A stretch of 64,000 bases of DNA from Zeus faber (lineage: Eukaryota; Chordata; Actinopteri; Zeiformes; Zeidae): NCBI GenBank assembly GCA_960531495.1, contig OY482852.1, positions 34,570,117 through 34,634,116 on the forward strand. The letters run 5' to 3'. The notes beneath the pieces were generated by a model that had not been told where the DNA came from, did no database searches, and worked only from the letters and a program-made list of their open reading frames with translations. Shown one piece after another: positions 1 to 64,000 of this stretch. The translations under genes were made by a program, and so were the position numbers. Each line of letters starts with the position of its first letter. Position 1 is the first letter of the stretch.

Positions 1-398
1 CACTACAATGGACAGGACCACAGCCCCTAACTGTAACCCCCGCCTACCCACCAGCCCAGCACCTACCCCAATGGCAGCAGGCCTGGACTCCCTATGAATA
101 TCCCCAGCGGCAGTATCCAGGGGCCCCCGCACCCTCATACCCCCAAGGCCCCCCCCAATGGCAGCAACTGAGAGGGAGAGGACAATTCCAATCCTCTAGA
201 GGATGGGGAGGACCCGAGAAAACTACAGGATGTTTCATCTGTGGCCAAAGTGACCACTGGGCAAGGGAATGCCCCCAGAACCAACAACCCCAGCAATTAT
301 ATAGAGGATCCTACCGCCCCCCTCAGAGAGGAAGAGGAGCTTCCTCGAGAGGAAAGGGAGGACCCCGCATGGACACCCCGCCATGGCATGGAGCATAG
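1..398 (+). pseudogene. gag: Endogenous retrovirus gag, C-terminal part (nucleocapsid)
   Basis: This is the 3' end of a retroviral gag gene; the start lies outside the window. The frame is open from base 3 to a TAG at 396-398. The first ~70 codons are rich in Pro, Gln and Tyr. A CCHC zinc knuckle follows at 231-272 (C-x2-C-x4-H-x4-C, reading CFICGQSDHWAREC), and then an Arg/Gly-rich tail. The knuckle is the RNA-binding motif of nucleocapsid, which packages genomic RNA. A single knuckle fits gamma- or epsilon-like viruses. The frame continues in register past the TAG into protease-like sequence, the arrangement expected when pol is made by stop-codon readthrough. This piece has no internal stop, unlike the pol region after it. 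I mark it as a pseudogene because the provirus as a whole is broken. Confidence 0.85.
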
Positions 399-770
399 AG
401 GCGCCCAGGGGACATGGAAGTGGTGGTACAGACAAAAATAAATGCCGAACCAGTAGTGCCATGTACAATCCAAGGAATCACTGTCAATCCAAGGAATTAC
501 TGTCACTGTCACTGTCACGTGTCTTGCTTGAAGAACCTGGCCGGCAACATACTACGTACTACATACAACTATCCACTCGGAAATTACGGACTGTTGGATT
601 CTCTGGGACGACACAAGTCCAACCCTTCACCGCACCCCTCCCTACCAAGATAGGTCCTCACAAAGTCAGACACCAATACCTCTACTCACCAAGCTGCCCC
701 ACCAACCTAATGGGAAGGGACCTTCTCCGAAGAACAGGGGCATCTGTGATATGTAACCTCCACGGTCTGG
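399..770 (+). pseudogene. pro: Endogenous retrovirus protease, active site lost
   Basis: This is a remnant of the retroviral aspartic protease that would cut Gag and Pol. It begins in the same frame as gag after the TAG (VVPCTIQG at about 447-470). It then changes to frame 2 somewhere between 500 and 560, and the C-terminal half follows: TVGFSG near 587-606 and the conserved NLMGRDLL at 704-727. The catalytic Asp-Thr/Ser-Gly triplet expected between these blocks is absent. Its place is taken by a 19-bp tandem duplication (467-485 and 486-504) followed by ACTGTC hexamers to 516. The protein could not be active. The frame-0 reading that contains LLDSLG is a coincidence (see rejected items). Confidence 0.65.
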
Positions 771-2395
771 AAGTTAGTTTCTCTGAGCCAAAAGAAGAGC
801 TAATACCCCTCGAACGTATACTCGTCTTAGGTGGAACTCCTGATACCACCCCCGACCCCACACTCACCGGCTGGTGGCATTTTGTAAACCTACCAACTCT
901 GGAAAAAGTCGATGCTGGACCCGTACACTGCACTCTCTGTTTCACACGCCACCGTGATGACATCTATGACGAAGGCTGGGAAGCGAAAAAGGAGGGACGA
1001 CAAGAACGACTCCAGACAACAGACTTCTATCTGGGCCACGAAGGAGTTGCAGCAGCGGTCCGCCTGACACCAGACCAACAATCCTGGTATCTACTTCACG
1101 ACACCGCAGTTCCACATGTGACCCTAGCCGTAGAAGCCAACCATGCAGCCAAACAATTGGGCCCCATGGTCAAAAGAGCCCTCGCCAACCCACCTGGGTC
1201 CCCACAACGAACCCCCTGTTGCAACACACGCCAGACAAATCGGTTTGGAGAATAGGACACAACAGCTACGAACAAGGCATATATGAAAGAAATGTCCTGG
1301 AAAGAACTTATCAAGGAAGCATCGAAGAACACCCCCTGGCAGCAGAAATGTTCGCCCAACTACCGCCAACCCTCTGGACCACCGGCCCCTATCACGTTGG
1401 CTGCACACCACACCACAATATACACATCAAAGTGAAAGCCCACGCTGTGCCCATTTGGCAAGGTCAGTACAAGGTCAAGCCCGAGGCAGCTGCTCGAATA
1501 GCCTCCACCATTGAAGGCCTCTTACAAGCAGGAGTTCTACGACCAGCGGATTAACCGTGGAACACACAAATTCTACCAGTACCCAAGGCTGGAGGACACT
1601 CATGGCGCCTGGTCCACGATCTGCGACGTATCAACCAGGTGGTCCAACCCATTACTGAAAAAGTGCCCAACCCCCATGTCGCCCTGCATGCAGGCTCCCC
1701 GAGTCATCAATTTTTCACCGTCATCGACCTGGCCAACGCATTTTTTTGCCTCCCCTTGGCCAAAGAAAGTCAAGATATGTTTGCATTCACATTTTAAAAA
1801 TGCTCTTAGACCTACACAAGAATGCTACGAGGATTCACATGCACGCCAACCATATTCAACGCCTGCCTGAAGGCAGATCTCAAGGAACTCCTACTCATCC
1901 AGTATGTCGACGACATCCTCATGGACATCACCACAGTAGAAAATTGCCTCACGGCCACCAAATCCCTGCTACGGCGCATCGCAAAATGTGGCTACAAAAT
2001 CAGGAAGGAAAAAGCACAGGTCTGCCGCACAGAAGTGGTATTCCTGGGAAAAAGGATCACGGGAGATAAGAGATACATCAACCCGGAAAGACAACAGGCA
2101 ATGCTCCAGTACCCTAAACCCACCACCGTGCAGCAAATGCTAGCATTCCTGGGACTCACTGGCTATAGCAGACACCACATAGCTGATTATGTGGACCACA
2201 CTGTTCCCCCACGCGAACCCATTGCGGAAGCTGGCCATCGGAACGTCAAGGCACCACTCAACTGGACCACAAGTGCGGAGGAAGCGTTCATAAGATTGAA
2301 ACAACTCATGGGGAAGGCCGAACACCTATGCACCCCAGACATCTCTTCCTCGTTCCATTTGGACGTTACTGAAAAGCACGGAATTGTCAAGCTGT
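771..2395 (+). pseudogene. pol: Endogenous retrovirus reverse transcriptase, broken
   Basis: This is the N-terminal part of pol and the polymerase domain, which would copy viral RNA into DNA. Frame 2 runs to a TAG at 1253-1255 and carries a conserved-looking leader (HDTAVPHVTLAV, about 1099-1134). Reading then passes to frame 1 near 1220. There the RT start is recognisable: LPPTLWTTGPYHVG from about 1360, then PIWQGQYKVKPEAA. Frame 1 is cut by TAA at 1552, TAA at 1795 and TAG at 1807. Both catalytic blocks survive in that frame: VIDLANAFF with the first Asp at 1726-1728, and YVDD at 1903-1914. Connection-like sequence continues to about 2390, where the frame changes again. The sequence between 1795 and 1825 does not match the family and may be scrambled. 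The whole gene is clearly non-functional. Confidence 0.8.
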
Positions 2396-3270
2396 GCTCT
2401 GGCAGCCTCGACACGGTGAGCGCGCGATCCTGGCTCACCACAGTTGCAAACTCGACACAGTGGAACATGGACTCTCCGGATGTGGACGACACACGGCTGC
2501 CATCGCACACGCCCTACGAGAACCGACCACATTACTTTCTACCACCCCACCATCGTGCATACCACTCATGGAGTCAAATCCTACCTCGATCAAACGGATT
2601 TCACCTTTACCACACCAAAACACAAGATGCGCTTGCATGTCACCCTGGAAAGAGACAATGTCTTGTACACAGCCGATGGAATCAACTTGGCCGGCGGACT
2701 ACAGTATGCAGATGGCACCCATGACTGCGTACAGCTCATGAAACTGGAAGCAAAGGGCCGCACAGACTTGGATGGAACATCTGACCCCGATGCAGAAATT
2801 GTCCTGTTTATAGATGGTTGTTGTTTCAAAGAAGAAGAGGGAAATAGAGCATCATACGCAGCCATTCAACAAATTAATGGACACCACGTCACCCTAAGAA
2901 GTGGGATGATAGAACAACCAGCATCAGCACAAAAAGCAGAACTCGACGCCTCGGTGAAAGCATTAAAAATCTCAAAAAACAAAAATGCAAACATATTCAC
3001 CGACTCAGCATACGCACACGCTGCAGCTCACGTGGATGTAGCCATATGGATGAAAAGAGGACTCCAAACGTCAGCAGGAGCCCCGGTAAAACACAAAGAC
3101 CTCATACTCGCCCTCCTGGAAGCTATACATCTCCCCCGAAAAATCCAGATCATCAAATGCAAAGGACACTCCAAAGGAAATTCAAACGCAGCCGACACAG
3201 CAGCAAAAGAAGCAGGAGGGAACCTAAAAGAAAGCGCAGCAATGATGATTGTATTTACTGAAGACAACGC
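2396..3270 (+). pseudogene. pol: Endogenous retrovirus RNase H domain
   Basis: This is the connection domain and the RNase H that would degrade the RNA strand of the RNA-DNA hybrid. The connection part is read in frame 0 at about 2394-2510 ([17 protein letters not shown]), then in frame 2 from about 2510. The RNase H acidic residues are all present in frame 2: Asp in LFIDGC (2813-2815), Glu in KAELDA (2939-2941), Asp in FTDSAYA (3002-3004) and Asp in AADTAAKEA (3194-3196). An RNase H that resembles the cellular enzyme, placed directly before integrase, fits gamma/epsilon-like retroviruses. The RNase H itself has no stop; the damage is the two frame changes before it. Confidence 0.8.
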
Positions 3271-4513
3271 CCTCAATTTGTCAGAGGAACATCTGAAAGA
3301 AGTGCAGAAAGAAGCGAAATGGAACGAACACTCGCAGTGGCAGAAGAAAGGAGCCACATGCACCAGCGGCCTATGGAGAAGCCACGATGGGCGCCCAGTA
3401 GCACCAGCCGCACTCCTGGTCTACCTCATCAAGGATGCACATGGACAGACTCATGAAGGACCCAAAAGAACCACCAACAGGCTCAAACAGGACTGGTGGC
3501 ATCCCTACCTGGAGGAAATGGTGGCCAACCATATTGCAGAATGCGTCGTCTGTCACGAGCTAAATAAGAAGACAGTCTACCAAAGACCTTTGGGAACATT
3601 CTCAGTGCCCCCCTACCCCTTCAGAGAAATATGCATAGATTACACCGGCATGGGCAGGGACAACAGAGTACAAGGGTACAGATACCTACTCGTGATGGTA
3701 GATCGATTCTCCAAATGGGTAGAAGCAGTCCCTTGCAAAAGAGAGGATGCAGTATCTGTGATTAAATGGTTATGGAAAAAACGCATTCCTCGGTGGGGTT
3801 ACCCCACAGTTATCTGCTCGGACAATGGATCTCATTTTACCAGCGATAAAAAACTCAGCCAGGTAGAACAGGCATTAGGTATCTCCCATAGATCTGGTTC
3901 AGTCTATCACCCCCAGTCAAAAGGCCTAGTTGAAAGTGCAAACCAGACGTTGAAAGAAAAAATGGCCAAGGTGCTGATAGAGACAAAACAGCAACTCAGT
4001 ATGTCTCTACAGAACATCACAAAAACGACTAAACTAACGTGGGTAGATGCCCTACCCCTAGCATTAATGTCCATGCGAGACCTCTCCCCATAGTCAAACA
4101 CATCTTAGCCCACACGAGATATTAACAGGCCGCCCCATGCCAGGTCCTCACAACCTACCAGCTAAATCACCCGCTTTTGATGATTTCCCGGAAGGTTTAC
4201 CTGAATATGTCAAAGCACTAACCGCAGTATCTCGAGTTTTGTATTCACAGGTCAAGAACACTGCCCCAGACTGCCCCACACCCTGGTGGTCAGCCCCGGA
4301 GACTGGGTCCACATCAAGGTCCACAAACAGAAGTGGCCTGAGCCAAGGTGGACTGGACCTTGGGAGGTAGTGTTGGCCACCTCACATGCAGTAAAGCTCA
4401 AAAATAAAACTGGTGCTCCCTGTCACCACCTCTCCCACTGCGCCCCTGTCACCCCACCCGCAAGAACTCTCACAGAAACAAGGATCCAGCTGAAAGACGT
4501 AAGCATTCTGTAA
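3271..4513 (+). pseudogene. pol: Endogenous retrovirus integrase, C-terminus frameshifted
   Basis: This is the integrase that inserts viral DNA into the host genome. In frame 2 the N-terminal zinc site is intact: His 3440, His 3452, Cys 3542 and Cys 3551 (H-x3-H-x29-C-x2-C). The catalytic triad is also complete: Asp 3638 (CIDYTG), Asp 3821 (SDNGSHF) and Glu 3932 (LVESANQ). There are 36 residues between the second Asp and the Glu, one more than the usual 35. TAG at 4091-4093 ends this frame. The protein continues in frame 0 (SPHEILTGRPMPGP, about 4107-4148) and then in frame 2 from about 4290. That last part holds a GPY/F-type module (WTGPWEV) and stops with TAA at 4511-4513. The core is well preserved; one stop and two frame changes disable the tail. 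Confidence 0.82.
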
Positions 4514-4534
4514 TTAACCATGTAAAAAAAAAAT

Positions 4535-4557
4535 ATTATTTTTTTTGTTTACCCTAG
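4535..4557 (+). promoter_or_regulatory. Possible env splice acceptor
   Basis: A run of T-rich sequence ends in ACCCTAG just after the pol stop and directly before the env-like frame. A polypyrimidine tract followed by AG is what a 3' splice site looks like. Retroviral env is normally expressed from a spliced RNA whose acceptor lies near the end of pol. The placement fits, but no donor is in the window and no transcript is known. Confidence 0.35.
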
Positions 4558-4834
4558 GAGAAGTCCTGGACCCTACACAGTATACATATTCTTACCAAGT
4601 GGGACCCCAATTATCGTATGACCAGTATATGACAAAGGTCAAAGAGTGGGGCCGAATGAAAGAAACAGTTCTTGTCATTTATGCCTATGAAGGACAAATC
4701 CTGGCATTCAATGTTGATTTCTGTTCCATAATAAAGTGTGATTCCACAGGGTAGGAGCAGTACCAGTGGAATGAGAAATATGCGTGGTCCACCAACCCTA
4801 GACTAACAAGTGACTGGTGGCTGGACGAGGTTTA
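4557..4834 (+). pseudogene. env: Endogenous retrovirus env, N-terminal surface fragment
   Basis: This is a probable remnant of the surface subunit of the envelope glycoprotein. The frame after the presumed acceptor reads through DPTQYTYSYQVGPQLSYDQY and a Cys-containing stretch (FCSIIKCDS), meets TAG at 4752-4754, and continues in the same frame with WNEKYAWSTNP and SDWWLDEV to TAA. The identification rests mainly on position (directly after integrase and before a clear env membrane anchor) and on a Trp/Tyr/Cys-rich composition. I do not recognise a specific envelope family. A full env would need 1.5-2 kb; only about 0.7 kb lies between pol and the env tail, so most of the gene is deleted. 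Confidence 0.45.
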
Positions 4835-4918
4835 AGGTACCCATATTGATTGTGGGGCATGGAGTAATGTGCTTATAAACACAGGAACCAGTAGGAGGAA
4901 TTGCTACTCCACTCACGG

Positions 4919-5238
4919 AGCGTAGAACTAAAAGAAAATGCAGGAATGGATGATCACATCACTGGTTGGTTGGACTCTATGTTTTCCAAATGAAAAGGCC
5001 TCATTTTATCATGCATAATCAACGTTGCTATCATTGCTGCTCTGTTAATTGTATGTGGATGTTGTTGTATACCATGCATTTGTACTCTAGTGAAAAATGC
5101 ATCATGACTGCGTTGGGAAAACCAGAAATACAAGCGTACATGGCATTGAGACAGAAGGAATGTGGCGACACCTATGTTGCTATAGGTATGGGCCTCCTTT
5201 CCCCAGCACCAGGACCCCGACATCCTCATCCACGATAA
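4919..5238 (+). pseudogene. env: Endogenous retrovirus env, membrane anchor and tail
   Basis: This is the C-terminal end of the transmembrane envelope subunit. At 4924-4935 frame 1 reads RTKR, the form of a furin cleavage site. In frame 2 a pre-membrane stretch (HITGWLDSMF, 4955-4984) is followed by TGA at 4991 where a Trp is likely. A long hydrophobic helix and a cysteine cluster come next (IIAALLIVCGCCCIPCICTL, about 5030-5089), the usual look of a retroviral anchor with acylated cysteines. TGA at 5105 ends this frame. The cytoplasmic tail seems to continue in frame 1 (TALGKPEIQAYMALRQ) to a TAA at 5236-5238. The RTKR lies only about ten codons from the pre-membrane part, so nearly all of the TM ectodomain is missing. 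Confidence 0.55.
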
Positions 5239-5254
5239 CTGCATCTAGTTGATC

Positions 5255-6390
5255 ATTTTGACACGCCCATGTATAGGACCCATAGAATATTAAATGCCAC
5301 ACTGGGACTGAAGAGTGTGCAAAGTTTTGCAATAATTTTGTAGTTTCTCAAGGCCCCAAAAGTCACGTAAACTGTTTTTTTGAACATAAAATTCAACGCG
5401 TTGCCACACCCGCATCGTGACGAAAAAAAAATGTTTTAATAACTTTTAATCCCCAATGAGTCTCAATCCAAAAAATCCCCCAGGAGAAGTTCACGAAAGT
5501 ACAAAGCATAAAAAGTGGATAAAATATTACAAAAACACAGCTTTTTTTGGAACACGAAATCCAACGCTTTGCCACGGCCACATCGTGTGACAATTATTAT
5601 TTTTTTTAATATCTTTTAATCGTGAAGGTGTCTTGTAGACACTCGCCAAGTTTGAAGCCAGATAAATGGCCTCGGAGGAGTTTACGAAAGTACAAAGCGA
5701 GAAAATGAACGGAAAGTGACTAAAATTACACATTTAATCCAAGAAGTTACAATAGTGTCCCGAGTTTTGTGAATTTCATGGTAAAAAGTGAATAGGTTTG
5801 ATGTTTTTAAATTTTCAACAGGGTGTGTCGGGCCATTTTGCCACGCCCATGCAGGCAACTCATACAATATCAATTGCCACACTGGGACTAACAAGTGCGC
5901 AAAGTTTCGTGAATTAGTATCTTTGGAACATGAAATTTTACGTGTTGCCACGCCACCCTAGAAAATAAAATAATAATTTTCTGACCTATTCACCTTTTTC
6001 CACGTAAACTCCCAAAATTCGGTACACATTTGTAACCTCTCTAGACTTGGAAAAAATATATATTTCCGCCATGACGGAAACCCAACAGGAAGTCGGCCAT
6101 TTTGAATTTTCCTGACTTTTTAGTCATATTTATGCTTTGTACTTTCGCGAAACTCCTTGGCGATTTATCGGATCGACTTCAAACTTGACGAGTGTCTACA
6201 AGACACCTTCACAGCTAAAACTTATTAAATACATATATATTTTGGCACACGGTGTGGGCGTGGCAACACATACAATTTCATGTTCCAAAAGATACTTGGA
6301 AATTCACAAATCTTTGCACACTCGTCAGTCCCAGTGTGTCATTTGATATTCTAGTGGTGCCATGCATGGGCGTGTCAAAATGGCCGCCTA
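5255..6390. repeat. Complex repeat block: ~265-bp unit, three direct copies and one inverted
   Basis: This non-coding, AT-rich block is built from one recognisable unit. The first half (A) contains TTTTGACACGCCCATG, GCCACACTGGGACT and GTGCAAAG. The second half (B) contains GTTGCCACNCCCNCATCGTG, AGGTGTCTTGTAGACACTCG and ACGAAAGTACAAAGC. Copies: about 5255-5515 (A+B, plus), about 5545-5700 (B only, plus), about 5830-5960 (A and the start of B, plus) and 6125-6390 (A+B, inverted). The copies have diverged by substitutions and small indels. No coding frame, terminal repeat or target duplication was found, so I cannot name the family. It lies between two retroviral fragments and may be a transposon, or a decayed LTR or UTR. 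Confidence 0.7.
6125..6390 (-). repeat. Inverted full-length copy of the ~265-bp unit
   Basis: Read on the minus strand this segment runs through the same landmarks, in the same order, as 5255-5515: ATTTTGACACGCCCATG, ACACTGGGACTGACGAGTG, TTGGAACATGAAATTG, GTTGCCACGCCCACACCGTG, GGTGTCTTGTAGACACTCG and AAGTACAAAGC. It is the most complete copy. Paired with the plus-strand copies it would let the region fold back on itself. Confidence 0.65.
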
Positions 6391-6496
6391 TTATCTCCTA
6401 CATATTAGATATTGTGATAATATTATTCTGTTGTTACACGAGTGTGCATACATTCATTTTTGTACTGAGCCTGTAGTCTGCTATTCAACTATTTAA

Positions 6497-6815
6497 CGCC
6501 CATTTAACAATCTTGGACCTATACCAAACAATGTTGTCAAAATGTGTCTCTCACCCAAGCGTTTAAGTCTATGTGCCCAGGTCAAAGCAGCCCTACCCGT
6601 CCCACTTGAAGGACCTCTACACGGCCGCTGACCAGGTGAATGGGTGGTGATCGCGACTTACAGAGGAAAAGCTGGAACTCTGCCAGATTCCTAGGACCTT
6701 TCCAGCAGGGTTAGGGACCCGCACCACTGCAGCAGCAGTTAAGGTGGTAGAACGACCAATATGGATACACGTATCTCATCGCAAGAAAGTTCCTACTCCC
6801 CTCTAGGTACTCGTT
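6497..6815 (+). pseudogene. pol: Second endogenous retrovirus: integrase C-terminal fragment
   Basis: This is a remnant of the DNA-binding C-terminal domain of a retroviral integrase, different from the one at 3271-4513. In frame 2 it reads RPFNNLGPIP, then VKAALPVPLEGPLH, a TGA at 6629-6631, and PGEWVVIATYRGKAG. A frame change then gives SARFLGPFQ. A further segment reads ERPIWIHVSHRKKVPTPL up to a TAG near 6809. The FLGPF core, followed by a strand ending WIHVSH, is the pattern of the gamma/epsilon-like integrase tail. It has the same orientation as the first provirus. The rest of its pol and its LTRs are not seen. It is short and broken, but several blocks in the right order make the family call fairly safe. 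Confidence 0.65.
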
Positions 6816-7548
6816 GAGGAGACAACGTGAGTGTACGCTGAACGCTGCTCACCCTGCAACTGCGATGGAACCACTTCAACCATACCCACATAGGCTACTT
6901 GGGTTACTGCCATTCCCCTTACCACAGCCGAAGAAATGTGTGTTTTGGAAGCAGTTATCGAAGGGGCTTTCTACACCAACATTGGCGCCCCACAGACGGC
7001 TCCACCGCTGGACTTCTGCTCCACATTTGATTACACCTGGCCACTTCCCACCTTGTTATATGGTCATCATTTTCCTTGGCCCCTCCATCAAAAGGACACA
7101 GATAAAACAATATCTCTGTATAAATGTATTGTACTCAATTTATACATCATTTTCTGATCCCTTTGCCTCAATTATATTATACTTAAGCATTATTGCATTT
7201 TCCTAAATACCAGTTCATCAATTGATTTCCAGATAAGTATGACAAATACCACATATACTTTAAAAGAGAGCACAGAATCAATTGTTATTGAATTTGATGG
7301 TTTTGACAGTATAATATTTTCTTCCAAACTTAATCGAACGGGGAATAAACCTACACCCACTGTACAAAAGGTAGATAAAAAATTACAATTATTTATTATA
7401 AAATAAAAAGGAGCAGATGGCACAAGAAAACAAACAAGGGCTCACACAGGGCTCAGTAAGTCTCCTGATATGCTTTGTAACAAAGAAAAAGTGCAATGTA
7501 TTCACGCGGGGGAAGAGTAGTATGGTGGTAAACCCTGACCTTTGGCCT
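6816..7548. other. Stretch with no recognised gene
   Basis: If the second retroviral fragment continued, env would begin here. The frames at 6814-7206 and 6936-7157 show no signal peptide, cysteine pattern or membrane anchor that I recognise. From about 7120 the sequence is AT-rich, with AATAAA-like motifs around 7345 and 7402. I see nothing supportable. Confidence 0.5.
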
Positions 7549-7570
7549 TTGCCTGCACCTAACTATCCAT

Positions 7571-7975
7571 TTTCAATTAATCTGCTGATAAAAACCTACC
7601 CTACGGGGGTCGGCAGGAAAACTCACTGCAAATAGACAAAACACAAGCAAATTCAGAAAACATCATCATCAATTTGACAACACAGGCAAGAGATGCAAAA
7701 CAATGGAAACATTTGCACAGACACAAACTTAAAAGCAATTCACCACGGACACTTCATTTGGGGAATATATCAGATATGATACACAAACATTTCTTGATGT
7801 TTTTATTTTAAGTTTGTTCCTTCGTGAACTTTTCCATTGTGTTGTTGCCTGTGTTGTCAAATTGATGATGACATTTTCTAAATTTGCTTGCGTTTTGTCT
7901 ATTTACATGTATTTTCTTTAGTTGCAGAGTTTTCCCGTTGGCCACCGTAGAGTCAGTTGTTATCAGCAGATGAAT
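7571..7975. repeat. Large foldback (inverted repeat, ~145-bp arms)
   Basis: The left arm (about 7571-7712) and the right arm (about 7829-7975) are reverse complements with scattered mismatches and a ~15-bp insertion in the right arm. A clear shared run is TGTGTTGTCAAATTGATGAT on the right against its complement on the left. Complementarity resumes inside the spacer (ACAAACTTAAAA at 7722 and TTTTAAGTTTGT near 7803), so the hairpin nearly closes. Just outside the arms is a direct, not inverted, pair: GGCCTTTGCCTGCACCTAAC (about 7550) and GGCCTTTGACTGCACCTAAC (about 7983). No transposase is present. It may be a foldback or MITE-like element. Confidence 0.65.
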
Positions 7976-8124
7976 TGACTTGCGGCCTTTGACTGCACCT
8001 AACTACTAATTATCAATGTTTTCGCCTGATAAAATCAATAACTAGTTGAACTCCAGTGTATACCTGGGTACTCAGGATGCCAACGAACAACACAAACATC
8101 ATCAAAAATGAAGTTGCATCAAAT

Positions 8125-8170
8125 GAACCAACATTTTTGAGCAACGTGAACCAACATGTTTGAGCAAATG
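8125..8170. repeat. 23-bp tandem duplication
   Basis: Two adjacent 23-bp copies start with GAACCAACAT and share TTTGAGCAA; they differ at a few positions. The duplication is small and local, just outside the possible terminal exon on the minus strand, and no function is implied. Confidence 0.7.
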
Positions 8171-8184
8171 CTTTAACAACTCTA

Positions 8185-8408
8185 TTAATAAATTCTTCTC
8201 GCACTTTCGCATTGGATGGCAGTGATACGATTTTTTACATAGTACTTCAATGCAGTCCAGCTTCGCTGGTTTAGAGCTTCAGGTGAAGCTCTAATACATG
8301 CATCACACTCAGTCCTTCCCGGCACTTTACCACTTTCAATGAAAGCCTTCAGGTTCTTTTCCACCGCATGGACCTCCTCAGGTAACCACCTCCTTCTCTC
8401 AGAGATTT
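8185..8408 (-). CDS. Possible terminal exon of an unrecognised host or transposon-derived gene
   Basis: On the minus strand a pyrimidine-rich tract ending TTTCTATCTTAG (AG at 8409-8410) is followed by an open frame of about 74 codons ending in TAA at 8185-8187. The acceptor splits a codon (phase 2 carried in). The product is charged and domain-like: RRRWLPEEVHAVEKNL, then KVPGRTECDAC with two cysteines, then SWTALKYYVKNRITAIQ. The spacing of Trp, Glu-Glu-x2-Ala-Val, the Cys pair and YVKNRIT recalls a C-terminal domain I associate with uncharacterised fish and invertebrate proteins, some linked to transposons; that is memory, not a search. Upstream exons would lie at higher coordinates and I could not find them. 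It could be an exon of a living gene or a stranded fragment. Confidence 0.4.
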
Positions 8409-8459
8409 CTAAGATAGAAATAGAAATGTAAAAGGACAAATACAATTAGGAGTGTAGAC

Positions 8460-10270
8460 CAGGTCTTTCAATCGCTGTATCTTTTGGTTACTCTATTCTC
8501 AATTCAGAATCAGAAATGGAAAAAATGGGGTATGAGTGGTTTTCAAATTTTGCTTTTTTGGAGATACAAAAATCAAAATTGAAAAATTATTTTTCCATTT
8601 CATGACCAAAGGATGAGTGAAATTTAAAATCAGGTTTGACTTTCATTTTTTTCTATTTCAATAGGAAAAAATAAAATCACAACAACATCATACAACAACA
8701 TACACACCGATCAGCCACAACATTAGAACCAGTTACAACTATTTAGGACTCCAAAATTCAGTGGTACATTTCTCATGCTGCTAAATCACCTCCATACAGC
8801 AATGTGTATGAACCAGCAAAATGGGATGCTGTGATTGTTCCAGATGTCCCACATGATCGCGACTTTATAAATGTTATCTTTTACTGTTTATCCTTAAAGT
8901 CAGGCACTGCCCGAGGATAACAGATATCATTGCAGAAAATATTCTATTTCAGCAGGCAACCACTTGTACAGCCGGCCCACCCAAATGACAGAGAGCACAT
9001 ATTGCTTTCATAAGTTAAAAAACAAAAAAACAAAATGCACAGCACAAACACAGTAAATATGAAAAAAAAATCGATAAGCCACGAACAACGTGCACACACG
9101 ATGTAGTTCGCCCGCTGACTGACGCCGACGCGCCAACTACAAATTTCCACGGTCGTATCTTGGAGCAGTCAGTCGTAAGACGATGCTAATTTTCGCGACT
9201 ATCGTATCTTGGATTAGTAAGTAGATGCAGTCATAAATCGAGGTACCATTGTACCTTCAAATAAAGTCTAAACTGGCAAAAAACAGTCCGGACTCTCTCA
9301 GCACGCTTTGGTGGAGAACCGATCAAGTGAAACTTAGCTAGCGGGTCCGTCTGTCTGTTTGAAAACCGTCTCTCTCTCACAGTACCGTCTCCCTGCCCCA
9401 ACACACAGTAAACTAAATCTAAATGCTAGTTAACACTCCACTCCAACACACATTTAACTAAAGCTAGATACTGTGCATGTTAAAAACGGCTTTATAAAAT
9501 AAAACAAAGTCATTAACTTTTGCATGCATAATCTCTCCGTGTTATATCGTGTTATAACACAAAACCTGCTAGCATTTAACAGCAAAAACGTGTAACAATT
9601 GAAAAGTTAACTTTCTAAAACATTTTTTTTTCGTGCACTTACTCTATATCCATTTTATTGCCCCCGTTCTTCTTCTGCTGTTTCAATATTGGGCACAGTC
9701 ACGGCATGAGGAGATAGGGTAAATATAGTGTGCTTCTCTCAGACGTTCTCCTCCCGCAATGCGGAAGCTTCTCCAAAAAATTACTCCATCCAAATAAATT
9801 ATTTTAATATATTTTAATAATGCATTCCCAAAATTATTATTACATCATGCTAATGTGATCGTACAAAATATACCATTAAGATATTAAAAAAAACGTCTAT
9901 AATGACGCATTTTGATAACCAAATTATTATTTATTATTATGAATACGTGGATTATTCTTTGTAAAGAAGAACGATTGGGCATTAATTTAATGAGATTAAG
10001 TTTATCGCTGTTCGGCATAATTATTAAAATTACTACTATTCATTGTAGGATAAGATAGTAATCGTTATTAATGAGGGCATCAGACTCCCTGGACTCCTGC
10101 CGAAACGCTGACGGAGGGAGAGCGAGGGGTAACGCAGGTAGCCGAGCTCGCTAATGATCCTTCCCCGTAAACACCCCGTGGAGGTGATTTAGCTACGTCG
10201 CCTTCAGCCGTGCGCCACATTTCCCGGCCCCGCTCCTTGTAAAGCTCTGAGTCTGCCTACCCCCACCACC
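8460..10270. other. Intergenic DNA, AT-rich
   Basis: No open frame with domain character is present. The stretch contains A/T-rich runs (for example ATT repeats near 9925), a few short imperfect repeats such as ATCGTATCTTGGA-like copies near 9153 and 9200, and the dispersed-repeat motif at 8703-8731. I see no RNA gene. Confidence 0.5.
8703..8731. repeat. Short piece of a dispersed repeat common in fish
   Basis: The segment contains GATCAGCCACAACATTAGAA followed by CCA. From memory, very similar strings are found many times in teleost genomes as part of an interspersed repeat. I cannot assign the family or its limits here. It supports a teleost source. Confidence 0.4.
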
Positions 10271-10725
10271 CGACTCCACTACCGCCGCCAAGCTTGCACG
10301 TCAATGCCGGGCTTCGTCATCGTCGACAGGTGAACCCAACTTGGCCCCTGTAACCCGTGAGATTGTTCCGCCACACACACACTTTGTTTATCCCCCCTAT
10401 TATAAAAAAAAAACAACACAACGGGCCGTGTCGGCCAGGGGATGTGTGCAGCGGTGGACTCTGGCCACACACAGAAGCAGGATGGCAAGCTCCCTGCTAA
10501 AGGGGGGGGGGGGGGTCAGAAGGACCCTGGATGGCAGGGGAGCTCGGAGGGTGGGGGCAAACGAGCGTCCGCCCGCTGAACGTTGACAGCCTTTAGCAGC
10601 AGAACAACTGCACGGCAGCTCTGCTGGGACACGAGGAGCTGCTGGAGAGCTACTGGAGAGCTGAAGGCTGCGGCATGAGAGGAATTCATAACACAAGGCG
10701 GCTTCAGCTGTGTTGATATGACTTG
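10080..10725. other. GC- and CpG-richer segment without a recognised gene
   Basis: Base composition rises sharply in GC and CpG compared with the AT-rich DNA to its left. I see no convincing coding frame, splice pair or promoter motif. It could be a CpG island or first exon of an unseen gene, or an old repeat. Confidence 0.35.
10502..10515 (+). repeat. Homopolymer run of 14 G
   Basis: Fourteen consecutive G residues follow CTGCTAAA. The run may be length-variable and hard to sequence; a quadruplex is possible but unproven. Confidence 0.9.
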
Positions 10726-10729
10726 CATC

Positions 10730-10731
<2 letters not shown>

Positions 10732-10763
<32 letters not shown>
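10732..10763 (+). repeat. (TG)n microsatellite
   Basis: About 16 uninterrupted TG units. The sequence just after it (ATGTGAATGTGTGTGG) resembles the sequence after the (GT)n tract on the other side of the Ty3 element. Confidence 0.95.
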
Positions 10764-10764
<1 letters not shown>

Positions 10765-10898
10765 CGGGACGGTTTGTTATGTGAATGTGTGTGGTGGGAG
10801 AGGATATACACAGTGCTGTGAGTGCATATGGGTAGTACGTAGTCCTGTTTAAACCACAGTGTATAGGTTAACATGACTGTGTGTGTATACATACTGGA

Positions 10899-10903
10899 TG
10901 TAC
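10899..10903. repeat. Target-site duplication, left copy
   Basis: TGTAC directly precedes the left end of the Ty3 element. The same five bases directly follow its right end at 13850-13854. Five bases is the usual duplication size for Ty3/gypsy integration. Confidence 0.85.
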
Positions 10904-11281
10904 TGTCACGACCAGAACAGGGAGGAACCCAAACGCACGACACAGGGACACGGGAGGCAGGCAAATAATAAAGTGATGTTTATTAACCGGGACGGTGGAG
11001 CTGGCCGGGGGGACCTGGTCGGGGGGGATGGAGCAGGGCAGGACAGGGACGATGATGACCAGGAGATGGGGTCCAGGATCCGGGTGGAGAGACGGGGAAC
11101 CAGGCTGGGTGGAGAGTCCTGGTCGACCAGCGGAGACAGACAGGTGAAGGGAAGGCGAGACAACAAGACATAAACTAGGAACTTGGAACTTGGAACTGGG
11201 AACTAGGAACTAGGAAGGGAGCCAATCGCTGACGCGGCTGACGCGGCTGACGCGGCGATGCAACTCGGGGAAAGCTAGTTG
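10904..11281 (-). repeat. 3' LTR of the Ty3 element, R-U5 only
   Basis: This segment matches 13326-13703 closely with small indels, and it stops at AAAGCTAGTTG. In the 5' LTR the next bases are ACGGTCTGGC at the inferred transcription start; here the sequence goes straight into RT coding DNA. All of U3 is therefore absent. A polyadenylation signal (AATAAA on minus, 10978-10983) is kept. It has fewer heptamer repeats than the 5' LTR and three copies of a 9-mer the 5' LTR lacks. Confidence 0.85.
11229..11255. repeat. 9-bp tandem repeat, three copies
   Basis: CTGACGCGG is repeated three times inside the R region of the 3' LTR. The other LTR has none at the matching place, so the expansion arose after or during insertion, or came from a different template. 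Confidence 0.85.
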
Positions 11282-12356
11282 CTAACCTCCCGTTAATTAG
11301 GGCCTGGAAGACCGCTGGGGCATTTGACAGCCCAAAGGGCATAACAAGGTACTCAATGTGTCCGAGCGGGGTGTTAAAGGCAGTCTTCCACTCGTCCCCT
11401 TTGCGGATGCGGACCAGGTGGTAAGCGTTGCGGAGGTCCAGCTTGGAAAAGTGGGTGGCCCCCTGGATGGGGACGAAGACTGAATCCATCAGGGGCAAGG
11501 GGTACTTGTCTTTGATCGTGATATCGTTCAGTCCCCTGAAATCGACGCAAGGACGGAGGGTCTTGTCCTTCTCCGCAACAAAGAAGAACCCTGCGCCTAG
11601 CGGAGAAAACGAGGGACGAGTAATCCTGGCAGCGAGAGAGTCGCGGATGTGAGTCTCCATGGCCTCCTGTTCAGGCCGGGAGACGTTATACAGGCGACTG
11701 CAGGGGAGGGGGGCGCCTGGCAGGAGGTTGATTGCGCAGTCATAGGGGCTATGAGGTGGTAAGGATAGCGCCTCCTGCTTGCTGAAGACCGGGGCTAGGT
11801 CCAGATATTGAGATGGGACCGAGGGCAGGTCAGGGCTCCTGGGGACCCCCGGCGGCGCGCCCAGCGGCGCACCCCGCAGCGGGGTTGGGGCCGAGCCGAG
11901 GCAGTGGGCATGACAGTGTGTGCTCCAGGAGCTCACGCTGCCCGAGCGCCAGTCCATCTGAGGGTTATCGGTCTGGAGCCAGGGGTACCCCAGCACCACG
12001 GGATTCAGTGGGGAATCAATAAGGAAGAACCTTAAAGACTCATGGTGGTTGCCGGAGAGTAGCAGCTTGAGGGGAGCTGTCTGGTGGGTAATCCGGGTCA
12101 GATGCGACTCATTCAGCTCCTTGACCTCGAGCGGTGCGGGGAGAGGAACGGGTGTCAGCCCTAGCTGGCGTGCTAGTCCCTAGTCGAGGAAACTCGCATC
12201 TGCCCCGGAATCTATGAGAGCAGAGGAAGAGAGTGTTATATTTCCCCAAGAGAGGGTAGCTGGGAGCAGCGGACGGGAGAGAGGGTCGGTGCTGGAGAGG
12301 CCGGAGCGTATCCCTACCGAGGAGTCGCCCTCTCGTGGCCGGACCGGGCAGGTGGC
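11282..12356 (-). pseudogene. pol: Ty3 protease and truncated reverse transcriptase
   Basis: This is the pol part of the element, in the same frame as gag. The protease active site is present as Asp-Ser-Gly (12204-12212 on minus), followed by a TAG at 12180-12182 within a few codons. Further on, [15 protein letters not shown] (about 11955-11999) is the conserved end of the Ty3 protease. The RT follows with [36 protein letters not shown], a catalytic block KLDLRNAYH (Asp at 11436-11438) and [17 protein letters not shown]. It ends there, before YxDD, fused to LTR sequence. From 11999 to the junction there is no stop. Without the second catalytic block and integrase it cannot act by itself. Confidence 0.85.
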
Positions 12357-13304
12357 TCAGAGGTGTCCCAGCCGACCGCAATACAGAGAGGCACCGGTCT
12401 GTAGGCGGCATGCTCGCTCCTCTGGGTAGATCCGGGAGCGACCAAGCTGCATTGGCTCGGCATCGGAGAGAGTCGGGGGACTTGTGCGGCGCCCAAGAGT
12501 AGCGGGCGCTGGAGACTGGGGCGTGGCCGCCCAGGCGGGAGGCACGGACTGGAGGCTCGCCCCCTCCCTCTCGCGCTGGCGCTCCCGTAGCCGGTTGTCC
12601 AGGCGGATTGAGGTCTCCACTAGTTGGTCCAGGTCCGTGGGCTCGTCCCGCCGTGCCAGCTCGTCCCGCAACTCGTCGTTCAGGGCACGCTGGAACACGT
12701 CCTGCAGGGCTCCGTCATTCCAGCCGCTTTCCGCGGCTAGAGTCCGGAACTCGACGACGAGGGAGGCGACGCTACGGGAACCCTGGCGGAGGGAGAGGAG
12801 TCTTCTGGCGGCCTCCTTGCCGCAAACTGGGTGGTCGAAGACTCTCCTCATTTCGCGGGTAAACAGATCGTAGGAGAGACTCACGGGACCCCCCTGACTC
12901 CAAACCGCGGAACCCCAGCCGAGAGCCGCCCCTCTCAGGCAGGAGATGAGGAACGCGATGTGGGCACTATCGGAGGCGTACGACGACAGCCGCTGTTGGA
13001 AAACCACCGCGCACTGCACAAGGAAGGCGCGGCAGGTGCCGAAATCGCCGTCGTAAGGCGCTGGAACCGGAACGTGGGGCTCAGGGGGAACGAGAGAGGC
13101 GCTGGGAGCCCTGGTGGGGGAAGGAGGGCAGGTCGGAGGAGCAGGGGAGGCCACGGGGGCCGGAGGGCCCTGCAGGCTGCTGACGGCCGCAGAGATGGTC
13201 CGGAGGTGTTCCGCGATGTCCCGGAGGACCCGGTCATGTTGCCCAAGCAACACTCCTCTGTCCCGGAGTGCGCGGCGGAGCCCTTCTGTGTCGGCTGGGT
13301 CCAT
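12357..13304 (-). pseudogene. gag: Ty3 gag, ended by a stop in the zinc knuckle
   Basis: This is the structural Gag of the retrotransposon, 315 codons from ATG at 13302-13304. I chose this start because it lies just after the primer-binding region; the open frame further upstream is LTR. The N-terminus (MDPADTEGLRRALRDRG) is followed by a Pro/Ala linker and a capsid-like region (AFLVQCAVVFQQR, then GWGSAVW and FTREMRRVF). A basic region (RLRERQREREG) leads to a CCHC knuckle. The knuckle is damaged twice: its first Cys is Ser (12387-12389), and a TGA at 12357-12359 falls between its His and last Cys. The reading frame continues past the stop into protease without a shift. Confidence 0.82.
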
Positions 13305-13310
13305 GTTTTC

Positions 13311-13325
13311 CTGGCCAGACCGTAC
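13311..13325 (-). promoter_or_regulatory. Self-priming primer-binding site of the Ty3 element
   Basis: Directly after the 5' LTR the minus strand reads GTACGGTCTGGCCAG. Ten of these bases (ACGGTCTGGC) are perfectly complementary to GCCAGACCGT, which lies at the inferred 5' end of the element RNA (13705-13714). Tf1 and related elements prime reverse transcription by folding back their own RNA 5' end in this way rather than using a tRNA. I recognise no tRNA 3' end here. Confidence 0.65.
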
Positions 13326-13392
13326 TGTCACGACCCGAACAGGGAGGAACCCAAACGCACGACACAGGGACACGGGAGGCAGGCAAGGGATG

Positions 13393-13398
13393 TTTATT
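13393..13398 (-). terminator. Polyadenylation signal in the LTR
   Basis: AATAAA on the minus strand (TTTATT on plus), in the R region of the 5' LTR. The same signal is conserved in the 3' copy at 10978-10983, where it would direct 3' end formation of the element RNA. Confidence 0.6.
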
Positions 13399-13586
13399 AA
13401 CCGGGACGGTGGAGCTGGCCGGGGGGACCTGGTCGAGAGGGGATGGAGCAGGGCAGGGCAGGGACGATGATGACCAGGAGATGGGGTCCAGGATCCGGGT
13501 GGAGAGACGGGGAACCAGGCTGGGTGGAGAGTCCTGGTCGACAAGCGGAGACAGACAGGTGAAGGGAAGGCGAGACAACAAGACAT

Positions 13587-13666
13587 AAACTAGGAACTTG
13601 GAACTGGGAACTGGGAACTAGGAACTAGGAACTAGGAACTAGGAACTAGGAACTAGGAACTAGGAA
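13587..13666. repeat. Heptamer tandem repeat in the LTR
   Basis: About eleven copies of GGAACTA and close variants (GGAACTT, GGAACTG). The matching site in the other LTR (11173-11216) has about six. The copies lie in the transcribed R region, and copy number clearly changes fast. Confidence 0.9.
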
Positions 13667-13713
13667 GGGAGCCAATCGCGATGCAACTCGGGGAAAGCTA
13701 GTTGACGGTCTGG

Positions 13714-13744
13714 CAAGGAATGGCTAGGAAGCTGGGGCTAAATA
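13714..13744 (-). promoter_or_regulatory. LTR promoter: TATA-like box and inferred transcription start
   Basis: On the minus strand TATTTA (13739-13744) lies about 28 bases upstream of TTGCCAGACCGTC (13716 downwards). That spacing fits a TATA box, and the start predicted from it is the very sequence that pairs with the priming site. Position and pairing support each other; no transcript data are available. Confidence 0.5.
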
Positions 13745-13849
13745 CAGTGCGGGTAATTGATCCCAGGTGTGTGCAATTGGGTCTGAGTAGGGAGCTGCAG
13801 ATGGGGCAAGGGCGGCCTCTAGTGGCGCTGGGAGGCCGTGGGCCTAACA

Positions 13850-13854
13850 TGTAC
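13850..13854. repeat. Target-site duplication, right copy
   Basis: TGTAC directly after the right end of the Ty3 element, identical to 10899-10903. Confidence 0.85.
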
Positions 13855-13873
13855 GGGTACATTTATTCCTGTG

Positions 13874-13876
<3 letters not shown>

Positions 13877-13919
<43 letters not shown>
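13877..13919 (+). repeat. (GT)n microsatellite
   Basis: About 21 uninterrupted GT units, followed by a degenerate GT-rich stretch to about 13975. Confidence 0.95.
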
Positions 13920-13920
<1 letters not shown>

Positions 13921-14118
13921 ATGTACGCATGTGTGTGTGGGTGTTGGGAGGATTGGTCATGTGAATGTGTGTGGGGTGGGAGGGGAGAGATGCAAGTGTG
14001 TATGGCATTTAATCCATAGGACAAATGATTTTTTAAAAGTGACTAGTACTCATTTTTTTTAAATCTTTCTTTCAATCTTTGTTTCTTTCAATCTTATTTT
14101 CAATCTTTCTTTCAATCT

Positions 14119-14172
14119 TATCATAGAACAATAAACACAATGGGGTTGTGCTGATGTTAATGGATCAACCTT
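14119..14172. other. Unique island inside the array edge
   Basis: About 54 bases of ordinary sequence (containing AGAACAATAAACACAATGGG and TGTGCTGATG) interrupt the satellite shortly after it begins. It is either original flank overrun by the expanding repeat or a small insertion. Confidence 0.7.
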
Positions 14173-15283
14173 TCTTTCGTTCTCCTTTATTTCAATCGTT
14201 CTTTCAATCTTTCTTTCAATTTTTCTTTCTTTCTTTCAATCTTTCTTTCAATCTTTCTTTCAGTCTTTCAATATTTCTTTCAATCTCTCTTTCAATCTAT
14301 CTTTCAATCTTTCTTTCATTCTTTCTTTCAGTCGTTCAATCTTTCTTTCAATCTTTCTTTCAATCTTTCTTTTTTCAATCTTTCTTTCATTCTTTCTTTC
14401 ATTCTTTCATTCCTTCTTTCAATCTTTCATTCTTTCTTTCAATCTTTCTTTCTTTCAATCTTTCTTTCAGTCTTTCAATCATTCAATCTTTCTTTCATTC
14501 TTTCTTTCAATCTTTCTTACTTTTAATCTTTCTCTCTTTCAATATTTCTTTCAATATTTCAATCTTTCTTTAAATCTTTCTTTCAAACTTTCAATCTTTC
14601 TTTCAATCTTTCTTTCAATCTTTCAATCTTTCAATCGATCTTTCAATCTTTCATTCAATCTTTCAATCTCTCTTTCATTCTTTCTTTCAATCTTTCAATC
14701 TTTCTTTCAATGTTTCTTTCAATCTTTCATTCTTTCTTTCAATCTTTCAATCGTTCTTTCAATCTTTCTTTTATTCTTTCTTTCAATCTTTCATTTTTTC
14801 AATCTTTCTTTCAATCTTTCAATCTTTCTTTCAATCTTTCATTCTTTCTTTCAATCTTTCAATCGTTCTTTCTTTCAATATTTCTTTCAATCTTTCAATC
14901 TTTCTTTCATTCTTTCATTCCTTCTTTCAATCTTTCTTTCATTATTTATTTCAATCTTTCTTTCATTCTTTCAATCTTTCTTTTATTCTTTTTTTTAATC
15001 TTTCTTTCAATCTTTCAATCTTTCAATCTTTCTATCAATCTTTCTTTCAATCTTTCTTTCAATCTTTCTTTCATTCTTTCTTTAAATTTTTATTACTTTC
15101 AATCTTTCTTTCTTTCAATATTTCTTTCAATCTTTAAATCTTTTTTTCATTCTTTCATTCTTTCTTTCAATCTTTCTTTCATTCTTTCTTTCAATCTGTC
15201 TTTCATTCTTTCTTTCAATCTTTCTTTCTTTCAATCTTTCTTTCAATCGTTCAATCTTTCTTTCATTCTTTCTTTCAATTTAT

Positions 15284-18200
15284 ATGACTTTCAATCTTTC
15301 TTTCTTTCAATCTTTCTTTCAATCTTTCTTTCATTCTTTCATTCTTTCATTCTTTCTTTCAATCTTTCTTTCAGTCTTTCAATCTTTGTTTAAAATTTTC
15401 TTTCAATATTTCTTTAAATCTTTCTTTTTTTCAATCTTTCTTTCAATCTTTCTTTCATTCTTTTTTTCAATCTTTGTTACTTTCAATATTTCTTTCAATC
15501 TTTCTTTCATTCTTTCATTCCTTCTTTCATTATTTCTTTCAATCTTTCTTTCATTATTTCGTTCAATCTTTTTTTCAATCTTTCAATGTTTCTTTTATTC
15601 TTTTTTTTAATCTTTCAATCTTTCTTACTTTCAATCTTTCTTTCTTTCAATATTTCTTTCAATCTTTCAATCTTTCTTTCATTCTTTCATTCCTTCCTTT
15701 AATCTTTCTTTCATTATTTATTTCAATCTTTCTTTCAATCTTTCAATCTTTCTTTTATTCTTTTTTTCAATCTTTCTTTCAATCTTTCAATCTTTCAATC
15801 TTTCTATCAATCTTTCTTTCAATCTTTCTTTCAATCTTTCAATCTTTCAATCTTTCTATCAATCTTTCTTTCAATCTTTCTTTCAATCTTTCTTACTTTC
15901 AATCTTTCTTTCAGTCTTTCTTTCAATTTTTATTACTTTCAATCTTTCTTTCTTTCAATATTTCTTTCAATCTTTAAATCTTTTTTTCATTCTTTCATTC
16001 TTTCTTTCAATCTTTCTTTCATTCTTTCTTTCAATCTGTCTTTCATCCTTTCTTTTAATCTTTCTTTCTTTCAATCTTTCTTTCAATCGTTCAATCTTTC
16101 TTTCATTCTTTCTTTCTATTTAAATGACTTTCAATCTTTCTTTCTTTCAATCTTTCTTTCAATCTTTCTTTCATTCTTTCAATCTTTCTTTTAGTCTTTC
16201 AATCTTTCTTTCAATCTTTCTTTTTTTCCATCTTTCTTTCAATCTTTCTTTCATTCTTTTTTTCAATCTTTCTTACTTTCAGTTTTTCTTTCAATCTTTC
16301 TTTCATTCTTTCATTCCTTCTTCCATTATTTCTTTCAATCTTTCTTTCATTATTTCTTTCAATCTTTTTTTCAATCTTTCAATCTTTCTTTTATTCTTTT
16401 TTTCCATCTTTCAATCTTTCTTACTTTCAATCTTTCTTTCTTTCAATATTTCTTTCAATCTTTCAATATTTATTTTCATTCTTTCATTCCTTCCTTCAAT
16501 CTTTCTTTCATTATTTATTTCAATCTTTCTTTCAATCTTTCAATCTTTCTTTTATTCTTTTTTCCAATCTTTCTTTCAATCTTTCAATCTTTCAATCTTT
16601 CTATCAATCTTTCTTTCAATCTTTCTTTCAACCTTTCTTACTTTCGATCTTTCTTTCAGTCTTTCTTTCAATTTTTATTACTTTCAATCTTTCTTTCTTT
16701 CAATATTTCTTTCAATCTTTAAATCTTTTTTTCATTCTTTCATTCTTTCTTTCAATCTTTCTTTCATTCTTTCTTTCAATCTTTCTTTCATTCTTTCTTT
16801 CAATTTATATGACTTTCAATCTTTCTTTCTTTCAATCTTTCTTTCAATCTTTCTTTCATTCTTTCATTCTTTCATTCTTTCTTTCAATCTTTCTTTCAGT
16901 CTTTCAATCTTTGTTAAAATTTTTCTTTCAATATTTCTTCAAATCTTTCTTTTTTTCAATCTTTCTTTCAATCTTTCTTTCATTCTTTTTTTCAATCTTT
17001 CTTTCAATCTTTCTTTCATTCTTTTTTTCAATCTTTCTTACTTTCAATATTTCTTTCAATCTTTCTTTCATTCTTTCATTCCTTCTTTCATTATTTCTTT
17101 CAATCTTTCTTTCATTATTTCTTTCAATCTTTTTTTCAATCTTTCAATCTTTCTTACTTTCAATCTTTCTTTCTTTCAATATTTCTTTCAATCTTTCAAT
17201 CTTTCTTTCATTCTTTCATTCCTTCCTTTAATCTTTCTTTCATTATTTATTTCAATCTTTCTTTCAATCTTTCAATCTTTCTTTTATTCTTTTTTTCAAT
17301 CTTTCTTTCAATCTTTCAATCTTTCAATCTTTCTTTAAAATTTTCTTTCAATATTTCTTTCAATCTTTCTTTTTTTCCATCTTTCTTTCAATCTTTCTTT
17401 CATTCTTTTTTTCAATCTTTCTTACTTTCAGTATTTCTTTTAATCTTTCTTTCATTATTTCTTTCAATCTTTCTTTCAATCATTTAATCTTTCAATCTTT
17501 CTTTCATTCTTTCTTTCAATTTATATGACTTTCAATCTTTCTTTCTTTCAATCTTTTTTTCAATCTTTCTTTCATTCTTTCATTCTTTCATTCTTTCTTT
17601 CAATATTTCTTTCAGTCTTTCAATCTTTGTTTAAATTTTTCTTTCAATATTTCTTTAAATCTTTCTTTTTTTCAATCTTTCTTTCAATCTTTTATTCATT
17701 CTTTTTTTCAATCTTTCTTACTTTCAATATTTCTTTCAATCTTTCTTTCATTCTTTCATTCCTTCTTTCATTATTTCTTTCAATCTTTCTTTCATTCTTT
17801 CATTCCTTCTTCCATTATTTCTTTCAATCTTTCTTTCATCATTTCTTTCAATCTTTCTTTCAATCATTTAATCTTTCAATCTTTCTTTCATTCTTTCTTT
17901 CAATTTATATGACTTTCAATCTTTCTTTCTTTCAATCTTTCTTTCAATCTTTCTTTCATTCTTTCATTCTTTCATTCTTTCTTTCAATCTTTCTTTCAGT
18001 CTTTCAATCTTTGTTTAAATTTTTCTTTCAATATTTCTTTAAATCTTTCTTTTTTTCAATCTTTCTTTCAAACTTTTATTCATTCTTTTTTTCAATCTTT
18101 CTTACTTTCAATATTTCTTTCAATCTTTCTTTCATTCTTTCATTCCTTCTTCCATTATTTCTTTCAATCTTTCTTTCATTATTTCTTTCAATCTTTTTTT

Positions 18201-19500
18201 CAATCTTTCAATCTTTCTTTTATTCTTTTTTTCAAATTTTCAATCTTTCTTACTTTCAATCTTTCTTTCTTTCAATATTTCTTTCAATCTTTCAATCTTT
18301 CTTTTCATTCTTTCATTCCTTCCTTTAATCTTTCTTTCATTATTTATTTCAATCTTTCTTTCAATCTTTCAATCTTTCAATCTTTCTATCAATCTTTCTT
18401 TCAATCTTTCTTTCAACCTTTCTTACTTTCAATCTTTCTTTCAGTCTTTCTTTCAATTTTTATTACTTTCAATCTTTCTTTCTTTCAATATTTCTTTCAA
18501 TCTTTAAATCTTTTTTTCATTCTTTCATTCTTTCTTTCAATCTTTCTTTCATTCTTTCTTTCAATCTCTCTTTCATTTTTTCTTTCAATTTATATGACTT
18601 TCAATCTTTCTTTCTTTCAATCTTTCTTTCAATCTTTCTTTCATTCTTTCATTCTTTCATTCTTTCTTTCAATCTTTCTTTCAGTCTTTCAATCTTTGTT
18701 TAAATTTTTCTTTCAATATTTCTTCAAATCTTTCTTTTTTTCAATCTTTCTTTCAATCTTTCTTTCATTCTTTTTTTCAATCTTTCTTACTTTCAATATA
18801 TCTTTCAATCTTTCTTTCATTCTTTCATTCCTTCTTTCATTATTTCTTTCAATCTTTCTTTCATTATTTCTTTCAATCTTTTTTTCAATCTTTCAATCTT
18901 TCTTACTTGCAATCTTTCTTTCTTTCAATATTTCTTTCAATCTTTCAATCTTTCTTTCATTCTTTCATTCCTTCCTTTAATCTTTCTTTCATTATTTATT
19001 TCAATCTTTCTTTCAATCTTTCAATCTTTCTTTTATTCTTTTTTTCAATCTTTCTTTCAATCTTTCAATCTTTCAATCTTTCTTTAAAATTTTCTTTCAA
19101 TATTTCTTTCAATCTTTCTTTTTTTCCATCTTTCTTTCAATCTTTCTTTCATTCTTTTTTTCAATCTTTCTTACTTTCAGTATTTCTTTCAATCTTTCTT
19201 TCATTATTTCTTTCAATCTTTCTTTCAATCATTTAATCTTTCAATCTTTCTTTCATTCTTTCTTTCAATTTATATGACTTTCAATCTTTCTTTCTTTCAA
19301 TCTTTCTTTCAATCTTTCTTTCATTCTTTCATTCTTTCATTCTTTCTTTCAATCTTTCTTTCAGTCTTTCAATCTTTGTTTAAATTTTTCTTTCAATATT
19401 TCTTTCAATCTTTCTTTCTTTCAATCTGTCTTTCAATCTTTCTTTCAATCTTTCTTTTTCTCAATCTTTCTTTCATTCTTTTTTTTCATTCTTACTTTTA
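15284..19500. repeat. Higher-order repeat, ~0.68-0.72 kb units
   Basis: The rare landmark TATATGACTTTCAATC (once as AAATGACTTTC) recurs with ATG at 15284, 16124, 16809, 17525, 17909, 18594 and 19274. Spacings are 840, 685, 716, 384, 685 and 680 bp. Long stretches after each landmark are nearly the same word for word. The 384-bp spacing looks like a shortened unit. Confidence 0.75.
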
Positions 19501-22500
19501 GTCTTTCAATCTTTCTTTAAATCTTTCATTCTTTATATCTTTCTTTCTTTCAATCTTTCTTTCAATCTTTCTTTCAATCTTTCAATCTTTCAATCTTTCT
19601 TTAAATCTTTCTTTCAATCTTTCTTTCAATCTTTCAATCTTTCAATTTTTCTTTCATTCTTTCAATCTTTCTTACTTTCATTCTCTCTTTCTTTCAATAT
19701 TTCTTTCAAGCTTTCAATCTTTCTTTCATTCTTTCATTCTTTCTTTCAATCGTTCTTTCATTCTTTCTTTCAATCTTTCATTCTTTCTTTCAGTCTTTCA
19801 ACCTTTCTTAAAATCTTTCTTTCAATCTTTCTTTCAAGCTTTCAATCTTTCTTTCCATCTTTCTTTCAATCGTTCTTTCAATCGTTCTTACTTTCAATCT
19901 TTCTTTCTTTCAATATATCTTTCAATCTTTCTTTCTTACTTTCATTCTTTCTTACAATCTTTCTTTCATTCTTTCTTTCAATCTTTCTTTCATTCAATCT
20001 TTCAATCTATCTTTCAATATTTCTTTCTTCTAAGTTTTTCATTTTTTCTTTCAATCTTTCAATCTTTCTTTCATTCATTATTTCAGTCTTTCAATCTTTC
20101 AGTTTTTCCTTCATTCTTTCTTTCAATCTTCATAACTTTCAATCTTTCTTTCAATCTTTTATTTTTTCAATCTCTCTTTCTTACAATATTTCTTTCAATC
20201 TGTCAATTTTTCTTTCATTCTTTCATTTTTTATTTCAAGCGTTCTTTCATTCTTTCTTTCAATCTTTCTTTAAATATTTCAATCTTTCAATCTTTCTTTC
20301 AAGCTTTCTTTCAATCTTTCAACTTTTCTTTCATTATTTCTTTCAATATTTCAATCTTTCAATCTTTATTTCATTCTTTCTTTCAATCTTTCTGTCTTTC
20401 AATATTTCTTTCAAACTTTCAATCTTTCTTTCAATCTTTCAATCTTTCAATCTTTCTTTCAATTTTTCTTTCATTCTTTCAATCTTTCTTTCATTCTTTC
20501 TTTCAATCTTTCAATCTTTCTTTCAATATTTCTTTCAACCTTTCTTTCTTTCAATCTTTCTTTCTTTCAATCTTTCTTTCAATCTTTCAATCTTTCAATC
20601 TTTCTTTAAATCTTTTATTCATTCTTTCTTTCAGTCTTTCAATCTTTCTTTAAATCTTTCTTTCAATCTTTCTTTCAATCTTTCAATCTTTCAATTTTTC
20701 TTTTTTCAATCTTTTTTTCAATCTTTCTTTCATTCTTTCTTTCAATCTTTCTTTCAATATTTCAATCTTTCAATCTTTCTTTCAATCTTTCTTTCAATCT
20801 TTCAATCTGTCTTTCATTCTTTCTTTCAATATTTCAATCTTTCAATCTTTCTTTCATTCTTTCTTTCAATCTTTCAATCTTTCTTTCATTCTTTCTTTCA
20901 ATCTTTCTTACTTTCAATTTTTCTATCTTTCAATATTTCTTCCAATCGTTCAATCTTTCTTTCATTATTTCTTTCAATCTTTCTTTTATTATTTCTTTCA
21001 ATCTTTCTTTCTTTCAATCTTTCTTTCCATCTTTCTTTCAATCTTTCGTTCATTCTTTCTTTCAATCTTTCTTTTTTCAATCTTTCTTGCAATCTTTCTT
21101 TCAATTGTTTAATCTTTCAATCTTTCTTTCATTCTTTCTTTCAATATTTCTTTCAATCTTTCTTTAATTCTTTCATTCTTTCTTTCAAACTTTCAATCTT
21201 TCTTTCATTCTTACTTTCAATCTTTCAATCTTTCAATCTTTTAATTTTTCTTTTATTCTTTCTTTCCATCTTTATTACTCTCAATCTTTCTTTCAATCTT
21301 TCTTACTTTCAAATTCTCTTTCTTTCAATATTTCTTTCAATCTTTCAATCTTTCTTTCAATCTTTCTTTCAATCTTTCTTTCAATCTTTTAATTTTTCTT
21401 TTATTCTTTCTTTCCATCTTTATTACTTTCAATCTTTCTTTCAATCTTTCTTACTTTCAAATTCTCTTTCTTTCAATATTTCTTTCAATCTTTCAATCTT
21501 TCTTTCAATCTTTCTTTCAATCTTTCATTCTTTCTTTCAATCGTTCTTTCATTCTTTCTTTCAATCTTTCAGTCTTTCTTTCAGTCTTTCAACCTTTCTT
21601 AAAATCTTTCTTTCAATCTATCTTTCAAGCTTTCAATCTTTCTTTCAATCTTTCTTTCAATCATTCAATCTTTCAATCTTTCTTTCTTTCAATCTTTCTT
21701 TCAATCTTTCAGTCGTTCAATCTTTCTTTCAATCTTTCTTTGAATCTTTCAATCTTCAATCTTTCTATCTATCTTTCAGTCTTTCTTTCAATCATTCAAT
21801 CTTTCAATCTTTCTTTCAATCTTTCTTTCTTTCAATCTTTCTTTCAATCTTTCTTTCATTCTTTCCTTCAGTCTTTCAATCTTTCTTTCAATCTGTCTTT
21901 CAATCTTTCTTTCAATCTTTCTTTCATTCTTTCTTTCAATCTTTCTTTCAATCTTTCAATCTTTCTTTCAATATTTCTTTCAATCTTTCTTACTTTCAAT
22001 CTTTCTTTCTTAAAATCTTTCTTTCAATCTTTCTTTCAAACTTTCATTCTTTATTTCAATCTTTCAATCTTTCAATCTTTCTTTCATTCTTTCTTTCAAT
22101 CTTTCTTTCAATCTTTCAATCTTTCTTTCAATATTTCTTTCAATCTTTCTTTCTTTAAATCTTTCTTTCAGTCTTTCTTTCAAACTTTCAATCTTTATTT
22201 CAATCTTTCAATCTTTCCATCTTTCTTTCATTCTTTCTTTCAATATTTCAATCTTTCAACCTTTCTTTCATTCTTTCTTTCAATCTTTCAATCTTTTTAT
22301 CATTCTTTCTTTCAATCTTTCTTACTTTCAATTTTTCTATCTTTCAATATTTCTTCCAATCTTTCAATCTTTCAATCTTTCTTTCAATCTTTTATTCATT
22401 CTTTCTTTCAGTCTTTCAATCTTTCTTTAAGTCTTTCTTTCAATCTTTCTTTCAATCTTTCAATCTTTCTTTCATTATTTCTTTCAATATTTCAATCTTT

Positions 22501-25500
22501 CAATCTTTATTTCATTCTTTCTTTCAATCTTTCTGTCTTTCAATATTTCTTTCAAACTTTCAATCTTTCTTTCAATATTTCTTTCAACCTTTCTTTCTTT
22601 CAATCTTTCTTTCTTTCAATCTTTCTTTCAATCTTTCAATCTTTCAATCTTTCTTTAAATCTTTTATTCATTCTTTCTTTCAGTCTTTCAATCTTTCTTT
22701 AAATCTTTCTTTCAATCTTTCTTTCAATCTTTCAATCTTTCAATTTTTCTTTTTTCAATCTTTTTTTCAATCTTTCTTTCATTGTTTCTTTCAATCTTTC
22801 TTTCAATATTTAAATCTTTCAATCTTTCTTTCAATCTTTCTTTCAATCTTTCAATCTGTCTTTCATTCTTTCTTTCAATCTTTCTTACTTTCAATTTTTC
22901 TATCTTTCAATATTTCTTCCAATCGTTCAATCTTTCTTTCATTATTTCTTTCAATCTTTCTTTTGTTATTTCTTTCAATCTTTCTTTCTTTCAATCTTTC
23001 TTTCCATCTTTCTTTCAATTTTTCGTTAATTCTTTCTTTCAATCTTTGTCTTTCAATATTTCTTTCAAACTTTCAATCTTTCTTTCATTCTTTCTTTCAA
23101 TCTTTCAATCTTTCTTTCAATATTTCTTTCAATCGTTCAATCTTTCTTTCATTATTTCTTTCAATCTTTCTTTTGTTATTTCTTTCAATCTTTCTTTCTT
23201 TCAATCTTTCTTCCATCTTTCTTTCAATTTTTCGTTAATTCTTTCTTTCAATCTTTGTCTTTCAATATTTCTTTCAAACTTTCAATCTTTCTTTCATTCT
23301 TTCTTTCAATCTTTCAATCTTTCTTTCAATATTTCTTTCAACCTTTCTTTCTTTCAATCTTTCTTTCTTTCAATCTTTCTTTCAATCTTTCAATCTTTCA
23401 ATCTTTCTTTCAATTTTTCTTTCAACCTGTCTTTTTTTCAATCTTTCTTTCATTCTTTCTATAAATCTTTCTTACTTTCAATCTTTCTTTCATTCAATCT
23501 TTCTTTCCATCTTTCTTTCATTCTTTCCTTCAGTCTTTCAATATTTCTTTCAATCTTTCTTTCAATTTTTCTTTTTTTCAATCTTTTTTCAATCTTTCTT
23601 TCATTCTTTCTTTCAATCTTTCAATATTTCTTTCAATCTTTCTTTCAATCTTTCTTTCTTTTTTCAATCTTTCTTTCATTCTTTCTATAAATCTTTCTTT
23701 CTTTCAATCTTTCTTTCAATCTTTCATTCTTTCAATCTTTCTTTAATTCTTTTATTCATTCTTTCTTTCAGTCTTTCAATCTTTCTTTAAATCTTTCTTT
23801 CAACCTTTCAATCTTTCAATTTTTCTTTCATTCTTTCTTTCAATCTTTATTACTTTCAATCTTTCAATCTTTCTTACTTTCATTCTCTCTTTCTTTCAAT
23901 ATTTCTTTCAATCTTTCAATCTTTCTTTCATTCTTTCATTCTTTCTTTCAATCGTTCTTTCAATCTTTCTTTCAATCTTTCAATCTTTCAATCTTTCTTT
24001 CAATCTTTTATTCATTCTTTCTTTCAGTCTTTCAATCTTTCTTTAAATCTTTCTGTCAATCTTTCAATTTTTCTTTTTTCAATCATTTTTTCAATCTTTC
24101 TTTCATTCTTTCTTTCAATCTTTCTTTAAATATTTCAATCTTTCAATCTTTCTTTCAATCTTTCTTTCAATCTTTCAATCTGTCTTTCATTCTTTCTTTC
24201 AATATTTCAATCTTTCAATCTTTCTTTCAATCTTTCAATCTTTCTTTCATTCTTTCTTTCAATCTTTCTTACTTTCAATTTTTCTATCTTTCAATATTTC
24301 TTCCAATCGTTCAATCTTTCTTTCATTATTTCTTTCAATCTTTCTTTTGTTATTTCTTTCAATCTTTCTTTCTTTCAATCTTTCTTTCCATCTTTCTTTC
24401 AATCTTTCGTTCATTCTTTCTTTCAATCTTTCTTTTTTCAATCTTTCTTTCAATCTTTCTTTCCATCTTTCTTTCAATCTTTCGTTCATTCTTTCTTTCA
24501 ATCTTTCTTTCAATTGTTTAATCTTTCAATCTTTCTTTCATTCTTTCTTTCAATATTTCTTTCAATCTTTCTTTAATTCTTTCATTCTTTCTCTCAAACT
24601 TTCAATCTTTCTTTCATTCTTACTTTCAGTCTTTCAATTTTTTCTTTAAATCTTTCTTTCAATCTTTCTTTCAATCTTTCAATCTTTCAATTTTTCTTTC
24701 ATTCTTTCTTTCAACCTTTATTACTTTCAATCTTTCTTTCAATCTTTCTTACTTTCAAATTCTCTTTCTTTCAATATTTCTTTCAATCTTTCAATCTTTC
24801 TATCTATCTTTCAATCTTTCTTTCAATCTTTCATTCTTTCTTTCAATCTTTCAATCTTTCAATCTTTCTTTCATTCTTTCTTTCATTCTTTCTTTCAGTC
24901 TTTCAACCTTTCCTAAAATCTTTCTTTCAATATTTCATTCTTTCTTCAAATCTTTCTTTCTTTCTTTTTTCAATCTTTCTTTCATTCTTTCTATATATCT
25001 TTCTTTCTTTCAATCTTTCTTTCAATCTTTCAATCTTTCAATCTTTCTTTCAATCTTTTATTCATTCTTTCTTTCAGTCTTTCAATCTTTCTTTAAATCT
25101 TTCTTTCAATCTTTCTTTCAATCTTTCAATCTTTCAATTTTTCTATTTTTCTATCTTTTTTCAATCTTTCTTTCATTCTTTCTTTCAATCTTTCAATCTT
25201 TCTTTCAATCTTTCTTTCTTTTTTCAATCTTTCTTTCATTCTTTCTATAAATCTTTCTTTCTTTCAATCTTTCTTTCAATCTTTCAATCTTTCAATCTTT
25301 CTTTAAATCTTTTATTCATTCTTTCTTTCAGTCTTTCAATCTTTCTTTAAATCTTTCTTTCAATCTTTCTTTCATTCTTTCATTCTTTCTTTCAATCGTT
25401 CTTTCATTCTTTCTTTCAATCTTTCATTCTTTCTATATATCTTTCTTTCTTTCAATCTTTCTTTCAATCTTTCAATCTTTCAATCTTTCTTTAAATCTTT

Positions 25501-28500
25501 TATTCATTCTTTCTTCAGTCTTTCAATCTTTCTTTAAATCTTTCTTTCAATCTTTCTTTCAATCTTTCAATCTTTCAATTTTTCTATTTTTCTATCTTTT
25601 TTCAATCTTTCTTTCATTCTTTCTTTCAATCTTTCTTTCTTTTTTCAATCTTTCTTTCATTCTTTCTATAAATCTTTCTTTCTTTCAATCTTTCTTTCAA
25701 TCTTTCAATCTTTCAATCTTTCTTTAAATCTTTTATTCATTCTTTCTTTCAGTCTTTCAATCTTTCTTTAAATCTTTCTTTCAATCTTTCTTTCATTCTT
25801 TCATTCTTTCTTTCAATCGTTCTTTCATTCTTTCTTTCAATCTTTCATTCTTTCTTTCAGTCTTTCAACCTTTCTTAAAATCTTTCATTCAATCTTTCTT
25901 TCAAGCTTTCAATCTTTCTTTCAATCTTTCTTTCAATCATTCAATCTTTCAATCTTTCTTTTTGTCTTTCGTTCAATCTTTCAATTTTTCAATCTTTCTT
26001 TCATTCTTTCTTTTAATCTTTCAATCTTTCTTTCATTGTTTCTTTCAATCTTTCTGTCTTTCAATATTTCTTTCAATCTTTCAATCTTTCTTTCTTTTTT
26101 CAATCTTTCTTTCAATCTTTCTTTTATTCTATCTTTAAATCTTTCTTTTTTTTCAATCTTTCTTTCAATCTTTCTTTTTTTCAATCTTTTTTTCAATCTT
26201 TCTTTCATTCTTTCTTTCAATCTTTCAATCTTTCTTTCAATATTTCTTTCAATCTTTCTTTCTTTCAATCTTTCTTTCAATCTTTCTTTCAATCTTTCAT
26301 TCTTTTTTCAATCGTTCTTTCATTCTTTCTATAAATCTTTCTTTCTTTCAATCTTTCTTTTTTTCAATCTTTCTTTCATTCTTTTTTTTCATTCTTACTT
26401 TTAGTCTTTCAAACCTTCTTTAAATCTGTCATTCTTTATATCTTTCTTTCTTTCATTCTTTCTTTCAATATTTCAATCTTTCAATCTTTCTTTCATTCTT
26501 TCTTTCAATCTTTCAATCTTTCTTTAATTCTTTCTTTCAATCTTTCTTTCTTTCAATTTTTCTATCTTTCAATATTTCTTCCAATCTTTCAATCTTTCTT
26601 TTGTTATTCTTTCAATCTTTCTTTCTTTCAATCTTTCTTTCCATCTACCTTTCAATCTTTCTTTCAATCTTTCAATCTTTCAATCTTTCTTTAAATCTTT
26701 TATTCATTCTTTCTTTCAGTCTTTCAATCTTTCTTTAAATCTTTCTTTCAATCTTTCTTTCAATCTTTCAATCTTTCAATTTTTCTTTTTTCAATCTTTT
26801 TTTCAATCTTTCTTTCATTCTTTCTTTCAATCTTTCTTTCAATATTTAAATCTTTCAATCTTTCTTTCAATCTTTCTTTCAATCTTTCAATCTGTCTTTC
26901 ATTCTTTCTTTCAATGTTTCAATCTTTCCATCTTTCTTTCATTCTTTCTTTCAATCTTTCAATCTTTCTTTCATTCTTTCTTTCAATCTTTCTTACTTTC
27001 AATTTTTCTATCTTTCAATATTTCTTCCAATCGTTCAATCTTTCTTTCATTATTTCTTTCAATCTTTCTTTTGTTATTTCTTTCAATCTTTCTTTCTTTC
27101 AATCTTTCTTTCCATCTTTCTTTCAATTTTTCGTTAATGCTTTCTTTCAATCTTTCTGTCTTTCAATATTTCTTTCAATCTTTCAATCTTTCTTTCATTC
27201 TTTCTTTCAATCTTTCAATCTTTCTTTCAATATTTCTTTCAACCTTTCTTTCTTTCAATCTTTCTTTCATTCTTTCTTTCAATCTTTCAATCTTTCTTTC
27301 ATTATTTCGTTCAATCTTTCTTACTTTCAATTTTTCTATCTTTCAATATTTCTTCCAATCGTTCAATCTTTCTTTCATTATTTCTTTCAATCTTTCTTTT
27401 TTCAATCTTTCTTGCAATCTTTCTTTCAATTGTTTAATCTTTCAATCTTTCTTTCATTCTTTCTTTCAATATTTCTTTCAATCTTTCTTTAATTCTTTCA
27501 TTCTTTCTATAAATCTTTCTTTCTTTCAATCTTTCTTTCAATCTTTCAATCTTTCAATCTTTCTTTAATTCTTTTATTCATTCTTTCTTTCAGTCTTTCA
27601 ATCTTTCTTTAAATCTTTCTTTCAATCTTTCTTTCAATCTATCAATCTTTCAATTTTTCTTTCATTCTTTCTTTCAATCTTTATTACTTTCAATCTTTCT
27701 TTCAATCTTTCTTACTTTCATTCTCTCTTTCTTTCAATATTTCTTTCAATCTTTCAATCTTTCTTACATTCTTTCAATCTTTCTTTCAATCGTTCTTTCA
27801 TTCTTTCTTTCAATCTTTCATTCTTTCTTTCAGTCTTTCAACCTTTCTTAAAATCTTTCTTTCAATCTTTCTTTCAAGCTTTCAATCTTTCTTTCAATTT
27901 TTCTTTCAATCATTCAATCTTTCAATCTTTCTTTTAGTCTTTCTTTCAATCTTTCAATTTTTCTATCTTTCTTTCATTCTTTCTTTTAATCTTTCAATCT
28001 TTCTTTCATTGTTTCTTTCAATCTTTCTGTCTTTCAATATTTCTTTCAATCTTTCAATCTTTCTTACTTTTTTCAATCTTTCTTTCAATCTTTCTTTTAT
28101 TCTATCTTTAAATCTTTCTTTTTTTTCAATCTTTCTTTCAATCCTTCTTTTTTTCAATCTTTTTTTCAATCTTTCTTTCATTCTTTCTTTCAATCTTTCA
28201 ATCTTTCTTTCAATATTTCTTTCAATCTTTCTTTCTTTCAATCTTTCTTTCAATCTTTCTTTCAATCTTTCATTCTTTTTTCAATCGTTCTTTCATTCTT
28301 ACTATAAATCTTTCTTTCTTTCAATCTTTCTTTTTTTCAATCTTTATTTCATTCTTTTTTTTCATTCTTACTTTTAGTCTTTCAAACTTTCTTTAAATCT
28401 TTCATTCTTTATATCTTTCTTTCTTTCATTCTTTCTTTCAATATTTCAATCTTTCAATCTTTCTTTAATTCTTTCTTTCAATCTTTCTTTCTTTCAATTT

Positions 28501-30400
28501 TTCTATCTTTCAATATTTCTTCCAATCTTTCAATCTTTCTTTTGTTATTCTTTCAATCTTTCTTTCTTTCAATCTTTCTTTCCATCTATCTTTCAATCTT
28601 TCTTTCATTCTTTCTTTCAATCTTTCTTTTTTCAATCTTTCTTGCAAACTTTCTTTCAATTGTTTAATCTTTCAATCTTTCTTTCATTCTTTCTTTCAAT
28701 CTTTCAATCTTTCTTTCATTCTTTCTTTCAATATTTCAATATTTCAATCTTTCAATCTTTCTTTCATTCTTTCTTTCAATCTTTCAATCTTTCTTTCATT
28801 ATTTCTTTCAATCTTTCTTACTTTCAATTTTTCTATCTTTCAATATTTCTTCCAATCGTTCAATCTTTCTTTCATTATTTCTTTCAATCTTTCTTTTTTC
28901 AATCTTTCTTGCAATCTTTCTTTCAATTGTTTAATCTCTCAATCTTTCTTTCATTCTTTCTTTCAATATTTCTTTCAATCTTTCTTTAATTCTTTCATTC
29001 TTTCTTTCAAACTTTTAATCTTTCTTTCATTCTTTCTTTCAGTCTTTCAATCTTTCTTTCAATCTTTCTTTCAATCTTTCTTTCTTTCTTTCTTTCAATC
29101 TTTCTTTCAATCTTTCTTTCAATCGTTCTTTCTTTCTTTTTGTCTTTCTTTCAATCTTTCAATTTTTCAATCTTTCTTTCATTCTTTCTTTTAATCTTTC
29201 AATCTTTCTTTCATTGAATATTTCAATCTTTCTTTCTTTTTTCAATTTTTCTTGCAATCTTTCTTTCAACCTTTCAATATTTCTTTCAAACTTTCAATCT
29301 TTCTTTCAATCTTTCAATCTTTCAATCTTTCTTTCAATTTTTCTTTCAATCTTTCAGTCTTTCTTTCATTCTTTCTTTCAATCTTTCAATCTTTCAATCT
29401 TTCAATCTTTCTTTCATTCTTTCTTTCAATCTTTCAATCTTTCTTTCAATATTTCTTTCAATCTTTCTTACTTTCAATCTTTCTTTCATTCAATCTTTCT
29501 TTCCATCTTTCTTTCATTCTTTCCTTCAGTCTTCAATATTTCTTTCAATCTTTCTTTCAATTTTTCTTTTTTTCAATCTTTTTTCAATCTTTCTTTCATT
29601 CTTTCTTTCAATCTTTCAATATTTCTTTCAATCTTTCTTTCTTTTTTCAATCTTTCTTTCATTCTTTCTATAAATCTTTCTTACTTTCAATCTTTCTTTC
29701 ATTCAATCTTTCTTTCCATCTTTCTTTCATTCTTTCCTTCAGTCTTTCAATATTTCTTTCAATCTTTCTTTCAATTTTTCTTTTTTTCAATCTTTTTTCA
29801 ATCTTTCTTTCATTCTTTCTTTCAATCTTTCAATATTTCTTTCAATCTTTCTTTCAATCTTTCTTTCTTTTTTCAATCTTTCTTTCATTCTTTCTATAAA
29901 TCTTTCTTTCTTTCAATCTTTCTTTCAATCTTTCATTCTTTCAATCTTTCTTTAATTCTTTTATTCATTCTTTCTTTCAGTCTTTCAATCTTTCTTTAAA
30001 TCTTTCTTTCAACCTTTCAATCTTTCAATTTTTCTTTCATTCTTTCTTTCAATCTTTATTACTTTCAATCTTTCAATCTTTCTTACTTTCATTCTCTCTT
30101 TCTTTCAATATTTCTTTCAATCTTTCAATCTTTCTTTCATTCTTTCATTCTTTCTTTCAATCGTTCTTTCAATCTTTCTTTCAGTCTTTCATTCTTTCTT
30201 TCAGTCTTTCAACCTTTCTTAAAATCTTTCTTTCAATCTTTCTTTCAAGCTTTCAATCTTTCTTTCAATCTTTCTTTCAATCATTCAATCTTTCAATCTT
30301 TCTTTCTTTCAATCTTTCTTTCTATCTTTCTTTTAGTCTTTCTTTCAATCTTTCAATTTTTCAATCTTTCTTTCATTCTTTCTTTTAATCTTTCAATCTT
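19501..30400. repeat. Irregular middle part of the satellite
   Basis: The same words are present with a looser larger-scale order. A second landmark, TTTCTATCTTTCAATATTTC followed by TTCCAATC, recurs at irregular spacing (near 20920, 22900, 24275, 27005, 27330, 28505 and 28825). Blocks of several hundred bases are repeated, but no constant period could be read. Confidence 0.6.
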
Positions 30401-33400
30401 TCTTTCATTGTTTCTTTCAATCTTTCTGTCTTTCAATATTTCTTTCAATCTTTCAATCTTTCTTTCTTTTTTCAATCTTTCTTTCAATCTTTCTTTTATT
30501 CTTTCTTTAAATCTTTCTTTTTTTTCAATCTTTCTTGCAATCTTTCTTTCAGTCTTTCAATATTTCTTTCAACCTTTCAATCTTTCTTTCAATCTTTCAA
30601 TCTTTCAATCTTTCTTTCAATTTTTCTTTCAATCTTTCAATCTTTCTTTCAATATTTCTTTCAATCTTTCTTACTTTCAGTCTTTCTTTCTTTCAATCTT
30701 TCTTTCCATCTTTCTTTCATTCTTTCCTTCAGTCTTTCAATATTTCTTTCAATCTATCTTTCAATTTTTCTTTTTTTCAATCCTTTTTTCAATCTTTCTT
30801 ACGTTCTTTCTTTCAATCTTTCAATCTTTCTTTCAATCTTTCTTTCTTTTTTCAATCTTTCTTTCATTCTTTCTATAAATCTTTCTTTCTTTCAATCTTT
30901 CTTTCAATCTTTCAATCTTTCAATCTTTCTTTAATTCTTTTATTCATTCTTTCTTTCAGTCTTTCAATCTTTCTTTAAATCTTTCTTTCAATCTTTCTTT
31001 CAATCTTTCTTTCTTTCAATTTTTCTTTCATTCTTTCTTTCAATCCTTATTACTTTCAATCTTTCTTTCAATCTTTCTTACTTTCATTCTCTCTTTCTTT
31101 CAATATTTCTTTCAATCTTTCAATCTTTCTTTCATTCTTTCATTCTTTCTTTCAATCGTTCTTTCAATATTTCTTTCAATCATTCAATCTTTCAATCTTT
31201 CTTTCTTTCAATCTTTATTTCTATCTTTCTTTCAATCTTTCTTTCAATCTTTCTTTCATTCTTTATTTCAATCTTCGTTTCATTCTTTCTTTCAATCTTT
31301 CTTTCAATAGTTCTTTCTTTCTGTTAGTCTTTCTTTCAATCTTTCAATTTTTCAATCTTTCTTTCATTCTTTCTTTTAATCTTTCAATCTTTCTTTCATT
31401 GTTTCTTTCAATCTTTCTGTCTTTCAATCTTTCTTTCTTTTTTCAATCTTTCTTTCAATCTTTCTTTTATTCTATCTTTAAATCTTTCTTTTTTTTCAAT
31501 CTTTCTTGCAATCTTTCTTACTTTCAGTCTTTCTTTCTTTCAATCTTTCTTTCCATCTTTCTTTCATTCTTTCCTTCAGTCTTTCAATATTTCTTTCAAT
31601 CTTTCTTTCAATTTTTCTTTTTTTCAATCCATTTTTCAATCTTTCTTTCGTTCTTTCTTTCAATCTTTCAATCTTTCTTTCAATCTTTCTTTCTTTTTTC
31701 AATCTTTCTTTCATTCTTTCTATAAATCTTTCTTTCTTTCAATCTTTCAATCTTTCAATCTTTCTTTAATTCTTTTATTCATTCTTTCTTTCAGTCTTTC
31801 AATCTTTCTTTAAATCTTTCTTTCAATCTATCAATCTTTCAATTTTTCTTTCATTCTTTCTTTCAATCCTTATTACTTTCAATATTTCTTTCAATCTTTC
31901 AATCTTTCTTTCATTCTTTCATTCTTTCTTTCAATCGTTCTTTCATTCTTTCTTTCAATCTTTCAGTCTTTCTTTCAGTCTTTCAACCTTTCTTAAAATC
32001 TTTCTTTCAATCTATCTTTCAAGCTTTCAATCTTTCTTTCAATCTTTCTTTCAATCATTCAATCTTTCAATCTTTCTTTCTTTCAATCTTTATTTCTATC
32101 TTTCTTTCAATCTTTCTTTCAATCTTTCTTTCAATAGTTCTTTCTTTTAATCTTTCAATCTTTCTTTCATTGTTTCTTTCAATCTTTCTGTCTTTCAATA
32201 TTTCTTTCAATCTTTCAATCTTTCTTTCTTTTTTCAATCTTTCTTTCAATCTTTCTTTTATTCTATCTTTAAATCTTTCTTTTTTTTCAATCTTTCTTGC
32301 AATCTTTCTTTCAGTCTTTCAATCTTTCTTTCAAACTTTCAATCTTTCTTTCAATCTTTCAATCTTTCAATCTTTCTTTCAATTTTTCTTTCAATCTTTC
32401 AGTCTTTCGTTCATTCTTTCTTTCAATCTTTCAATCTTTCAGTCTTTCAATCTTTCTTTCATTCTTTCTTTCAATCTTTCAATCTTTCTTTCAATATTTC
32501 TTTCAATCTTTCTTACTTTAAATCTTTCTTTCTTTCAATCTTTCTTTCCATCTTTCTTTCATTCTTTCCTTCAGTCTTTCAATATTTCTTTCAATCTTTC
32601 TTTCAATTTTTCTTTTTTTCAATCTTTTTTTCAATCTTTCTTTCATTCTTTCTTTCAATCTTTCAATCTTTCTTTCAATCGTTCTTTCTTTTTTCAATCT
32701 TTCTTTCATTCTTTCTATAAATCTTTCTTTCTTTCATTCTTTCTTTCAGTCTTTCAATCTTTCTTTAAATCTTTCTTTCAATCTTTCTTTCAATCTTTCT
32801 TACTTTCATTCTCTCTTTCTTTCAATATTTCTTTCAATCTTTCAATCTTTCTTTCAATCGTTCTTTCATTCTTTCTTTCAATCTTTCAGTCTTTCTTTCA
32901 GTCTTTCAAGCTTTTTTAAAATCTTTCTTTCAATCTTTCTTTCAAGCTTTCAATCTTTCTTTCAATCTTTCTTTCAATCATTCAATCTTTCAATCTTTCT
33001 TTCTTTCAATCTTTCTTTCAATCTTTCTTTCATTCTTTATTTCAATCTTTGTTTCATTCTTTCTTTCAATCTTTCTTTCAATCATTCAATCTTTCAATCT
33101 TTCAATCTTTCTTTCATTCTTTCTTTCAATCTTTCAATCTTTCTTTCAATATTTCTTTCAATCTTTCTTTCTTTCAATCTTTCTTTCCATCTTTCTTTCA
33201 ATCTTTCTTTCATTCTTTCCTTCAGTCTTTCAATCTTTCTTTCAATCTTTCTTTTTTTCAATCATTTTTTAAATCTTTCTTTCATTCTTTCTTTCAATCT
33301 TTCAATCTTTCTTTCAATCTTTCTTTTTTCAATCTTTCTTTCATTCTTTCTATAAATCTTTCTTTCTTTCAATCTTTCTTTCCATCTTTCTTTCAATCTT

Positions 33401-36400
33401 TCTTTCATTCTTTCTTTCAATCTTTCTTTTTTCAATATTTCTTTCAATCTGTCAATTTTTCTTTCATTCTTTCATTCTTTCTTTCAATCGTTCTTTCATT
33501 CTTTCTTTCAATCTTTCAATCTTTCTTTAAATATTTCAATCTTTCAATCTTTCTTTCAATCTTTCAATCTTTCTTTCAATCGTTCTTTCTTTTTTCAATC
33601 TTTCTTTCATTCTTTCTATAAATCTTTCTTTCTTTCAATCTTTCTTTCAATCTTTCAATCTTTCAATCTTTCTTTAATTCTTTTATTCATTCTTTCTTTC
33701 AGTCTTTCAATCTTTCTTTAAATCTTTCTTTCAATCTTTCTTTCAATCTTTCTTACTTTCATTCTCTCTTTCTTTCAATATTTCTTTCAATCTTTCAATC
33801 TTTCTTTCAATCGTTCTTTCATTCTTTCTTTCAATCTTTCAGTCTTTCTTTCAGTCTTTCAAGCTTTTTTAAAATCTTTCTTTCAATCTTTCTTTCAAGC
33901 TTTCAATCTTTCTTTCAATCTTTCTTTCAATCATTCAATCTTTCAATCTTTCTTTCTTTCAATCTTTCTTTCAATCTTTCTTTCATTCTTTATTTCAATC
34001 TTTGTTTCATTCTTTCTTTCAATCTTTCTTTCAATCATTCAATCTTTCAATCTTTCAATCTTTCTTTCATTCTTTCTTTCAATCTTTCAATCTTTCTTTC
34101 AATATTTCTTTCAATCTTTCTTTCTTTCAATCTTTCTTTCCATCTTTCTTTCAATCTTTCTTTCATTCTTTCCTTCAGTCTTTCAATCTTTCTTTCAATC
34201 TTTCTTTTTTTCAATCATTTTTTAAATCTTTCTTTCATTCTTTCTTTCAATCTTTCAATCTTTCTTTCAATCTTTCTTTTTTCAATCTTTCTTTCATTCT
34301 TTCTATAAATCTTTCTTTCTTTCAATCTTTCTTTCCATCTTTCTTTCAATCTTTCTTTCATTCTTTCTTTCAATCTTTCTTTTTTCAATATTTCTTTCAA
34401 TCTGTCAATTTTTCTTTCATTCTTTCATTCTTTCTTTCAATCGTTCTTTCATTCTTTCTTTCAATCTTTCAATCTTTCTTTAAATATTTCAATCTTTCAA
34501 TCTTTCTTTCAATCTTTCAATCTTTCTTTCAATATTTCTTTCAATCTTTCTTACTTTCAATCTTTCTTTCTTTCAATCTTTCTTTCCATCTTTCTTTCAT
34601 TCTTTCCTTCAGTCTTTCAATATTTCTGTCATTCTTTCTTTCAATCTTTCAATCTTTCTTTCAATCTTTATTTCTTTTTTCAATCTTTCTTTCATTCTTT
34701 CTATAAATCTTTCTTTCTTTCAATCTTTCTTTCAATCTTTCAATCTTTCAATCTTTCTTTAATTCTTTTATTCATTCTTTCTTTCAGTCTTTCAATCTTT
34801 CTTTAAATCTTTCTTTAAATCTTTCTTTCAATCTTTCTTTCAATCTTTCTTACTTTCATTCTCTCTTTCTTTCAATATTTCTTTCAATCTTTCAATCTTT
34901 CTTTCATTCTTTCATTCTTTCTTTCAATCGTTCTTTCATTCTTTCTTTCAATCTTTCAGTCTTTCTTTCAGTCTTTCAAGCTTTTTTAAAATCTTTCTTT
35001 CAATCTTTCTTTCAAGCTTTCAATCTTTCTTTCAATCTTTCTTTCAATCATTCAATCTTTCAATCTTTCTTTCTTTCAATCTTTCTTTCAATCTTTCTTT
35101 CATTCTTTCTATAAATCTTTCTTTCTTTCAATCTTTCTTTCAATCTTTCAATCTATCAATCTTTCTTTAATTCTTTTATTCATTCTTTCTTTCAGTCTTT
35201 CAATCTTTCTTTAAATCTTTCTTTCAATCTTTCTTTCAATCTTTCTTACTTTCATTCTCTCTTTCTTTCAATATTTCTTTCAATCTTTCAATCTTTCTTT
35301 CATTCTTTCATTCTTTCTTTCAATCGTTCTTTCATTCTTTCTTTCAATCTTTCAGTCTTTCTTTCAGTCTTTCAAGCTTTTTTAAAATCTTTCTTTCAAT
35401 CTTTCTTTCAAGCTTTCAATCTTTCTTTCAATCTTTCTTTCAATCATTCAATCTTTCAATCTTTCTTTCTTTCAATCTTTCTTTCAATCTTTCTTTCATT
35501 CTTTATTTCAATCTTTGTTTCAGTCTTTCTTTCAATCTTTCTTTCAATCATTCAATCTTTCAATCTTTCTTTCTTTCAATATTTCTTTCAATCTTTCAAT
35601 CTTTCTTTCATTCTTTCATTCTTTCTTTCAATCGTTCTTTCATTCTTTCTTTCAATCTTTCAGTCTTTCTTTCAGTCTTTCAACCTTTCTTAAAATCTTT
35701 CTTTCAATCTATTTTTCAAGCTTTCAATCTTTCTTTCAATATTTCTTTCAATCATTCAATCTTTCAATCTTTCTTTCTTTCAATCTTTATTTCTATCTTT
35801 CTTTCAATCTTTCTTTCAATCTTTCTTTCATTCTTTATTTCAATCTTCGTTTCATTCTTTCTTTCAATCTTTCTTTCAATAGTTCTTTCTTTTAATCTTT
35901 CAATCTTTCTTTCATTGTTTCTTTCAATCTTTCTGTCTTTCAATATTTCTTTCAATCTTTCAATCTTTCTTTCTTTTTTCAATCTTTCTTTCAATCTTTC
36001 TTTTATTCTATCTTTAAATCTTTCTTTTTTTTCAATCTTTCTTGCAATCTTTCTTTCAGTCTTTCAATCTTTCTTTCAAACTTTCAATCTTTCTTTCAAT
36101 CTTTCAATCTTTCTTTCAATTTTTCTTTCAATCTTTCAGTCTTTCGTTCATTCTTTCTTTCAATCTTTCAATCTTTCAGTCTTTCAATCTTTCTTTCATT
36201 CTTTCTTTCAATCTTTCAATCTTTCTTTCAATATTTCTTTCAATCTTTCTTTCTTTCAATCTTTCAATCTTTCTTTCATTTTTTCTTTCAATCTTTCAAT
36301 CTTTCTTTCAATATTTCTTTCAATCTTTCTTTCTTTCAATCTTTCTTTCCATCTTTCTTTCAATCTTTCTTTCATTCTTTCCTTCAGTCTTTCAATCTTT

Positions 36401-39400
36401 CTTTCAATCTTTCTTTTTTTCAATCATTTTTTAAATCTTTCTTTCATTCTTTCTTTCAATCTTTCAATCTTTCTTTCAATCTTTCTTTTTTCAATCTTTC
36501 TTTCATTCTTTCTATAAATCTTTCTTTCTTTCAATATTTCTTTCAATCTGTCAATTTTTCTTTCTTTCTTTCCATCTTTCTTTCAATCTTTCTTTCAATC
36601 TTTCTTTTTTCAATATTTCTTTCAATCTGTCAATTTTTCTTTCATTCTTTCATTCTTTCTTTCAATCGTTCTTTCATTCTTTCTTTCAATCTTTCAATCT
36701 TTCTTTAAATATTTCAATCTTTCAATCTTTCTTTTAATCTTTCAATCTTTCTTTCAATATTTCTTTCAATCTTTCTTACTTTCAATCTTTCTTTCTTTCA
36801 ATCTTTCTTTCCATCTTTCTTTCATTCTTACCTTCAGTCTTTCAATATTTCTTTCAATCTTTCTTTCAATTTTTCTTTTTTTCAATCTTTTTTTCAATCT
36901 TTCTTTCATTCTTTCTTTCAATCTTTCAATCTTTCTTTCAATCTTTCTTTCTTTTTTCAATCTTTCTTTCATTCTTTCTATAAATCTTTCTTTCTTTCAA
37001 TCTTTCTTTCAATCTTTCAATCTTTCAATCTTTCTTTAATTCTTTTATTCATTCTTTCTTTCAGTCTTTCAATCTTTCTTTAAATCTTTCCTTCAATCTT
37101 TCTTTCAATCTTTCTTACTTTCATTCTCTCTTTCTTTCAATATTTCTTTCAGTCTTTCAATCTTTCTTATATTCTTTCTTTCAATCTTTCAATCTTTCTT
37201 TCAATATTTCTTTCAATCTTTCTTTCTTTCAATCTTTCAATCTTTCTTTCATTCTTTCTTTCAATCTTTCAATCTTTCTTTCAATATTTCTTTCAATCTT
37301 TCTTTCTTTCAATCTTTCTTTCCATCTTTCTTTCAATCTTTCTTTCATTCTTTCCTTCAGTCTTTCAAACTTTCTTTCAATCTTTCTTTTTTTCAAACAT
37401 TTTTTAAATCTTTCTTTCATTCTTTCTTTCAATCTTTCAATCTTTCTTTCAATCTTTCTTTTTTCAATCTTTCTTTCATTCTTTCTATAAATCTTTCTTT
37501 CTTTCAATCTTTCTTTCCATCTTTCTTTCAATCTTTCTTTCATTCTTTCTGTCTTTCAATATTTCTTTCAATCTTTCAATCTTTCTTTCTTTTTTCAATC
37601 TTTCTTTAAATCTTTCTTTTATTCTATCTTTAAATCTTTCTTTTTTTTCAATCTTTCTTGCAATCTTTCTTTCAGTCTTTCAATCTTTCTTTCAAACTTT
37701 CAATCTTTCTTTCAATCTTTCAATCTTTCAATCTTTCTTTCAATTTTTCTTTCAATCTTTCAGTCTTTCGTTCATTCTTTCTTTCAATCTTTCAATCTTT
37801 CAGTCTTTCAATCTTTCTTTCATTCTTTCTTTCAATCTTTCAATCTTTCTTTCAATATTTCTTTCAATCTTTCTTTCAATATTTCTTTCAATCTTTCTTT
37901 CTTTCAATCTTTCAATCTTTCTTTCATTCTTTCTTTCAATCTTTTAATCTTTCTTTCAATATTTCTTTCAATATTTCTTTCTTTCAATCTTTCTTTCCAT
38001 CTTTCTTTCAATCTTTCTTTCATTCTTTCCTTCAGTCTTTCAATCTTTCTTTCAATCTTTCTTTTTTTCAATCATTTTTTAAATCTTTCTTTCATTCTTT
38101 CTTTCAATCTTTAAATCTTTCTTTCATTCTTTCTATAAATCTTTCTTTCTTTCAATATTTCTTTCAATCTGTCAATTTTTCTTTTTTTCTTTCCATCTTT
38201 CTTTCAATCTTTCTTTCATTCTATCTTTCAATCTTTCTTTTTTCAATATTTCTTTCAATCTGTCAATTTTTCTTTCATTCTTTCATTCTTTCTTTCAATC
38301 GTTCTTTCATTCTTTCTTTCAATCTTTCAATCTTTCTTTAAATATTTCAATCTTTCAATCTTTCTTTCAATCTTTCTTTCTTTCAATCTTTCTTTCCATC
38401 TTTCTTTCATTCTTTCCTTCAGTCTTTCAATATTTCTTTCAATCTTTCTTTCAATTTTTCTTTTTTCAATCTTTTTTTCAATCTTTTTTTCATTCTTTCT
38501 TTCAATCTTTCAATCTTTCTTTCAATCTTTCTTTCTTTTTTCAATCTTTCTTTCATTCTTTCTATAAATCTTTCTTTCTTTCAATATTTCTTTCAATCTG
38601 TCAATTTTTCTTTCTTTCTTTCCATCTTTCTTTCAATCTTTCTTTTTTCAATATTTCTTTCAATCTGTCAATTTTTCTTTCATTCTTTCATTCTTTCTTT
38701 CAATCGTTCTTTCATTCTTTCTTTCAATCTTTCAATCTTTCTTTAAATATTTCAATCTTTCAATCTTTCTTTCAATCTTTCAATCTTTCTTTCAATATTT
38801 CTTTCAATCTTTCTTACTTTCAATCTTTCTTTCTTTCAATCTTTCTTTCCATCTTTCTTTCATTCTTACCTTCAGTCTTTCAATATTTCTTTCAATCTTT
38901 CTTTCAATTTTTCTTTTTTTCAATCTTTTTTTCAATCTTTCTTTCATTCTTTCTTTCAATCTTTCAATCTTTCTTTCAATCTTTCTTTCTTTTTTCAATC
39001 TTTCTTTCATTCTTTCTATAAATCTTTCTTTCTTTCAATCTTTCTTTCAATCTTTCAATCTTTCAATCTTTCTTTAATTCTTTTATTCATTCTTTCTTTC
39101 AGTCTTTCAATCTTTCTTTAAATCTTTCCTTCAATCTTTCTTTCAATCTTTCTTACTTTCATTGTCTCTTTCTTTCAATATTTCTTTCAGTCTTTCAATC
39201 TTTCTTATATTCTTTCTTTCAATCTTTCAATCTTTCTTTCAATATTTCTTTCAATCTTTCTTTCTTTCAATCTTTCAATCTTTCTTTCATTCTTTCTTTC
39301 AATCTTTAAATCTTTCTTTCAATATTTCTTTCAATCTTTCTTTCTTTCAATCTTTCTTTCCATCTTTCTTTCAATCTTTCTTTCATTCTTTCCTTCAGTC

Positions 39401-40400
39401 TTTCAAACTTTCTTTCAATCTTTCTTTTTTTCAATCATTTTTTAAATCTTTCTTTCATTCTTTCTTTCAATCTTTCAATCTTTCTTTCAATCTTTCTTTT
39501 TTCAATCTTTCTTTCATTCTTTCTATAAATCTTTCTTTCTTTCAATCTTTCTTTCCATCTTTCTTTCAATCTTTCTTTCATTCTTTCTGTCTTTCAATAT
39601 TTCTTTCAATCTTTCAATCTTTCTTTCTTTTTTCAATCTTTCTTTAAATCTTTCTTTTATTCTATCTTTAAATCTTTCTTTTTTTTCAATCTTTCTTGCA
39701 ATCTTTCTTTCAGTCTTTCAATCTTTCTTTCAAACTTTCAATCTTTCTTTCAATCTTTCAATCTTTCAATCTTTCTTTCAATTTTTCTTTCAATCTTTCA
39801 GTCTTTCGTTCATTCTTTCTTTCAATCTTTCAATCTTTCAGTCTTTCAATCTTTCTTTCATTCTTTCTTTCAATCTTTCAATCTTTCTTTCAATATTTCT
39901 TTCAATCTTTCTTTCTTTCAATCTTTCAATCTTTCTTTCATTCTTTCTTTCAATCTTTTAATCTTTCTTTCAATATTTCTTTCAATATTTCTTTCTTTCA
40001 ATCTTTCTTTCCATCTTTCTTTCAATCTTTCTTTCATTCTTTCCTTCAGTCTTTCAATCTTTCTTTCAATCTTTCTTTTTTTCAATCATTTTTTAAATCT
40101 TTCTTTCATTCTTTCTTTCAATCTTTAAATCTTTCTTTCATTCTTTCTATAAATCTTTCTTTCTTTCAATATTTCTTTCAATCTGTCAATTTTTCTTTTT
40201 TTCTTTCCATCTTTCTTTCAATCTTTCTTTCATTCTATCTTTCAATCTTTCTTTTTTCAATATTTCTTTCAATCTGTCAATTTTTCTTTCATTCTTTCAT
40301 TCTTTCTTTCAATCGTTCTTTCATTCTTTCTTTCAATCTTTCAATCTTTCTTTAAATATTTCAATCTTTCAATCTTTCTTTCAATCTTTCTTTCTTTCAA
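30401..40400. repeat. Satellite, transition zone with partial long-range repeats
   Basis: Blocks seen in the regular region to the right occur here in different combinations. The block with CTTGCAATCTTTCTTTCAGTC recurs at about 32297, 36042, 37658 and 39696 (spacings 3745, 1616 and 2038). A stretch near 33049-33447 is repeated almost exactly at 34002-34400 (953 bp apart). Confidence 0.6.
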
Positions 40401-43400
40401 TCTTTCTTTCCATCTTTCTTTCATTCTTTCCTTCAGTCTTTCAATATTTCTTTCAATCTTTCTTTCAATTTTTCTTTTTTCAATCTTTTTTTCAATCTTT
40501 TTTTCATTCTTTCTTTCAATCTTTCAATCTTTCTTTCAATCTTTCTTTCTTTTTTCAATCTTTCTTTCATTCTTTCTATAAATCTTTCTTTCTTTCAATC
40601 TTTCTTTCAATCTTTCAATCTTTCAATCTTTCTTTAATTCTTTTATTCATTCTTTCTTTCAGTCTTTCAATCTTTCTTTAAATCTTTCTTTCAATCTTTC
40701 TTTCAATCTTTCTTTCTTTCAATCTTTCTTTCCATCTTTCTTTCAATCTTTCTTTCATTCTTTCCTTCAGTCTTTCAATCTTTCTTTCAATCTTTCTTTT
40801 TTTCAATCATTTTTTAAATCTTTCTTTCATTCTTTCTTTCAATCTTTCAATCTTTCTTTCAATCTTTCTTTTTTCAATCTTTCTTTCATTCTTTCTATAA
40901 ATCTTTCTTTCTTTCAATCTTTCTTTCCATCTTTCTTTCAATCTTTCTTTCATTCTTTCTGTCTTTCAATATTTCTTTCAATCTTTCAATCTTTCTTTCT
41001 TTTTTCAATCTTTCTTTCAATCTTTCTTTTATTCTATCTTTAAATCTTTCTTTTTTTTCAATCTTTCTTGCAATCTTTCTTTCAGTCTTTCAATCTTTCT
41101 TTCAAACTTTCAATCTTTCTTTCAATCTTTCAATCTTTCAATCTTTCTTTCAATTTTTCTTTCAATCTTTCAGTCTTTCGTTCATTCTTTCTTTCAATCT
41201 TTCAATCTTTCAGTCTTTCAATCTTTCTTTCATTCTTTCTTTCAATCTTTCAATCTTTCTTTCAATATTTCTTTCAATCTTTCTTTCTTTCAATCTTTCA
41301 ATCTTTCTTTCATTCTTTCTTTCAATCTTTTAATCTTTCTTTCAATATTTCTTTTTTTCAATCATCTTTTAAATCTTTCTTTCATTCTTTTTTTCAATCT
41401 TTCAATCTTTCTTTCAATCTTTCTTTTTTCAATCTTTCTTTCATTCTTTCTATAAATCTTTCTTTCTTTCAATATTTCTTTTTTTCTTTCCATCTTTCTT
41501 TCAATCTTTCTTTCATTCTTTCTTTCAATTATTCTTTTTTCAATATTTCTTTCAATCTGTCAATTTTTCTTTCATTCTTTCATTCTTTCTTTCAATATTT
41601 CTTTCAATCTTTCTTACTTTCAATCTTTCTTTCTTTCAATCTTTCTCTCCATCTTTCTTTCATTCTTTCCTTCAGTCTTTCAATATTTCTTTCAATCTTT
41701 CTTTCAATTTTTCTTTTTTTCAATCTTTTTTTCAATCTTTCTTTCATTCTTTCTTTCAATCTTTCAATCTTTCTTTCAATCTTTCTTTCTTTTTTCAATC
41801 TTTCTTTCATTCTTTCTTTAAATCTTTCTTTCTTTCAATCTTTCTTTCAATCTTTCAATCTTTCAATCTTTCTTTAATTCTTTTATTCATTCTTTCTTTC
41901 AGTCTTTCAATCTTTCTTTAAATCTTTCTTTCAATCTTTCTTTCAATCTTTCTTACTTTCATTCTCTCTTTCTTTCAATATTTCTTTCAGTCTTTCAATC
42001 TTTCTTTCATTCTTTCTTTCAATCTTTCAATCTTTCTTTCAATATTTCTTTCAATCTTTCTTTTTTTCAATCATTTTTTAAATCTTTCTTTCATTCTTTC
42101 TTTCAATCTTTCAATCTTTCTTTCAATCTTTCTTTTTTCAATCTTTCTTTCATTCTTTCTATAAATCTTTCTTTCTTTCAATCTTTCTTTCCATCTTTCT
42201 TTCAATCTTTCTTTCATTCTTTCTTTCAATCTTTCTTTTTTCAATATTTTTTTCAATCTGTCAATTTTTCTTTCATTCTTTCATTCTTTCTTTCAATCGT
42301 TCTTTCATTCTTTCTTTCAATCTTTCAATCTTTCTTTAAATATTTCAATCTTTCTTTCAATCTTTCAATCTTTCTTTCAGTATTTCTTTCAATCTTTCTT
42401 ACTTTCAATCTTTCTTTCTTTCAATCTTTCTTTCCATCTTTCTTTCATTCTTTCCTTCAGTCTTTCAATATTTCTTTCAATCTTTCTTTCAATTTTTTGT
42501 TTTTTTCAATCTTTTTTTCAATCTTTTTTTCATTCTTTCTTTCAATCTTTCAATCTTTCTTTCTTTTTTCAATCTTTCTTTCATTCTTTCTATAAATCTT
42601 TCTTTCTTTCAATCTTTCTATCAATCTTTCAATCTTTCAATCTTTCTTTCATTCTTTCTTTCAATCTTTCAATCTTTCTTTCAATATTTCTTTCAATCTT
42701 TCTTTCTTTCAATCTTTCAATCTTTCTTTCATTCTTTCTTTCAATCTTTCAATCTTTCTTTCAATATTTCTTTCAATCTTTCTTTCTTTCAATCTTTCTT
42801 TCCATCTTTCTTTCAATCTTTCTTTCATTCTTTCCTTCAGTCTTTCAATCTTTCAATCTTTCTTTCAATATTTCTTTCAATCTTTCTTACTTTCAATCTT
42901 TCTTTCTTTCAATCTTTCTTTCCATCTTTCTTTCATTCTTTCCTTCAGTCTTTCAATATTTCTTTCAATCTTTCTTTCAATTTTTCTTTTTTTTAATCTT
43001 TTTTTCAATCTTTCTTTCATTCTTTCTTTCAATCTTTCAATCTTTCTTTCAATCTGTCTTTCTTTTTTCAATCTTTCTTTCATTCTTTCTATAAATCTTT
43101 CTTTCTTTCAATCTTTCTTTCAATCTTTCAATCTTTCAATCTTTCTTTAATTCTTTTATTCATTCTTTCTTTCAGTCTTTCAATCTTTCTTTAAATCTTT
43201 CTTTCAATCTTTCTTTCAATCTTTCTTACTTTCATTCTCTATTTCTTTCAATATTTCTTTCAGTCTTTCAATCGTTCTTTCATTCTTTCTTTCAATCTTT
43301 CAATCTTTCTTTAAATATTTCAATCTTTCAATCTTTCTTTCAATCTTTCAATCTTTCTTTCAATATTTCTTTCAATCTTTCTTACTTTCAATCTTTCTTT

Positions 43401-46400
43401 CTTTCAATCTTTCTTTCCATCTTTCTTTCATTCTTTCCTTCAGTCTTTCAATATTTCTTTCAATCTTTCTTTCAATTTTTCTTTTTTTCAATCTTTTTTT
43501 CAATCTTTCTTTCATTCTTTCTTTCAATCTTTCAATCTTTCTTTCAATCTTTCTTTCTTTTTTCAATCTTTCTTTCATTCTTTCTATAAATCTTTCTTTC
43601 TTTCAATCTTTCTTTCAATCTTTCAATCTTTCAATCTTTCTTTAATTCTTTTATTCATTCTTTCTTTCAGTCTTTCAATCTTTCTTTAAATCTTTCTTTC
43701 AATCTTTCTTTCAATCTTTCTTACTTTCATTCTCTCTTTCTTTCAATATTTCTTTCAATCTTTCTTTCAATCTTTCTTTCAATCTTTCTTTCATTCTTTA
43801 TTTCAATCTTTGTTTCATTCTTTCTTTCAATCTTTCTTTCTTTCAATCTTTCTTTCAATCTTTCTTTCAATCTTTCTTTCAATCGTTCTTTCTTTCTTTT
43901 AGTCTTTCTTTCAATCTTTCAATTTTTCAATCTTTCTTTCATTCTTTCTTTTAATCTTTCAATCTTTCTTTCATTGTTTCTTTCAATCTTTCTGTCTTTC
44001 AATATTTCTTTCAATCTTTCAATCTTTCTTTCTTTTTTCAATCTTTCTTTCAATCTTTCTTTTATTCTTTCTTTAAATCTTTCTTTTTTTTCAATCTTTC
44101 TTGCAATCTTTCTTTCAGTCTTTCAATATTTCTTTCAAACTTTCAATCTTTCTTTCAATCTTTCAATCTTTCAATCTTTCTTTCATTTTTCTTTCAATCT
44201 TTCAGTCTTTCCTTCATTCTTATTTTCAATCTTTCAATCTTTCAATCTTTCAATCTTTCTTTCATTCTTTCTTTCAATCTTTCAATCTTTCTTTCAATAT
44301 TTCTTTCAATCTTTCTTACTTTCAGTCTTTCTTTCTTTCAATCTTTCTTTCCATCTTTCTTTCATTCTTTCCTTCAGTCTTTCAATATTTCTTTCAATCT
44401 TTCTTTCAATTTTTCTTTTTTTCAATCCTTTTTTCGATCTTTCTTTCGTTCTTTCTTTCAATCTTTCAATCTTTCTTTCAATCTTTCAATCTTTCTTTCA
44501 ATATTTCTTTCAATCTTTCTTACTTTCAGTCTTTCTTTCTTTCAATCTTTCTTTCCATCTTTCTTTCATTCTTTCCTTCAGTCTTTCAATATTTCTTTCA
44601 ATCTTTCTTTCAATTTTTCTTTTTTTCAATCCTTTTTTCAATCTTTCTTTCGTTCTTTCTTTCAATCTTTCAATCTTTCTTTCAATCTTTCTTTCTTTTT
44701 TCAATCTTTCTTTCATTCTTTCTATAAATCTTTCTTTCTTTCAATCTTTCTTTCAATCTTTCAATCTTTCAATCTTTCTTTAATTCTTTTATTCATTCTT
44801 TCTTTCAGTCTTTCAATCTTTCTTTAAATCTTTCTTTCAATCTTTCTTTCAATCTATCAATCTTTCAATTTTTCTTTCATTCTTTCTTTCAATCCTTATT
44901 ACTTTCAATCTTTCTTTCAATCTTTCTTACTTTCATTCTCTCTTTCTTTCAATATTTCTTTCAATCTTTCAATCTTTCTTTCATTCTTTCATTCTTTCTT
45001 TCAATCGTTCTTTCATTCTTTCTTTCAATCTTTCAATCTTTCTTTAAATATTTCAATCTTTCAATCTTTCTTTCAATCTTTCTTTCTTTCAATCTTTCTT
45101 TCCATCTTTCTTTCATTCTTTCCTTCAGTCTTTCAATATTTCTTTCAATCTTTCTTTCAATTTTTCTTTTTTCAATCTTTTTTTCAATCTTTTTTTCATT
45201 CTTTCTTTCAATCTTTCAATCTTTCTTTCAATCTTTCTTTCTTTTTTCAATCTTTCTTTCATTCTTTCTATAAATCTTTCTTTCTTTCAATCTTTCTTTC
45301 AATCTTTCAATCTTTCAATCTTTCTTTAATTCTTTTATTCATTCTTTCTTTCAGTCTTTCAATCTTTCTTTAAATCTTTCTTTCAATCTTTCTTTCAATC
45401 TTTCTTTCTTTCAATCTTTCTTTCCATCTTTCTTTCAATCTTTCTTTCATTCTTTCCTTCAGTCTTTCAATCTTTCTTTCAATCTTTCTTTTTTTCAATC
45501 ATTTTTTAAATCTTTCTTTCATTCTTTCTTTCAATCTTTCAATCTTTCTTTCAATCTTTCTTTTTTCAATCTTTCTTTCATTCTTTCTATAAATCTTTCT
45601 TTCTTTCAATCTTTCTTTCCATCTTTCTTTCAATCTTTCTTTCATTCTTTCTGTCTTTCAATATTTCTTTCAATCTTTCAATCTTTCTTTCTTTTTTCAA
45701 TCTTTCTTTCAATCTTTCTTTTATTCTATCTTTAAATCTTTCTTTTTTTTCAATCTTTCTTGCAATCTTTCTTTCAGTCTTTCAATCTTTCTTTCAAACT
45801 TTCAATCTTTCTTTCAATCTTTCAATCTTTCAATCTTTCTTTCAATTTTTCTTTCAATCTTTCAGTCTTTCGTTCATTCTTTCTTTAAATCTTTCAATCT
45901 TTCAGTCTTTCAATCTTTCTTTCATTCTTTCTTTCAATCTTTCAATCTTTCTTTCAATATTTCTTTCAATCTTTCTTTCTTTCAATCTTTCAATCTTTCT
46001 TTCATTCTTTCTTTCAATCTTTTAATCTTTCTTTCAATCTTTCTTTTTTCAATCTTTCTTTCATTCTTTCTATAAATCTTTCTTTCTTTCAATATTTCTT
46101 TTTTTCTTTCCATCTTTCTTTCAATCTTTCTTTCATTCTTTCTTTCAATTATTCTTTTTTCAATATTTCTTTCAATCTGTCAATTTTTCTTTCATTCTTT
46201 CATTCTTTCTTTCAATATTTCTTTCAATCTTTCTTACTTTCAATCTTTCTTTCTTTCAATCTTTCTCTCCATCTTTCTTTCATTCTTTCCTTCAGTCTTT
46301 CAATATTTCTTTCAATCTTTCTTTCAATTTTTCTTTTTTTCAATCTTTTTTTCAATCTTTCTTTCATTCTTTCTTTCAATCTTTCAATCTTTCTTTCAAT

Positions 46401-49400
46401 CTTTCTTTCTTTTTTCAATCTTTCTTTCATTCTTTCTTTAAATCTTTCTTTCTTTCAATCTTTCTTTCAATCTTTCAATCTTTCAATCTTTCTTTAATTC
46501 TTTTATTCATTCTTTCTTTCAGTCTTTCAATCTTTCTTTAAATCTTTCTTTCAATCTTTCTTTCAATCTTTCTTACTTTCATTCTCTCTTTCTTTCAATA
46601 TTTCTTTCAGTCTTTCAATCTTTCTTTCATTCTTTCTTTCAATCTTTCAATCTTTCTTTCAATATTTCTTTCAATCTTTCTTTTTTTCAATCATTTTTTA
46701 AATCTTTCTTTCATTCTTTCTTTCAATCTTTCAATCTTTCTTTCAATCTTTCTTTTTTCAATCTTTCTTTCATTCTTTCTATAAATCTTTCTTTCTTTCA
46801 ATCTTTCTTTCAATCTTTCTTTCCATCTTTCTTTCAATCTTTCTTTCATTCTTTCTTTCAATCTTTCTTTTTTCAATATTTTTTTCAATCTGTCAATTTT
46901 TATTTCATTCATTCATTCTTTCTTTCAATCGTTCTTTCATTCTTTCTTTCAATCTTTCAATCTTTCTTTAAATATTTCAATCTTTCTTTCAATCTTTCAA
47001 TCTTTCTTTCAGTATTTCTTTCAATCTTTCTTACTTTCAATCTTTCTTTCTTTCAATCTTTCTTTCCATCTTTCTTTCATTCTTTCCTTCAGTCTTTCAA
47101 TATTTCTTTCAATCTTTCTTTCAATTTTTTGTTTTTTTCAATCTTTTTTTCAATCTTTCTTTCATTCTTTCTTTCAATCTTTCTTTCATTCTTTCTTTCA
47201 ATCTTTCAATCTTTCTTTCTTTTTTCAATCATTCTTTCATTCTTTCTATAAATCTTTCTTTCTTTCAATCTTTCTATCAATCTTTCAATCTTTCAATCTT
47301 TCTTTCATTCTTTCTTTCAATCTTTCAATCTTTCTTTCAATATTTCTTTCAATCTTTCTTTCTTTCAATCTTTCAATCTTTCTTTCATTCTTTCTTTCAA
47401 TCTTTCAATCTTTCTTTCAATATTTCTTTCAATCTTTCTTTCTTTCAATCTTTCTTTCCATCTTTCTTTCAATCTTTCTTTCATTCTTTCCTTCAGTCTT
47501 TCAATCTTTCAATCTTTCTTTCAATATTTCTTTCAATCTTTCTTACTTTCAATCTTTCTTTCTTTCAATCTTTCTTTCCATCTTTCTTTCATTCTTTCCT
47601 TCAGTCTTTCAATATTTCTTTCAATCTTTCTTTCAATTTTTCTTTTTTTTAATCTTTTTTTCAATCTTTCTTTCATTCTTTCTTTCAATCTTTCAATCTT
47701 TCTTTCAATCTTTCTTTCTTTTATCAATCTTTCTTTCATTCTTTCTATAAATCTTTCTTTCTTTCAATCTTTCTTTCAATCTTTCAATCTTTCAATCTTT
47801 CTTTAATTCTTTTATTCATTCTTTCTTTCAGTCTTTCAATCTTTCTTTAAATCTTTCTTTCAATCTTTCTTTCAATCTTTCTTACTTTCATTCTCTCTTT
47901 CTTTCAATATTTCTTTCAGTCTTTCAATCGTTCTTTCATTCTTTCTTTCAATCTTTCAATCTTTCTTTAAATATTTCAATCTTTCAATCTTTCTTTCAAT
48001 CTTTCAATCTTTCTTTCAATATTTCTTTCAATCTTTCTTACTTTCAATCTTTCTTTCTTTCAATCTTTCTTTCCATCTTTCTTTCATTCTTTCCTTCAGT
48101 CTTTCAATATTTCTTTCAATCTTTCTTTCAATTTTTCTTTTTTTCAATCTTTTTTTCAATCTTTCTTTCATTCTTTCTTTCAATCTTTCAATCTTTCTTT
48201 CAATCTTTCTTTCTTTTTTCAATCTTTCTTTCATTCTTTCTATAAATCTTTCTTTCTTTCAATCTTTCTTTCAATCTTTCAATCTTTCAATCTTTCTTTA
48301 ATTCTTTTATTCATTCTTTCTTTCAGTCTTTGAATCTTTCTTTAAATCTTTCTTTCAATCTTTCTTTCAATCTTTCTTACTTTCATTCTCTCTTTCTTTC
48401 AATATTTCTTTCAATCTTTCTTTCAATCTTTCTTTCAATCTTTCTTTCATTCTTTATTTCAATCTTTGTTTCATTCTTTCTTTCAATCTTTCTTTCTTTC
48501 AATCTTTCTTTCAATCTTTCTTTCAATCTTTCTTTCAATCGTTCTTTCTTTCTTTTAGTCTTTCTTTCAATCTTTCAATTTTTCAATCTTTCTTTCATTC
48601 TTTCTTTTAATCTTTCAATCTTTCTTTCATTGTTTCTTTCAATCTTTCTGTCTTTCAATATTTCTTTCAATCTTTCAATCTTTCTTTCTTTTTTCAATCT
48701 TTCTTTCAATCTTTCTTTTATTCTTTCTTTAAATCTTTCTTTTTTTTCAATCTTTCTTGCAATCTTTCTTTCAGTCTTTCAATATTTCTTTCAAACTTTC
48801 AATCTTTCTTTCAATCTTTCAATCTTTCAATCTTTCTTTCAATTTTTCTTTCAATCTTTCAGTCTTTCCTTCATTCTTATTTTCAATCTTTCAATCTTTC
48901 AATCTTTCAATCTTTCTTTCATTCTTTCTTTCAATCTTTCAATCTTTCTTTCAATATTTCTTTCAATCTTTCTTACTTTCAGTCTTTCTTTCTTTCAATC
49001 TTTCTTTCCATCTTTCTTTCATTCTTTCCTTCAGTCTTTCAATATTTCTTTCAATCTTTCTTTCAATTTTTCTTTTTTTCAATCCTTTTTTCGATCTTTC
49101 TTTCGTTCTTTCTTTCAATCTTTCAATCTTTCTTTCAATCTTTCAATCTTTCTTTCAATATTTCTTTCAATCTTTCTTACTTTCAGTCTTTCTTTCTTTC
49201 AATCTTTCTTTCCATCTTTCTTTCATTCTTTCCTTCAGTCTTTCAATATTTCTTTCAATCTTTCTTTCAATTTTTCTTTTTTTCAATCCTTTTTTCAATC
49301 TTTCTTTCGTTCTTTCTTTCAATCTTTCAATCTTTCTTTCAATCTTTCTTTCTTTTTTCAATCTTTCTTTCATTCTTTCTATAAATCTTTCTTTCTTTCA

Positions 49401-52400
49401 ATCTTTCTTTCAATCTTTCAATCTTTCAATCTTTCTTTAATTCTTTTATTCATTCTTTCTTTCAGTCTTTCAATCTTTCTTTAAATCTTTCTTTCAATCT
49501 TTCTTTCAATCTATCAATCTTTCAATTTTTCTTTCATTCTTTCTTTCAATCCTTATTACTTTCAATCTTTCTTTCAATCTTTCTTACTTTCATTCTCTCT
49601 TTCTTTCAATATTTCTTTCAATCTTTCAATCTTTCTTTCATTCTTTCATTCTTTCTTTCAATCGTTCTTTCATTCTTTCTTTCAATCTTTCAGTCTTTCT
49701 TTCAGTCTTTCAACCTTTCTTAAAATCTTTCTTTCAATCTATCTTTCAAGCTTTCAATCTTTCTTTCAATCTTTCTTTCAATCATTCAATCTTTCAATCT
49801 TTCTTTCTTTCAATCATTATTTCTATCTTTCTTTCAATCTTTCTTTCAATCTTTTTTTCATTCTTTATTTCAATCTTCGTTTCATTCTTTCTTTCAATCT
49901 TTCTTTCAATAGTTCTTTCTTTCTTTTAGTCTTTCTTTCAATCTTTCAATTTTTCAATCTTTCTTTCATTCTTTCTTTTAATCTTTCAATCTTTCTTTCA
50001 TTGTTTCTTTCAATCTTTCTGTCTTTCAATATTTCTTTCAATCTTTCTTTCTTTTTTCAATCTTTCTTTCAATCTTTCTTTTATTCTATCTTTAAATATT
50101 TCTTTTTTTTCAATCTTTCTTGCAATCTTTCTTACTTTCAGTCTTTCTTTCTTTCAATCTTTCTTTCCATCTTTCTTTCACTCTTTCCTTCAGTCTTTCA
50201 ATATTTCTTTCAATCTTTCTTTCATTTTTTCTTTTTTTCAATCCATTTTTCAATCTTTCTTTCGTTCTTTCTTTCAATCTTTCAATCTTTCTTTCAATCT
50301 TTCTTTCTTTTTTCAATCTTTCTTTCATTCTTTCTATAAATCTTTCTTTCTTTCAATCTTTCTTTCAATCTTTCAATCTTTCAATCTTTCTTTAATTCTT
50401 TTATTCATTCTTTCTTTCAGTCTTTCAATCTTTCTTTAAATCTTTCTTTCAATCTTTCTTTCAATCTATCAATCTTTCAATTTTTCTTTCATTCTTTCTT
50501 TCAGTCCTTATTACTTTCAATCTTTCTTTCAATCTTTCTTACTTTCATTCTCTCTTTCTTTCAATATTTCTTTCAATCTTTCAATCTTTCTTTCATTCTT
50601 TCATTCTTTCTTTCAATCGTTCTTTCATTCTTTCTTTCAATCTTTCAGTCTTTCTTTCAGTCTTTCAACCTTTCTTAAAATCTTTCTTTCAATCTATCTT
50701 TCAAGCTTTCAATCTTTCTTTCAATCTTTCTTTCAATCATTCAATCTTTCAATCTTTCTTTCTTTCAATCTTTATTTCTATCTTTCTTTCAATCTTTCTT
50801 TCAATCTTTCTTTCATTCTTTATTTCAATCTTCGTTTCATTCTTTCTTTCAATCTTTCTTTCAATAGTTCTTTCTTTTAATCTTTCAATCTTTCTTTCAT
50901 TGTTTCTTTCAATCTTTCTGTCTTTCAATATTTCTTTCAATCTTTCAATCTTTCTTTCTATTTTCAATCTTTCTTTCAATCTTTCTTTTATTCTGTCTTT
51001 AAATCTTTCTTTTTTTTCAATCTTTCTTGCAATCTTTCTTTCAGTCTTTCAATCTTTCTTTCAAACTTTCAATCTTTCTTTCAATCTTTCAATCTTTCAA
51101 TCTTTCTTTCAATTTTTCTTTCAATCTTTCAGTCTTTCGTTCATTCTTTCTTTCAATCTTTCAATCTATCAGTCTTTCAATCTTTCTTTCATTCTTTCTT
51201 TCAATCTTTCAATCTTTCTTTCAATATTTCTTTCAATCTTTCTTTCTTTCAATCTTTCAATCTTTCTTTCATTCTTTCTTTCAATCTTTCAATCTTTCTT
51301 TCAATATTTCTTTCAATCTTTCATTCTTTCAATCTTTCTTTCCATCTTTCTTTCAATCTTTCTTTCATTCTTTCCTTCAGTCTTTCAATCTTTCTTTCAA
51401 TCTTTCTTTTTTTCAATCATTTTTTAAATCTTTCTTTCATTCTTTCTTTCAATCTTTCAATCTTTCTTTCAATCTTTCTTTTTTCAATCTTTCTTTCATT
51501 CTTTCTATAAATCTTTCTTTCTTTCAATCTTTCTTTCCATCTTTCTTTCAATCTTTCTTTCATTCTTTCTTTCAATCTTTCTTTTTTCAATATATCTTTC
51601 AATCTGTCAATTTTTCTTTCATTCTTTCATTCTTTCTTTCAATCGTTCTTTCATTCTTTCTTTCAATCTTTCAATCTTTCTTTAAATATTTCAATCTTTC
51701 AATCTTTCTTTCAATCTTTCAATCTTTCTTTCAATATTTCTTTCAATCTTTCTTTCCATCTTTCTTTCATTCTTTCCTTCAGTCTTTCAATATTTCTTTC
51801 AATCTTTCTTTCAATTTTTCTTTTTTTCAATCTTTTTTTCAATCTTTCTTTCATTCTTTCTTTCAATCTTTCAATCTTTCTTTCAATCTTTCTTTCTTTT
51901 TTCAATCTTTCTTTCATTCTTTCTATAAATCTTTCTTTCTTTCAATCTTTCTTTCAATCTTTCAATCTTTCAATCTTTCTTTAATTCTTTTATTCATTCT
52001 TTCTTTCAGTCTTTCAATCTTTCTTTAAATCTTTCTTTCAATCTTTCTTTCAATCTTTCTTACTTTCATTCTCTCTTTCTTTCAATATTTCTTTCAGTCT
52101 TTCAATCGTTCTTTCATTCTTTCTTTCAATCTTTCAATCTTTCTTTAAATATTTCAATCTTTCAATCTTTCTTTCAATCTTTCAATCTTTCTTTCAATAT
52201 TTCTTTCAATCTTTCTTACTTTCAATCTTTCTTTCTTTCAATCTTTCTTTCCATCTTTCTTTCATTCTTTCCTTCAGTCTTTCAATATTTCTTTCAATCT
52301 TTCTTTCAATTTTTCTTTTTTTCAATCTTTTTTTCAATCTTTCTTTCATTCTTTCTTTCAATCTTTCAATCTTTCTTTCAATCTTTCTTTCTTTTTTCAA

Positions 52401-55400
52401 TCTTTCTTTCATTCTTTCTATAAATCTTTCTTTCTTTCAATCTTTCTTTCAATCTTTCAATCTTTCAATCTTTCTTTAATTCTTTTATTCATTCTTTCTT
52501 TCAGTCTTTCAATCTTTCTTTAAATCTTTCTTTCAATCTTTCTTTCAATATTTCTTTCAATCTTTCTTTCAATCTTTCTTTCAATCTTTCTTTCATTCTT
52601 TATTTCAATCTTTGTTTCATTCTTTCTTTCAATCTTTCTTTCTTTCAATCTTTCTTTCAATCTTTCTTTCAATCTTTCTTTCAATCGTTCTTTCTTTCTT
52701 TTAGTCTTTCTTTCAATCTTTCAATTTTTCAATCTTTCTTTCATTCTTTCTTTTAATCTTTCAATCTTTCTTTCATTGTTTCTTTCAATCTTTCTGTCTT
52801 TCAATATTTCTTTCAATCTTTCAATCTTTCTTTCTTTTTTCAATCTTTCTTTCAATCTTTCTTTTATTCTTTCTTTAAATCTTTCTTTTTTTTCAATCTT
52901 TCTTGCAATCTTTCTTTCAGTCTTTCAATATTTCTTTCAAACTTTCAATCTTTCTGTCAATCTTTCAATCTTTCAATCTTTCTTTCAATTTTTCTTTCAA
53001 TCTTTCAGTCTTTCCTTCATTCTTATTTTCAATCTTTCAATCTTTCAATCTTTCAATCTTTCTTTCATTCTTTCTTTCAATCTTTCAATCTTTCTTTCAA
53101 TATTTCTTTCAATCTTTCTTACTTTCAGTCTTTCTTTCTTTCAATCTTTCTTTCCATCTTTCTTTCATTCTTTCCTTCAGTCTTTCAATATTTCTTTCAA
53201 TCTTTCTTTCAATTTTTCTTTTTTTCAATCCTTTTTTCGATCTTTCTTTCGTTCTTTCTTTCAATCTTTCAATCTTTCTTTCAATCTTTCAATCTTTCTT
53301 TCAATATTTCTTTCAATCTTTCTTACTTTCAGTCTTTCTTTCTTTCAATCTTTCTTTCCATCTTTCTTTCATTCTTTCCTTCAGTCTTTCAATATTTCTT
53401 TCAATCTTTCTTTCAATTTTTCTTTTTTTCAATCCTTTTTTCAATCTTTCTTTCGTTCTTTCTTTCAATCTTTCAATCTTTCTTTCAATCTTTCTTTCTT
53501 TTTTCAATCTTTCTTTCATTCTTTCTATAAATCTTTCTTTCTTTCAATCTTTCTTTCAATCTTTCAATCTTTCAATCTTTCTTTAATTCTTTTATTCATT
53601 CTTTCTTTCAGTCTTTCAATCTTTCTTTAAATCTTTCTTTCAATCTTTCTTTCAATCTATCAATCTTTCAATTTTTCTTTCATTCTTTCTTTCAATCCTT
53701 ATTACTTTCAATCTTTCTTTCAATCTTTCTTACTTTCATTCTCTCTTTCTTTCAATATTTCTTTCAATCTTTCAATCTTTCTTTCATTCTTTCATTCTTT
53801 CTTTCAATCGTTCTTTCATTCTTTCTTTCAATCTTTCAGTCTTTCTTTCAGTCTTTCAACCTTTCTTAAAATCTTTCTTTCAATCTATCTTTCAAGCTTT
53901 CAATCTTTCTTTCAATCTTTCTTTCAATCATTCAATCTTTCAATCTTTCTTTCTTTCAATCTTTATTTCTATCTTTCTTTCAATCTTTCTTTCAATCTTT
54001 TTTTCATTCTTTATTTCAATCTTCGTTTCATTCTTTCTTTCAATCTTTCTTTCAATAGTTCTTTCTTTCTTTTAGTCTTTCTTTCAATCTTTCAATTTTT
54101 CAATCTTTCTTTCATTCTTTCTTTTAATCTTTCAATCTTTCTTTCATTGTTTCTTTCAATCTTTCTGTCTTTCAATATTTCTTTCAATCTTTCAATCTTT
54201 CTTTCTTTTTTCAATCTTTCTTTCAATCTTTCTTTTATTCTATCTTTAAATATTTCTTTTTTTTCAATCTTTCTTGCAATCTTTCTTACTTTCAGTCTTT
54301 CTTTCTTTCAATCTTTCTTTCCATCTTTCTTTCACTCTTTCCTTCAGTCTTTCAATATTTCTTTCAATCTTTCTTTCATTTTTTCTTTTTTTCAATCCAT
54401 TTTTCAATCTTTCTTTCGTTCTTTCTTTCAATCTTTCAATCTTTCTTTCAATCTTTCTTTCTTTTTTCAATCTTTCTTTCATTCTTTCTATAAATCTTTC
54501 TTTCTTTCAATCTTTCTTTCAATCTTTCAATCTTTCAATCTTTCTTTAATTCTTTTATTCATTCTTTCTTTCAGTCTTTCAATCTTTCTTTAAATCTTTC
54601 TTTCAATCTATCAATCTTTCAATTTTTCTTTCATTCTTTCTTTCAATCCTTATTACTTTCAATCTTTCTTTCAATCTTTCTTACTTTCATTCTCTCTTTC
54701 TTTCAATATTTCTTTCAATCTTTCAATCTTTCTTTCATTCTTTCATTCTTTCTTTCAATCGTTCTTTCATTCTTTCTTTCAATCTTTCAGTCTTTCTTTC
54801 AGTCTTTCAACCTTTCTTAAAATCTTTCTTTCAATCTATCTTTCAAGCTTTCAATCTTTCTTTCAATCTTTCTTTCAATCATTCAATCTTTCAATCTTTC
54901 TTTCTTTCAATCTTTATTTCTATCTTTCTTTCAATCTTTCTTTCAATCTTTCTTTCATTCTTTATTTCAATCTTCGTTTCATTCTTTCTTTCAATCTTTC
55001 TTTCAATAGTTCTTTCTTTTAATCTTTCAATCTTTCTTTCATTGTTTCTTTCAATCTTTCTGTCTTTCAATATTTCTTTCAATCTTTCAATCTTTCTTTC
55101 TATTTTCAATCTTTCTTTCAATCTTTCTTTTATTCTGTCTTTAAATCTTTCTTTTTTTTCAATCTTTCTTGCAATCTTTCTTTCAGTCTTTCAATCTTTC
55201 TTTCAAACTTTCAATCTTTCTTTCAATCTTTCAATCTTTCAATCTTTCTTTCAATTTTTCTTTCAATCTTTCAGTCTTTCGTTCATTCTTTCTTTCAATC
55301 TTTCAATCTTTCAGTCTTTCAATCTTTCTTTCATTCTTTCTTTCAATCTTTCAATCTTTCTTTCAATATTTCTTTCAATCTTTCTTTCTTTCAATCTTTC

Positions 55401-58400
55401 AATCTTTCTTTCATTCTTTCTTTCAATCTTTCAATCTTTCTTTCAATATTTCTTTCAATCTTTCTTTCTTTCAATCTTTCTTTCCATCTTTCTTTCAATC
55501 TTTCTTTCATTCTTTCCTTCAGTCTTTCAATCTTTCTTTCAATCTTTCTTTTTTTCAATGATTTTTTAAATCTTTCTTTCATTCTTTCTTTCAATCTTTC
55601 AATCTTTCTTTTTTCAATCTTTCTTTCATTCTTTCTATAAATCTTTCTTTCTTTCAATCTTTCTTTCCATCTTTCTTTCAATCTTTCTTTCATTCTTTCT
55701 TTCAATCTTTCTTTTTTCAATATATCTTTCAATCTGTCAATTTTTCTTTCATTCTTTCATTCTTTCTTTCAATCGTTCTTTCATTCTTTCTTTCAATCTT
55801 TCAATCTTTCTTTAAATATTTCAATCTTTCAATCTTTCTTTCAATCTTTCAATCTTTCTTTCAATACTTCTTTCAATCTTTCTTACTTTCAATCTTTCTT
55901 TCTTTCAATCTTTCTTTCCATCTTTCTTTCATTCTTTCCTTCAGTCTTTCAATATTTCTTTCAATCTTTCTTTCAATTTTTCTTTTTTTCAATCTTTTTT
56001 TCAATCTTTCTTTCATTCTTTCTTTCAATCTTTCAATCTTTCTTTCAATCTTTCTTTCTTTTTTCAATCTTTCTTTCATTCTTTCTATAAATCTTTCTTT
56101 CTTTCAATCTTTCAATCTTTCAATCTTTCTTTAATTCTTTTATTCATTCTTTCTTTCAGTCTTTCAATCTTTCTTTAAATCTTTCTTTCAATCTTTCTTT
56201 CAATCTTTCTTACTTTCATTCTCTCTTTCTTTCAATATTTCTTTCAGTCTTTCGATCGTTCTTTCATTCTTTCTTTCAATCTTTCAATCTTTCTTTAAAT
56301 ATTTCAATCTTTCAATCTTTCTTTCAATCTTTCAATCTTTCTTTCAATATTTCTTTCAATCTTTCTTACTTTCAATCTTTCTTTCTTTCAATCTTTCTTT
56401 CCATCTTTCTTTCATTCTTTCCTTCAGTCTTTCAATATTTCTTTCAATCTTTCTTTCAATTTTTCTTTTTTTCAATCTTTTTTTCAATCTTTCTTTCATT
56501 CTTTCTTTCAATCTTTCAATCTTTCTTTCAATCTTTCTTTCTTTTTTCAATCTTTCTTTCATTCTTTCTATAAATCTTTCTTTCTTTCAATCTTTCTTTC
56601 AATCTTTCAATCTTTCAATCTTTCTTTAATTCTTTTATTCATTCTTTCTTTCAGTCTTTCAATCTTTCTTTAAATCTTTCTTTCAATCTTTCTTTCAATC
56701 TTTCTTACTTTCATTCTCTCTTTCTTTCAATATTTCTTTCAATCTTTCTTTCAATCTTTCTTTCAATCTTTCTTTCATTCTTTATTTCAATCTTTGTTTC
56801 ATTCTTTCTTTCAATCTTTCTTTCTTTCAATCTTTCTTTCAATCTTTCTTTCAATCTTTCTTTCAATCGTTCTTTCTTTCTTTTAGTCTTTCTTTCAATC
56901 TTTCAATTTTTCAATCTTTCTTTCATTCTTTCTTTTAATCTTTCAATCTTTCTTTCATTGTTTCTTTCAATCTTTCTGTCTTTCAATATTTCTTTCAATC
57001 TTTCAATCTTTCTTTCTTTTTTCAATCTTTCTTTCAATCTTTCTTTTATTCTTTCTTTAAATCTTTCTTTTTTTTCAATCTTTCTTGCAATCTTTCTTTC
57101 AGTCTTTCAATATTTCTTTCAAACTTTCAATCTTTCTTTCAATCTTTCAATCTTTCAATCTTTCTTTCAATTTTTCTTTCAATCTTTCAGTCTTTCCTTC
57201 ATTCTTATTTTCAATCTTTCAATCTTTCAATCTTTCAATCTTTCTTTCATTCTTTCTTTCAATCTTTCAATCTTTCTTTCAATATTTCTTTCAATCTTTC
57301 TTACTTTCAGTCTTTCTTTCTTTCAATCTTTCTTTCCATCTTTCTTTCATTCTTTCCTTCAGTCTTTCAATATTTCTTTCAATCTTTCTTTCAATTTTTC
57401 TTTTTTTCAATCCTTTTTTCGATCTTTCTTTCGTTCTTTCTTTCAATCTTTCAATCTTTCTTTCAATCTTTCAATCTTTCTTTCAATATTTCTTTCAATC
57501 TTTCTTACTTTCAGTCTTTCTTTCTTTCAATCTTTCTTTCCATCTTTCTTTCATTCTTTCCTTCAGTCTTTCAATATTTCTTTCAATCTTTCTTTCAATT
57601 TTTCTTTTTTTCAATCCTTTTTTCAATCTTTCTTTCGTTCTTTCTTTCAATCTTTCAATCTTTCTTTCAATCTTTCTTTCTTTTTTCAATCTTTCTTTCA
57701 TTCTTTCTATAAATCTTTCTTTCTTTCAATCTTTCTTTCAATCTTTCAATCTTTCAATCTTTCTTTAATTCTTTTATTCATTCTTTCTTTCAGTCTTTCA
57801 ATCTTTCTTTAAATCTTTCTTTCAATCTTTCTTTCAATCTATCAATCTTTCAATTTTTCTTTCATTCTTTCTTTCAATCCTTATTACTTTCAATCTTTCT
57901 TTCAATCTTTCTTACTTTCATTCTCTCTTTCTTTCAATATTTCTTTCAATCTTTCAATCTTTCTTTCATTCTTTCATTCTTTCTTTCAATCGTTCTTTCA
58001 TTCTTTCTTTCAATCTTTCAATCTTTCTTTAAATATTTCAATCTTTCAATCTTTCTTTCAATCTTTCTTTCTTTCAATCTTTCTTTCCATCTTTCTTTCA
58101 TTCTTTCCTTCAGTCTTTCAATATTTCTTTCAATCTTTCTTTCAATTTTTCTTTTTTCAATCTTTTTTTCAATCTTTTTTTCATTCTTTCTTTCAATCTT
58201 TCAATCTTTCTTTCAATCTTTCTTTCTTTTTTCAATCTTTCTTTCATTCTTTCTATAAATCTTTCTTTCTTTCAATCTTTCTTTCAATCTTTCAATCTTT
58301 CAATCTTTCTTTAATTCTTTTATTCATTCTTTCTTTCAGTCTTTCAATATTTCTTTAAATCTTTCTTTCAATCTTTCTTTCAATCTTTCTTTCTTTCAAT

Positions 58401-61400
58401 CTTTCTTTCCATCTTTCTTTCAATCTTTCTTTCATTCTTTCCTTCAGTCTTTCAATCTTTCTTTCAATCTTTCTTTTTTTCAATCATTTTTTAAATCTTT
58501 CTTTCATTCTTTCTTTCAATCTTTCAATCTTTCTTTCAATCTTTCTTTTTTCAATCTTTCTTTCATTCTTTCTATAAATCTTTCTTTCTTTCAATCTTTC
58601 TTTCCATCTTTCTTTCAATCTTTCTTTCATTCTTTCTGTCTTTCAATATTTCTTTCAATCTTTCAATCTTTCTTTCTTTTTTCAATCTTTCTTTCAATCT
58701 TTCTTTTATTCTATCTTTAAATCTTTCTTTTTTTTCAATCTTTCTTGCAATCTTTCTTTCAGTCTTTCAATCTTTCTTTCAAACTTTCAATCTTTCTTTC
58801 AATCTTTCAATCTTTCAATCTTTCTTTCAATTTTTCTTTCAATCTTTCAGTCTTTCGTTCATTCTTTCTTTCAATCTTTCAATCTTTCAGTCTTTCAATC
58901 TTTCTTTCATTCTTTCTTTCAATCTTTCAATCTTTCTTTCAATATTTCTTTCAATCTTTCTTTCTTTCAATCTTTCAATCTTTCTTTCATTCTTTCTTTC
59001 AATCTTTTAATCTTTCTTTCAATATTTCTTTTTTTCAATCATTTTTTAAATCTTTCTTTCATTCTTTTTTTCAATCTTTCAATCTTTCTTTCAATCTTTC
59101 TTTTTTCAATCTTTCTTTCATTCTTTCTATAAATCTTTCTTTCTTTCAATATTTCTTTTTTTCTTTCCATCTTTCTTTCAATCTTTCTTTCATTCTTTCT
59201 TTCAATTATTCTTTTTTCAATATTTCTTTCAATCTGTCAATTTTTCTTTCATTCTTTCATTCTTTCTTTCAATATTTCTTTCAATCTTTCTTACTTTCAA
59301 TCTTTCTTTCTTTCAATCTTTCTCTCCATCTTTCTTTCATTCTTTCCTTCAGTCTTTCAATATTTCTTTCAATCTTTCTTTCAATTTTTCTTTTTTTCAA
59401 TCTTTTTTTCAATCTTTCTTTCATTCTTTCTTTCAATCTTTCAATCTTTCTTTCAATCTTTCTTTCTTTTTTCAATCTTTCTTTCATTCTTTCTTTAAAT
59501 CTTTCTTTCTTTCAATCTTTCTTTCAATCTTTCAATCTTTCAATCTTTCTTTAATTCTTTTATTCATTCTTTCTTTCAGTCTTTCAATCTTTCTTTAAAT
59601 CTTTCTTTCAATCTTTCTTTCAATCTTTCTTACTTTCATTCTCTCTTTCTTTCAATATTTCTTTCAGTCTTTCAATCTTTCTTTCATTCTTTCTTTCAAT
59701 CTTTCAATCTTTCTTTCAATATTTCTTTCAATCTTTCTTTTTTTCAATCATTTTTTAAATCTTTCTTTCATTCTTTCTTTCAATCTTTCAATCTTTCTTT
59801 CAATCTTTCTTTTTTCAATCTTTCTTTCATTCTTTCTATAAATCTTTCTTTCTTTCAATCTTTCTTTCCATCTTTCTTTCAATCTTTCTTTCATTCTTTC
59901 TTTCAATCTTTCTTTTTTCAATATTTTTTTCAATCTGTCAATTTTTCTTTCATTCTTTCATTCTTTCTTTCAAACTTTCAATCTTTCTTTAAATATTTCA
60001 ATCTTTCTTTCAATCTTTCAATCTTTCTTTCAGTATTTCTTTCAATCTTTCTTACTTTCAATCTTTCTTTCTTTCAATCTTTCTTTCCATCTTTCTTTCA
60101 TTCTTTCCTTCAGTCTTTCAATATTTCTTTCAATCTTTCTTTCAATTTTTTGTTTTTTTCAATCTTTTTTTCAATCTTTCTTTCATTCTTTCTTTCAATC
60201 TTTCAATCTTTCTTTCTTTTTTCAATCTTTCTTTCATTCTTTCTATAAATCTTTCTTTCTTTCAATCTTTCTATCAATCTTTCAATCTTTCAATCTTTCT
60301 TTCATTCTTTCTTTCAATCTTTCAATCTTTCTTTCAATATTTCTTTCAATCTTTCTTTCTTTCAATCTTTCAATCTTTCTTTCATTCTTTCTTTCAATCT
60401 TTCAATCTTTCTTTCAATATTTCTTTCAATCTTCCTTTCTTTCAATCTTTCTTTCCATCTTTCTTTCAATCTTTCTTTCATTCTTTCCTTCAGTCTTTCA
60501 ATCTTTCAATCTTTCTTTCAATATTTCTTTCAATCTTTCTTACTTTCAATCTTTCTTTCTTTCAATCTTTCTTTCCATCTTTCTTTCATTCTTTCCTTCA
60601 GTCTTTCAATATTTCTTTCAATCTTTCTTTCAATTTTTCTTTTTTTTAATCTTTTTTTCAATCTTTCTTTCATTCTTTCTTTCAATCTTTCAATCTTTCT
60701 TTCAATCTTTCTTTCTTTTTTCAATCTTTCTTTCATTCTTTCTATAAATCTTTCTTTCTTTCAATCTTTCTTTCAATCTTTCAATCTTTCAATCTTTCTT
60801 TAATTCTTTTATTCATTCTTTCTTTCAGTCTTTCAATCTTTCTTTAAATCTTTCTTTCAATCTTTCTTTCAATCTTTCTTACTTTCATTCTCTCTTTCTT
60901 TCAATATTTCTTTCAGTCTTTCAATCGTTCTTTCATTCTTTCTTTCAATCTTTCAATCTTTCTTTAAATATTTCAATCTTTCAATCTTTCTTTCAATCTT
61001 TCAATCTTTCTTTCAATATTTCTTTCAATCTTTCTTACTTTCAATCTTTCTTTCTTTCAATCTTTCTTTCCATCTTTCTTTCATTCTTTCCTTCAGTCTT
61101 TCAATATTTCTTTCAATCTTTCTTTCAATTTTTCTTTTTTTCAATCTTTTTTTCAATCTTTCTTTCATTCTTTCTTTCAATCTTTCAATCTTTCTTTCAA
61201 TCTTTCTTTCTTTTTTCAATCTTTCTTTCATTCTTTCTATAAATCTTTCTTTCTTTCAATCTTTCTTTCAATCTTTCAATCTTTCAATCTTTCTTTAATT
61301 CTTTTATTCATTCTTTCTTTCAGTCTTTCAATCTTTCTTTAAATCTTTCTTTCAATCTTTCTTTCAATCTTTCTTACTTTCATTCTCTCTTTCTTTCAAT

Positions 61401-64000
61401 ATTTCTTTCAATCTTTCTTTCAATCTTTCTTTCAATCTTTCTTTCATTCTTTATTTCAATCTTTGTTTCATTCTTTCTTTCAATCTTTCTTTCTTTCAAT
61501 CTTTCTTTCAATCTTTCTTTCAATCTTTCTTTCAATCGTTCTTTCTTTCTTTTAGTCTTTCTTTCAATCTTTCAATTTTTCAATCTTTCTTTCATTCTTT
61601 CTTTTAATCTTTCAATCTTTCTTTCATTGTTTCTTTCAATCTTTCTGTCTTTCAATATTTCTTTCAATCTTTCAATCTTTCTTTCTTTTTTCAATCTTTC
61701 TTTCAATCTTTCTTTTATTCTTTCTTTAAATCTTTCTTTTTTTTCAATCTTTCTTGCAATCTTTCTTTCAGTCTTTCAATATTTCTTTCAAACTTTCAAT
61801 CTTTCTTTCAATCTTTCAATCTTTCAATCTTTCTTTCAATTTTTCTTTCAATCTTTCAGTCTTTCCTTCATTCTTATTTTCAATCTTTCAATCTTTCAAT
61901 CTTTCAATCTTTCTTTCATTCTTTCTTTCAATCTTTCAATCTTTCTTTCAATATTTCTTTCAATCTTTCTTACTTTCAGTCTTTCTTTCTTTCAATCTTT
62001 CTTTCCATCTTTCTTTCATTCTTTCCTTCAGTCTTTCAATATTTCTTTCAATCTTTCTTTCAATTTTTCTTTTTTTCAATCCTTTTTTCGATCTTTCTTT
62101 CGTTCTTTCTTTCAATCTTTCAATCTTTCTTTCAATCTTTCAATCTTTCTTTCAATATTTCTTTCAATCTTTCTTACTTTCAGTCTTTCTTTCTTTCAAT
62201 CTTTCTTTCCATCTTTCTTTCATTCTTTCCTTCAGTCTTTCAATATTTCTTTCAATCTTTCTTTCAATTTTTCTTTTTTTCAATCCTTTTTTCAATCTTT
62301 CTTTCGTTCTTTCTTTCAATCTTTCAATCTTTCTTTCAATCTTTCTTTCTTTTTTCAATCTTTCTTTCATTCTTTCTATAAATCTTTCTTTCTTTCAATC
62401 TTTCTTTCAATCTTTCAATCTTTCAATCTTTCTTTAATTCTTTTATTCATTCTTTCTTTCAGTCTTTCAATCTTTCTTTAAATCTTTCTTTCAATCTTTC
62501 TTTCAATCTATCAATCTTTCAATTTTTCTTTCATTCTTTCTTTCAATCCTTATTACTTTCAATCTTTCTTTCAATCTTTCTTACTTTCATTCTCTCTTTC
62601 TTTCAATATTTCTTTCAATCTTTCAATCTTTCTTTCATTCTTTCATTCTTTCTTTCAATCGTTCTTTCATTCTTTCTTTCAATCTTTCAGTCTTTCTTTC
62701 AGTCTTTCAACCTTTCTTAAAATCTTTCTTTCAATCTATCTTTCAAGCTTTCAATCTTTCTTTCAATCTTTCTTTCAATCATTCAATCTTTCAACCTTTC
62801 TTTCTTTCAATCATTATTTCTATCTTTCTTTCAATCTTTCTTTCAATCTTTTTTTCATTCTTTATTTCAATCTTCGTTTCATTCTTTCTTTCAATCTTTC
62901 TTTCAATAGTTCTTTCTTTCTTTTAGTCTTTCTTTCAATCTTTCAATTTTTCAATCTTTCTTTCATTCTTTCTTTTAATCTTTCAATCTTTCTTTCATTG
63001 TTTCTTTCAATCTTTCTGTCTTTCAATATTTCTTTCAATCTTTCAATCTTTCTTTCTTTTTTCAATCTTTCTTTCAATCTTTCTTTTATTCTATCTTTAA
63101 ATATTTCTTTTTTTTCAATCTTTCTTGCAATCTTTCTTACTTTCAGTCTTTCTTTCTTTCAATCTTTCTTTCCATCTTTCTTTCACTCTTTCCTTCAGTC
63201 TTTCAATATTTCTTTCAATCTTTCTTTCATTTTTTCTTTTTTTCAATCCATTTTTCAATCTTTCTTTCGTTCTTTCTTTCAATCTTTCAATCTTTCTTTC
63301 AATCTTTCTTTCTTTTTTCAATCTTTCTTTCATTCTTTCTATAAATCTTTCTTTCTTTCAATCTTTCTTTCAATCTTTCAATCTTTCAATCTTTCTTTAA
63401 TTCTTTTATTCATTCTTTCTTTCAGTCTTTCAATCTTTCTTTAAATCTTTCTTTCAATCTTTCTTTCAATCTATCAATCTTTCAATTTTTCATTCATTCT
63501 TTCTTTCAATCCTTATTACTTTCAATCTTTCTTTCAATCTTTCTTACTTTCATTCTCTCTTTCTTTCAATATTTCTTTCAATCTTTCAATCTTTCTTTCA
63601 TTCTTTCATTCTTTCTTTCAATCGTTCTTTCATTCTTTCTTTCAATCTTTCAGTCTTTCTTTCAGTCTTTCAACCTTTCTTAAAATCTTTCTTTCAATCT
63701 ATCTTTCAAGCTTTCAATCTTTCTTTCAATCTTTCTTTCAATCATTCAATCTTTCAATCTTTCTTTCTTTCAATCTTTATTTCTATCTTTCTTTCAATCT
63801 TTCTTTCAATCTTTCTTTCATTCTTTATTTCAATCTTCGTTTCATTCTTTCTTTCAATCTTTCTTTCAATAGTTCTTTCTTTTAATCTTTCAATCTTTCT
63901 TTCATTGTTTCTTTCAATCTTTCTGTCTTTCAATATTTCTTTCAATCTTTCAATCTTTCTTTCTATTTTCAATCTTTCTTTCAATCTTTCTTTTATTCTG
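40401..64000. repeat. Higher-order repeat, 4.66-kb and 4.15-kb units
   Basis: The rare landmark CCTTTTTTCGATC is found with its CGA at 44435, 49092, 53238, 57420 and 62089. Spacings are 4657, 4146, 4182 and 4669 bp, so two unit types follow in the order long, short, short, long. The two types share a large common part (including paired blocks 495 bp apart, at 42877/43372, 47533/48028, 51711/52206 and 60530/61025) and differ in an internal module. Agreement between copies appears very high by eye over thousands of bases. The array runs past the window end in the middle of another unit. Confidence 0.8.

Follow-up and report, generated by a model that had tools for sequence, protein, structure and literature searches.

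Kilobase higher-order repeats on a 4-bp word in a satellite array of Zeus faber

Higher-order repeats (HORs) of kilobase length on very short words have been described in human DNA. For arrays of GAATG, a 5-bp word, HORs of 3360, 3600, and 5630 bp are given in a 2008 study (PMC2588610), and a 1.77-kb HSat2 unit from chromosome 1 and the 3.6-kb DYZ1 unit are among those cited in PMC4022460. A first-pass annotation of the 64,000-nucleotide stretch of Zeus faber DNA analysed here (the window) had called kilobase HORs on short words unusual, a view that these precedents, as far as the two sources describe them, do not support. Kilobase HORs on simple words are already established, and the Zeus faber array is a new, clean example of them, not a new kind.

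The array comprises at least 50 kb of 4-bp-lattice repeat, from about 14185 to past 64000, and is open at the right end of the window. The 49.8 kb within the window form a head-to-tail array longer than the 10 kb that we took as the mark of satellite DNA. Identity of the array to itself at lags 4, 8, and 12 was 0.618, 0.684, and 0.752, respectively, whereas base composition would give 0.429. In a free parse, 54.6, 20.7, and 6.4% of its 4-bp words were TTTC, AATC, and ATTC. We base the 4-bp lattice on these lag identities and word counts and not on the 99.2% of bases that fall in 4-bp words, a figure of little weight since any 4-mer passes the parse. The periods returned by TRF for the main array, with periods up to 500 allowed, were 8, 12, 20, and 32. 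The basic word of the repeat has 4 bp, and the 8/12-bp words named at first pass are combinations of 4-bp words. The G content of the + strand was 1.1%, and GC and AT skews were uniform per kb across the array, so that no large inversion is seen.

The landmark TTTTTTCGATC occurs at exactly five sites past 13.5 kb (44429, 49086, 53232, 57414, and 62083), and these exact sites reproduce the spacings of 4657, 4146, 4182, and 4669 bp reported earlier. Identical 60-mers gave offset peaks at 4669, 4146, 4656, and 4182, with further peaks at their sums (e.g., 8328, 8851, 12985, 12997, 17653, and 17677). Repeat copies recurred at offsets of about 4.15, 4.18, 4.66, and 13.0 kb, and the expected diagonals at about 4.15 and 4.66 kb were recovered from chained exact matches. 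The longest exact repeat was 1766 bp, compared with 61-121 bp in Markov simulations (orders 4, 8, 12, and 16, five runs each, n=20); because no simulation exceeded 121 bp, a chance origin of the HORs is ruled out. The kilobase HORs on 4-bp words in this array are real.

The positions of the units and their parts are collected in Table 1. As the first-pass annotation had it, there are two unit types with a common part: type A units of about 4.66 kb and type B units of about 4.15-4.18 kb have in common a block of 2.1-2.2 kb, S, and are otherwise different. Two other elements of that description had to be revised. The HOR domain starts at 40283 and not at 40401, well inside the longer array, and the units in the window run from a partial A through A, B, B, and A to B, without strict alternation of the types. 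Neither strict alternation nor a 13-kb A-B-B super-unit was established, the window holding only (A)ABBAB; an 8.1-kb block (42872-50995) was 99.81% identical to 55868-64000 (15 substitutions in 8052 bp; seven indels, of which six are multiples of 4), a similarity that does not exceed that between single units.

Table 1. Features of the array and its surroundings (positions in the window)
Feature	Position	Remarks
Small separate island	14054-14119	Left of main array
4-bp-lattice satellite array (TTTC/AATC/ATTC words)	14185-64000	TRF array 14185-63993, lag identities, word counts
Diverged edge	14185-30000	Local duplications, scattered; regular HOR not seen
Older partial B-type copy	30520-32600	Covers a B unit from the landmark position to +2317; compared slice ends at right end
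2.0-kb tandem pair	36480-40543	36480-38529 and 38530-40543; overlaps left HOR-domain border
U0, type A without first 546 bp	40283-44428	Left HOR-domain edge, at copy of 61-bp tract
U1, type A, 4657 bp	44429-49085	
U2, type B, 4146 bp	49086-53231	
U3, type B, 4182 bp	53232-57413	
U4, type A, 4669 bp	57414-62082	
U5, type B	62083-64000	Cut by window end
Block S around landmark	55868-58020	Chained matches, boundary and variant analysis; further copies 42872-45035, 47528-49692, 51737-53838, 60525-62689
VA, A-specific segment	58021-60524	Second copy 45036-47527
VB, B-specific segment	53839-55867	Second copy 49693-51736
61-bp exchange tract, S>VA joint of U1	44975-45035	Equivalent recombinant joint in U4 at 57960-58020

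Complete like units were 99.83% identical (8 substitutions in 4597 bp for A, 7 in 4110 bp for B), and with this identity and the 1766-bp exact repeat the copies of the HOR resemble one another far more closely than the words inside them do, as is characteristic of satellite HORs. All ten indels between complete like units were multiples of 4 bp (72, 12, 24, and 24 bp between U1 and U4; 8, 12, 12, 32, 12, and 32 bp between U2 and U3), whereas some indels between more distant copies were not (e.g., 5, 11, and 13). In the part of S bounded by the variants at -1436 and +607, each of the nine variant events occurred in a single copy out of five, and the differences linked to type (A vs. B) were confined to the two ends of the block. 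This is as expected if A and B exchange S. The two types had been regarded as diverged units; they are not alleles that drifted apart, given that S is nearly identical in both and that end-to-end alignment of VA with VB found no similarity above chance level.

The joint at which S passes into VA falls in a 61-bp tract with 24 exact copies in the array, which we sorted by their flanks (9 bases left, 10 bases right). Thirteen copies had an S-type left and a non-VA right context, and nine had the other left and a VA-type right context. The remaining two (44975 and 57960), which lie exactly at the S>VA joints, joined S-type left to VA-type right. A further copy of the tract forms the left edge of the HOR domain. 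The joint of the A unit is a chimera at this tract and, judged from the sequence, fits unequal exchange with a 4,692-bp duplication, together with slippage in 4-bp register. The suggestion of unequal exchange made at first pass is supported by this joint and by VA, in which S- and B-type pieces are reshuffled. The ends of the tract are set by differences between A, B, and U0 themselves, and of 387 61-mers with 15-40 copies, 232 had multiple contexts on both the left and the right. Since mixed contexts are common in the array, the chimeric joint explains the structure but is not statistically rare. When junctions were compared with 14186-40282, VB>S scored 0.944, above 20 random joins (maximum 0.924), whereas S>VA (0.867), S>VB (about 0.86), and VA>S (0.901) all stayed under that maximum; that only one of four junction types beat random joins counts against the exchange model.

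Similarity rose inward from the one array edge in the window. Median best-match scores per bp, from edge to core, were 0.884, 0.850, 0.904, 0.946, 0.988, and 1.000, the first three bins being the diverged edge, and the first two edge windows (0.755 and 0.747) lay inside the Markov null of 0.687-0.759 (15 windows per order, two orders). The Spearman correlation of score with position inward was 0.74 over all windows (n=124), 0.53 left of 40283 (n=65), and 0.45 when query and target both lay left of 40283 (n=65), in each case with neighbouring windows that are not independent and a single array edge. The gradient was not monotone, with 14-20 kb scoring higher than 20-25 kb. The older partial copy was 99.06% identical to a B unit over 2021 aligned bp, with nine indels, one of which (96 bp) spans the S>VB junction. 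The halves of the 2.0-kb tandem pair, compared over 2014 bp, were 99.80% identical, with four substitutions and two indels (12 and 24 bp). If similarity is read as age, the gradient would be one of age.

Taken together, these data make it very probable that this is a non-coding satellite array grown from a 4-bp microsatellite by word slippage and out-of-register exchange of kilobase blocks. Slippage would gain or lose whole 4-bp words, and kilobase blocks would be duplicated out of register by unequal crossing-over or by a template switch to the same effect. Most likely, the A unit arose by recombination between the tract that lies in S, some 546 bp beyond the landmark, and its copy 4,692 bp upstream (40283), which would have duplicated VA+S; both unit types, B being VB+S, would then have spread, exchanging within S. 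Crossing-over is our preferred copying mechanism and the order of events a plausible one, in an array that presumably lies in heterochromatin.

The distances between like units bear on how the copies were made and on whether, as proposed at first pass, they were amplified as a block. Like-unit divergence was uniform (0.16-0.22% over six comparisons), and U0 and U4, 17.7 kb apart, are as close as any A pair, differing by 7 substitutions and 2 indels, whereas the neighbours U0 and U1 differ by 9 and 4. Because similarity among units does not drop with distance, conversion or rolling-circle reinsertion may have acted as an alternative copying mode. We consider it improbable, though, that the HOR block came from one or a few bursts of rolling-circle amplification of eccDNA with reinsertion, in place of stepwise unequal crossing-over, despite the agreement with uniform divergence: a one-unit circle would yield a run of a single type, whereas the AABBAB order, together with the exchange tract at the left edge, demands no less than a mixed circle and exchange besides. 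Low-complexity arrays generally assemble poorly, and the unit order is that of the assembly, but it is very unlikely that the regular spacing is an artefact of repeat contigs wrongly duplicated or shuffled, as an assembler's copying would produce identical copies and these differ by substitutions and whole-word indels, such as the 72 bp missing from U1 alone among the three A units.

We give equally little credence to selection having kept the units for encoding or binding something (a transcript, a protein, or a centromere protein). Open frames on the + strand are long (924 aa stop to stop), but at such a G content almost only TAA can be a + strand stop, so that composition would by itself yield long frames; the - strand maximum is 121 aa, and the 8- and 32-bp indels between like units would shift a frame. 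Coding function and structured RNA were both rejected, on the grounds of these strand-composition frames and of no Rfam family reaching cut-off within the window, and no sequence-specific function is indicated for the array.

Literature searches gave nothing on satellites among the 20 matches listed of 4,046 for the repeat words and no match to fish-genome papers with a strict term combination. One exact 37-base satellite pattern had 0 matches in viral_contigs, where records of the genome that the window comes from may be absent. Separately, a gag search gave 123 matches from 7,994 candidates scored. Among the matches listed (120 of 123), 34 had organism names, 33 of which we take to be fish and one a bacterial MAG (Plesiomonas); the best-ranked named matches listed had 48% identity (Gouania, Corythoichthys), and the highest identity among those named was 54% (Festucalex), which points to a teleost.

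We tentatively suggest, while thinking it somewhat doubtful, that this one array keeps a whole series. It would begin with the plain 4-bp lattice of the edge, pass to dispersed duplications and then to the 2.0-kb tandem, and end in the two unit types of 4.1 and 4.7 kb, which are interchangeable; the 61-bp exchange tract that founded one of these types would still be legible, as would its parental contexts. If true, the birth of HORs from a microsatellite would be traceable event by event outside mammals. Because parental tract contexts and whole-word indels are kept, the array can be used for testing models of satellite birth by slippage and unequal exchange. It leaves knowledge of satellites unchanged in kind, and suggests that multi-kilobase HORs in this fish arise on a 4-bp word much as they do on human pentamers.

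Of the known systems that come closest, human alpha-satellite HOR arrays resemble the Zeus faber array in their divergent periphery, more homogeneous interior, and layered ages, in the account given in PMC9859433. They have monomers of about 171 bp and attach the kinetochore, whereas TRF found no ~171-bp monomers in the main array (periods up to 500), of which the window holds one edge. HSat2 and HSat3, including DYZ1, share with it a very short word reorganised into kilobase tandem units (4146-4182 and 4657-4669 bp here), but their ancestral word, as PMC4022460 presents it, is CATTC (5 bp) and that of Zeus faber is a TTTC/AATC 4-bp lattice; a pentamer origin is not reflected in the array, where identity was 0.283 at lag 5 and 0.618 at lag 4. 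In the human Yq11.1 GAATG array, as portrayed in PMC2588610, two HOR lengths (3360 and 5630 bp) likewise occur in one array, and the 3.36-kb HORs occupy only part of it, as the HORs do in Zeus faber.

The DNA from about position 14185 to the window end (64000) is a single tandem array, in which GC and AT skew are even per kb throughout, so that it shows no large inversion. Identity of the array with itself was 0.618, 0.684 and 0.752 at lags of 4, 8 and 12 bp, and 0.283-0.371 at odd lags from 3 to 13, base composition giving an expectation of 0.429. A free parse into 4-bp words (12,353 words) yielded mainly TTTC (54.6%), AATC (20.7%) and ATTC (6.4%), with 403 single-base phase slips; it placed 99.2% of bases in words, a weak measure because the parse admits any 4-mer. 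The G content was 1.1%. By its lag identities and word counts, the array is a microsatellite on a 4-bp lattice, as the first-pass annotation had proposed, and its 8- and 12-bp phrases are combinations of words. Open frames on the + strand are probably a consequence of base composition, Rfam gave no match anywhere in the window, and no function of the array is indicated.

The same annotation had described higher-order units of 4.15 and 4.66 kb, and these proved to be real. The array has five copies of the landmark TTTTTTCGATC, at 44429, 49086, 53232, 57414 and 62083, which reproduces the claimed spacings of 4657, 4146, 4182 and 4669 bp. Exact matches 80 bp or longer, when chained, showed long diagonals (table). 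The array contains exact repeats of up to 1766 bp, whereas the longest in each of 20 Markov simulations (orders 4, 8, 12 and 16, five per order) measured 61-121 bp.

Coordinates of long diagonals, higher-order units and unit-like stretches in the array
Feature	Position	Partner or type	Basis or identity
Long diagonal	42872-50995	55868-64000	chained exact matches
Long diagonal	47559-53838	51737-58020	chained exact matches
Long diagonal	40283-45035	44975-49692 and 57960-62689	chained exact matches
Unit U0	from 40283	type A without its first 546 bp	
Unit U5		type B, cut by window end	
Stretch colinear with B unit	30520-32600		99.06%; nine indels, including a 96-bp one that spans the S>VB junction
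VB>S stretch	35422-37396		97.95%

Counted from the landmark, the units follow in the order A, A, B, B, A, B (U0 to U5), A being the longer type. Units of like type are nearly identical: the A units U1 and U4 differ by 8 substitutions in 4597 bp and indels of 72, 12, 24 and 24 bp, and the B units U2 and U3 by 7 substitutions in 4110 bp and indels of 8, 12, 12, 32, 12 and 32 bp. U0 differs from U1 by 9 substitutions in 4074 bp and 4 indels and from U4 by 7 substitutions in 4122 bp and 2 indels. U5 was compared over about 1.91 kb with U2 and with U3, each time giving 3 substitutions and a single indel. Of the 18 indels in the six comparisons, 16 were multiples of 4, both exceptions being one 1-bp difference of U0 counted twice; sizes such as 5, 11 and 13 are also present in more distant comparisons.

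Common to both unit types is a block, S, 2.10-2.17 kb long, that begins 1495-1558 bp before the landmark and ends 606 bp past its first base. The remainder is specific to the type: VA (2.49-2.50 kb) in A units and VB (2.03-2.04 kb) in B units. Aligned end to end, VA and VB scored 0.688 per bp, Markov nulls from a somewhat different set-up giving 0.687-0.759. When VA was divided into 200-bp windows, 22 of 23 matched pieces of S or VB, in shuffled order, at 0.838-1.000 (null maximum 0.821 in 60 trials; the remaining window scored 0.813), so that VA is a mosaic of the same family. The units flanking the five S copies are A|A once, A|B twice, B|B once and B|A once, so that all four pairings are represented. 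All nine variant events that lie in S between the variants at -1436 and +607 are each private to a single one of the five copies, and the differences linked to the neighbouring unit type sit at the two ends of S. Within S lies a sub-repeat about 488-495 bp long (42872-43735 in the first S, with copies starting at 42872 and 43367).

The 61 bp at the end of S, next to VA, are present as 24 exact copies in the array, which we classed by the 9 bases to their left and the 10 bases to their right. Thirteen copies have the S-type left context, with right contexts that are not VA-type; nine have another left context, and all nine are followed by the VA-type right context, including those at 38269, in a 2.0-kb tandem pair, and at 40283, the left edge of the higher-order domain. 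Only the copies at 44975 (in U1) and 57960 (in U4), each at an S>VA joint, combine S-type left with VA-type right context, and the reciprocal combination is absent among the 24. Because the tract ends are defined by these very context differences, the informative part is the complete association among the remaining 22 copies. Mixed contexts are common elsewhere: of 387 61-mers with 15-40 copies, 232 have at least two different contexts on each side. If the tract at 40283 exchanged with a site 4692 bp farther downstream, VA plus S, an A unit, would be duplicated, and the left edge of the domain would come to lie at its observed position. The left context of the VB>S joint recurs at the second copy of the S sub-repeat in all five S copies, which hints that the B unit may have had a similar origin.

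Similarity rises from the edge of the array to its core. Median best-match scores of 400-bp windows against the rest of the array were 0.884 (14-20 kb), 0.850, 0.904, 0.946 and 0.988 (36-40.3 kb), and 1.000 in the higher-order domain; the first two windows of the array scored at null level. Spearman coefficients were 0.74 for 124 windows, 0.53 for the 65 that lie to the left of 40283, and 0.45 with query and target both confined to this left part. The p-values are nominal, as neighbouring windows share copies, and the stretch takes in only one edge of the array. Among the four junction types tested in the left part, VB>S scored 0.944, compared with 0.924 at most for 20 random joins, and none of S>VA, S>VB and VA>S exceeded the random joins. 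There is moderate support in the sequence for the B order as the older one. Outside the domain, 32647-34533 holds another tandem duplication, of about 950 bp, in which 848 bp are exactly identical.

To the left of the array, a decayed retrovirus-like element (1-4500) carries a zinc-knuckle gag end, an RT piece, and RNase H and integrase domains in separate frames. A Gypsy-like element with gag (Retrotrans_gag, DUF4939) and an RT piece, on the - strand at 10906-13698, stops about 350 bp short of a small satellite island at 14054. The repeats flanking it are 98.2% identical over 335 aligned bp, their ends being set by the slices compared, and both contain an AACTAGG heptamer minisatellite (13588-13666, 11.3 copies; 11173-11216, 6.3 copies). 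Among the 120 relatives listed for the gag of the neighbouring retroelement, 34 are named by organism, and 33 of these are fish.

Unequal exchange combined with word-wise slippage explains the indels that keep to the lattice, the chimeric joint, an S block without type-linked variants in its interior, and similarity that rises from array edge to core. Rolling-circle reinsertion and gene conversion are possible alternative mechanisms. The accessible text of PMC2853522 credits crossovers with homogenisation and expansion, alongside sporadic mutation and conversion, and that of PMC9859433 describes alpha satellite as layered, with a divergent periphery and a homogeneous interior.

No description of this satellite was found in the titles and abstract openings listed by searches of openly licensed papers, which is not proof of absence. 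The array belongs to a known class of kilobase higher-order repeats on simple words, the word here being 4 bp. According to the accessible part of PMC4022460, the HSat2 unit is 1.77 kb and the DYZ1 unit 3.6 kb, with CATTC as the ancestral word. The accessible text of PMC2588610 reports highly homologous higher-order repeats in some 'simple sequence' arrays, and in human GAATG arrays units of 3360 and 5630 bp at Yq11.1 and of 3600 bp at Yq12.
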